Shown here piece after piece: positions 1-41,981 of a stretch of DNA of 41,981 nucleotides. The position numbers and the translations under genes were made by a program. A model generated the notes under the pieces. It saw only the letters and a program-made list of their open reading frames with translations, did not search any database and had not been told where the DNA came from. Origin of the DNA: a virus; the IMG/VR virus record IMGVR_UViG_3300010297_000010, positions 1-41,981 of that record. One strand, given 5' to 3'. How positions within the stretch are numbered: position 1 is the first letter of the stretch; each line of letters begins with the position of its first letter.

Positions 1-813
1 CTCATGTTTCAACTTATTTCCATATTCTTCTATAGAGTCTTGTAGTCCGGCCATTGATACTTTGGGTTCGATTTCATTCCAATAATTATTAAGATACTTA
101 AAGTCACGCACATTAATAAAATTCCAGTCTGTACACATAGTTTTGTACAGTCCTTCTCTTGCACCGTATATTGCCCATAGTCCATTATCTACATCAGCAC
201 CTATCATAGTCCAAATATATAACCTATGTAAATTTTTCCAGTGACTTTTAAGTAGTTGTTCTTTTGTTACACCAATACCTTGATCTAATGTCATCTTTAC
301 ACCTTCACGAAATCCAGCACGCCATGCTTGATGTGGAGTAGCATTATTCATTATTTCGCTATAAGTGCTATTCATTTGTATATATTTTATATCCCAACAA
401 AAGTCAACTTGTGCATGGGCGTTATTAGGATCTGCATTTTCATGTGTACGCATGTTAAGAACATAGTTTTTTGGCCAACATTTAATTCCACCGTTGCCGT
501 ATGTTAATCCATTGATTGTATTTTTAGCAGTCCAACTAATTACACTAGTAGACAAGTTAGCATGTTCTTCAAAATCTATTTCTTGATTAAGAAATCTTTC
601 ATCTATAATATTATCACCGTCGATTGTAATAAACCGATCAGTTTCGCTTAGTTCTGCACATGCCTTATGAGCAGCGTCTGATCCTTCGACTCCGTGTACA
701 CGTTTAGCCCAAGGAACTTTACTACACAAATCTGCATAGTTTTTTTCTGCATTTGGCTCGTCGTAGCTTAGATATATAATGTCATAATCTGTTACTCTAA
801 ATGTTTTCCCCAT
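1..813 (-). CDS. Glycosyltransferase-like DxD protein, C-terminus cut by window edge
   Basis: This reading frame is open for 271 codons from the ATG at 811-813 down to base 1, so the C-terminus lies outside the window. The N-terminus looks like a GT-A nucleotide-sugar transferase: a first strand (DIIYLSYDEPNAEKNYADL, residues 11-29), then a helix with HGVEGSDAAHKACAE (40-54), then ITIDGDNII (62-70), where D65-G-D67 is the candidate metal-binding DxD. The later part is rich in Trp and Tyr. Its ATG overlaps the TAA of the preceding gene by one base (TAATG), so it is probably translationally coupled as the last visible member of the cassette transcribed from 4316-4344. The fold call rests on the DxD context only; donor and acceptor are unknown. 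It could modify the virion, the phage DNA or the host surface. Confidence 0.6.
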   Translation of the reverse strand, partial: MGKTFRVTDYDIIYLSYDEPNAEKNYADLCSKVPWAKRVHGVEGSDAAHKACAELSETDRFITIDGDNIIDERFLNQEIDFEEHANLSTSVISWTAKNTINGLTYGNGGIKCWPKNYVLNMRTHENADPNNAHAQVDFCWDIKYIQMNSTYSEIMNNATPHQAWRAGFREGVKMTLDQGIGVTKEQLLKSHWKNLHRLYIWTMIGADVDNGLWAIYGAREGLYKTMCTDWNFINVRDFKYLNNYWNEIEPKVSMAGLQDSIEEYGNKLKHE

Positions 814-1715
814 TATATAATCCTATAAGAGTATGTGTCAAAAAACTTATGTGTGTACATACTTATTTGTTTATCAGAGCTTTCCCAATCGTATTTGAAA
901 GGTACAACTATTTGCCCTTTATCTAATAACTCATTAACAGGTAAAGCAAAATTTCTATATAAAATGTTAGGATCATTCATTTCAGTAGCAAATACAGATA
1001 AGATTGTCTCCTTTATTTTTTCAGAAACTCTAAAACTTGCATTATCGTTTATAGTTAAAGATGTTTTGAAGTGCCAACTTTTATCTTCTTTCCTTCTTTC
1101 AATAACAAAATCATCAGTTCCGGTTCCTTTTTGATATTGATAGAGTTGATTATAACTTAGATAGGTTTGTCCAAGTTCTTCTATTACTCCAAAATCTAAA
1201 TTTATATTAGCATCTGCATACAAGATTACATTGTCAAGAATCTTGTCATAATCACTAAGAGAAAAATCTATATTTGCAGGTAAATCTTTCTTTGCTCTAA
1301 AAACACTATCTGAAAACCATACATGTTGACCTGATAGATGTTCTAGTTCTTTATACCAAACATCGACATATATGCCTTTATATATTTCTTGGTGATGATA
1401 ATCGTCGTATATTTCTTTAATTTTGTATAACCTATCTTTTACATCATAAGTATTATTTTTAAAATCACGTCTTTTTAGAATATTAGTTTTCTGTACATTA
1501 TCATATGTTACTAAGTATTCATTTTGTTTGTAGCGACCTTTTATTATATCTTTTACTTGATTGTGATTTACTCTTATCATAGGTTGATCGCTAGATATAT
1601 TAGTATTTGAAATTTTAAGAATTTCACCTGATAACTCATTGTAATACACATAGCTGTGCGTATTAATAGCAATTTGCTTATTTACTCTTTTCAAAACGTT
1701 TACTAAATCAGACAT
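813..1715 (-). CDS. Unknown protein with one CBM5/12-like repeat
   Basis: This is a 300-residue protein with no recognised enzymatic motif. Residues 112-141 (YKGIYVDVWYKELEHLSGQH and following) are a third copy of the repeat found twice in the neighbouring 470-aa protein. The roughly 45 residues before and after it (RLYKIKE upstream, SYNQLYQYQ downstream) also align with the flanks of those repeats, so the whole unit is about 90 residues. The core has the spacing of small chitin/carbohydrate-binding modules of the CBM5/12 type (YKG, about 9 residues, then G-Q/D-x-V, then an aromatic strand). The N-terminal 90 residues and C-terminal 100 residues are unrecognised. The start overlaps the TGA of the upstream gene by eight bases (ATGTCTGA). 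A carbohydrate-binding partner for the adjacent glycosyltransferases is the likeliest role, but that is inference from context. Confidence 0.6.
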   Translation of the reverse strand: MSDLVNVLKRVNKQIAINTHSYVYYNELSGEILKISNTNISSDQPMIRVNHNQVKDIIKGRYKQNEYLVTYDNVQKTNILKRRDFKNNTYDVKDRLYKIKEIYDDYHHQEIYKGIYVDVWYKELEHLSGQHVWFSDSVFRAKKDLPANIDFSLSDYDKILDNVILYADANINLDFGVIEELGQTYLSYNQLYQYQKGTGTDDFVIERRKEDKSWHFKTSLTINDNASFRVSEKIKETILSVFATEMNDPNILYRNFALPVNELLDKGQIVVPFKYDWESSDKQISMYTHKFFDTYSYRII

Positions 1716-3120
1716 TTAAAATACTTTCTAATTCTATGTTTTCTAAAAAACTTGTTTCGGTATAATGCAAAATACCATGCTGTTTATAATTTCCTAATTT
1801 AAGATCTAAGTCATTGTTGAAATATACTCCAATCGATTGTTGCCACGAATCTCCGTATCTTTTCCATTCTTGAATACGTGGCTTCATATGAGTAAATGTA
1901 ATTTCTGTATTTCTTTTATTTGTAACTTTATCTTCAATGTCTAATAACATAACTGCTAACGCTGAGGCTACATCGATACTTAAACAAGACGGTGTTTCTT
2001 TGATAAGAAATTTCTCGTAAAATATTTTCCAATCCTTACATATTAACTCTAGCATATCAAAAAAGTCATCTGCTAGTTTACATTTCTTAAAATAATACAT
2101 ACCTGTATATATGTTAGGTAAATTATTAGCCACAAATGTTTTACGATATGCATCACTAGTGACCAATTTGTCTCTGTATGTTTTTACCTGGGTAGTAAAA
2201 TACAATTCATAATTGTCAAAGTAGTCCCACCAAGATGAAATATCTTGCAGTATAAACATATCTGCATCAAATACTACTGTTTCGTCGTAAGGAGTACTAT
2301 GATATACTTTCCAACGGTTTTCAACTTTCCAGGATGAATTTGCAGCAGCATCGCCGTATGGTATAGGAATAATATGATCAAACAACCCTTTATACTCTTC
2401 TGGTATTATATCGTTAGTCATTATAGATATTCTTGCATCAGTATTAAATTTATGTAAACTTGCTGCTAGATAACATGCTTGTTTTACATAATCATCGAAT
2501 ACTATAGGTTCTAGTTGAAATAAATGATTGTAGTATAAAACTTTATCGCCCGCCTTTGCATCTTCGAACCATAATGATTTATTTGCATCTTCGTATAATT
2601 TTATGTCTGTCACAATTATTTCAGCTGTCAAATCATTTATAACTGTACTATCACATGTCATCTTGTATACTATATTGTCTTTAAAAACATGCTGGCCTGT
2701 TACATATGATAATTCTTTATAATATACATCAATAAATATGCCTTTATAAATTGAGTTTAGTTTATAAGGCTTTTTATCGTCTTCTTCCTTAATTGTGTAA
2801 AGTTTGTTATTCGATAAAACTAAATCGTTTAAATGAGCGCGATGAAAATTTAAATTATTGTTTTCATCATCAATTAATCTAACATTTTTAACAACTAATT
2901 CCAAATTTAAATTTTTAAATTTTGTATTTGGTGCACTAGTTGTCTTTAATTTATAGACACATTTATCATTATATATGTGCTGTCCTTTAATATAAACTAA
3001 TTCTTTATACCACACGTCAACGTGAATGCCTTCGTATTGAGGCTGAAGACTATGATTAGGAGCAATTCTGTAGTTATAATCAATATTATTTTGTGCTACA
3101 ATAACATATCCTTTACTCAT
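1708..3120 (-). CDS. Glycosyltransferase-like protein split by a two-repeat insert
   Basis: This 470-residue protein is homologous to the 278-aa protein encoded just upstream. Residues 1-15 (MSKGYVIVAQNNIDY) match the first strand of that protein, and residues 210-225 (DYVKQACYLAASLHKF) match its next helix (DYVKQAIFCATRIHEY). Between them sit about 190 extra residues made of two repeats of about 90 residues, with cores at 29-60 (YEGIHVDVWYKEL) and 125-154 (YKGIFIDVYYKEL). The catalytic part continues with TPYDETVVFDADMFI, where D285-A-D287 is the candidate DxD, against SPYDQTILMDTDYLV in the neighbour. It starts eight bases inside the upstream gene (ATGAGTAA). A GT-A-type sugar transferase with built-in carbohydrate-binding-like modules is likely. 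Donor and acceptor cannot be told from sequence. Confidence 0.65.
   Translation of the reverse strand: MSKGYVIVAQNNIDYNYRIAPNHSLQPQYEGIHVDVWYKELVYIKGQHIYNDKCVYKLKTTSAPNTKFKNLNLELVVKNVRLIDDENNNLNFHRAHLNDLVLSNNKLYTIKEEDDKKPYKLNSIYKGIFIDVYYKELSYVTGQHVFKDNIVYKMTCDSTVINDLTAEIIVTDIKLYEDANKSLWFEDAKAGDKVLYYNHLFQLEPIVFDDYVKQACYLAASLHKFNTDARISIMTNDIIPEEYKGLFDHIIPIPYGDAAANSSWKVENRWKVYHSTPYDETVVFDADMFILQDISSWWDYFDNYELYFTTQVKTYRDKLVTSDAYRKTFVANNLPNIYTGMYYFKKCKLADDFFDMLELICKDWKIFYEKFLIKETPSCLSIDVASALAVMLLDIEDKVTNKRNTEITFTHMKPRIQEWKRYGDSWQQSIGVYFNNDLDLKLGNYKQHGILHYTETSFLENIELESILNV
2494..3075 (-). repeat. Two-copy repeat insert inside a glycosyltransferase-like gene
   Basis: This stretch encodes roughly residues 16-209 of the 470-aa protein and is absent from its 278-aa paralogue. 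It holds two diverged copies of a unit of about 90 residues. Each copy has a core of Y-K/E-G-I, then DV-W/Y-YKEL, then GQH, then an aromatic strand, and each ends in a tail resembling L-x-N-x-L-Y/F. A third copy is in the next gene, around 1290-1380. The junctions are approximate because the copies are diverged. Confidence 0.6.
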
Positions 3121-3949
3121 TTATTACCCTCTCTAAACTAAACTTGTTCATTACGTGTACATCTAATCCGGTAGTACTCAATAAAGTATACTGTCCTTCA
3201 TACTTTTTTTTATGAACTAAAAACGTAATATTTTCATTTTTGATATTCCATAATATATCTTTGTCGATTGCAAAATAATGCTTTCCAGGTAATTGAGTAG
3301 AAACAACATTATTTCCTGTAAACCCGCTCATAATATGTATTGCAATACTAAATGCAAAATCATTTCTAAATAGGGTTGAATTTATATCATATACATTTTG
3401 ATAATATTTCCAATTTTCTTCTATATGATCTATAAGATTAAAATATATATCGTTCTTTTTAGACTTTTCAAAGTACACTACAGTAGCCCAATAAAAATCT
3501 ATACTCTTATCGCTTATATATTTAAACTCGCTAACATCTCTTACATTTGAAATTTCATAACTGTCTTTAAACATCATTAAATCAGCAGTGATATCAAAAC
3601 AGCTATTAAGGATATTACTAGAAACTAGATAATCAGTATCCATCAAAATAGTTTGATCATATGGTGATTTATAATAAGCAACTGTTCGGCTATGATTTTT
3701 AAACATTAATATCTTATGCGCCATTGCACCATCATAATAAATTTTAGTGTTATTAGATGTTTTATAGTCAGTAGTAATTATTTTATCAAATATATTATTT
3801 GATATTTCAACTGCATAATCAGGACTATCTGTTATTAATGTTACCGGTAGCTTTAAATATTCATGTATGCGAGTTGCACAAAATATTGCTTGTTTAACAT
3901 AGTCAACGGCGCCATTATTATTTGCAATTAATACTACTCCTTTAGTCAT
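3113..3949 (-). CDS. Glycosyltransferase-like DxD protein
   Basis: This 278-residue protein reads as a compact GT-A-like glycosyltransferase. It has a first strand MTKGVVLIANNNGAVDY, a helix YVKQAIFCATRIHEY, a second strand LPVTLITDSPDYAV, and SPYDQTILMDTDYLV with D104-T-D106 as the candidate metal-binding DxD. A later segment (SIDFYWATVVYFEKSK) parallels the NIYTGMYYFKKCK segment of the 470-aa paralogue. No signal peptide or membrane segment is evident, so it should act in the host cytoplasm. Its start lies eight bases inside the upstream 117-aa gene (ATGACTAA), and the next gene starts eight bases inside it, so the set is tightly coupled. The general fold is fairly secure; the substrate is unknown. 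Confidence 0.6.
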   Translation of the reverse strand: MTKGVVLIANNNGAVDYVKQAIFCATRIHEYLKLPVTLITDSPDYAVEISNNIFDKIITTDYKTSNNTKIYYDGAMAHKILMFKNHSRTVAYYKSPYDQTILMDTDYLVSSNILNSCFDITADLMMFKDSYEISNVRDVSEFKYISDKSIDFYWATVVYFEKSKKNDIYFNLIDHIEENWKYYQNVYDINSTLFRNDFAFSIAIHIMSGFTGNNVVSTQLPGKHYFAIDKDILWNIKNENITFLVHKKKYEGQYTLLSTTGLDVHVMNKFSLERVINE

Positions 3950-4295
3950 TGTTTACTAATGATCCAATATCTCTATTTTTTGCCAGTTCAGTATACTTTT
4001 GATGATACTTGTTTGATGTTTCAAAATACTTTGAAAGTATCTCTTCTAAAAACATTTCAAGGTTGTCAATTTGAATCGGTGTATCATTATCGTCGACTAG
4101 GATAATATTTTCAATATTACCTTTTTCAACAAGTAAGGTTACAAACGTAATAAGTTCTTTAGTAACCGTAAATTGCCCGCCTTGCACAAAATATAGTAAC
4201 GACTGAAAATAGTGTTCTTTAATCATTCTCTTTTGATTATTAATTGTTGTTATGTAGTTTGAAAACTCAAGTGCTTGCGATAATCTTTCGTCCAT
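3942..4295 (-). CDS. Small conserved-looking phage protein heading the glycosyltransferase cassette
   Basis: This 117-residue charged protein has no catalytic motif. It looks mostly helical at both ends (residues 1-35 and 82-112), with a central segment (GGQFTVTKELITFVTLLVEK, then IILVDDNDTPIQI) that reads as strand-helix-strand. The style resembles small uncharacterised proteins near the fibre genes of marine T4-like phages, but I cannot name a family. It is the first gene after the consensus sigma70 promoter, with an AGGAG ribosome binding site (4302-4306) six bases before the ATG and a leader of about 14 bases. Its 3' end overlaps the next start by eight bases. It may be an adaptor, chaperone or regulator for the cassette; this is unproven. 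Confidence 0.7.
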   Translation of the reverse strand: MDERLSQALEFSNYITTINNQKRMIKEHYFQSLLYFVQGGQFTVTKELITFVTLLVEKGNIENIILVDDNDTPIQIDNLEMFLEEILSKYFETSNKYHQKYTELAKNRDIGSLVNND

Positions 4296-4315
4296 AGAAT
4301 ACTCCTATTTTCATT

Positions 4316-4344
4316 ATTATAACATAAAATTAAGAGCGTGTCAA
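4316..4344 (-). promoter_or_regulatory. Perfect consensus sigma70 promoter for the glycosyltransferase cassette
   Basis: On the minus strand TTGACA (4344-4339) is followed by exactly 17 bases and then TATAAT (4321-4316), preceded by TGT, which makes an extended -10 (TGnTATAAT). Both hexamers are exact consensus. The predicted start near 4309 gives a leader of about 14 bases that contains the AGGAG site of the 117-aa gene. The -35 overlaps the TGA stop of the 328-aa gene upstream. Confidence 0.88.
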
Positions 4345-4348
4345 GAGC
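4332..4348 (-). repeat. GCTCTT direct repeat across the -35 element
   Basis: Two copies of GCTCTT (minus strand, 4348-4343 and 4337-4332) are spaced 11 bases start to start, about one helical turn, and the first overlaps the -35 hexamer. The placement would suit a protein-binding site, but two 6-base copies can arise by chance. Confidence 0.3.
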
Positions 4349-5327
4349 CTGATGATAAATTTGTTATTACAGCATAAGTCGGTTCGTCGACTTTTACAGT
4401 GTCATAGGTAGTAGTGCCTATTGTAACTTCACCCCATGGTTTTACAGCTTCAACTTGGCTTGTTAAAGTTCCTAACACTAATTCATCTATATCAGGAAAT
4501 CCATCATTTGCATCAGCCTCTGTTAGTGCAGAGTTATTTACATCGTCATATGTAATTTTAAAATCTAAGCGAGAATCGCTTACTTCTTTTACCTCAACTG
4601 TGTAAATATTCGGTGTATAAGCCACTGGGCTTCTAGAAAATAATTGGGTGTAAGTATTATTTGCAGAGATATTATAATTTCCAAACTGGTTTAAAAAAAC
4701 AACACTAGCACCATCGGAAGTGTAAGAATCATTGTAGCTAAAATTTAAAGTTCCATAATCAAGAGCATTTGCCCAATCAGAGCCTTTGGCTGAGGTGTCG
4801 CCTGTCAAACTAGAACTAATACGAATTATTCCTCCAGCATTAAAATAATGTCTTCTATGTTCAGCACTTGACCATGTAAGACTAAATTCGTGAATTAATT
4901 GCTGATTCCATCCTGTAGTACGTTGGTTAGCAGCATATGCAACCTCGTCTACTTGAGAAGTATGAACAACAAATTTATCTGTTTCTATAGTGGTAATAAG
5001 AGATTGTAAATTAGTATAATAAAGATGCTCTACTAAATCTGTATTAGTAGTGTTTGTTGCATAATCACCTGTAACAAAGTCTTCTATTGTAAAATTATCT
5101 GCACCAATTTGATGCACTCTTGCTCTGACTACATCGATATAGAGATCTTCGTATTGTTCTGCTGTAATCAATGTAGTTTGCGGAGCAGTTGGTTCGTGCG
5201 TATCACTATTACTAGATTGTCCCCACCCAGTTTGAGGTGATCCAGCCAAACTAGTTGTTAATATAGCAGATATTTGATCTTGTAGACTGTTATAATTAGC
5301 AGCAGTAATTTTTATTGTTGTAGGCAT
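4341..5327 (-). CDS. Virion structural protein, third of three tandem paralogues
   Basis: This 328-residue protein is the most diverged member of three adjacent paralogues. Shared landmarks are an N-terminal segment that sets out a short helix (ITAANYNSLQDQISAIL), a Gly/Gln-rich stretch (GWGQ), the block LYIDVVRARVHQIG, and the block HRRHYFNAGGIIRISSS in the middle of the protein. The rest is Thr/Ser/Asn-rich and beta-like. The same blocks are familiar from structural proteins of T4-like cyanophages, but no precise role is known to me. It lies directly next to its upstream neighbour (stop TAG abuts the ATG) with a GGGAG ribosome binding site. Its last codons contain the -35 element of the next promoter. 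A peripheral baseplate or fibre attachment role is inferred from position. Confidence 0.7.
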   Translation of the reverse strand: MPTTIKITAANYNSLQDQISAILTTSLAGSPQTGWGQSSNSDTHEPTAPQTTLITAEQYEDLYIDVVRARVHQIGADNFTIEDFVTGDYATNTTNTDLVEHLYYTNLQSLITTIETDKFVVHTSQVDEVAYAANQRTTGWNQQLIHEFSLTWSSAEHRRHYFNAGGIIRISSSLTGDTSAKGSDWANALDYGTLNFSYNDSYTSDGASVVFLNQFGNYNISANNTYTQLFSRSPVAYTPNIYTVEVKEVSDSRLDFKITYDDVNNSALTEADANDGFPDIDELVLGTLTSQVEAVKPWGEVTIGTTTYDTVKVDEPTYAVITNLSSGS

Positions 5328-6395
5328 CTAAACTCCCTCATATAGTTCAGTGACTATTTCATATAAAGGCGGCGGCACTTCTACATTAAAAATATCATCT
5401 GCTGGCTCAGTGAAAACACCTTTTGCTCTAAAATGTCCTATTGTAGCAGACATATCTCCTAATACTAAATCATCTACTTGTCCAGATAAAGCTGCATCAT
5501 CGAATTCATATTTAAATTCAATAATCCTATCTGCAAGTAATTTTGCACTAATCTTAAAAGTGTTTGCTGAATAAATTCCACCTAAGCTAATACCAGAACT
5601 AGATTTAGAAAATAATAGTTTATAATCGTTAAAGTCTAAATCATTATTTCCTATAGGATATACAATGCCTTGTGATGTTCCAATAGTTTCATCGTATCCA
5701 AATTTTACAATTCCAGCTAAACTTAATAGTTGCGACCAATCTCCTGATTTAGCACCTTCTGGTAAAGATAGACTTGCTTCCATTCTAATCTCGCCGCCAC
5801 TATTGAAAAATGCACGTCTATGATCATAAGAGTCGAATATTGCTTTTACAACAAAATTAATTGTAGTATTCCACCCGTCTGTTCTTTGTGAGATAGCTGG
5901 TAATCCGGTATTGGCTAATGTTCCAGTTTCTGCTACACCTTGAGTCGAATGGCAAATAAACTTATCTAATTCTATATTATCCATTAATAATTCAAAATCA
6001 GCAAATCCTTTTGCAAAACCTTCCGGGTCGATTGTGTTAACTCCGTCGTTGTCTACAAAGAAACTTTCTTCATCTGCAATTACATTACTATCTTTTACTA
6101 TCCGGGTGTTTTTGATAATATTAGTAATTTCGTTATTGTCTAAACCAATTTGATGGATCCTAGCTCTTAGTAAATCAATATATAGTTCATTTACATCAGC
6201 CGCTGTTGCGATATTTTTATTACTAAGAGGGTCTGTTGATACTTGTGAGCTAGTTTCAGCTGGTCCATAATTTCCTGTTGATTCGCTATAACCTTGTTTA
6301 TATCCAAAGTCTCCGCCGCCGAATCCTAAAATTCTTGTGATACGTGTCTGAAGGTTATTGAATCGGTCTGCTGTAACTGTATCACCAATAGCCAT
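5328..6395 (-). CDS. Virion structural protein, second of three tandem paralogues
   Basis: This 355-residue protein is close to the 351-aa upstream copy along its whole length. Shared blocks are TADRFNNLQTRITRILG at the N-terminus, a Gly/Tyr stretch (GDFGYKQGYSE), NELYIDLLRARIHQIGLDN, EITNIIKNTR, and HRRAFFNSGGEIRMEAS before a beta-rich C-terminus ending in VEVPPPLYEIVTELYEGV. No transmembrane or signal sequence is present. Only eight bases separate it from the upstream gene, and it has an AGGA ribosome binding site. The paralogues may form a hetero-oligomer in the virion or be attachment variants; neither can be shown from sequence. Confidence 0.72.
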   Translation of the reverse strand: MAIGDTVTADRFNNLQTRITRILGFGGGDFGYKQGYSESTGNYGPAETSSQVSTDPLSNKNIATAADVNELYIDLLRARIHQIGLDNNEITNIIKNTRIVKDSNVIADEESFFVDNDGVNTIDPEGFAKGFADFELLMDNIELDKFICHSTQGVAETGTLANTGLPAISQRTDGWNTTINFVVKAIFDSYDHRRAFFNSGGEIRMEASLSLPEGAKSGDWSQLLSLAGIVKFGYDETIGTSQGIVYPIGNNDLDFNDYKLLFSKSSSGISLGGIYSANTFKISAKLLADRIIEFKYEFDDAALSGQVDDLVLGDMSATIGHFRAKGVFTEPADDIFNVEVPPPLYEIVTELYEGV

Positions 6396-6403
6396 TTACT
6401 ATC

Positions 6404-7459
6404 CTAAAAAGTTGTTATATTCTCATAATATGGAGCAGGAACCTCCACGTTCAAGTATATATCATTTTCGGAAGCAAAGGTACCTTTAGAACGGTAGTGA
6501 TTTACAAAACTACGCATTGTTCCTTGCACATACTGAAAGGAATCAGCAGATACGTCATCATATACCATTCTAAATTGTATTTCTGATGCATTAATTTCTT
6601 TTGCACTTATTGTAAAATTATTACCTATGTATCTGCCGTCATCGTATTCGCCACGGCTTTGTTTTATAAACAAAGGTCCGGTAAGGTTTGTTCCAGTGTA
6701 CACATCGTATTGATCTGAAAGTTGATAATTTCCGATTGCCGATAGTATTGTCGGAGGAGATACAGTGTCAGTGCTTGTAGATTCACAATAATTATAACCA
6801 AACTTAAATATTCCAGCTAAAGATAATGTTTGTGCCCAATCTAAAGATTTATTACCAGCAGGATTATTTAATAATGCACTTATACGCAATTGGCCGCCAC
6901 TATTAAAAAAGTGTCTGCGGTGATTTGCATTTCTAAAACGCACTCGTACTTCGTGTGTTAATCTAAAATCCCAAGGTCTTACTCTAAAAAAGCTTTCGCC
7001 TGTTTCTTCAACTGCCATTGATTCATGAACAAGAAATTTATCACGCTCTACAAGATCCATCATACGTTCAAAATCACGCATACCTAATAACTGGCCATTA
7101 GGATCCTCAGTCTCTACACCTAAATTTGAGAAAAAGTTGCTTGTTTCATCTGCAATTAGATTTAAATTAGATACTAATCTAGCGTTTCTTACTACATTTG
7201 TGATTTCAGAATTTTCATAACCTATTTGATGTATTCTTGCTCTAAGAATATCTATATAGAGTTCATTTAAAATTTCAGCTGTGGCAATGTTTCTGTTACT
7301 TTCATCTAAGATAGATACACCCGAACTAGACACACGGCCCCCGTATCCTGAGATTCCTTGTCCGTATCCTGAGTCTGAGTTTCCGCTTCCTAAAACAGTT
7401 GCTATTCTTCTTTGTAAAAGGTTAAACCTTGATGCTGTAACAATATCACCGACAGCCAT
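6404..7459 (-). CDS. Virion structural protein, first of three tandem paralogues
   Basis: This is a 351-residue member of the same family. Landmarks are TASRFNLLQRRIATVLG, a Gly/Ser stretch with two GYGQG/GYGG turns, NELYIDILRARIHQIGYEN, EITNVVRNARLVSNLN, and HRRHFFNSGGQLRISALL. The C-terminus ends in VEVPAPYYENITTF, matching the end of the 355-aa copy. It follows the 507-aa fibre gene after ten bases, with an AAGGAAAAA ribosome binding site. All three copies stay in frame with their family blocks intact, so none looks like a decaying duplicate. The function is unassigned; a structural role is inferred from location among tail genes. Confidence 0.72.
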   Translation of the reverse strand: MAVGDIVTASRFNLLQRRIATVLGSGNSDSGYGQGISGYGGRVSSSGVSILDESNRNIATAEILNELYIDILRARIHQIGYENSEITNVVRNARLVSNLNLIADETSNFFSNLGVETEDPNGQLLGMRDFERMMDLVERDKFLVHESMAVEETGESFFRVRPWDFRLTHEVRVRFRNANHRRHFFNSGGQLRISALLNNPAGNKSLDWAQTLSLAGIFKFGYNYCESTSTDTVSPPTILSAIGNYQLSDQYDVYTGTNLTGPLFIKQSRGEYDDGRYIGNNFTISAKEINASEIQFRMVYDDVSADSFQYVQGTMRSFVNHYRSKGTFASENDIYLNVEVPAPYYENITTF

Positions 7460-7469
7460 TTATTTTTCC

Positions 7470-8993
7470 TTATACTTTAAGAACGCACTCTACTAGTTTT
7501 TCGCCTTCATCGTTGTTTGATTCTAGTGCTATGCCTACCATTGCTGTCGAAGCAATAGTTGTGCATACACCATCTTGCCAAGCGTAAACTGCCATACCTT
7601 TTGAAACTGGACCTTTCACTCTTACTGGTAAACGTCCTTTAAGTCCAATGTATTGACCTTCTGCTTCTGAATTCATCATAAGTGCAGGATCAGTTGATAC
7701 AACACCGATACAGAAAGAACTTGCCTTAGCTGGTTCTACTTCATGCTCAGGATCAGCACTGACTGCTACTGCTGTGCCTGGTTCTAGTTCGCAGCAAGTG
7801 GTATACTTTTCTGCAAGGTCAGCATAACGAGCTTGTGTAGCTGTACCAGTAATTACGTTTGCTGCCATGTTTCCTGAACTATCTCTTGAAACAATCTTAT
7901 TGGCAGTAGCTGCAACACTAGCAGACTGATAAGGTACAGTAGCATTATCGTCTACTGCTAATAGTGCAGCTCTATCTGCTTCGCCTTTAAATGCTGTAGC
8001 ATGTACTTCGCTAAATTTATAACTCAAATTACCTAGTGAAATGTTATTATTTGTAAATGGAGCCATTTCGTTATGCTTAATAACTAGTGAAGTTATGCTT
8101 GTTCCACTTTCATTTGTTGCTTTAAATCTTATTTCACTACTATTACCAGTTTGGTTTTCGATAATAGCTTTATCACCGTTTTCGATTGATAATTTAAGAT
8201 CTAATTCATTTCCTATAGTTAATCCTGTATCACTAAATGTAACTGTATTTGTAAAATTAGGAGATCCTGTTGTAACATAATTAGCAGCATCAATGCCACC
8301 TAATTTTGCAGCGTTTGACGCTGTTCCGTGGTATTGAAATACTCTATCTGCTACTTCTGCACTATTTGTAACGCCGTTATCAGCATTCATAGTCCATTTC
8401 ATAGTTAAACCTTTACGGATTCTATCAAATCCTTCTATCGGATTAACAGCATTTAGTGTAAATTCATTGGAACTAATAATATAAACAACAGTATCGTCGA
8501 TAATAGCTTGAATAATACTTCTAGATGTACCGGTTGAATCTTGAACTTCGGCACTAACCATGTTTGTTACGCCTGAGCCAGCAACTTGAGGACCAACCAA
8601 TACAAAGTCTCCAGTGGCATTTAAAACATATAATTGTTGTGTGCTATTATTCCACCAAAAGTCTCCTTCTGATAGTCCATTTGGTGTGGTAGCTTTTACT
8701 TCAGAACCACCTGTAGCTTTCCAATATCCTACACCGGGCGAAGCATTGTCTGATGCTACAAAATATTTAATTTTATTTTGAGTTGTATCAAACCAAATCT
8801 GTCCTCTAATAGCTCTTGTAGGAGCGTTGCCGCCTGCAAAGTTTTCTAATAAGAATAATAAGTTCTCGTTTTGGATTTCTCCGTACCCTGCGTAGTTTTT
8901 ACCAATAAATTTAATATTGGTTGTTTGATCTATCGTTCCGTCCTCTACAATAGTAAGTTGCGAGTTATCAAATCTATCTATCTGGTATGCCAT
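7470..8993 (-). CDS. Tail fibre protein (shared N-terminal module, YADLAEKY-type C-terminal domain)
   Basis: This 507-residue fibre protein has three parts. The N-terminal module (residues 1-125) is shared with the 628-aa and 788-aa proteins: GYGEIQNENLLFLLENFAG, then RGQIWFDT, then GDFWWNNSTQQLYV and VLVGPQ. A Thr/Asn-rich shaft follows. The C-terminal domain starts near residue 390 with YADLAEKYTTCCELEPGTAV and continues with GVVSTDPALMMN and GRLPVRVKGPVSKGMAVYAW. Such C-terminal domains are widespread on phage fibres; some resemble Peptidase_G2-type self-processing regions, but I see no certain catalytic dyad here. The ATG is preceded by GAGGA (nine-base spacing) and by its own late-type promoter. 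It probably binds the receptor or forms the distal part of a fibre. Confidence 0.75.
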   Translation of the reverse strand: MAYQIDRFDNSQLTIVEDGTIDQTTNIKFIGKNYAGYGEIQNENLLFLLENFAGGNAPTRAIRGQIWFDTTQNKIKYFVASDNASPGVGYWKATGGSEVKATTPNGLSEGDFWWNNSTQQLYVLNATGDFVLVGPQVAGSGVTNMVSAEVQDSTGTSRSIIQAIIDDTVVYIISSNEFTLNAVNPIEGFDRIRKGLTMKWTMNADNGVTNSAEVADRVFQYHGTASNAAKLGGIDAANYVTTGSPNFTNTVTFSDTGLTIGNELDLKLSIENGDKAIIENQTGNSSEIRFKATNESGTSITSLVIKHNEMAPFTNNNISLGNLSYKFSEVHATAFKGEADRAALLAVDDNATVPYQSASVAATANKIVSRDSSGNMAANVITGTATQARYADLAEKYTTCCELEPGTAVAVSADPEHEVEPAKASSFCIGVVSTDPALMMNSEAEGQYIGLKGRLPVRVKGPVSKGMAVYAWQDGVCTTIASTAMVGIALESNNDEGEKLVECVLKV

Positions 8994-9021
8994 ACTGGTT
9001 GTTCCTCTAAATTATGTTATG

Positions 9022-9029
9022 TATTTATC
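9022..9029 (-). promoter_or_regulatory. Late-type promoter element for the 507-aa fibre gene
   Basis: GATAAATA on the minus strand lies in the 38-base gap, about 29 bases before the ATG at 8993 and upstream of the GAGGA ribosome binding site. It resembles the T4 late promoter (TATAAATA). The same octamer occurs before gp6. Confidence 0.6.
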
Positions 9030-9031
9030 CA

Positions 9032-10918
9032 TTAATACTGTGTTGTAGCTTGCCAAACCCAAGTCGGTGTAGTCAAACCTGTGTTAGGATCATAATAGTC
9101 CTCAATTTCATATTCTAATAATTGTCTGTTCGGTGATGCAAATTCGATATTTGTAAACGCAATATCTCGCACAACTGGTTGGTTTTGAGTGCCGCCGGCG
9201 TCAACAGCAACAGTCTCAACATTCTTTGCACCATCGATGTTAATTGTAACACTAGAATAACTATATGTATGAATATTAGCTACTTTACCAATATTTCGTG
9301 CTTCTGCAGGAAATAAATCTTGTATATATCCTGCTAACGTATCTAGATATTGAGCATCTGTATCTAATCCTGTAACGTCAAATGTTAATGTTAAGGGAGC
9401 TGTTAAGAACGAGCTATCAACATAAAGTTTATTTGCAGCGTCTTGGTTTAATTCAGGTGGTGCAATATTCCTAATTTTTCTTTGCTGAGTTAAGTTTATA
9501 TCTCCGCCTGCACTAATATTAATAGCACTTTGGGCGTTAATATTTAACACAGTAGTTGATGTAAATGTGTTACCGTCAAAGTTTAAATTATCTACATTAA
9601 GACTAACTAGAGTTCCTACTCTAACAAGATCATCAGCAAATGTAATATTTTGCAAACTTTCGCCTGCAATTTTAGTTACGCCTGCAATAGTTAATGCTCC
9701 TGTTTCTTCTAATATATCAATATTTTTATTAAATGTCCAACTATTAGTTTCCTTGCGCCAAGTAATTGTTTTGTCGCCTTCAGTTGATCTAAGCTCAATA
9801 CCACCACCGTCTGCTAAATTATCGTCTCCTGCTAATCCTTCAGCAGTAACAGCAAGTTTAATTGATTTGTCCAAAACTTGCAATGATGTAACTTCAACGC
9901 TCAACTGTTCACCTTCAACTGTTAGGTTACCTGTGATACGCATATCGCCTTCTAAGTCTAGTGTATATTGCGGCAATCTGCCAACATTAAATATACCCAT
10001 TCTGCCTTCACTAGCATCAATTCTAATAGCATCAACAATTTGTCCTTGGTTAGCACCTGAGCGCACACGCAGTCTTAAATCACTTGCTGTAAGGCTATTT
10101 TCAATAAAAAAGTCATTACCTTGAGGACGCATATTTACAAAGGCATTATCTGGAGTAGAAAACTGTAAGCCTTGTGTGTTTCTTATATCTAAACTTCCTA
10201 ATGTCAAACTATCTTGATCTGCTCGAATAAATTGATCAGCTGTAAGAAAACTTCCGTCCTGTGTTTTAATTTTACTTGTGCTTTCAGCAACACCAATAAA
10301 TTGGAAGTTTTCTTTCTCGTATACATTAAATCCTTTAAAGATAATACCGTTAGGATTATTATCATTTACTAGTTGAGCAACCTGATCTTGAAGTGTTGGA
10401 ATAAATTCTGAATTACTGAACAGACCTACTTCACTGTTTGCAATAAATAATTTTACTACAGCAACATTTGAACCTGTTGTACTTCTAATGTTTTCTACAA
10501 ATAATCCGCTCTTACCTTGACTAGTTGTATATCCAGGGCCGATTAATAAAGGATCACCGGTGCCATCAAAAAAGTATAGCTGATCGTTTCTATTATCAAA
10601 CCAAAAATCACCTTCAACTAACTCTTCAGGCTGTGTTGCTTGTACAAAAGGCTCACCCGTTGACTTCCACTGTGTGCCAGTATATAATTTTAATTTTTCA
10701 TTACTAGTGTCCCACCATAACTGACCGCGCAACGGATTACTAGGAGCAGCAGTATTTGAAAAATTTTCAAGTAATTTAATAAAGTTTTCATTAAAAGCTT
10801 CACCGTAACCTCTATAGCCACGACCTACAAGTGTTAAGTTGGTGCTGTTTGTATCAACCTTACCGTCTATTAGATCTACTAATATTGTGCCGTCTGTTTT
10901 GTTTAGTTGATAGCTCAT
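9032..10918 (-). CDS. Tail fibre protein (shared N-terminal module, long beta-shaft)
   Basis: This 628-residue protein has the same N-terminal module as its two neighbours: GYGEAFNENFIKLLENFSN, RGQLWWDT, LKLYTGTQWK, GDFWFDNRNDQLYFF and LIGPGY. Residues from about 300 to 500 form a beta-rich shaft typical of phage fibres (GRLPQYTLDLEGDMRITGNL; LNINAQSAINISAGGDINLT; RKIRNIAPPELNQDAANKLYVD). The C-terminus has no tail-collar or YADLAEKY domain and ends in DYYDPNTGLTTPTWVWQATT. Its ATG overlaps the TGA of the upstream gene (ATGA), so it should be coupled to the 788-aa fibre gene. A second fibre or an intermediate segment of a composite fibre is plausible. Confidence 0.72.
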   Translation of the reverse strand: MSYQLNKTDGTILVDLIDGKVDTNSTNLTLVGRGYRGYGEAFNENFIKLLENFSNTAAPSNPLRGQLWWDTSNEKLKLYTGTQWKSTGEPFVQATQPEELVEGDFWFDNRNDQLYFFDGTGDPLLIGPGYTTSQGKSGLFVENIRSTTGSNVAVVKLFIANSEVGLFSNSEFIPTLQDQVAQLVNDNNPNGIIFKGFNVYEKENFQFIGVAESTSKIKTQDGSFLTADQFIRADQDSLTLGSLDIRNTQGLQFSTPDNAFVNMRPQGNDFFIENSLTASDLRLRVRSGANQGQIVDAIRIDASEGRMGIFNVGRLPQYTLDLEGDMRITGNLTVEGEQLSVEVTSLQVLDKSIKLAVTAEGLAGDDNLADGGGIELRSTEGDKTITWRKETNSWTFNKNIDILEETGALTIAGVTKIAGESLQNITFADDLVRVGTLVSLNVDNLNFDGNTFTSTTVLNINAQSAINISAGGDINLTQQRKIRNIAPPELNQDAANKLYVDSSFLTAPLTLTFDVTGLDTDAQYLDTLAGYIQDLFPAEARNIGKVANIHTYSYSSVTINIDGAKNVETVAVDAGGTQNQPVVRDIAFTNIEFASPNRQLLEYEIEDYYDPNTGLTTPTWVWQATTQY

Positions 10919-13281
10919 TCTGAAACTTCTCCGTAGTAAATAATGTAATTTAATGCTAAGTATGGGTTCATAACATTTAATGGCGCACTAAGTCCTGCAG
11001 AAGTATTAACCCCTCCTGTATTTAAAATACCTTGGAAGCCTGAGGTTCCCGATTCAAGTGATATAGGATCAGCATCGTTATCTTCAATCAATACTCCAGG
11101 ATTATTAGGATCTTCTGTTTTTTGTGAAATAGCATAAAATTGACTGTTATCTCCACGTAGCTGATGTTCGTGTTGAGGTAAATTTTGTAGTTCAATTTGC
11201 GAAGATTGACTACCTAAGCTTGAACCGACCTTGTCCGCTCCTATACCAGTAAATGCGTTACCTATGATGCTAAAAGTCTTAACACCACTTGCTTCAGTAG
11301 AATCAACAGTGATTGTTAAATCATGTGCAGGTGATGCACCTCCAAAAATTATACCTGAAATTGTAATTTTATCGTTTACTTCATACCCCTGTCCTGGATT
11401 AGTAACTTGAACAGTATATATTCCTTCATTTGTTTGTACAGCAAATACTGCATTGCTACCTGTACCAATTGTGTTAATACCCTGTAAATTTTTAAAACTT
11501 TGAATTGAACTTGTAACTCTGTTTGCAGGTGTTCCGCCCATATTGTCTACACCCAAAGGCATGCGTCCACGCATATCTGGTAGTGCAAATGTAGCAGAAC
11601 CTCCATCACTTAACAGTGTAGGATCTAAAAAGTTATGCCCTATTACTGCCCAAAGCTGAGCGTAAGCAGATTTACTAACAACTTCACCGTTACATATTAA
11701 CCATCCTGCAGGTGCAACATTACCACCAAATGGAAGAATACTGCCTACTGGTGTGATAGGCACAGTTTTTATAAAGTCACTTTTTGTAACTCTTTTGACA
11801 CCTGTATTACCTGATGTAACATTGATTAATAATTCATCTGTGCCCGCTACATTAGAAATTGCATCTCTACTAGCAATAAATGTGTTCTTAATAGAGATAT
11901 TAAAAACTTTTTCCTCTCCAGTACTTCCGTCAAAGTCAAAACTAGGAGCTTCTACATCTCCTGAGACGCTAAAAGTAGTTGCATTAGCAAGCTTGTTAGC
12001 TTTGTCTGCTGTACCATTCACCGTACCAGTAACATCACCTTCTAAGTTTCCTTTAAATTTTAATGCATGAACTGTATTAAATTTAGTATCTTCATTTCCT
12101 AAATCAATTTGCTCAGTAATAGATGGCATAATTTTACTACTTACTGTAGTTTCCCCTGTTATGTTGAGATCGTTACCTACATTAAGATTTTCTGCTATTC
12201 CTACGCCGCCAGCGGTGACTAATGATCCTGAATTAATATCAGTACTAGAAGATGTATTTTGAATAGTTATTACGCCACTTGTTGGGTCATCTGGAATTGG
12301 TGTTACTTTAACATTGCCAACGACATGCAATGCTTCATCTGGTGAAGTATTGTTTACACCGAATGTTCCGTTGCTTGCTACTGTTAATACATCATTAAAT
12401 TTGTCGCCGTCTCTTAAAGAAAATTTGATATTAGATGCGTTTTTACTAGCAATAAACTGTATGCTGTCTGTTTCGCCTGCCAAAACTTTTATGTTTAGAT
12501 GGTCTTCAGATCCAATCTTAACCCCATCATTTGTTTTTACTCTTAATTGCTGTTCCATAGTTCCAGCAGCATCAGTTCTAATAAAGTTTTCAGCTGGAAC
12601 ATTTTGTGAGCCAGTTGCTGTTGTAACTACTAAAGATTTTGCCTTTTGAGCTACACCTTGGAATTTAATTGGATTGTTTTCTTCAAACGGTGTTTCGTCT
12701 CTGATGTTTAAACCTTTTGAAATTGCGCTAAATCCATCAATCTTAGCTTTTGGTGTAAAGTTCTGTGAGCTAAGAATAGCATAAGGAACACCTTCTACAA
12801 ACAGAGTAAATATCTCTACAGTTTCTTCTGTAGTTGTTACAATTTCTTGTTTCCTGCCACCTGTAAGTAGACCTAAAGAAGTTTCAGGACCTATTAATAC
12901 CCAAGCTACACCAGTATAAACAAATAATTGCTGATTGGTAGTATCAACCCATAAATCACCTGATGTAGATTGTGATGCAGTCGGTCTTGCAGAAGATTTA
13001 GTAAATCCGCTGGCTGTTTTCCATTGTGTGCTATCGTATACTTTTAATTGGCTTTCTGTGCCTCCTGTATCATACCAAAGCTGTCCTTCTACCGGGGTTA
13101 CAGGTTCGGTAGGCGATGCAAAATTTTCTAATAAGTGTAAAAAGTTTTCAGCTACTGCTTGTCCGTACCCTGTAGCCCTTTTTCCAGGTAATTGCATACC
13201 TGTTTCGATATTAATTAAATTATCTTCAACTAGTATAACACCTTTATTAGCTTCGTCGCTATATCTTACCTCATATGGCAT
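10915..13281 (-). CDS. Short-tail-fibre-like protein with tail-collar domain (gp12-type)
   Basis: This 788-residue protein starts with the shared fibre module (GYGQAVAENFLHLLENFAS, GQLWYDT, GDLWVDTTNQQLFVY, LIGPET). A beta-rich shaft follows (GVNNTSPDEALHVVGNVKV). From P511 it shows a phage tail-collar domain: PVGSILPFGGNVAPAGWLIC, then FALPDMRGRMPLGVD near 564-577, and LPQHEHQL near 695 with an HxH pair like the metal-binding histidines of T4 gp12. It ends in NPYLALNYIIYYGE, a usual tail-collar ending. Between RGRMPLGVD and the HxH motif it carries an inserted VTNPGQGYEVNDKITISG unit (about residue 626) that also occurs in the 4688-aa protein. It is the best candidate for the receptor-contacting fibre. 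TAATG couples it to the gene before. Confidence 0.82.
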   Translation of the reverse strand: MPYEVRYSDEANKGVILVEDNLINIETGMQLPGKRATGYGQAVAENFLHLLENFASPTEPVTPVEGQLWYDTGGTESQLKVYDSTQWKTASGFTKSSARPTASQSTSGDLWVDTTNQQLFVYTGVAWVLIGPETSLGLLTGGRKQEIVTTTEETVEIFTLFVEGVPYAILSSQNFTPKAKIDGFSAISKGLNIRDETPFEENNPIKFQGVAQKAKSLVVTTATGSQNVPAENFIRTDAAGTMEQQLRVKTNDGVKIGSEDHLNIKVLAGETDSIQFIASKNASNIKFSLRDGDKFNDVLTVASNGTFGVNNTSPDEALHVVGNVKVTPIPDDPTSGVITIQNTSSSTDINSGSLVTAGGVGIAENLNVGNDLNITGETTVSSKIMPSITEQIDLGNEDTKFNTVHALKFKGNLEGDVTGTVNGTADKANKLANATTFSVSGDVEAPSFDFDGSTGEEKVFNISIKNTFIASRDAISNVAGTDELLINVTSGNTGVKRVTKSDFIKTVPITPVGSILPFGGNVAPAGWLICNGEVVSKSAYAQLWAVIGHNFLDPTLLSDGGSATFALPDMRGRMPLGVDNMGGTPANRVTSSIQSFKNLQGINTIGTGSNAVFAVQTNEGIYTVQVTNPGQGYEVNDKITISGIIFGGASPAHDLTITVDSTEASGVKTFSIIGNAFTGIGADKVGSSLGSQSSQIELQNLPQHEHQLRGDNSQFYAISQKTEDPNNPGVLIEDNDADPISLESGTSGFQGILNTGGVNTSAGLSAPLNVMNPYLALNYIIYYGEVSE

Positions 13282-13895
13282 TATGCATTACCTCCTGAAA
13301 GGCTTTGTATTCTTACAGTATAATCAATCTGTATTAGTCTATTAAGTGACTTTTGTATAGGGTGGAAAATAACATGAGTTATAAGTCTACCTGTAGCATT
13401 TGGATCACTAGATTTGCTTCTTAAACCTAATTCATCAAATACAAAATTCCCTTCCATGTCTGTAGCATTGTCAAATGCGTCTTGTCCGTTAGGCTCGCTA
13501 TAATCTAACAAGCAACTTACTAAAACATCTGTATAATTTGTGCCACTTACATGCCTTGTTTCGATATAATTATTATTAGGATTTTTATTTAATAATCCAT
13601 CATCTACTACAACTTTTGAATAAGTTTGATTATATAAACTTGCATTAGTGCCGGTTGAATTAGGAGTTAAGTAAGCAATTATACCTGTAGGATCAACACT
13701 TGTGCCTCCATTTCCAAAACTCATTTCGTATATAAAACCTTGGCTCATGTTTGCAATACTCTCCGCCAACGCTAAACTCATGTTTTCGTAGTGTATAGCA
13801 TTTCTCTTTTGTACAAAAATTTCGCCATTAGAAGGATCATATATTTTAATATGTCCCTGTACCGAAACTCCGTTTAATTCGTTTATACTATCCAT
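13281..13895 (-). CDS. Conserved phage structural protein, unassigned
   Basis: This 204-residue protein has no enzymatic motif. It looks beta-rich, with an opening GVSVQGHIKIYDPSNGEIFV, a helix (HYENMSLALAESIANMS), a Gly turn (EMSFGNGGTSVDPTG), and a closing strand pair (RLIQIDYTVRIQSLSG). The style and location between the giant wedge protein and the fibre genes match small baseplate or fibre-adaptor proteins of marine T4-like phages, but I cannot give it a T4 number. It has an AGGAAA ribosome binding site nine bases before the ATG and its own late-type promoter element just upstream. Its stop overlaps the ATG of the tail-collar fibre gene, which supports a shared role in fibre attachment. 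Confidence 0.65.
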   Translation of the reverse strand: MDSINELNGVSVQGHIKIYDPSNGEIFVQKRNAIHYENMSLALAESIANMSQGFIYEMSFGNGGTSVDPTGIIAYLTPNSTGTNASLYNQTYSKVVVDDGLLNKNPNNNYIETRHVSGTNYTDVLVSCLLDYSEPNGQDAFDNATDMEGNFVFDELGLRSKSSDPNATGRLITHVIFHPIQKSLNRLIQIDYTVRIQSLSGGNA

Positions 13896-13914
13896 TTATT
13901 TGTTTCCTATACTG

Positions 13915-13922
13915 TATTTATT
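13915..13922 (-). promoter_or_regulatory. Late-type promoter element for the 204-aa and fibre genes
   Basis: AATAAATA on the minus strand overlaps the stop of the giant gene and lies about 20 bases before the ATG at 13895. The following bases (CAGTATAG) resemble those after the element at 41483-41490 (GTATAG). It probably starts the fibre transcript. Confidence 0.5.
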
Positions 13923-16900
13923 AGTTTCCTGCTCTTAAGAAAAATCCGATGCTTGTTTCAGTTTCAGTAATTGATTCGCCTAGGCGATGCCAAATATTTC
14001 CTTTTTTCCTTACAATAACTATATTCTTTTGCTCAATGTTTAATATTGATGGACTTTTGATTACTATTCTTGCGTTTGACTGATTATTATAATATTCTAT
14101 CTGGTAATCTGCAGGCACTATAGAATCTGCTTCTGGAGAATCTAGTGCTGCTGCTGCATCAAATTTAGCAAACGGTTTAGGATTTAACCTAATTCCGTTT
14201 ACAAATACTTCAAATTCATCAGTAGATAACGGCAAAAAGTTAAGATTTATTGTATCTACATTTGTTGCAGTTTGACTTTGAGTTACGTCTACATAAGGTA
14301 TAAACTTACTTATATCTGCTAGATATACTTGTTCACCTTTAGGATGCACACTAGCAACTCCTGTACCTAACGTTCCTCTGCGTAATTGCTTTAACACATT
14401 TCCTTCTTTTATTAGATACTCTATACGCTCTTTATTAATAAACAACACACCTGGAATATTTTTTGATCTATCAGGTTCTATTAGATTTGTTCCATCTTCT
14501 ACTTCTATAGATAAACTAGTTTCTGTAATAGGCTTCACAAGTTTTGTAGGTGATGAATCAATTCTACTGTAAGTTGTTCTATTTAAAATATCCTTAAATA
14601 TCCTGTATCGAACAATTGTAGAATCATCTCCTAGAGTAGTTACTTGAATGTCTAGTGTATCTTGCACTTGACCTGGAACTAATTCTTCAACACTTTTACT
14701 TGTTGTAGGTGTAACAAAACTATCTCCATCTACAATAATTTCTTCAGCAGTTATACCTTTAGCATTTGAATAATTTAAATTTCCGCCGTCTAGATCTAGA
14801 TCATATGTTTTAGGATCAAATAATATACTACCATCACTTGTAGTTTTTCTAACAATAAATGCTACTCTATCCTCATCTGCTGCTTTAGTTGTAGTTGCAT
14901 CTAAATCATCAAGATATAAAACCTGTGTGCTGCCGTCACCGATAATTGTAAGGCAAGTTGCATTAAGATTTGTCTGTTGAGGTGTTCCAAAGTTAGGATC
15001 ATCTAATCTAACATTGTTAACTATATTACCTATAGAATCATACCCTACTCTATAAACATTATAGGCAATATTATCCTCTAGAGGTTTACTGAGAACAATA
15101 CCGGTTGAATCATCCATATAGACAATTTCATCTTCGATAGTATTTTCTATTTCGTCCCAAACATCGTTAAACCATCCTTTAGTATCCCAGCCAAAGTTTG
15201 CTGCAAATTCAAAACTTTTGATTTCTACTCCGCCGTAATCAACACCGTCCATAAGTTGTGCAATATCATTACCAAATGCATTTTCACCTGGGGCATATGC
15301 AAATTTAATTCTATCCACTGCATTAAGCATATCAATAGATCTTACATAGGATATAGAAACAGTACTATCTAGAGCAGGAGCATTATTTAATTCAATTTGT
15401 CCTAAGTATCTTGTGTAACTTTTTGAAGTATCTTTTATATTTGTCACTGTAAATTGACTAGACAAAATCTCTACACTATTAACAACAATTTGTATAGTAC
15501 TTTTATCTAAGTTTATTGGAAACAGTAAATCAAATTTAGTCTTACTTCCAGAACCAGTAAATGTTTCAGTATTGCCTAGTGCATTTATATCTAAAATATT
15601 TTCAACACTATTTCTATCAAATTTAACTTTTGTTTGAAAAGATCTAGTTAAATTTTCTCCAAGAACTGCTATTGCAGTAGCCGGCACACCTTGACTGTTA
15701 GGTGGTGGTGTAATTTTAATGGTAGGAATTTGTGTATATCCGTGTCCTTTATTTGTAATTACTATGTTAGTTATTGTTCCATACCCTACATATGCCTGTG
15801 CAGTTGCACCATAGCCGTTACCTACTATTTCTACTTTAGGTGCCACTGTATATTCTGTGCCTGGATTAAGTATGTCAATCCTTATTATACTAGAACCAAT
15901 ATTTTCTAACCAATTCTTATACAGACCCTCATTTAATTTTCTGTTATCAGTAACAATTGTACCGTCTTCTACAGTAACACTAACTGGTAAAATTTTGTTT
16001 ACATCAGAATCATAATATGATGGTAAATCAAAATCAGTAGTCATTGTAGGTGCTAACTCAGTCTTTTGAAAATTACTTATAAATTCTCTAATATTAGTTT
16101 TATAAGGTTTTACTTCTTCTATATACTTTTTATAATTTTCTAAATTATCAACATTATAAGTAAGATCTTGTTCTAAATTTCCTGCTAAATGTTTTACTTT
16201 AATAAAGCTTGTTTTAAAGAACCAATCTGGCGTCTGTTCAGTAAGTATATAACGTAATGTTGAAATAAACAATTGATTATATTCAATACGTAAATCCTTA
16301 ATAAACAAATTATTTTTGACAGTTTCTAATATAACTCTTAATTCAAACCTTGGATCAATATCGAATAAGAAAGAGTCAAAACTCTTATTATCAAACCCTG
16401 AATTACTTGTTTCTGTTTTATAAAGGTTATCTTTAAATTGAATTGTACCGTTTTCTCTACCAATAGTTTTATAATCGTTTTCTGTACCAACGTTAACTTT
16501 TTCTAAAATCGCCCAGCCACCGGTGCCTACATTAGCAACCTTAATAATGTCGCCTAATTTATCATCTATAAAAGATAATTCATAAGTATTATTAACATTA
16601 AAATCAGTAGTTGTTAAGACATTATATCCGCTTTCGTACCAATCTACATATTCCCAATATTTGGTTACATCATAGCTTTGTACTTTAATTCTATTCCATT
16701 TAAATTGTTCGTCATCATAAGAGTACATACTCCACTTATTGTCAACTTCAGAATCTGCTTCAACTAATACTGTATGTTGTCTAACAATAATTTGTGTAGA
16801 CTCAGAATAATTTTTACCACTATAGATTACTTTAACATTTGTAATTTGTCCTAAATTGTTTATAGTAAAATCTAATCTAGCATCTTGTCCTATACCCTTA

Positions 16901-19900
16901 ATTTTGTAAGTAGGGGCTTTTTTATATCCTCTACCAGGATTAACAATTTTTACATTTATTATAGCACCATTAACAACAATTGGTTCTAGTTGTGCTTGTT
17001 TAACTTTTGTGCCAACTAACGACAATTGATCAAGTGTGTCGATTTTAACATCATACGCTCCTGACTCAAATGTAGGTAGTGGATCTCTGTCGTTAATATT
17101 ACTAATATCAAATTTTTCAATTACTAATTGATTTTTAAGCACAGAATTTACTCTTTCTACATATTGTTTAAGTGCTTCTCTTCTGTTTTTAAACATGCCT
17201 TGTCTTGGTGAGGACTGAACTCCATATTTTTGTTTCTCGGTAAGATCAGCATCAGGCACAGCTCTGTTATTAACATCAAATCCTATTAAACTATCAAACC
17301 ATTTTAATTCAATATCAGATGTAGGTCCACTTGTTTCTAATCCATCTGTAATTAACTTATATGCTGAATGATTATTTTGATTACTTACATCTGTTTCGCT
17401 ATAACGTATAGCTAACACAATATCCTTGTCATATATCAAACCATTACAATTATTCAAAACTAATCTATTGCTACTCAACATACTTAGATATCTATATCCT
17501 TGTTGTCTAGGCGCAGCAATTAATCTAGCAATGTCTAATGTTGTTAATGTACGATTTGATTTTGCAGGAATAATTTTTGTATTTTTAACCCAATAATAAT
17601 ACTTTTCTGCAAAAGTTTGACTCTTTTCATCAAAGATAAATTTTTTACTATATTGTGTATTTCCATACAGTGTTGTTCCTGTAACTTCGTTTTCTATACC
17701 TTGTACAGTATCAGCAATATTATCCCAATCATCTGGTAGTAAATCTGTTTCTACCCATTCGTAAACATCAACAGTTGCGCCAGGCTGTAATTCGTTCCAG
17801 TTGTCTCTTTGATAATTTATATCTCCTTGGTATGGATATGTAAATGTAGAAGTTCCAGTATTCCACCATACTGTACCTACATGATTTTCTGCCCAAAACA
17901 TTGTGTCAGCATTATCACCAACATTATAATATGCTGGATCGAACGGAACTTTATAGTTAATATTTTTATCTGCTGGTCCTGCGATCTTTCCTTGGATAGG
18001 ATCGATATAATCTAAATATGTAATGATAGAATTTGTTCTCTTATTGTATAAAAATGCTCCTTGTATTTTATCAAGATCTACTGGATTAATTAATTGTCTA
18101 GAAACATTCCAACCTTTAACATTTATTTTCTTCCTATAATCGTAAAGCGCACCTACATATACATTATTTTCCTTTGCAGGAACACCTATATAAATGTGAT
18201 TATTATTAATAGCAACAGTCTCTCTGAGCTCTTTAGTAACATTGTCGTAAGAAATACTCTCAGCAAATATAAATTTGTCTTTTATTTTTTCGTAAACATA
18301 AATTACACCCGGATCGTAATTAACTTTTTGAAATTCAGTTTGATCTAAATCAAACAATGTTTCATCAGCGTCAAAAATTGTAGATATAAGCACAATCCCT
18401 GCAAAACTTGCTACTGATAAAACATCCTCAGCAAACGAAATACTATACCCAAAGTTTAGTGATACCGAGTTTTTAGGAGGATCTAATGTTTGTGTAAGAT
18501 TATATATTCCTGCTTCGTTTTTATAAAGATATACTTTGCCTACATTTGTTCCGTTATCACTATTGTGTGGCTCTGCAATAGCTAGAAAACTACCACTACT
18601 GTTAAAGTCATATGACATACCAAATTCAGTATTATTAGTTGGCGGTATAATAGTTTGAGTAGAGATATATCTACCTGATATAGTACTACCATAAATTCTT
18701 ATTTCTTTAGTAACAGAGCTATCAGGCGCAGTTTTTAGTATTTTAATTGCTAGAGAAGTTGCTGTGTCATTGAGTTGAAAATTTTCTATTGCTATTTGAC
18801 TACTGTCAGTAGATTGAGGAGTGAGATAATTTTGGTAAACAACGTCCGATACTAATGCCCATAGATTATTGTCAGAATCAGGTAAAACGCTAGAAGTAGC
18901 AAAATTTGTATTTGCTTTATAATATAAGTTATTGTATTTTACAATATCTCCTATTCTATATTCATGAGTGCTTTCCCAATTACCTTTATAATAAGGATCT
19001 ATTAAACGTCTCCAACTTGTAGGTTTAAAAACATTTATATTTAAAATAGACCCATCTGATTGATCTGCAGGCGTAATAGTTTGTTGAACTTCGAAATATT
19101 TTCCGTTAAAGAAAACAATGTCGCCAATATTATAGGATATAGTTCTATTCCAAGATCCTCTAAATCTATTTTCATCAATAGGACTATTTTCAAAATATTC
19201 TATACTAGAATTACTAGCAGCATAAAGTTTATATCCTGTATCAGTTGATATAATTTTTACAGTTTTACCAAATTGAGAATTTACCACATCATACGATTGT
19301 TCGCTTACAATTTGTGCTACCCTGATATATTGATCAGGAGCAGATTTATAGTATATTATTACAAGCCCTTGATTCTCTACTCCAGGATTTAAATTATCAC
19401 TAGATTTTACAGATTCACCTTCCGGTGTTGTAATATTATAAACTTGACTCCAATTTCTGTTTAAAGAACTAGGAATATCTGCCTGTGTTGGAGCTCCTGC
19501 TAAACCAAACATTTCTGTATAAAAATAGTATTCATTGTTTATTAGTGTAGGAGATTGAGAAAAGCTAAAATTATTTTCAGCTTCAAATACTAAAAACTTT
19601 CCTACAAAATTTCCTGTAGGTACAATTACACTATTAGCATAATCAACTTGATTATTTACTGTACGAATTCTGCCAATATCTGCATTTCCACGTTCTCTAA
19701 TTAGTCTTACAATTTGAACGTTTTGTTTTAATTGCCAATCACCTTCGATAATTTTAATGTAAACACGTCTGCGGTTTTCTTGTGCGCTACCAAAAGTTTT
19801 TACATAAACTACTTCTGCTTTATTAAAAGGCGCTAAAGGTGTTTCACTAATTAATAAGTTTGTATCTAAAGCAAACTGATTATCGATAATTATATCGCCA

Positions 19901-22900
19901 ACTTCAAATTCTTGTTCACCAATTTGAGCAACGTTAACATCGTTTTCAAAGTCAATGTATCCGTCCCAGATATCAGATACTACTTGTGTCTTATTTAAAA
20001 TATCATATGTAAATCCTGCATTTGCAAAATCATTTGTTATATCTTGATTTACATAAAAATTAAAACTAGAATTAACAGCTGGTGTAAAATCTGTACCAAC
20101 TCGTACAACAAATTTATTTGTTTCATTATCAGGAGAACTTATCTGTTCAATAATGCTAGATCTGCGATTTTCTAATAAGAAATTACCAACAGATATCTCT
20201 GTGTCACTTATATTATAATACGTATTTCTTATTTTAGATGCTTCGTTATAATCAGCTTGAGGAATAAGATCAGCATACACTAACCCCTTGCCTTCTTCAA
20301 AATAAGTTTGACCATTATTATATTGTGCTACATTTATTTTCCAGAATCCATTAAATTCTTCTTCAAAGCCGTATTCTATTTTACTATAATCACCTATTGC
20401 AGTAATTAAGCCTGAATTAGGATCTTCTAAATACGCAGTTCCTTCTACGTTAAGCACGCCTTTGATATCTTTTAAATAAATGACTGCATTGCTGCTATCA
20501 ACAGCTATGTAGTCGATTAGTGCTGTGCTTACTCCTAAATTTGTTGTAAACAATCTTAAAAATGATCCTACACTAGGAGTTTGGATTATATCTGTAATTT
20601 TTATTACTGCTTCGATTTTAGAATCAATAGTATGAAAGTCTTCGATTACAGATTTACTTAATCCACTTATATTGCCATTCCATGGACTATATAAAACTCC
20701 ACCGTTGAGTGCAGTTTTTTCATTCCATTTTAATTTGACTATATCGCCTTCGGCACTACCTTGGAACATATCAGACGGAGCTCTTACTAAGAAATGATCT
20801 ACATTTGTGTTAGGTAGTTCTGGATTACCGGTGCTTAATAAATTAAAAGTATCATCTTGTATTCTGTTTTTAATTTGCACATAGTTATCAAATGTGCTAA
20901 ACGTTGTTGCATCTTTTTTTGAACTTATACTTGCCTTAGCTTCCCATAAACTTTCTTTGTATTTCACAATGTCCCATTTGTTATAATTTTTAGTTTGATC
21001 AAAAATACCTTTATAAAATGTTCTTACGAAACTTGCATTCGGAACGCCTACAGCAAGATATTTTCCATCGTGAGACACAGATATACTTTCACCGTAATTC
21101 GATTGTGCGCCGTCATAAAAATCATTAGAGTTTGCTAAAGTTTGAGCTAATCCTAAATCATCGTTATCTTGATTTCTTCTGTAATAAAATACCTCGCCGC
21201 CGTCGCTACCAGGAGAAGATACATAAACTTCTTTATTATCTGTTGTAAATGTGATAGACTTTGTAAAATCTTGATCAACATCTGGTAAATTGCTAGAATC
21301 TTGTAAGTCGTTAGGATTATACTCCTTTGTGACAGAACTGTATACAGGTTGATTATCTAAAACTGCCCATGAATTGTTTTCATAATTATCAATCCATACC
21401 TTTTGATTATCAAATATACTGTTTTGTGCAATATTATTATATTGATCAAAATCTTGTACTCTAACTGTTCTCAGCACACTTAAAGTAAATTCTTCTTCAG
21501 TAAAATCTAAGAAATCATTTGATTCAGGAATTTCAATAACTATAGTTTCATAATCAATCTGTACAACTTCAAAAAAACCATATAAATTATAAATTTGTGC
21601 ACCTGTTACTGCTATTAAGTCTCCTTGCACAATAGAATATAAAGAATTTTGCCTTACGGTTAAAGTAGCAGTAGTCCTATCTAAAGTGTCTAACTCAGTG
21701 TTAATGCGCATTTCTCTTACAATAAATAGGCTATCAACTATCTGAAATACTGTCCAATTGTTTGGTGCTTTATCTGTAATCCAGATATATTCACCTGGAT
21801 TTAATTGGTTATTGTCTATAATTTTTAAATCATCAATAGATTGTGTTTTATATTCAACATCATCTTCATGAACATACCCTCTACTTTCGATAAATTCTTC
21901 TAAAACTTTTGTAGGAAATAAATTCAAACTATTGCCTGATGGTTTATCTAACAACTCGTGAGTCCTTACTCTGAATACATTATCAAATGTATCATTTGGC
22001 AAGTAATTAAGTATTTCAATAGCTTGAGGAGATTCTCTAAATTTAGACTCATCTAAAGGTATTTCAATTTGCTGTAAGTTTTCATATGAACCGTACTTAC
22101 CGACTTGCACTGCCCATTCTTCGTAAACTTGTACAGTATCAGATTCACCTCTCAAACTATTAAACAATTTATCTATTGCATTTTTTGTGCCTTTGTCTTG
22201 CAACATACCTTGGTAAAATTTATACTGCGAAACATCGTCATTTATGATATTAGCAAGGTAATCACGTTTTTGATAACCGATTAAATGTCTTGCAAGTCTA
22301 TTTTGTTCTTCATCAAAACCGTCACTTTCTATGTCATAAAAGTCTGCAAATTGATTAATTCTATAGTCAAAGTTTGTAATTAATTTTGATTCTGGTTGAC
22401 TATTTAATTGTGTCCAGTAACTATAGTCAAATACCTTTGTGCCAGGTACATTATATCTTGCAACATAATAAAATTCTTTATTCTTGACAAGTGCTCCAAT
22501 TTGATAATCTTGCCACGGTTGCCATTCTGTCAATTCGGCATCATCATAAATGAAGCCAGGAATGTTTAGACTACCGTTCCAATTATCGCTTCTATAACCT
22601 ATTAACTTTAAACGCTCTTGTCTGTATCCTGTACTAGGTTGATATATGATATCATTAAATACAGTTTCATTATCAATTATAACCACATGTTCTTTTTGGA
22701 CTAATGGTAATTTTATGTTATAAATTCCATTATCGGTATTCTTAACTGTAAGACTAAAACTATTATTATCTCGTAGAATGCTACTAAATTTTCTATTTAA
22801 AGGAAGTCCGTTTTCATCTAATAAACTGTACTTGTAAAAATTATCATATATGTCATCTACAATTAAAAAATCTCTTTTAAAATCAATCTCAAATGAACCA

Positions 22901-25900
22901 GGACTTAACGAAATACTTGTTCCGTTTGACCAACCTTGTTGTGTCCATTCTATAAATTGTTTAGCAGCATTAGTCCAATTTGTAATTGTTTGGGTACTTT
23001 CGTCAAAGTAATTAAAATTAAATCCATTTACTTCTAAATATCTTCCGTGGCCTATAAGTAAATCTACTACATCTTGAATATCTCTAAGAACATGTCCATA
23101 TTTAATTTCTTCTACATTAGTATAATTAAATTCTTTTTTAAGTATGCCTCTACTACCTCCTATTGTAGGTATTTCTGGTATTTGAATTAAATTATCTAAA
23201 CTAAATTCATTGCCGCTTGTAAAACTATTAGTTGCTCTGTAAATATTTTCATTAACAACAATTTGTCCTTTCGGATAAAACTGTCTAGGTGACCAATTTA
23301 CAGAGTTTTCTAATTTTCCTCCTACAACTATTGTAGAATCATTATTAGTACTTACTGTTTTATAATAGTAAAACACAGGGTTTTCTTCGTTATAACCAGA
23401 GACAATATATCCTTTAGAAGATCTTTCTAAAATAATTCCACTATAAACTATACTATCAATCGGAGTACTTGTACTTGTATATACAGTAATATTTTCATCT
23501 GGAATAAAAATACTTGCGGTATTTTGAGCAGCTGGATTTTTACTATCTAGTACAATATTAAGCTTTGCTTTATCTGTAAATCCGCCTAATTTAAAAGAAA
23601 TTTTATTTTGAATAGAAGTAATATCTTCTTGAAATTCATCATATGTTTTTAATATATTACTACCTATTAATCCGTGTATAAAGTTTACTAAGCCACTTGT
23701 TAAGACTTTTTCATTATCAGTATATGTATTAGGAAAAACTAAATTAGTCAATGAAAAATGTCTTCCTGTATAAGAAGAAACAATTTGATTAGATAGATTC
23801 TTTTTTGTTCTAGATACATCAAATCCTAAAGCGCAAAACATTGAAGGTTTATTTAATAACATAGCCTTTACTAAACTAAAAGGATATTCGCTACTATTTC
23901 TCCATGCATTTTCAACAGGCGCATAATCTCCAAATGTAAACGCAATGTCAGTATCACGAATTACTGTGTTCTTAGCGTAACCAGTACTAATAGGTGATAG
24001 CAATTTACCTTGAGAGTCTACAGGTATAAATTTTGTAATCCCCGGACGAGCATATTTTTCGTCAATTTGTACAATTAAAGTTGGATCTTTAATTCTACCT
24101 TCTTCAATGTCTTTCCAAAGTATATTATTGTTGCTTGTATAAGGAGCCTTTCCGTAAGTATCCTCCCACCATTTTGGTTTAATTGTTAAACCAAGCATCT
24201 CCCAAGGATGCGTGTGGGGACGATCAGTATCATATAAGTCAACGTATACACCTCTCCAATAACCTGGTAAAAAATTTCCATCAATTGCACTTGTAGTTTT
24301 AGAATAATTATATGTAAATTGATTTTCATTGCTGTAAAATAAATTAGAAGTATAATCTATACCTGTGTTAGATTGCCACTTAATAAAATCAGGTAAAAGT
24401 AATCTATCAATCTTTGATTTAGAAATACCTTTTCTAAATTTACCTCCAACAAACTTATCTTTATTGAATAAGTTTGTTCTATAATTAGATTTAATATTGT
24501 TAAAAATTCTTTTTTCTAATTCTAATATTAATTCATCTCTATAGTCTTCATACGCTGATATTCTACTACCATCGTGTCCAATGATCATAGCTTTGCCTAT
24601 AGGGTAAAGTGTGCATGTGTTATTTTCGTCTTTAGTTATTTTAAATTGAGACTTTGGAGCAAAAAATATACTATTACAACCAGTAAGTTCTACAGTTGTT
24701 GTTTCATTATTAGAATCTAATTTTTTTGCTTCTGCTTTACTCAAATATAAAGGATGAAACCAGCCTACGTTTCCTTTAACATCTTGTCCGTACAATTGGT
24801 ACTTTTCTTTTGCATTCACATTTCCTTGTTGTGCCAGCCATTCATTATCGTGAGAAATTTGTGGTTCATATTTAGGATAAAGACCTAGTTTTGTAGGCGT
24901 AGGCGGTATATAGCTACCGTCAGTATTGGCGTATTCATAAACTTCTACAATATCACCTTCTTGTTGATCTACTAATAGTTGTAAAAAGTTTTCTTCTGTA
25001 AAGATATAATCTTTGTTATAAAGTAACTGATTGCCATTTAAATAGACTAGTATTGACTTAGTTGATAAAAATTTTAAATTAAAGTTTTCGCTCAAAGGAT
25101 AAAAACTATTTAAGACATCAAATACTTTATACTCTTTCCTGTCAAATCCTTTGTATCCTAACATATCGGAAAAATAAAAAGGTTGATTCTTTGTTTTATC
25201 CTTGTTTAGTTCAGATATAATTAAATCTACATGCTGTTTTTTTTCTCCGTCAAAACCTAATGTTTCTGCAACTTGTAAAAAATTCCTTTTAAATTTATTA
25301 TATTCTAGCGCAGCATATTCTATAGATTTAACAATATTATAATTTTTATTTAACGTAAGATACATAGATAAATTCATTGGTCCAGAATGCTTTACAAATC
25401 TTTTTCCTAATCTATCTACACTACCTATATCTCTTAAATTACTCACTCCGGGATATATGCCATCAAAGTCGGATAAATCGTCAATTATTGTTTTTACATG
25501 ATCACTAACTTCTCCTAAAGTAAATGAAGCAATGTCTTCATTTAAAGGATTTTTTTCTAAATTTATTGGGAATTCATAATATCCGTTTTTATTTTTTGGT
25601 TGTGATGATTCTGTTTTTATTACAATAAAATCACCTACAGGTAATGAATCTTTAAATTCTACAAATAGTTTTCCATTTACTTTTATTAAAGTATATAATT
25701 TATTTGATTGTCTAATATTATTAACAAATACTTTAACTTTTAAGTCAATGATTTCTGCAGGATTATCATAAACGTCAATTTCAAAACTTGTTTGCTGATT
25801 AATTGTGGAAAGATATTCTCTAACTACTAATTGTTTGGAAATGTTAGGAATAGAACTCCAACCATTTACATACTCAAATTTTTCTCTGTTTGAATACTTT

Positions 25901-27987
25901 TTTAGAAACCCTGTATTTGTAAATACTGTTTCAGTTACATCTTCAATTTGATATGTAAATGAATCAGATTCTAGATTAAAGTCAAATAATATATCTCCTG
26001 AATTTCCTATATTTCTATATGATAAAGGCATACCCAATTCACTATCAACTGCACCTGTACCTTCTTTATAAGAAAATAATTTTGTGCCTCTAAAAGTACT
26101 ACTGTTGTATACTTCCATATCTCCAAAATTGTCTCCTATAGATGAATACAATGAAAACATAGGCGGTTGATTTATTTTAGTTTTTTCCTGTGCAAGATTC
26201 CAGCTATTTTTATAAAAATAAACTTTGCCTTTATTTTTTATACCTTGCTTAATTATTACATTTTGATTTTCTAAAGGTTCAGAGTCAGTAGTTTCTACAA
26301 GACTTACAACATCGTCATTTACAATTCTTACAAATTTAACTTCATATATTTTTCCGTTGACTCTTGTGTCTTTATCAGCTATGAATAGCACTCGCATACC
26401 TTGTATTAAGTCTACGCCATCGATATTATAACCTTTACTACCCTCTATAGTTGAAAATACATCTGTTGTAAATGTGTCTACTAAGTCAACGTCTTTCTTA
26501 AATTCTGTTCCGTAATTATAAAGATGTAATCCTGCTTTAAATTCAATAATAGGTCTAGATGCTTTTGCTGATTCATCGACATCTGATGTAAATTTGTTAA
26601 ATGTAGCACTTTGTTGTATGACTGATTTGTGGAACCATCTATTTGACCTAGACCAAGCGTTTCCGTCAATACTGCTTCGGTTAATAGTAATGTAATCTTT
26701 AATATCTGGATATCCTGTAGCTGTAGAATATGGAAGTCTGTCAAACTTATCTGTGTCGTAATCAATAACTTCTGTAGACGTGTAAGCTTGAGGAAGTATG
26801 AGATCATCTTCTGCAATTAGTTGTATACTTGTGCCAACGCCATCGACATAATAGTTGCCTTCAGCAAAATATTCAGGAGTAGTTTGACCTCTAAAAAATA
26901 CCTTTAATCCATTTGTAAACACAACTCCGTTAGCACTTGTATAAGTTTTTGCACCTATAATTTCATCACGTACATTTAAGTATGTGTTATCTTCTATATC
27001 GTATATTCTAAACTCACCACTCATATCAATGTCGTTAGAATTAATATAATATAATTTGTTAGGCGCACTATACGGAACAGTAAATTCAATTACACCCCTA
27101 GTCATATAGATATTAGCTATCTCTTCGCCTTCATTACCTAATTTTCTTATACCGTCTGGATATAGTGTACTTACATTATCTGAATCTTCAAATGTAACTC
27201 CGCCTAGATTAGGTAATACTATAAAATCACCTGCGTCAAATTCTGCACCGAATAGTTCTGCATCAAAAAGACCATCATTTCTTATACCGTCAGTTGTTGC
27301 AACAATAACTGCATTACCAGGAGTAAATGATCTAGTTATTGCAATAGCTATGGGATGATCTGGACAATCTATTTCAAATCTATACTTTTGTCCTCTAAAT
27401 AATTTTACACTTGGGTTACGTGTTAGTCTGTTACTGAATACATATGCATAATTGCCGCCTTGATTTTCAGCAGTTATAATGTATGTGCTTGTTACATCTT
27501 CGCTTTGACCTTCAACTGGAACACTTAGAGGACCGTTAGGTAACCAATAATACTCTCTAAAATTAATAAATTTGTCCCAATCGATATTAGGATTCCAAGG
27601 ATAGTATTCTTGTTCATTTATTTGACTATGGTCACTTACATCAACATTAAAAAATTTTAATTGGTTTATATAATCATTATAATCTTTGAAGAACTTTACA
27701 TTATCTATGTTGTCTTTAATAACTAAACTAGGTTCTAGTTGATATGACTGTCTCTGAGTCGTAATTTCAGGAATGTAAGTATCTGTTGCTCTAAAACCTT
27801 TTGCAGTTTTTCTACCTACAAAGCCACTTATTTTTTCCGCTACGCCTGGCTGAATAAGTTGATCAATTGTTGCTTGTAAAAATTTTAAATTTGCTTCAGA
27901 TCTAAAAAATCTAGGAAGAAATCTTGCACTTTGTCTTTTATCATCATCTGGAGTAGGTAGTCTAAATTCGCCTTGTGTATTTGCCAT
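13921..27987 (-). CDS. Giant mosaic baseplate/tail protein in the gp7 position
   Basis: This single 4688-codon frame follows gp6 and sits where T4 has gp7 (about 1030 residues), so it is probably a wedge or peripheral baseplate protein. The first 200 residues (FLPRFFRSEANLKFLQATID; NFREYYWLPNGP) and DRPHTHPWEMLGLTIKPKWW near 1255 are of a type seen in large structural proteins of marine T4-like phages. Five CBM5/12-like segments begin near W1565, W1822, Y2325, F2942 and Y3000 (e.g. YKGNWESTHEYRIGDIVKY). FG-GAP-like propeller blades (YGESISVSHDGKYLAVGVP) occur around 2230-2320, 2895-2930 and 3110-3290. NPGxGY-type beta units lie near 3670-3745 and 4030-4115. It has a GAAGGAAG ribosome binding site and TAATG coupling to gp6. 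No intein or tape-measure coiled coil is seen. The frame is certain; the gp7 assignment is positional. Confidence 0.8.
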   Translation of the reverse strand: MANTQGEFRLPTPDDDKRQSARFLPRFFRSEANLKFLQATIDQLIQPGVAEKISGFVGRKTAKGFRATDTYIPEITTQRQSYQLEPSLVIKDNIDNVKFFKDYNDYINQLKFFNVDVSDHSQINEQEYYPWNPNIDWDKFINFREYYWLPNGPLSVPVEGQSEDVTSTYIITAENQGGNYAYVFSNRLTRNPSVKLFRGQKYRFEIDCPDHPIAIAITRSFTPGNAVIVATTDGIRNDGLFDAELFGAEFDAGDFIVLPNLGGVTFEDSDNVSTLYPDGIRKLGNEGEEIANIYMTRGVIEFTVPYSAPNKLYYINSNDIDMSGEFRIYDIEDNTYLNVRDEIIGAKTYTSANGVVFTNGLKVFFRGQTTPEYFAEGNYYVDGVGTSIQLIAEDDLILPQAYTSTEVIDYDTDKFDRLPYSTATGYPDIKDYITINRSSIDGNAWSRSNRWFHKSVIQQSATFNKFTSDVDESAKASRPIIEFKAGLHLYNYGTEFKKDVDLVDTFTTDVFSTIEGSKGYNIDGVDLIQGMRVLFIADKDTRVNGKIYEVKFVRIVNDDVVSLVETTDSEPLENQNVIIKQGIKNKGKVYFYKNSWNLAQEKTKINQPPMFSLYSSIGDNFGDMEVYNSSTFRGTKLFSYKEGTGAVDSELGMPLSYRNIGNSGDILFDFNLESDSFTYQIEDVTETVFTNTGFLKKYSNREKFEYVNGWSSIPNISKQLVVREYLSTINQQTSFEIDVYDNPAEIIDLKVKVFVNNIRQSNKLYTLIKVNGKLFVEFKDSLPVGDFIVIKTESSQPKNKNGYYEFPINLEKNPLNEDIASFTLGEVSDHVKTIIDDLSDFDGIYPGVSNLRDIGSVDRLGKRFVKHSGPMNLSMYLTLNKNYNIVKSIEYAALEYNKFKRNFLQVAETLGFDGEKKQHVDLIISELNKDKTKNQPFYFSDMLGYKGFDRKEYKVFDVLNSFYPLSENFNLKFLSTKSILVYLNGNQLLYNKDYIFTEENFLQLLVDQQEGDIVEVYEYANTDGSYIPPTPTKLGLYPKYEPQISHDNEWLAQQGNVNAKEKYQLYGQDVKGNVGWFHPLYLSKAEAKKLDSNNETTTVELTGCNSIFFAPKSQFKITKDENNTCTLYPIGKAMIIGHDGSRISAYEDYRDELILELEKRIFNNIKSNYRTNLFNKDKFVGGKFRKGISKSKIDRLLLPDFIKWQSNTGIDYTSNLFYSNENQFTYNYSKTTSAIDGNFLPGYWRGVYVDLYDTDRPHTHPWEMLGLTIKPKWWEDTYGKAPYTSNNNILWKDIEEGRIKDPTLIVQIDEKYARPGITKFIPVDSQGKLLSPISTGYAKNTVIRDTDIAFTFGDYAPVENAWRNSSEYPFSLVKAMLLNKPSMFCALGFDVSRTKKNLSNQIVSSYTGRHFSLTNLVFPNTYTDNEKVLTSGLVNFIHGLIGSNILKTYDEFQEDITSIQNKISFKLGGFTDKAKLNIVLDSKNPAAQNTASIFIPDENITVYTSTSTPIDSIVYSGIILERSSKGYIVSGYNEENPVFYYYKTVSTNNDSTIVVGGKLENSVNWSPRQFYPKGQIVVNENIYRATNSFTSGNEFSLDNLIQIPEIPTIGGSRGILKKEFNYTNVEEIKYGHVLRDIQDVVDLLIGHGRYLEVNGFNFNYFDESTQTITNWTNAAKQFIEWTQQGWSNGTSISLSPGSFEIDFKRDFLIVDDIYDNFYKYSLLDENGLPLNRKFSSILRDNNSFSLTVKNTDNGIYNIKLPLVQKEHVVIIDNETVFNDIIYQPSTGYRQERLKLIGYRSDNWNGSLNIPGFIYDDAELTEWQPWQDYQIGALVKNKEFYYVARYNVPGTKVFDYSYWTQLNSQPESKLITNFDYRINQFADFYDIESDGFDEEQNRLARHLIGYQKRDYLANIINDDVSQYKFYQGMLQDKGTKNAIDKLFNSLRGESDTVQVYEEWAVQVGKYGSYENLQQIEIPLDESKFRESPQAIEILNYLPNDTFDNVFRVRTHELLDKPSGNSLNLFPTKVLEEFIESRGYVHEDDVEYKTQSIDDLKIIDNNQLNPGEYIWITDKAPNNWTVFQIVDSLFIVREMRINTELDTLDRTTATLTVRQNSLYSIVQGDLIAVTGAQIYNLYGFFEVVQIDYETIVIEIPESNDFLDFTEEEFTLSVLRTVRVQDFDQYNNIAQNSIFDNQKVWIDNYENNSWAVLDNQPVYSSVTKEYNPNDLQDSSNLPDVDQDFTKSITFTTDNKEVYVSSPGSDGGEVFYYRRNQDNDDLGLAQTLANSNDFYDGAQSNYGESISVSHDGKYLAVGVPNASFVRTFYKGIFDQTKNYNKWDIVKYKESLWEAKASISSKKDATTFSTFDNYVQIKNRIQDDTFNLLSTGNPELPNTNVDHFLVRAPSDMFQGSAEGDIVKLKWNEKTALNGGVLYSPWNGNISGLSKSVIEDFHTIDSKIEAVIKITDIIQTPSVGSFLRLFTTNLGVSTALIDYIAVDSSNAVIYLKDIKGVLNVEGTAYLEDPNSGLITAIGDYSKIEYGFEEEFNGFWKINVAQYNNGQTYFEEGKGLVYADLIPQADYNEASKIRNTYYNISDTEISVGNFLLENRRSSIIEQISSPDNETNKFVVRVGTDFTPAVNSSFNFYVNQDITNDFANAGFTYDILNKTQVVSDIWDGYIDFENDVNVAQIGEQEFEVGDIIIDNQFALDTNLLISETPLAPFNKAEVVYVKTFGSAQENRRRVYIKIIEGDWQLKQNVQIVRLIRERGNADIGRIRTVNNQVDYANSVIVPTGNFVGKFLVFEAENNFSFSQSPTLINNEYYFYTEMFGLAGAPTQADIPSSLNRNWSQVYNITTPEGESVKSSDNLNPGVENQGLVIIYYKSAPDQYIRVAQIVSEQSYDVVNSQFGKTVKIISTDTGYKLYAASNSSIEYFENSPIDENRFRGSWNRTISYNIGDIVFFNGKYFEVQQTITPADQSDGSILNINVFKPTSWRRLIDPYYKGNWESTHEYRIGDIVKYNNLYYKANTNFATSSVLPDSDNNLWALVSDVVYQNYLTPQSTDSSQIAIENFQLNDTATSLAIKILKTAPDSSVTKEIRIYGSTISGRYISTQTIIPPTNNTEFGMSYDFNSSGSFLAIAEPHNSDNGTNVGKVYLYKNEAGIYNLTQTLDPPKNSVSLNFGYSISFAEDVLSVASFAGIVLISTIFDADETLFDLDQTEFQKVNYDPGVIYVYEKIKDKFIFAESISYDNVTKELRETVAINNNHIYIGVPAKENNVYVGALYDYRKKINVKGWNVSRQLINPVDLDKIQGAFLYNKRTNSIITYLDYIDPIQGKIAGPADKNINYKVPFDPAYYNVGDNADTMFWAENHVGTVWWNTGTSTFTYPYQGDINYQRDNWNELQPGATVDVYEWVETDLLPDDWDNIADTVQGIENEVTGTTLYGNTQYSKKFIFDEKSQTFAEKYYYWVKNTKIIPAKSNRTLTTLDIARLIAAPRQQGYRYLSMLSSNRLVLNNCNGLIYDKDIVLAIRYSETDVSNQNNHSAYKLITDGLETSGPTSDIELKWFDSLIGFDVNNRAVPDADLTEKQKYGVQSSPRQGMFKNRREALKQYVERVNSVLKNQLVIEKFDISNINDRDPLPTFESGAYDVKIDTLDQLSLVGTKVKQAQLEPIVVNGAIINVKIVNPGRGYKKAPTYKIKGIGQDARLDFTINNLGQITNVKVIYSGKNYSESTQIIVRQHTVLVEADSEVDNKWSMYSYDDEQFKWNRIKVQSYDVTKYWEYVDWYESGYNVLTTTDFNVNNTYELSFIDDKLGDIIKVANVGTGGWAILEKVNVGTENDYKTIGRENGTIQFKDNLYKTETSNSGFDNKSFDSFLFDIDPRFELRVILETVKNNLFIKDLRIEYNQLFISTLRYILTEQTPDWFFKTSFIKVKHLAGNLEQDLTYNVDNLENYKKYIEEVKPYKTNIREFISNFQKTELAPTMTTDFDLPSYYDSDVNKILPVSVTVEDGTIVTDNRKLNEGLYKNWLENIGSSIIRIDILNPGTEYTVAPKVEIVGNGYGATAQAYVGYGTITNIVITNKGHGYTQIPTIKITPPPNSQGVPATAIAVLGENLTRSFQTKVKFDRNSVENILDINALGNTETFTGSGSKTKFDLLFPINLDKSTIQIVVNSVEILSSQFTVTNIKDTSKSYTRYLGQIELNNAPALDSTVSISYVRSIDMLNAVDRIKFAYAPGENAFGNDIAQLMDGVDYGGVEIKSFEFAANFGWDTKGWFNDVWDEIENTIEDEIVYMDDSTGIVLSKPLEDNIAYNVYRVGYDSIGNIVNNVRLDDPNFGTPQQTNLNATCLTIIGDGSTQVLYLDDLDATTTKAADEDRVAFIVRKTTSDGSILFDPKTYDLDLDGGNLNYSNAKGITAEEIIVDGDSFVTPTTSKSVEELVPGQVQDTLDIQVTTLGDDSTIVRYRIFKDILNRTTYSRIDSSPTKLVKPITETSLSIEVEDGTNLIEPDRSKNIPGVLFINKERIEYLIKEGNVLKQLRRGTLGTGVASVHPKGEQVYLADISKFIPYVDVTQSQTATNVDTINLNFLPLSTDEFEVFVNGIRLNPKPFAKFDAAAALDSPEADSIVPADYQIEYYNNQSNARIVIKSPSILNIEQKNIVIVRKKGNIWHRLGESITETETSIGFFLRAGN

Positions 27988-30900
27988 TAGTAATTACTTC
28001 CTTCACCATTATTATTTGCAACATTTCCGACTGGATTGTAAGTTACAGATGTAGATTGTGTGCCTTCTCCTGTAATTATAGATGCACCACTTGTTTGATT
28101 TATTGTGCTCACTGAGCTACTGCTAGGTAAAGTAGTAGGAGCATTTGCACTCCTTGTTTGTACACCTTGCATATTACTAGATATACTAGTAATTACTAAA
28201 CCAGACGACTGTAAGTTTGTTGATGTATGCTCATCGATAATTTCAATATTATCTACTGTTGCAGCACTTAAAAATATTTCATTAGATTCTGATTTTATTT
28301 CGAATAAACTGCCAAATACTTGATCAACTTGCTTTGGCACAACAACTATACTAGATAAGTTAGGAGATAAATTATTCATAATATACGCACTAAGCTCTTG
28401 GAAGTAAAATACATCACCAAAGTCCCAATTTTCTATTGCAAAGAATTGTGTAATCAATTGAATAATATTTGATTTAAGTTGATTGTTGTTAACAGATATT
28501 CCTGCATTTTTTACAACTTTAAAAATTACTTGTAATCTTGGATCAGCTTTTTCTCCAAATAGCATTTTATATGTAACTGGATGAAATACAACTTCGTCAC
28601 TGATACTTTTAATTTGTTTAATACTATTTCCGTAATTCCTAAATAATTCATCAGAACTAGGTGGTAACGGTAAAGTAGTTAATCCGCCATTAATATATTT
28701 CCTTACCTGTGTGTCATAATCTTTAGTTAATACATATGTATCTAAAATATTACTACTTGCAGGATCTATTCTATACTCAGAATCAGCTACATGTTTATAG
28801 TGAAATTTTAAATCTGCTCTACCTACAAATGCTCTATATTCATCGGTAATAGTCATATTGTTTTGTGACTTGTTTAATATTTTAAATAAATCAAAATCTA
28901 CTATATAAAATATTTGTCCATCTACTTCTGCATTTACATTAATAGGATCTAATGCATCGTTCTGGCGAATTTTTACTGTTCCGTCTGTATTATCAAAATA
29001 TTTGTAATCATCAACACCGTCTACAGAACTGTATTTTTTCTGAAATATAAATCCTGTCTCATCTACAATGTCTTTAAATAATTCTGGATTATCTGATATA
29101 CCGTCATCGTCACTATCATATAAAGATAATTCAATACGTCTTGTGTCATTATAGCCTTCAGTATCTTTATATGATGAAGAAATACTCCAGTCAAAGTCTT
29201 TATTAAAAGGACTTAAACTGTTAGGTTGTGTGTTAATACCTAAAACAGTAATTTTATCTTGTTCAATCTTACCTGTTTTTGTATTATAAACTTTATCAGC
29301 ACTATCAAAGAAAAATCTTACTTCTGATTCGCTTTCAAATACATATCTTAAATTTCTGTAGGTAACATTAAAACTTTGTCCGTCAGTTCGAAAATAAAAT
29401 AACCAACTATTATCTTGATTAGTTCTAGAAATATCGCCTTGACGTTGTAAACTAAAAGGAGTATAAGTGTTCAAATTATCACTTGTTATAATTTTCCATT
29501 CGCTTGAATTTTGGTCAAACCTTAATCCAAAATCTTTATATGCAAATGCTCTATCTATAATTTGTTTTTTAACATCAGAAATTATAGAGTTAGCATATTT
29601 AGGTAATATTTCAAATAATATTGCACCGTCTGGTATTATATCATTAAAAACAATCGGTCCAAATCCGTCATCGTCAACAAGTGTGCCATCCGCATCAACT
29701 GTCTTTACAGTTGTCCATACATATAAACTGCTTCCTGCATGATCCGGTGCTCCTTGCATTAACTTTCCGTTTTTCATAAAATGATATCCATCCGGTGCAG
29801 CAAATTTACACATTGCACCAGGTTTAATATTTTTTAAAGCGTTAGTTGTATACGTGCCAACACTATAGACACTAGATGTTGCAGTGTTTCCATTAGCACT
29901 TAAGAATATTTCAGTTAAATCTAGTATTTGTTCAAAGTAACCAGTCGATCTATTTGTTTTAGATGTTGATTGGCGCCAGATAGCATTTAAATCTGTAGTG
30001 TTTACTTTATCAAAATTTTCATTATAATAATTTTTTAGACCGTTACTAGATATTCTTGATTCTATTTGACTGTAAATTATTCCTTCTATGTCGGCTTGTG
30101 TTGTAAAGTTAAAGGAAAAATTTTCTAAATATTCTTCTCTGTATAATACACCATCAGATGCAAATATACTTGTAGTTGAATATTTTCCTGTAGGATCTGT
30201 CAGATCAAAGTATCTGCTTATTCCACTAGATACTCTGTTTACTGTTTTAGTTTTTATAATATTTTGATCTATGCCTAAAGGTCCGATATTATAATCTTCG
30301 GCTGTAATTAATCTATTCTGAGTATAATAATTAGAAGGTGCATTTTGTTTTATGTCAGCACTTGACTCGCTTTCTTCACTATTATTGACTGCACTTTTTA
30401 AACTTAAACCAATAGTCAACGTTTCTTGAGAATTGTTACGACTAATATAAGGAATTTGTAAATTTATATTCTGTAAATTTCCAGGATTTATAATAATACT
30501 GTTGTTATCGCTTGTTCTATAGTAAACTCTAAAGTTACCTGAAGGTAAATTACCAAATACACCGTCACTAAAAACTAAATTTATTCTATCATCTGTCCTA
30601 GTTGATACAGTATAAACATTTTTTGTATCTTTAAACAAGCTATTATATATTATATTATTACCTTCAACTGAATCTAATTTAGTCCATAATTCAGATTCGA
30701 AATTATTAGAATCTACAGAATATAACCATACATCACTATTGTTAATATTAGTATCATCTATTGATACTATTTGATTCGGAACAGGAGTGCTTGAATTAAA
30801 TGTTGCATTTTCTAACTGTCCTTGTCTGAAGTGCATAAAAAATCCTGTATTAGAACTTCCTGCGCCTTGGCTATCATCTCTATAGACAAAGGATGGATTA

Positions 30901-31598
30901 TTTCCAGGTAAAGGTGCTTCTTCAACTATTGTGTCATTTTCTATACCTGTGCTTACTATTTCAAACCTAGTAGATATGCCTTCTACAGTTTTACTAAATC
31001 CGTACACTGGAACGTCTGTATTAAGTGCGTTGAATCTATATTGTTCAGTTAGCACTCCTTCAATATTTGCTGAAATAGTAGGAGACCCTATGCCTTCGGC
31101 GTTCGGCAAAGCTGCATTAATAATTTTTACAAACTGTTCAAAATAATTTGGATTAGATCTATCATTCCAAAGAATTTTTGTACCTTTTAATCCTTTTCCT
31201 GTACTATCGATAATATTTTCTGTTGTAGATATAGAATCAAATTTTAGCAAACCATTAGCAGGTTTATTTCTTTTTGGATTATAAGAAATAAGTTTAGCTA
31301 ATCTTAATACACTTTCTCTACGCTCTGCTGTTTCTAAAAAGTTTTCTCTAGCGTTAAGATCCATTCTAAAGGATAAGTTTTGTCCTAAGAATGCAATCAA
31401 ATCGATAAGCGCAAGATATTCAGAGCTTTCAATGTAATCGTTAAAGTCTTCTGGATAATTTTGACGCAGATAATTAATCATTGTTCTACGTAGATTGTCA
31501 AAGTCGTAACTTTGGAAGTCTGCATTACTAAAAGATTGATAAATTTTCTTCCAATCTTCAGTAGCAATTACACGAGATTGCCTATCGGTTGATGACAT
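27987..31598 (-). CDS. 6: Baseplate wedge protein gp6
   Basis: This 1203-residue protein is a T4 gp6-type wedge subunit, the protein that forms the ring around the hub. Supporting segments are in the N-terminus: YDFDNLRRTMINYLRQNYPE, then SSEYLALIDLIAFLGQNLSF, RMDLNARENFLETAERRESV and LRLAKLISYNPKR, followed by a baseplate J-like region (INLVFSDGVFGNLPSGNFRV; APSNYYTQNRLITAEDYNIG). It is about twice the length of T4 gp6 (660 residues); the extra length lies in the C-terminal half, which is Asp/Ser/Asn-rich and ends in a low-complexity Ser/Thr/Asn tail. It follows gp25 as in cyanophages. The AAGGA ribosome binding site is partly inside a possible hairpin, and a late-type promoter lies 25 bases upstream. 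Confidence 0.88.
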   Translation of the reverse strand: MSSTDRQSRVIATEDWKKIYQSFSNADFQSYDFDNLRRTMINYLRQNYPEDFNDYIESSEYLALIDLIAFLGQNLSFRMDLNARENFLETAERRESVLRLAKLISYNPKRNKPANGLLKFDSISTTENIIDSTGKGLKGTKILWNDRSNPNYFEQFVKIINAALPNAEGIGSPTISANIEGVLTEQYRFNALNTDVPVYGFSKTVEGISTRFEIVSTGIENDTIVEEAPLPGNNPSFVYRDDSQGAGSSNTGFFMHFRQGQLENATFNSSTPVPNQIVSIDDTNINNSDVWLYSVDSNNFESELWTKLDSVEGNNIIYNSLFKDTKNVYTVSTRTDDRINLVFSDGVFGNLPSGNFRVYYRTSDNNSIIINPGNLQNINLQIPYISRNNSQETLTIGLSLKSAVNNSEESESSADIKQNAPSNYYTQNRLITAEDYNIGPLGIDQNIIKTKTVNRVSSGISRYFDLTDPTGKYSTTSIFASDGVLYREEYLENFSFNFTTQADIEGIIYSQIESRISSNGLKNYYNENFDKVNTTDLNAIWRQSTSKTNRSTGYFEQILDLTEIFLSANGNTATSSVYSVGTYTTNALKNIKPGAMCKFAAPDGYHFMKNGKLMQGAPDHAGSSLYVWTTVKTVDADGTLVDDDGFGPIVFNDIIPDGAILFEILPKYANSIISDVKKQIIDRAFAYKDFGLRFDQNSSEWKIITSDNLNTYTPFSLQRQGDISRTNQDNSWLFYFRTDGQSFNVTYRNLRYVFESESEVRFFFDSADKVYNTKTGKIEQDKITVLGINTQPNSLSPFNKDFDWSISSSYKDTEGYNDTRRIELSLYDSDDDGISDNPELFKDIVDETGFIFQKKYSSVDGVDDYKYFDNTDGTVKIRQNDALDPINVNAEVDGQIFYIVDFDLFKILNKSQNNMTITDEYRAFVGRADLKFHYKHVADSEYRIDPASSNILDTYVLTKDYDTQVRKYINGGLTTLPLPPSSDELFRNYGNSIKQIKSISDEVVFHPVTYKMLFGEKADPRLQVIFKVVKNAGISVNNNQLKSNIIQLITQFFAIENWDFGDVFYFQELSAYIMNNLSPNLSSIVVVPKQVDQVFGSLFEIKSESNEIFLSAATVDNIEIIDEHTSTNLQSSGLVITSISSNMQGVQTRSANAPTTLPSSSSVSTINQTSGASIITGEGTQSTSVTYNPVGNVANNNGEGSNY

Positions 31599-31600
31599 AG

Positions 31601-31639
31601 ATTATTCCTTCATGTTATATGATATTTATCAGGAATAAT
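31601..31639 (-). promoter_or_regulatory. Possible ribosome-binding-site hairpin upstream of gp6
   Basis: On the minus strand ATTATTCC (31639-31632) and GGAATAAT (31608-31601) form a perfect 8-base inverted repeat with a 23-base loop. The 3' arm includes the GGA of the gp6 ribosome binding site. The loop contains the late-type promoter, so only read-through transcripts from gp25 would carry both arms. The stem is AT-rich and would be weak. Confidence 0.4.
31623..31630 (-). promoter_or_regulatory. Late-type promoter element for gp6
   Basis: GATAAATA on the minus strand lies 25 bases before the gp6 ATG, in the 56-base gap after gp25. It is the same octamer as before the 507-aa fibre gene and resembles the T4 late consensus TATAAATA. 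Confidence 0.6.
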
Positions 31640-31654
31640 TATGTATGCATATTA

Positions 31655-32095
31655 TTAACTTAAGGCTTCTCTATCAAATCGCAACATAAGTTCTTCTGAT
31701 ATATTGTAAGGTAAAAATACTAATAATGCACTTACTTCTATACCACTTTCGTAAGTATCAACTATAACTGATTCAGCTGTTACCCTATCATCATAATTAA
31801 TTATTTCTGCTACATCACTTATAATTGCGTCTCTGTTTTCATTAGTAAACGGTTCAAACAACATATCCCAAATAATTGTACCAAATTGCGGATCGCTTAA
31901 TTTTTCACCTTTTCTAATATGAAAGTGATTTATTATGTCTTGTTTTATAAGTTCAAAATCATAAAGAGCAAATCCTTCATTATTTTCATTTATTGTAGAA
32001 AATCCTCGATAAGCACTTCCTTGAGAAACCCTCTTATTTCCTGTATTTGCTTTTACTTGTACTCTTTTATAAAGATTTTTTTCTAATGTACTCAT
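31655..32095 (-). CDS. 25: Baseplate wedge subunit gp25
   Basis: This 146-residue protein belongs to the gp25/gpW-like family. The diagnostic core is in the middle: YDFELIKQDIINHFHIRKGE, then PQFGTIIWDMLFEPFTNENR, then a C-terminal strand pair (YESGIEVSALLVFLPYNISE). T4 gp25 (about 132 residues) has the same length and joins gp6 and gp53 in the inner wedge near the sheath. The order gp5, gp25, gp6 is typical. An AGGAAA ribosome binding site lies just before ATG, and nine bases separate it from the gp5 stop. The extra N-terminal 40 residues are basic (KRVQVKANTGNKRVSQGSAY). Confidence 0.9.
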   Translation of the reverse strand: MSTLEKNLYKRVQVKANTGNKRVSQGSAYRGFSTINENNEGFALYDFELIKQDIINHFHIRKGEKLSDPQFGTIIWDMLFEPFTNENRDAIISDVAEIINYDDRVTAESVIVDTYESGIEVSALLVFLPYNISEELMLRFDREALS

Positions 32096-32104
32096 TTATA
32101 TTTC

Positions 32105-35005
32105 CTATTTTTGAGCGAATTGATTATAAAATGCGCTTCTTACAACGTTTGTTCTTCGTTTAACGCCCTTATGGTATGCTGCTAATACTTCTGGTGAACA
32201 TAGCCAATAATACCAACCTTTGCCATTTGATGCAAATTTTCTATCAATACCCACAATATCAACATGCATACCGTCCGGAATTCCCGGCATATATCCGTGT
32301 TTAGATCCTATACCCTGTCCACCGTTAGCAAAGAATTCTTCAACAAATTGAGTAAATCTTGGAGTATCGCGTTTAATACGTTTACCAGTTTCATAGTCAA
32401 AAATTTGTATATCAGCAGCACTTCCCCAGTCGTGGCGCAATGAACCTGTACGCACTCTAACATTTCCTAAGCAACCTCTTCCTTGACTATCTAATCTATG
32501 AGTAGGATCCTTTCTCCATTCTGACTTAGGCATTTGTCCAGCACTTATTATCAAAACCTTTGTATCACATATAGTCGCTGTTTTATCCAACAACTGTAAC
32601 ATTCTAGGCTCTAATGGATACCACCTAGATTTACCGCTTTTTTCTTTTAAGTTTTTAATTTCAGGTTGATATGTTACTCTATCTGTTTCTGTATAACCTT
32701 CTATTTTAGGCGGCACATAAGGCTTATACCCTCTTGCTCTTGCATCAATCGCCAGCATATCTCCACTATCTCCTACTTTGATAGTATCGCCTTCGTCATT
32801 TTGCCATACATCGCCTGTATTGCCTTCTTCGTTAGGAATATCAATGGATGTCATGTCTCCGCCAGATCCAGATACTCGAACACTTGTTTGAGATATTGAT
32901 CCGCTTTGTAAGAATGTATCTGGAGAAATAAATCTATCAGCGGAAACCATTAATCCTGGTGATTCTCTGTCAGTTTGATCCTTTTTAAATCCTAAAGGAT
33001 TAAGATTTTCATGATGTGTCCATGGCTCGTGCTGCGGTGCTCTAGGAACAATCGATGTGTAAGGAACAGGCTGCGAAACTCCTGGTAGTACATACGGTAA
33101 AGTAATTTCAGGTAATGGATTAACTATTGTAGGTAGTGCAACATTAGTTATACTATCACTTGCTGTAATTGCTTTTGCAGCATTAGCAGGAAGTAATGCA
33201 TCTACACCCTCAGTAGCAGCAGTTGCACTTCCTGATAATCCGCTATTTAAGTGTATTTCGCCTGCATCAGCTGCTATAACTCCAGCAGCTTGTATATTAA
33301 CATTTAACCCGGTTGTATGATAAGAACTCTGTCCTGAAACTACATGATATGTAGTTCCAGATTCTTCAAAAATAGATAATTCTGCAAGACTATTAATATT
33401 TGCAGTTTTACTTTGATTAAAGATGTTAGTTTCTGCAATATTATGAATTTCGCCAGTTACAGTTTTGTTAAAAATACTTGTTTCTGCGGTATTGTGTATT
33501 GATCCTGTTGTAGTTTTATTAAGAATATCTGTTCCTGCTGTAAAATTTATAGATTCAACAGCATTTGTTAAGACACTTATACCAGCTCTGTAATTTAAAG
33601 TACCCTCTGCAGTCAGCATATAGTTACCTGCAACATCATTATAAAAATTTGAGCCAGATGATTGATATATTGATTGAGATGCTTTTAAATGTAATGCACC
33701 ATTCATTGCTTCACTATACATATGAGATCCGCTAGTAAAACGAGTGCTTTTTCCTGAATGAGAAAAAATGTCATCGCCTACAGACAAATGACTACTAGTT
33801 CCTACTGTAACTTTGTGTTCTCCTCCTACTAGATGACTTGTATCAAAGGCACTTTCAATTTGTACTCGGCCGCTTTGCTTATTTTGTTCAAAATGTTTAA
33901 AGTCACTCCATCTTGCACTAGCTTTTATATTAACATTTCTGCCGGCTTCCATATTAATATCTCTTTCAGCAGTAATGTTTAAATCAGTATCAGTCATAAT
34001 GCTAACACTATCTTGTGCATGAATATCGATTTTTCCATCACTGGTCATTTCTATCCAAGTTGTGCCTCTAGCATTACCTATGTAAATTAAATCTTCTGAA
34101 TTGTGCATTAAAATTTGATGACCAGTTCTAGTTCTAAATCTCATAAGCTCGTTTTGAGGAATTGTTTCGTCGCCTCCTAATTCTTGTGCTCTTTTGTTAA
34201 CATAAATCGGAGGACCGTCTTCAGCATGAGTTGCTCTGATGAGATTTTCATCTCCGTCGTCCATTACAAAACTAGATCCGCCGAGTCTGTTATACGGGAT
34301 ATCTATTCCGTTTATATCATCTCCATATTTAGCCTTTGGATGATTTTCTCTTTTATCCAAAGGACCTGGAGTGTTCATTCCAAATACCATACTAGGAGCT
34401 TCTCGTCTAGAACTAGAAGTAGTTGTTCCCCTAGCCTCGTCATCTAATAATCCTTGTACTTGTAATACCTCGGTAAAATCTTTGTTATAAGGCTTTTTAA
34501 AAAGTTGAGGATCAACAGCAGTACCGTCTTCTAATTTTTTATTATATTCTCCTACGGGTAATTTTTTATTTTTTAAATCATCTGGTGTGTTTTCTGTATG
34601 TAATGTTGTAGCTGGATTTGCTCCAGGAACCATCATATTCATATTGTTATCTTGTACACATCCTATCCAATAACCGTATGCAGACATTCCTTCAGCAAAT
34701 ATAACTAACACCCGAGATCCTACATCAGGCGGGACAGCCCAGAAGCCATAACTTTTTTGAGTGCTTTCAAAATTATCATTTTCTTTTAGCCCGAAAGCAG
34801 GAGTAGCACCATAAAATGGAGACAAATACTTTGCAATTGTTAATTGGCCAGTTCTTTCTGGTATACCACTTGACGAAGATCTTCTAATAAGTTCTACTTC
34901 TAGTGTGCCTTGATGATAAGGGTCTAAATGACTGACAATAATAGCTTCAAATGGACCACTATTATTAATAACACCATCTTGTAAAGTTGTTCTTTTATAA
35001 CTCAT
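32105..35005 (-). CDS. 5: Baseplate spike gp5 with C-terminal M15-like peptidase
   Basis: This 966-residue protein is the central spike. It opens with a gp5/VgrG-like OB domain (GPFEAIIVSHLDPYHQGTLE; GFWAVPPDVGSRVLVIFAEG). A conserved loop (LGGSSFVMDDGDENL; FRTRTGHQILMHNSEDLIYI) leads to a beta-helix needle from about 310 to 620, with three 17-residue repeats at 492-542. The T4 lysozyme domain is absent between OB fold and needle. Instead the C-terminus (about 790-966) has M15-type zinc peptidase motifs: H858-DWGSAA-D865 and D911-GM-H914-VD. H-x6-D, then D-x2-H, is the spacing of the T5 endolysin L-alanyl-D-glutamate peptidase ligands and catalytic Asp. It probably cuts peptide cross-links as the tube passes the wall. 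ATGA coupling joins it to the 779-aa gene. Confidence 0.85.
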   Translation of the reverse strand: MSYKRTTLQDGVINNSGPFEAIIVSHLDPYHQGTLEVELIRRSSSSGIPERTGQLTIAKYLSPFYGATPAFGLKENDNFESTQKSYGFWAVPPDVGSRVLVIFAEGMSAYGYWIGCVQDNNMNMMVPGANPATTLHTENTPDDLKNKKLPVGEYNKKLEDGTAVDPQLFKKPYNKDFTEVLQVQGLLDDEARGTTTSSSRREAPSMVFGMNTPGPLDKRENHPKAKYGDDINGIDIPYNRLGGSSFVMDDGDENLIRATHAEDGPPIYVNKRAQELGGDETIPQNELMRFRTRTGHQILMHNSEDLIYIGNARGTTWIEMTSDGKIDIHAQDSVSIMTDTDLNITAERDINMEAGRNVNIKASARWSDFKHFEQNKQSGRVQIESAFDTSHLVGGEHKVTVGTSSHLSVGDDIFSHSGKSTRFTSGSHMYSEAMNGALHLKASQSIYQSSGSNFYNDVAGNYMLTAEGTLNYRAGISVLTNAVESINFTAGTDILNKTTTGSIHNTAETSIFNKTVTGEIHNIAETNIFNQSKTANINSLAELSIFEESGTTYHVVSGQSSYHTTGLNVNIQAAGVIAADAGEIHLNSGLSGSATAATEGVDALLPANAAKAITASDSITNVALPTIVNPLPEITLPYVLPGVSQPVPYTSIVPRAPQHEPWTHHENLNPLGFKKDQTDRESPGLMVSADRFISPDTFLQSGSISQTSVRVSGSGGDMTSIDIPNEEGNTGDVWQNDEGDTIKVGDSGDMLAIDARARGYKPYVPPKIEGYTETDRVTYQPEIKNLKEKSGKSRWYPLEPRMLQLLDKTATICDTKVLIISAGQMPKSEWRKDPTHRLDSQGRGCLGNVRVRTGSLRHDWGSAADIQIFDYETGKRIKRDTPRFTQFVEEFFANGGQGIGSKHGYMPGIPDGMHVDIVGIDRKFASNGKGWYYWLCSPEVLAAYHKGVKRRTNVVRSAFYNQFAQK
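33380..33532 (-). repeat. Three tandem 17-residue repeats in the gp5 needle
   Basis: Three consecutive 51-base units encode TDILNKTTTGSIHNTAE, TSIFNKTVTGEIHNIAE and TNIFNQSKTANINSLAE (residues 492-542), followed by a partial fourth (LSIFEESG). They are part of the beta-helix. The DNA copies are degenerate, so this is an old duplication kept by protein structure. Confidence 0.8.
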
Positions 35006-37341
35006 ACTACTACTATTCTTCCTGTACCATCATTAGCAAATTCTTTTTCAGGATCATCATAGAAGACATCACCGTCATATTTGACTTTTATTTTTTCTTC
35101 GTCAGGTGCTTCGCCAATTTCCGCACCATCTTGGTCGTATATCTTTCCGTCTCTTTCACTATATGTATTATTTACAATTTGTAAGATTTCTAGTGAGTCA
35201 GAACTTTCTATTAATTTTTCAAAAGACGCAACTTCATTTTCTTGACTAGAGTTACTTTCGGTAAAAGTTTGCGGTAATGGCTTATCTGAAACTCCTAAAA
35301 GACTATCAGTCTGTACTTCAGCTACTTGAGTAGATTTTATTTCATCTATAGGTAAAAATACAGTTTGCCATATTTCTGCTTTGTTAGAAACATCTTTAAA
35401 TTGATTCATATATTCATAACGTTTATTAGAGTTTGGTTCTGTAAATGGATCAACTCCTGTAGCTTGTATAAATACATTTCTTGTACTTGTTAGATCAACT
35501 ACATTTTGTTTTTCTCCAAAAAACGCAGCTGCCGTTTGGGCCGATGTTATAGCATCGTCTAGTAATTGAGGATTACTTACTATATCTAAATCTATAACTT
35601 TTGATATATGCTCAAAGTTTTGTTTACCTGTAATACCTAAAAATCCTGCAGGAGCAAATGTACTTCCTCCATTGTTTTTTAAAATTTCATCATAAAACTT
35701 TTCAGGTGATGATTTTAAATCATTAAGTTGTGCATCGGAAAAATTTGCTACACTTGGTCCAAATCTATTCCTTATTTCATTATTCGGAACATTTACATAA
35801 GATTTTACATACCCTGTTGTAAGACCTGAAATGTTTTCGCACATACCTACAATATTACATACGCTATTTAAATCATCTATTCCTACTTTACTTAATTGAT
35901 CTTTGATTTGTTTAGCATTTTCTATCTTAGTTTTATCGGTAATTTCTATTGGAATTCCCGAAGGCCCAGCAAATATAGTCTTGTTTACTGAATTTTGAAC
36001 TTTTGGATTATCGCTTTCTATTGCGACTCCGGTCTGCGATGTGCCAGGCGGAGCATAATCAGGAAAGTTTCTTGTACTTGTTTTTCCTAAATGACAAACA
36101 TCTCTTATTTTTTTTCCAGTTCTAAAATCATAACGATCATCTTGTGGATCTATTCTTTCATATGTATAGGCATTTTCTACAAATGGTAACTCAGAAGGTG
36201 TTGAAGGATGAGAATTTATAAATTTACCACCTGTAGTAATTTGTCCGTTACTTACTGCATGTTCAGTAATTCTTTTCTGATTAGAACCTATATTTGGACT
36301 AGCTGTGTTGTTGCTATTTGTTGTTACATCAACTCTTGTGCTTTTTCCTGTGCCTCCTTTTTTGGCATCTTTTATTGATTGTAAAAATTCATCTGGATTG
36401 CCGTGCGCAGAATTATTTAAAACACCAGAGTAATAACTTTCGCCTTTGGCTTTTCCGTTAATTGGTATTGGTAAAGGTATACTAGCAAATTCTTTACATA
36501 GATTTATCATAAAATCAATATCAGTAAATTTGCCTAGTTTCCATTTTTTATAATTCCTAACATTATATAATCTTCCTAAACAAATTACATCCTGTATTTC
36601 TGGTGTAAAAACTGTTAGATCTTTGTCTAGTCCTAGATATTTTATTGTTTCTTCTAAAGGAGATTTTATAAACTGATATCTACCAATTGCACAACTTTCC
36701 GTCTTTCCAGTACGTTTTTTTTGTTCAGAAAGAAGTTCATTTTGAAATTTTTGCACTCCTCTTAAAGTTTTCGATGTAAGTGTAGCATGTTTACTATCGC
36801 TGTAATGTGCATAATAACCATACCTACCAGATTCTCCTTTTGCTATAAGATCTAATATTGCCCTATCAACAGAATCAATAACAAATGCAGTTGTACTAAT
36901 AGGATCTTCTTCTACAGCATCTGGTAATTTACTACTATCTATAATATTTAAAATTTCAGATGTAGAGGCGTCTTTTTTAATTGTAGTAGACAAATTAAAA
37001 GAATTAATTCTAGCAGCATTACTGTCACCTGCAATAATTGCTCCTGGATAAGAATTTTTTATTTCTGCTGCGCTTTCTTTCTTTAACAATTCAGGTTGTT
37101 CTTTTCCGTGATATAAACCGTCTACACTATAAACAGTTGCACCTGCGCTAGTTGCTGCATTTTTAACTAAATCATGTAATTCTGGAAATCCGTATTCTTT
37201 GTCTGGATTTGGTGGTACAATTACTATGTTTGTGTAGCCTTTAGCTTTCGCATTTTTTACTATAGATGTAACATTTTCTGCTGTTTTAGATGTATCATCT
37301 ATATCTGATGTTCCAGCAGCTATTATAATTGTATCTGACAT
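35002..37341 (-). CDS. Baseplate protein with SGNH-like, lambda R-like and GH19-like lytic domains
   Basis: This 779-residue protein sits between the hub-like protein and gp5. Residues 1-130 resemble an SGNH hydrolase with blocks out of order: IIIAAGTSDID (5-15), DGLYHG (74-79), then GDSNAAR (105-111). Residues 160-320 match lambda R-type muramidase (GH104): AILDLIAKGESG with E170 at the place of lambda R E19, AIGRYQFI (218-225), FTPEIQD (245-251) and a final FASIP. Residues 490-615 match phage GH19 endolysins: MCENISGL with candidate catalytic E502, FSDAQLNDLKSSPEKFYDEI, AGFLGITGKQNF, and DLDIVSNPQLLDD before AAAFF. The acidic C-terminus is unassigned. Probably a virion-borne, multi-domain wall lysin. 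It overlaps the upstream gene (TAATG) and gp5 (ATGA). The lambda R match is the strongest; SGNH the weakest. Confidence 0.7.
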   Translation of the reverse strand: MSDTIIIAAGTSDIDDTSKTAENVTSIVKNAKAKGYTNIVIVPPNPDKEYGFPELHDLVKNAATSAGATVYSVDGLYHGKEQPELLKKESAAEIKNSYPGAIIAGDSNAARINSFNLSTTIKKDASTSEILNIIDSSKLPDAVEEDPISTTAFVIDSVDRAILDLIAKGESGRYGYYAHYSDSKHATLTSKTLRGVQKFQNELLSEQKKRTGKTESCAIGRYQFIKSPLEETIKYLGLDKDLTVFTPEIQDVICLGRLYNVRNYKKWKLGKFTDIDFMINLCKEFASIPLPIPINGKAKGESYYSGVLNNSAHGNPDEFLQSIKDAKKGGTGKSTRVDVTTNSNNTASPNIGSNQKRITEHAVSNGQITTGGKFINSHPSTPSELPFVENAYTYERIDPQDDRYDFRTGKKIRDVCHLGKTSTRNFPDYAPPGTSQTGVAIESDNPKVQNSVNKTIFAGPSGIPIEITDKTKIENAKQIKDQLSKVGIDDLNSVCNIVGMCENISGLTTGYVKSYVNVPNNEIRNRFGPSVANFSDAQLNDLKSSPEKFYDEILKNNGGSTFAPAGFLGITGKQNFEHISKVIDLDIVSNPQLLDDAITSAQTAAAFFGEKQNVVDLTSTRNVFIQATGVDPFTEPNSNKRYEYMNQFKDVSNKAEIWQTVFLPIDEIKSTQVAEVQTDSLLGVSDKPLPQTFTESNSSQENEVASFEKLIESSDSLEILQIVNNTYSERDGKIYDQDGAEIGEAPDEEKIKVKYDGDVFYDDPEKEFANDGTGRIVVV

Positions 37342-40300
37342 TAAAATCCACCTCTCATCCGAAAACTTCCATCTCTCTTAAACGCTTCAATTTTACTATT
37401 TGTAAATGCAGTTGATGATTGAGAAAATGTGCCTGTTGGAGTGTTTGTTTGATTCTGTACTCTTTGTAGTTGTAGATTCTGAGTAAATTGTCCATTATTA
37501 AAAGTATGTGTTACTCCCCAGCAATTAAATAGTCCGCTAAAAGGTTTTACAAGTTCTGGCATTCCCATTAGAAATTGTCCATTAAGTTGTGGATAATCTA
37601 AAGGTGTTTTAAAATTAATAACAATGCTTAAAGGATGAAATCTTGTATCAGCTCTACCAGCTATAGTTAAATTTTTTCCTACAACTTTCTGTCTACCATT
37701 TCCTGCATCTCTAGGAATATAATACGGATCTCCCCAAATTGTTAATTCTGCGGTTACCATGTTCAATGGAGAATTTATGATATCTGAATGAAATTTCTCT
37801 GCCCTATTTCTTTTAGCCAACGCCTCAGGATCTGTTGGTTTTTCTGCACCGTTTAAAAATTCTTGCTCATACTTAGTTCCAAGTTGGCTTGTGCCTGTTA
37901 ATTCCCTAAGCTCTCTACTAGTCCTAGTTTCAAGTTTTTGGCTTTGATTCCTATCTACAATTTTTGTGTTATCGCCTGCACTTACACTACCTTTGTCGTA
38001 ATCTGCTAATACTAATTCATAAAATGCATTATTAAAATTTAAACTAAAATCTAAAACATCTTCATTTTTTCCAGAATATATATAATTGTATTCTTTTTCT
38101 GCAGATGATTTTCTTTCGGGTATTCCTGTCGGAGCTTCTTGCGACCCCATAACCGTAGATTCACACACTAAAGAAGGAACAACACAATATACATAGGTCA
38201 TTCTAGGACGTCCTAGCTGTGGATTTATAGCATCTTGGTCCTCGATAAAAACCATTTGATCTATTTTTAGATATCCTTTTAAGCCAGCGGCAGGATTTTT
38301 ATCAATAGCTTCTTGAACATACTTAGTATCTAAGCATACATCTGTAATAATTTGAGAAATTCTAGAATTTTGTTTGTATTGATAACTTATTTCATTTCCG
38401 AATTCTGGTAAAACTTCAAATTTAACTTGTCCTGGACCATCAGTTCTTAATTCAGTGCGCTGCTTTTTATTCATAGTATTTTTACGTCTTGCTACATCGT
38501 CAGCTACTGGACTTGTTCCTATAATATTAATATTTTCAGGTCTACTTCCCCAAATTTTTAAATTCTTAAAATATGTTGTTGACGGAGAATATGTGCGATT
38601 AAAAATAACACCAGTGTCACCAGTGAATTGTATGTCATCTTGCATATTCAATGAAACATTAGATTTTGAATTATTAATTCTATTTTGTTCTTGCTGGTCA
38701 AATAATAAACTTTCTTGTTCTGTTATATTTAGGCCCTTTAATGCATCGTAAATATCTGCAGAATCTTTTGGAAATAATATAAGATATCTATCATAACCTG
38801 CAATTAAATTATTATTTTCAGCATTCTCAAACAAAGCATTTACAGAAGCAGTGACACTTTCTTCTCCAGTGTTTAACACCTCATGTGCAAGTGTACCTTT
38901 TGCTTTTATATCTGTTAATACTATATCTACTGAATCTTCAAAGGCTATTTCAGTAAACGCTACAGCACTGCAAGAATATCTGCTACCTGCTCCGTCGACA
39001 TCAAAATCAATACGTGTAATCATTATAGGAATGTAACTAGGAGGAATTTTACTAGGAATAGCATCTCCATTTACATTATAACCTGTAAATTCAATTTTAA
39101 TGATAAATGGCAATTTATTAAAACTACCGTAGTTTAAATCATTAGCTGTTTCTCTTATTGCTTCTAAAAATTGTCCCATAGAATATGGTTCAATAATATC
39201 AAATGTAATTGCGGTTCCAACTGACACTCCTGTATTAGGATTTGGTGCTACGACTGATTCAATTCCTAAATTATCTATAAAATACTCTAAATGTGCTTTT
39301 TTATCGGCTCGATCTAGTGTCTCTTCAGCTGAAGTCCTTTGTCTAGAATCTAAATTTCCTCCTCCTGATTTACAAATTAAACGTGCTATCTTTCCTTCTT
39401 TAACATATGTGTCAGGAAAATTCAACTGATCAGGTGATAATACACCTAAAGAAATAACGTAATTATATGAACTAAATTCTCTTAAAGGGTTTCCTAATTT
39501 TCTAGATCCATCAGAACCTAGTTTTTCGGGTATCCCTATATTAGTTAATGTATTTGTAAACAGATCAAAGTTAGGAATTAATGTATTATACAAATTTGAC
39601 ATATTTGCTGTAAAATCTGTAGTTGTGTTATCTACATCCGGATTGATCCAATTTTTAGGATTAAATATTTTTACATTCTGAGCATTTGTAAAATTAGTAG
39701 TAACATTACCTAAATTTTTTCCTAAAACATTTCGTATTGCCTCGCCTGCTAACCCTGACAATATATCATTTGGTGAAGATTTACTAAGCTGTGCAGCAGA
39801 ATTCATTAAACTTATGCCAGCACTTATTTTTCCTAACGGAGAATTTGTGTTAGATAATGTTTGAAAAGAATTTATAGCATTTATTAATGGTGTATCAGCA
39901 GATAAACTGTTAAGAACATTTGATAAAGGATTAGTTGCGTTAGACGTAGCAGTAGACATTCCTTGCGATGATACATTAGTAGCATAACCAACACGTTTTG
40001 CAATTTGATCTGCTGTTAAATTTTTAAATTGAGATTTTATAGCAGAGTCAAGGCTAGGTATTTTTTGCTGTAAAGAAGAAATACCAGCTGCAAAAGCAAA
40101 TGATTGTAAGTTAGACTGAATTACACTATTTTGTAATTTAGGATTTATAGTTTTTCTTGCTGCATCAACAAGAGCCTGTACTTCATTTACATTAGGATCT
40201 GTTGCAGTAACAAACGGTGCTACATATTTTGAATTTTCATCTGTAACCTCACCTAAGGAGTAATTTACATTTGAACCTATAGAACTTTTTAATCCATTAC

Positions 40301-40403
40301 TTGCCTTATTTGTACTAGTGCTTTTCGTGACAGTAGATGCTACACTGTTAATCGTTGTAGTTGCAAGTGCATTAATTGCAAAATTTAACAAATTATTTGC
40401 CAT
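37341..40403 (-). CDS. Baseplate hub-like structural protein
   Basis: This 1020-residue protein stands where a hub component is expected, before the lytic protein and gp5. The first 300 residues are rich in Asn, Ser, Thr and Ala with helical stretches and no repeats of fixed length. A structured core starts near FSSYNYVISLGVLSPDQLNF and includes IPIMITRIDFDVDGAGSRYS. The C-terminal 120 residues (RADTRFHPLSIVINFKTPLD; PQLNGQFLMGMPELVKPFSG; CWGVTHTFNNGQFTQNLQL) have the pattern of gp27/gpD-type hub proteins, where a late beta-domain closes around the tube axis. That likeness is by eye, and I do not assign gene 27. It abuts gp53 directly (TAAATG). Other tail-tip structural roles are possible. 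Confidence 0.6.
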   Translation of the reverse strand: MANNLLNFAINALATTTINSVASTVTKSTSTNKASNGLKSSIGSNVNYSLGEVTDENSKYVAPFVTATDPNVNEVQALVDAARKTINPKLQNSVIQSNLQSFAFAAGISSLQQKIPSLDSAIKSQFKNLTADQIAKRVGYATNVSSQGMSTATSNATNPLSNVLNSLSADTPLINAINSFQTLSNTNSPLGKISAGISLMNSAAQLSKSSPNDILSGLAGEAIRNVLGKNLGNVTTNFTNAQNVKIFNPKNWINPDVDNTTTDFTANMSNLYNTLIPNFDLFTNTLTNIGIPEKLGSDGSRKLGNPLREFSSYNYVISLGVLSPDQLNFPDTYVKEGKIARLICKSGGGNLDSRQRTSAEETLDRADKKAHLEYFIDNLGIESVVAPNPNTGVSVGTAITFDIIEPYSMGQFLEAIRETANDLNYGSFNKLPFIIKIEFTGYNVNGDAIPSKIPPSYIPIMITRIDFDVDGAGSRYSCSAVAFTEIAFEDSVDIVLTDIKAKGTLAHEVLNTGEESVTASVNALFENAENNNLIAGYDRYLILFPKDSADIYDALKGLNITEQESLLFDQQEQNRINNSKSNVSLNMQDDIQFTGDTGVIFNRTYSPSTTYFKNLKIWGSRPENINIIGTSPVADDVARRKNTMNKKQRTELRTDGPGQVKFEVLPEFGNEISYQYKQNSRISQIITDVCLDTKYVQEAIDKNPAAGLKGYLKIDQMVFIEDQDAINPQLGRPRMTYVYCVVPSLVCESTVMGSQEAPTGIPERKSSAEKEYNYIYSGKNEDVLDFSLNFNNAFYELVLADYDKGSVSAGDNTKIVDRNQSQKLETRTSRELRELTGTSQLGTKYEQEFLNGAEKPTDPEALAKRNRAEKFHSDIINSPLNMVTAELTIWGDPYYIPRDAGNGRQKVVGKNLTIAGRADTRFHPLSIVINFKTPLDYPQLNGQFLMGMPELVKPFSGLFNCWGVTHTFNNGQFTQNLQLQRVQNQTNTPTGTFSQSSTAFTNSKIEAFKRDGSFRMRGGF

Positions 40404-40697
40404 TTAGGCTCCTAAACTTTGTTGTAAATTTTTTCCTTGCGGCAAATAAATTTTAGTTCCTGCTACAAAGTCAAATATAGGATCTTTTAAAACATCAACA
40501 TTTCGTTGTGCAAAAACCCACCATAAATCTTTAGAACCATATAGATCAAACGCTAATAGATCAGGTCTATATGTGTATACATTTGTAATTTCATATAAAA
40601 TATCATCAGATGAAACAGGTATAGGTCTTGGTTTAAAAATATCTAAATAACCTGCTACATTAATTTCTGTATTTCCATAAAAACTAAGATTAGACAT
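40404..40697 (-). CDS. 53: Baseplate wedge protein gp53
   Basis: This 97-residue protein matches the gp53 wedge family of T4-like phages. The diagnostic block covers the second half: YEITNVYTYRPDLLAFDLYG, SKDLWWVFAQRNVDVLKDPI and FDFVAGTKIYLP. T4 gp53 is about twice as long (196 residues); shorter versions such as this one look like the core domain alone, which also resembles LysM-like folds. In T4, gp53 clamps neighbouring wedges with gp25 and gp6, both of which are encoded nearby. Its ATG overlaps the stop of the upstream gene by one base (TAATG), and the next ATG follows its stop with no gap. Confidence 0.85.
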   Translation of the reverse strand: MSNLSFYGNTEINVAGYLDIFKPRPIPVSSDDILYEITNVYTYRPDLLAFDLYGSKDLWWVFAQRNVDVLKDPIFDFVAGTKIYLPQGKNLQQSLGA

Positions 40698-41464
40698 TAA
40701 ATAAATCCTTCATCACTATCAACAAATCCGCCATTTGCAAAACTTTTTAGATCAAAACCAGCTACTGAGCGTCTTGCATAAATTGGTGCAACTTGGACAG
40801 TAATTGTAGATTGTGCAGGTACGTAGTTTTCACTAGAAGCACCTGATGTTGGTATACTGCATGGAATATAATCTACATCTGCAGATAAATCAGTTGTAAA
40901 ACTAGTAATTAGAACTGGTACATTATTCATTACATATTTTCCGTAGCCATTTAATCTTGATATAGGAGGCGGTCTTCCGTTGCCATCTCTATCACCGTAA
41001 TACATTTTAGTCATTGTTCTTAAAAAATGTATACAAGCAATCCAATATTTTGCATCACTTTCATTCTCTACAAAAAAATCGCCATTAATTGTAATCGTAT
41101 CAACTTGGCTGTTTTGGTATGCATAAAATGGATAATTAGAGTGTGTAGGTGTAATTGTTGAATAATTTGCACTATGTCCTAAAATAATTGTAGGAGTAAA
41201 AGGAAAAATCATTCTGTTGTCTGATCCGGGTTGTGTCAATGGTTCAAGTACAGGACTACCTTGAGAGATCACACTAGGAACTTGCAGGCTTACTCTCCAA
41301 TCCGCTGGTTTATCATCGACTGGCCCTTGCACACGTACAATTTTTTTAGCCGGAGGATTGGCACCTTCTGCTAAGTCGCCTCTTCTTTTTTCAGATGGGT
41401 CAAAATAATTCCGATAAAGCTTTTGCGCTTCTTGGCTTCCTACGGGTCCTTCATTTATACTCAT
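40697..41464 (-). CDS. Tail tube/baseplate junction-like structural protein
   Basis: This 255-residue protein is the first gene of the minus-strand operon. The central segment (YPFYAYQNSQVDTITINGDF, then FVENESDAKYWIACIHFLRT and MTKMYYGDRDGNG) has the strand-helix pattern of tail-tube-like proteins. The C-terminus (ITSFTTDLSADVDYIPCSIP, then STITVQVAPIYAR) fits the closing strands of such a fold. In T4 the baseplate-proximal tube is started by gp48 and gp54; this protein may fill one of those roles, but I do not assign a number. It has an AAGGAAAAA ribosome binding site and a late-type promoter 19-26 bases before the start. A different baseplate role is not excluded. Confidence 0.6.
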   Translation of the reverse strand: MSINEGPVGSQEAQKLYRNYFDPSEKRRGDLAEGANPPAKKIVRVQGPVDDKPADWRVSLQVPSVISQGSPVLEPLTQPGSDNRMIFPFTPTIILGHSANYSTITPTHSNYPFYAYQNSQVDTITINGDFFVENESDAKYWIACIHFLRTMTKMYYGDRDGNGRPPPISRLNGYGKYVMNNVPVLITSFTTDLSADVDYIPCSIPTSGASSENYVPAQSTITVQVAPIYARRSVAGFDLKSFANGGFVDSDEGFI

Positions 41465-41482
41465 AATTTTTCCTTGCTATAC

Positions 41483-41490
41483 TATTTAGT
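41483..41490 (-). promoter_or_regulatory. Late-type promoter element for the baseplate operon
   Basis: ACTAAATA on the minus strand lies about 20 bases before the ATG at 41464 and before its AAGGA ribosome binding site. CTAAATA is a variant of the late octamer seen elsewhere in this window. It abuts the -35 of the divergent plus-strand promoter. Confidence 0.5.
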
Positions 41491-41518
41491 TGACAAAATT
41501 AACAGAGTATGTTATGTT
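41490..41518 (+). promoter_or_regulatory. Sigma70-like promoter for the divergent plus-strand gene
   Basis: TTGACA (41490-41495) is followed by 17 bases and TATGTT (41513-41518; four of six consensus bases). The predicted start near 41525 leaves a leader of about 16 bases with AAGGA (41529-41533) before the ATG at 41541. Confidence 0.65.
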
Positions 41519-41540
41519 TATTATTAACAAGGAATGATAT

Positions 41541-41981
41541 ATGCGCAAAAGAAATTACCTAAATAACAAAGATCTATTATTAGAAATACATAAATCAAAA
41601 AATAGCTTTAACAGCTACATAGAACCAAATTATGCAAACTTTGATATTATATTAGCAGATGTAAGTTCTATTAATATTAGAACAATTGCTGAGGCAAAAA
41701 GAAACAAAGCCAAACGTTTATCTGCACTAGAATACGAGACCCGTAAGATAGCAGGTGAAAAAGTAAAACAAGCAGATTGTGAAATTGATTATAGGACTAT
41801 TACAAAAGAAGAATTAATCTTTCGTATTATGACATTTGATCATATTCCTGAAGAACCAGGACGTAAGAAAAATCCTAAAACTGTTGCAGATACTAGAACA
41901 AAATTAAATTTTCCTCCATTTCAGCACTACAAGTTTAACGAGAACGACGAACTTGTTTGTGTAGGTAAAAGTCATTGGGAA
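41541..41981 (+). CDS. Unknown phage protein, C-terminus cut by window edge
   Basis: The frame is open for 147 codons from ATG 41541 to the window end, on the strand opposite to all other genes. The protein begins MRKRNYLNNKDLLLEIHKSK and is basic. A helical, charged segment follows (IAEAKRNKAKRLSALEYETR), then IFRIMTFDHIPEEPGRKKN, and the visible part ends in NFPPFQHYKFNEN and SHWE. I see no DNA-binding or catalytic motif I can name. The sigma70-like promoter and short leader suggest early or middle expression rather than a virion role. The ATG at 41534 is in another frame and badly placed for the AAGGA site, so 41541 is preferred. The rest of the gene lies beyond the window. Confidence 0.7.
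   Translation, partial: MRKRNYLNNKDLLLEIHKSKNSFNSYIEPNYANFDIILADVSSINIRTIAEAKRNKAKRLSALEYETRKIAGEKVKQADCEIDYRTITKEELIFRIMTFDHIPEEPGRKKNPKTVADTRTKLNFPPFQHYKFNENDELVCVGKSHWE

Follow-up and report, generated by a model that had tools for sequence, protein, structure and literature searches.

The DNA analysed here (hereinafter, the window) consists of the 41,981 bases of the viral record IMGVR_UViG_3300010297_000010, has a GC content of 32% and comes from an uncultured, T4-like, marine phage. According to ORF calls and Pfam and PHROG searches, it carries a cluster of baseplate genes, all on the minus strand, in the following order: (i) gp53-like; (ii) a 1020-aa protein at the gp27 position; (iii) a 779-aa protein; (iv) gp5; (v) gp25; and (vi) gp6 (Table 1). 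The ORFs of 779 and 966 aa lie exactly where a preliminary description of this DNA had placed them. The former overlaps the gp5 ORF by 4 nt and the upstream 1020-aa ORF by 1 nt. It is the place of the 1020-aa protein, and not a profile match, that suggests its identity as gp27.

Searches of the window proteins in Pfam and NCBIfam returned almost no matches and, in consequence, relatives, most of them uncultured, were used for the domain calls. The structural model of the 779-aa protein was poor (pLDDT 56.8). A PDB fold search with this model gave no significant match, and a fold search in a viral library led to cyanophage hub proteins and to proteins named GH19.

Two other regions of the window, both on the minus strand, can be described. 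Adjoining the baseplate genes is a single ORF of 4688 aa (13921-27987); it matches phrog_10938 (virion structural protein; E=0) and is likely to encode a giant tail or adhesin protein. Three tandem proteins of 507, 628 and 788 aa (7470-13281) have in common the phrog_14394 and phrog_15511 matches of their N-termini and differ in their downstream parts, a pattern resembling that of fibre families whose tips have been exchanged.

Table 1. Features of the baseplate cluster in the window (aa, residues of the protein concerned).
Feature	Position	Strand	Evidence
gp6-like baseplate wedge protein	27987..31598	-	phrog_10646 1e-294
gp25-like baseplate wedge protein	31655..32095	-	PF04965 4.4e-8
gp5-like spike, 966 aa: OB domain, beta-helix, C-terminal peptidase	32105..35005	-	phrog_13211 baseplate hub/tail lysozyme 5e-53; DUF2345 2.9e-5
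M15/LAS-like peptidase domain of gp5, aa 790-935 (H858, D865, H914, D916)	32201..32638	-	Alignment; AlphaFold2/Foldseek
gp5 N-terminal region with OB domain, aa 9-213	34367..34981	-	phrog_13211; Phage_base_V sub-threshold
779-aa hub-associated protein: SGNH-like, GH104-like lysozyme, anchor motif, GH19-like, tail	35002..37341	-	ORF; architecture common to full-length relatives
GH19-like domain core, aa 470-625, catalytic set incomplete	35467..35934	-	PHROG; PDB profile; hhalign; alignments
Anchor motif YxYxxIDPxDDRYDFxTGKKI, aa 388-422	36076..36180	-	Relatives; motif-only DNA scan
GH104 (lambda R)-like lysozyme domain, aa 151-345	36307..36891	-	PHROG endolysin 1e-15; 14-member alignment; lambda R alignment
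E170 codon, predicted catalytic Glu (= lambda R Glu19)	36832..36834	-	Alignment to lambda R; relatives
SGNH-like domain, aa 1-146, permuted block order III-V-I	36904..37341	-	Alignments; PF13472 sub-threshold in relatives
1020-aa protein, gp27 position	37341..40403	-	phrog_11190 virion structural 3.5e-10; adjoins anchor gene in relatives
gp53-like baseplate wedge protein	40404..40697	-	phrog_7145 3e-22

Enzyme-like domains of the 779-aa protein and gp5

Four wall-acting domains had been proposed for these two neighbouring genes, and the motifs quoted in support are present (E170, AIGRYQFI, FTPEIQD, E502, AGFLGITGKQNF and the C-terminal H/D/H set). The ancestry of all four is borne out here (that of the SGNH-like one as likely), an agreement well beyond chance, and only the GH104 and M15 domains keep the residues predicted for cutting.

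The lambda R-like region stands as a GH104 domain on the basis of the PHROG match, the relatives and the alignment to lambda R, the latter taken from the lambda genome. In this alignment, E170 faces Glu19, the catalytic residue of lambda R. The residues E170, G-x-Y-Q and QD are invariant across 14 aligned relatives. In a later scan, Glu occupied the E170 column in 39 of the 41 distinct relatives where this column was readable, both exceptions (L153 and L198) having Asn; the G-R-Y-Q and Q-D motifs are present in the window, and their G, Y, Q and QD are invariant in 42 distinct relatives. Similarity was also seen to phage muramidases, whose annotation is either lysozyme-like protein or muramidase. 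It is well supported that aa 151-345 constitute a GH104-type domain whose predicted active site appears intact.

The C-terminal domain of gp5, described before as M15-like, was upheld by its model, its Foldseek matches and its invariant ligands, with no match to Pfam M15 or VanY. The AlphaFold2 model, built from 11 relatives, reached a pLDDT of 81.9, and the top four Foldseek matches were LysB4, Ply500, MepA and VanX (best E 1.3e-3; probability 0.99 for LysB4 and Ply500), with the T5 endolysin and ChiX lower. The zinc ligands of the H-x6-D ... H pattern are found as H858, D865 and H914, invariant in the 11 relatives, and D916, two residues past the last His, is invariant too; the invariance of these four residues extends to relatives whose M15 domain belongs to the gp27-position protein. 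In classical M15 enzymes, the last His is preceded, three residues earlier, by an acid. This position is D911 in the window, Glu in one relative (L011) and other residues in the remaining relatives, so that the acid is not conserved. The modelled fold and the predicted ligands confirm the gp5 C-terminus as a putative M15/LAS-type peptidase. Escherichia coli MepK was considered as kin of this domain and rejected, as the resemblance is only at motif level and hhalign was not significant.

Regarding the N-terminal domain of the 779-aa protein, the window copy had no significant match in Pfam, and a PDB profile search gave only noise. The native domains of L153 and L198 match PF13472 at 3e-4 and 1.3e-4, respectively, and the L153 domain, once re-ordered to undo the circular permutation, at 2.7e-5, all under the curated cut-off. 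An early reading, according to which the domain was not SGNH at all, was dropped once L153 and L198 showed GTND and PWHLT. SGNH ancestry in permuted order is likely, as judged from these matches and motifs. As for the active site, the window keeps S107 (GDS), the block III Asn is S12, and the column of the catalytic His holds Leu. The Ser column is Ile in L011, Gln in ACG-2014d and Lys in S-SSM4, and none of the members examined has the complete set (Ser, block III Asn, block V Asp/His). A tblastn search of the window domain against named phages found nothing; the ACG-2014d copy does find S-SSM4.

The GH19-like domain of the window matched GH19 in Pfam at E=0.097 and in PHROGs at 8e-8 and 1e-6; its profile match to PDB GH19 enzymes (1.5e-5) extends across 57 profile columns, and hhalign against six phage GH19 sequences gave 98.5%. 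The L153 and L198 copies match PF00182 at 1.3e-4 and 4.8e-5, under the cut-off. Two alignment registers were considered: (i) a gap-free register, in which the catalytic Glu columns fall on I504 and K513; and (ii) a shifted register, picked by eye on the grounds that a Tyr/Phe four residues further on then aligns, in which E502 is the first Glu and Y511 stands at the second. A first reading, that both Glu had been lost, was softened since E502 suits the first Glu in the second register. Whichever the register, at least one of the two catalytic Glu is absent. The RGRG ... Q cleft motif is also lost (APAG and G instead), and the E502 column is Asp in L011. GH19 ancestry is confirmed, with an active site that is predicted to be incomplete. 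On the anchored 779-aa protein and its relatives, this domain was found only in the window clade and in the L153/L198 branch.

The latter two (809 aa for L153; 621 aa, partial, for L198) represent a sister lineage. They keep the SGNH Asn and His as well as the QGRG and Q of the GH19 cleft, but GDH replaces GDS, and their lysozyme Glu is Asn. Judging by these residues, decay in this lineage differs from that in the window lineage.

Proposed anchor motif and domain movement

Between the lysozyme and GH19-like domains, the 779-aa protein contains a putative anchor motif that the preliminary description did not mention and of which no description was found. It appears in most gp5-related loci, whether the protein has the SGNH-like domain, the lysozyme, the GH19-like domain or none of them, and was not detected in more distant loci (for instance, L066-L084). 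In L061-L065, the gp27-position protein carries it as a C-terminal fusion, and there is no separate anchored gene. In other loci (L033-L055 and L070), it is found in small proteins of 229-390 aa, upstream of gp5, in which none of the four enzyme domains was recognised; PHROG searches with two of these small proteins gave nothing.

A motif-only DNA scan for the anchor core, covering 2.9 million viral contigs, returned 78 viral loci with 57 distinct proteins, some loci repeating contigs already in the set. The anchored gene lies between the gp27-position gene and gp5 in 53 of the 78, and 74 adjoin gp5 and/or the gp27-position gene; among the remaining four there are ends of contigs or loci. A lysozyme, whole or in part, is borne by 74 of the 78 motif-scan proteins, a count to be read knowing that the pattern required Arg after DDRYDF and, hence, under-samples the enzyme-free branch (DDRYDFE).

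The enzyme domains also change place among hub proteins. The M15 domain is on gp5 in the window clade, L059 and L106, and on the gp27-position protein in L021, L057 and L126; the lysozyme is at the gp5 C-terminus in L060-L063 and on the anchored protein in others. Because its domains fuse to the gp27-position protein or to gp5, the anchored protein is argued to be part of the hub. From this distribution we infer that the motif may be a tag by which exchangeable wall enzymes dock at the hub. A broader proposal can be put forward only tentatively, as its chances appear to be below even: in uncultured T4-like phages forming a large group, a DDRYDF tag would hold exchangeable wall-cutting modules at the hub, the catalytic domains varying by lineage and the decayed ones acting as wall-binding parts. 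The motif and its exchangeable partners are the part most worth following. The motif provides a sequence handle for metagenome searches for these proteins and would be a testable tether to the hub.

A predicted wall-penetration cassette and its alternatives

The reading that we consider moderately probable is that the window contains the wall-penetration cassette of a T4-like hub, with an anchored 779-aa protein in the virion, GH104 and M15 domains that cut, and SGNH and GH19 domains that have decayed. Synteny and fusions suggest that the 779-aa protein is probably part of the virion, where the DDRYDF anchor would keep it at the hub. Upon sheath contraction, the gp5 spike would open the outer membrane; the GH104-like domain, through E170, would cut glycan strands; and gp5, through its C-terminal M15/LAS peptidase, would cut stem or cross-link peptides, so that both would jointly open the wall where the gp5 lysozyme of T4 works alone. 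The SGNH-like and GH19-like domains, as decayed kin of enzymes, would most likely be retained as binding or structural modules. This reading draws on the baseplate gene order, the overlapping ORFs, the GH104 Glu, the M15 fold and ligands, the residue losses, the anchor distribution, the domain movement and the precedent of phage A-1(L) (see below); it is weakened by the low pLDDT of the 779-aa model, the blank Pfam search for M15, the unconserved M15 acid and the change of E170 to Asn in L153 and L198.

The preliminary description had instead all four domains active at the point of entry, one of them de-acylating, two cutting glycan and one cutting peptide. Homology supports each of the four domains, GDS is kept at S107 and E502 provides one GH19 Glu in one register; nevertheless, acyl removal is not supported, given the replaced block III Asn and His and the fact that no member examined has the full SGNH set, and of the two glycan cuts only the predicted GH104 one is supported, as the second GH19 Glu is absent in both registers, RGRG and the cleft Gln are gone and E502 becomes Asp in L011. 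Activity of the whole set is, then, very improbable. The preliminary description had named unassembled active sites as a ground for its own refutation; on sequence grounds, this applies to two of the four domains, the 779-aa model being too uncertain there to show it structurally. Predicted glycan-cutting and peptide-cutting domains do occur on adjacent genes of the hub operon: the initial recognition of domains was good, and its functional claim would hold for two of the four. Decayed domains of this kind caution against equating each detected fold with an enzyme.

The 779-aa protein might also be a non-virion, lysis-phase endolysin encoded among baseplate genes, considering that the families matched by its lysozyme domain are named endolysin and that this domain resembles phage muramidases. 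We regard this as unlikely, since the ORF overlaps hub genes and its place is kept across lineages, 74 of the 78 motif loci are beside hub genes, and elsewhere the gp27-position protein bears the anchor, and gp5 the lysozyme, as fusions. Unlikely, too, is a mainly structural role in the hub or its assembly, in which the anchor would be the conserved feature and the enzymes optional passengers, some lineages lacking wall cutting at this place. The small anchor proteins of several lineages, in which no domain of the four was recognised, are consistent with such a role, but 74 of the 78 motif-scan proteins, from a scan that under-samples the enzyme-free branch, bear lysozyme with its catalytic residues nearly always kept. 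If the cassette reading is correct, T4-like phages beyond the E. coli group rebuild their wall-penetrating tip, where modules that move from one hub protein to another apparently take the place of the T4 gp5 lysozyme.

Comparison with known hub enzymes

As the preliminary description stated, T4 has one tail lysozyme domain, located in gp5 and termed its only known virion enzyme (PMC3004832). T4 gp5 and the window gp5 share an OB domain and a beta-helix spike, and the T4 wall enzyme is delivered at the tail tip (PMC3004832); in contrast, Pfam and PHROG searches detected no lysozyme domain between the OB domain and the helix of the window gp5. Multi-domain tail lysins have been surveyed in enterococcal phages (PMC10194240). 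The hub of phage A-1(L) has lysozyme, endoglucanase and peptidase domains, of which the endoglucanase and the peptidase are active and are weakened by point mutations (PMC10966104). Its gp15 resembles the window as a myophage hub with several hydrolytic domains, a likeness judged on domain content, but it has all of them on one hub protein versus two in the window.

Among cyanophages, the hub-region 'endolysins' of ACG-2014d and S-SSM4 (Kyanoviridae) have, on a single protein, an SGNH-like domain followed by a GH104-like one, in the window order, whereas the anchor motif and the GH19-like domain were not detected in them; in ACG-2014d, the preceding gene, other than gp5, bears a VanY/M15 domain. 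Synechococcus phage BUCT-ZZ01 has a T4-type gp5 with GH19 (1.7e-8) and a C-terminal M15_3 match (0.0086, sub-threshold), and in this it is close to the window, but its GH19 is within gp5 and keeps, in the alignment, the RGRG/Q cleft and both Glu columns. S-CREM1 and S-SRM01 also combine a hub-region GH104-like lysozyme with a peptidase (VanY or M23), in their case on one protein and off gp5, with SGNH-like and GH19-like domains undetected. The earlier statement that no T4-like baseplate with this set had been described is valid for the exact set only, given the overlap with A-1(L), ACG-2014d and BUCT-ZZ01: the window is a new combination of known kinds of hub wall enzymes, less unusual than first claimed.

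In Pseudomonas phage Milchi (L117:4937-5941), a PAAR-motif protein (4.5e-11) encoded downstream of gp5 has an M15_3 match just under the cut-off, possibly a peptidase on a spike tip protein.
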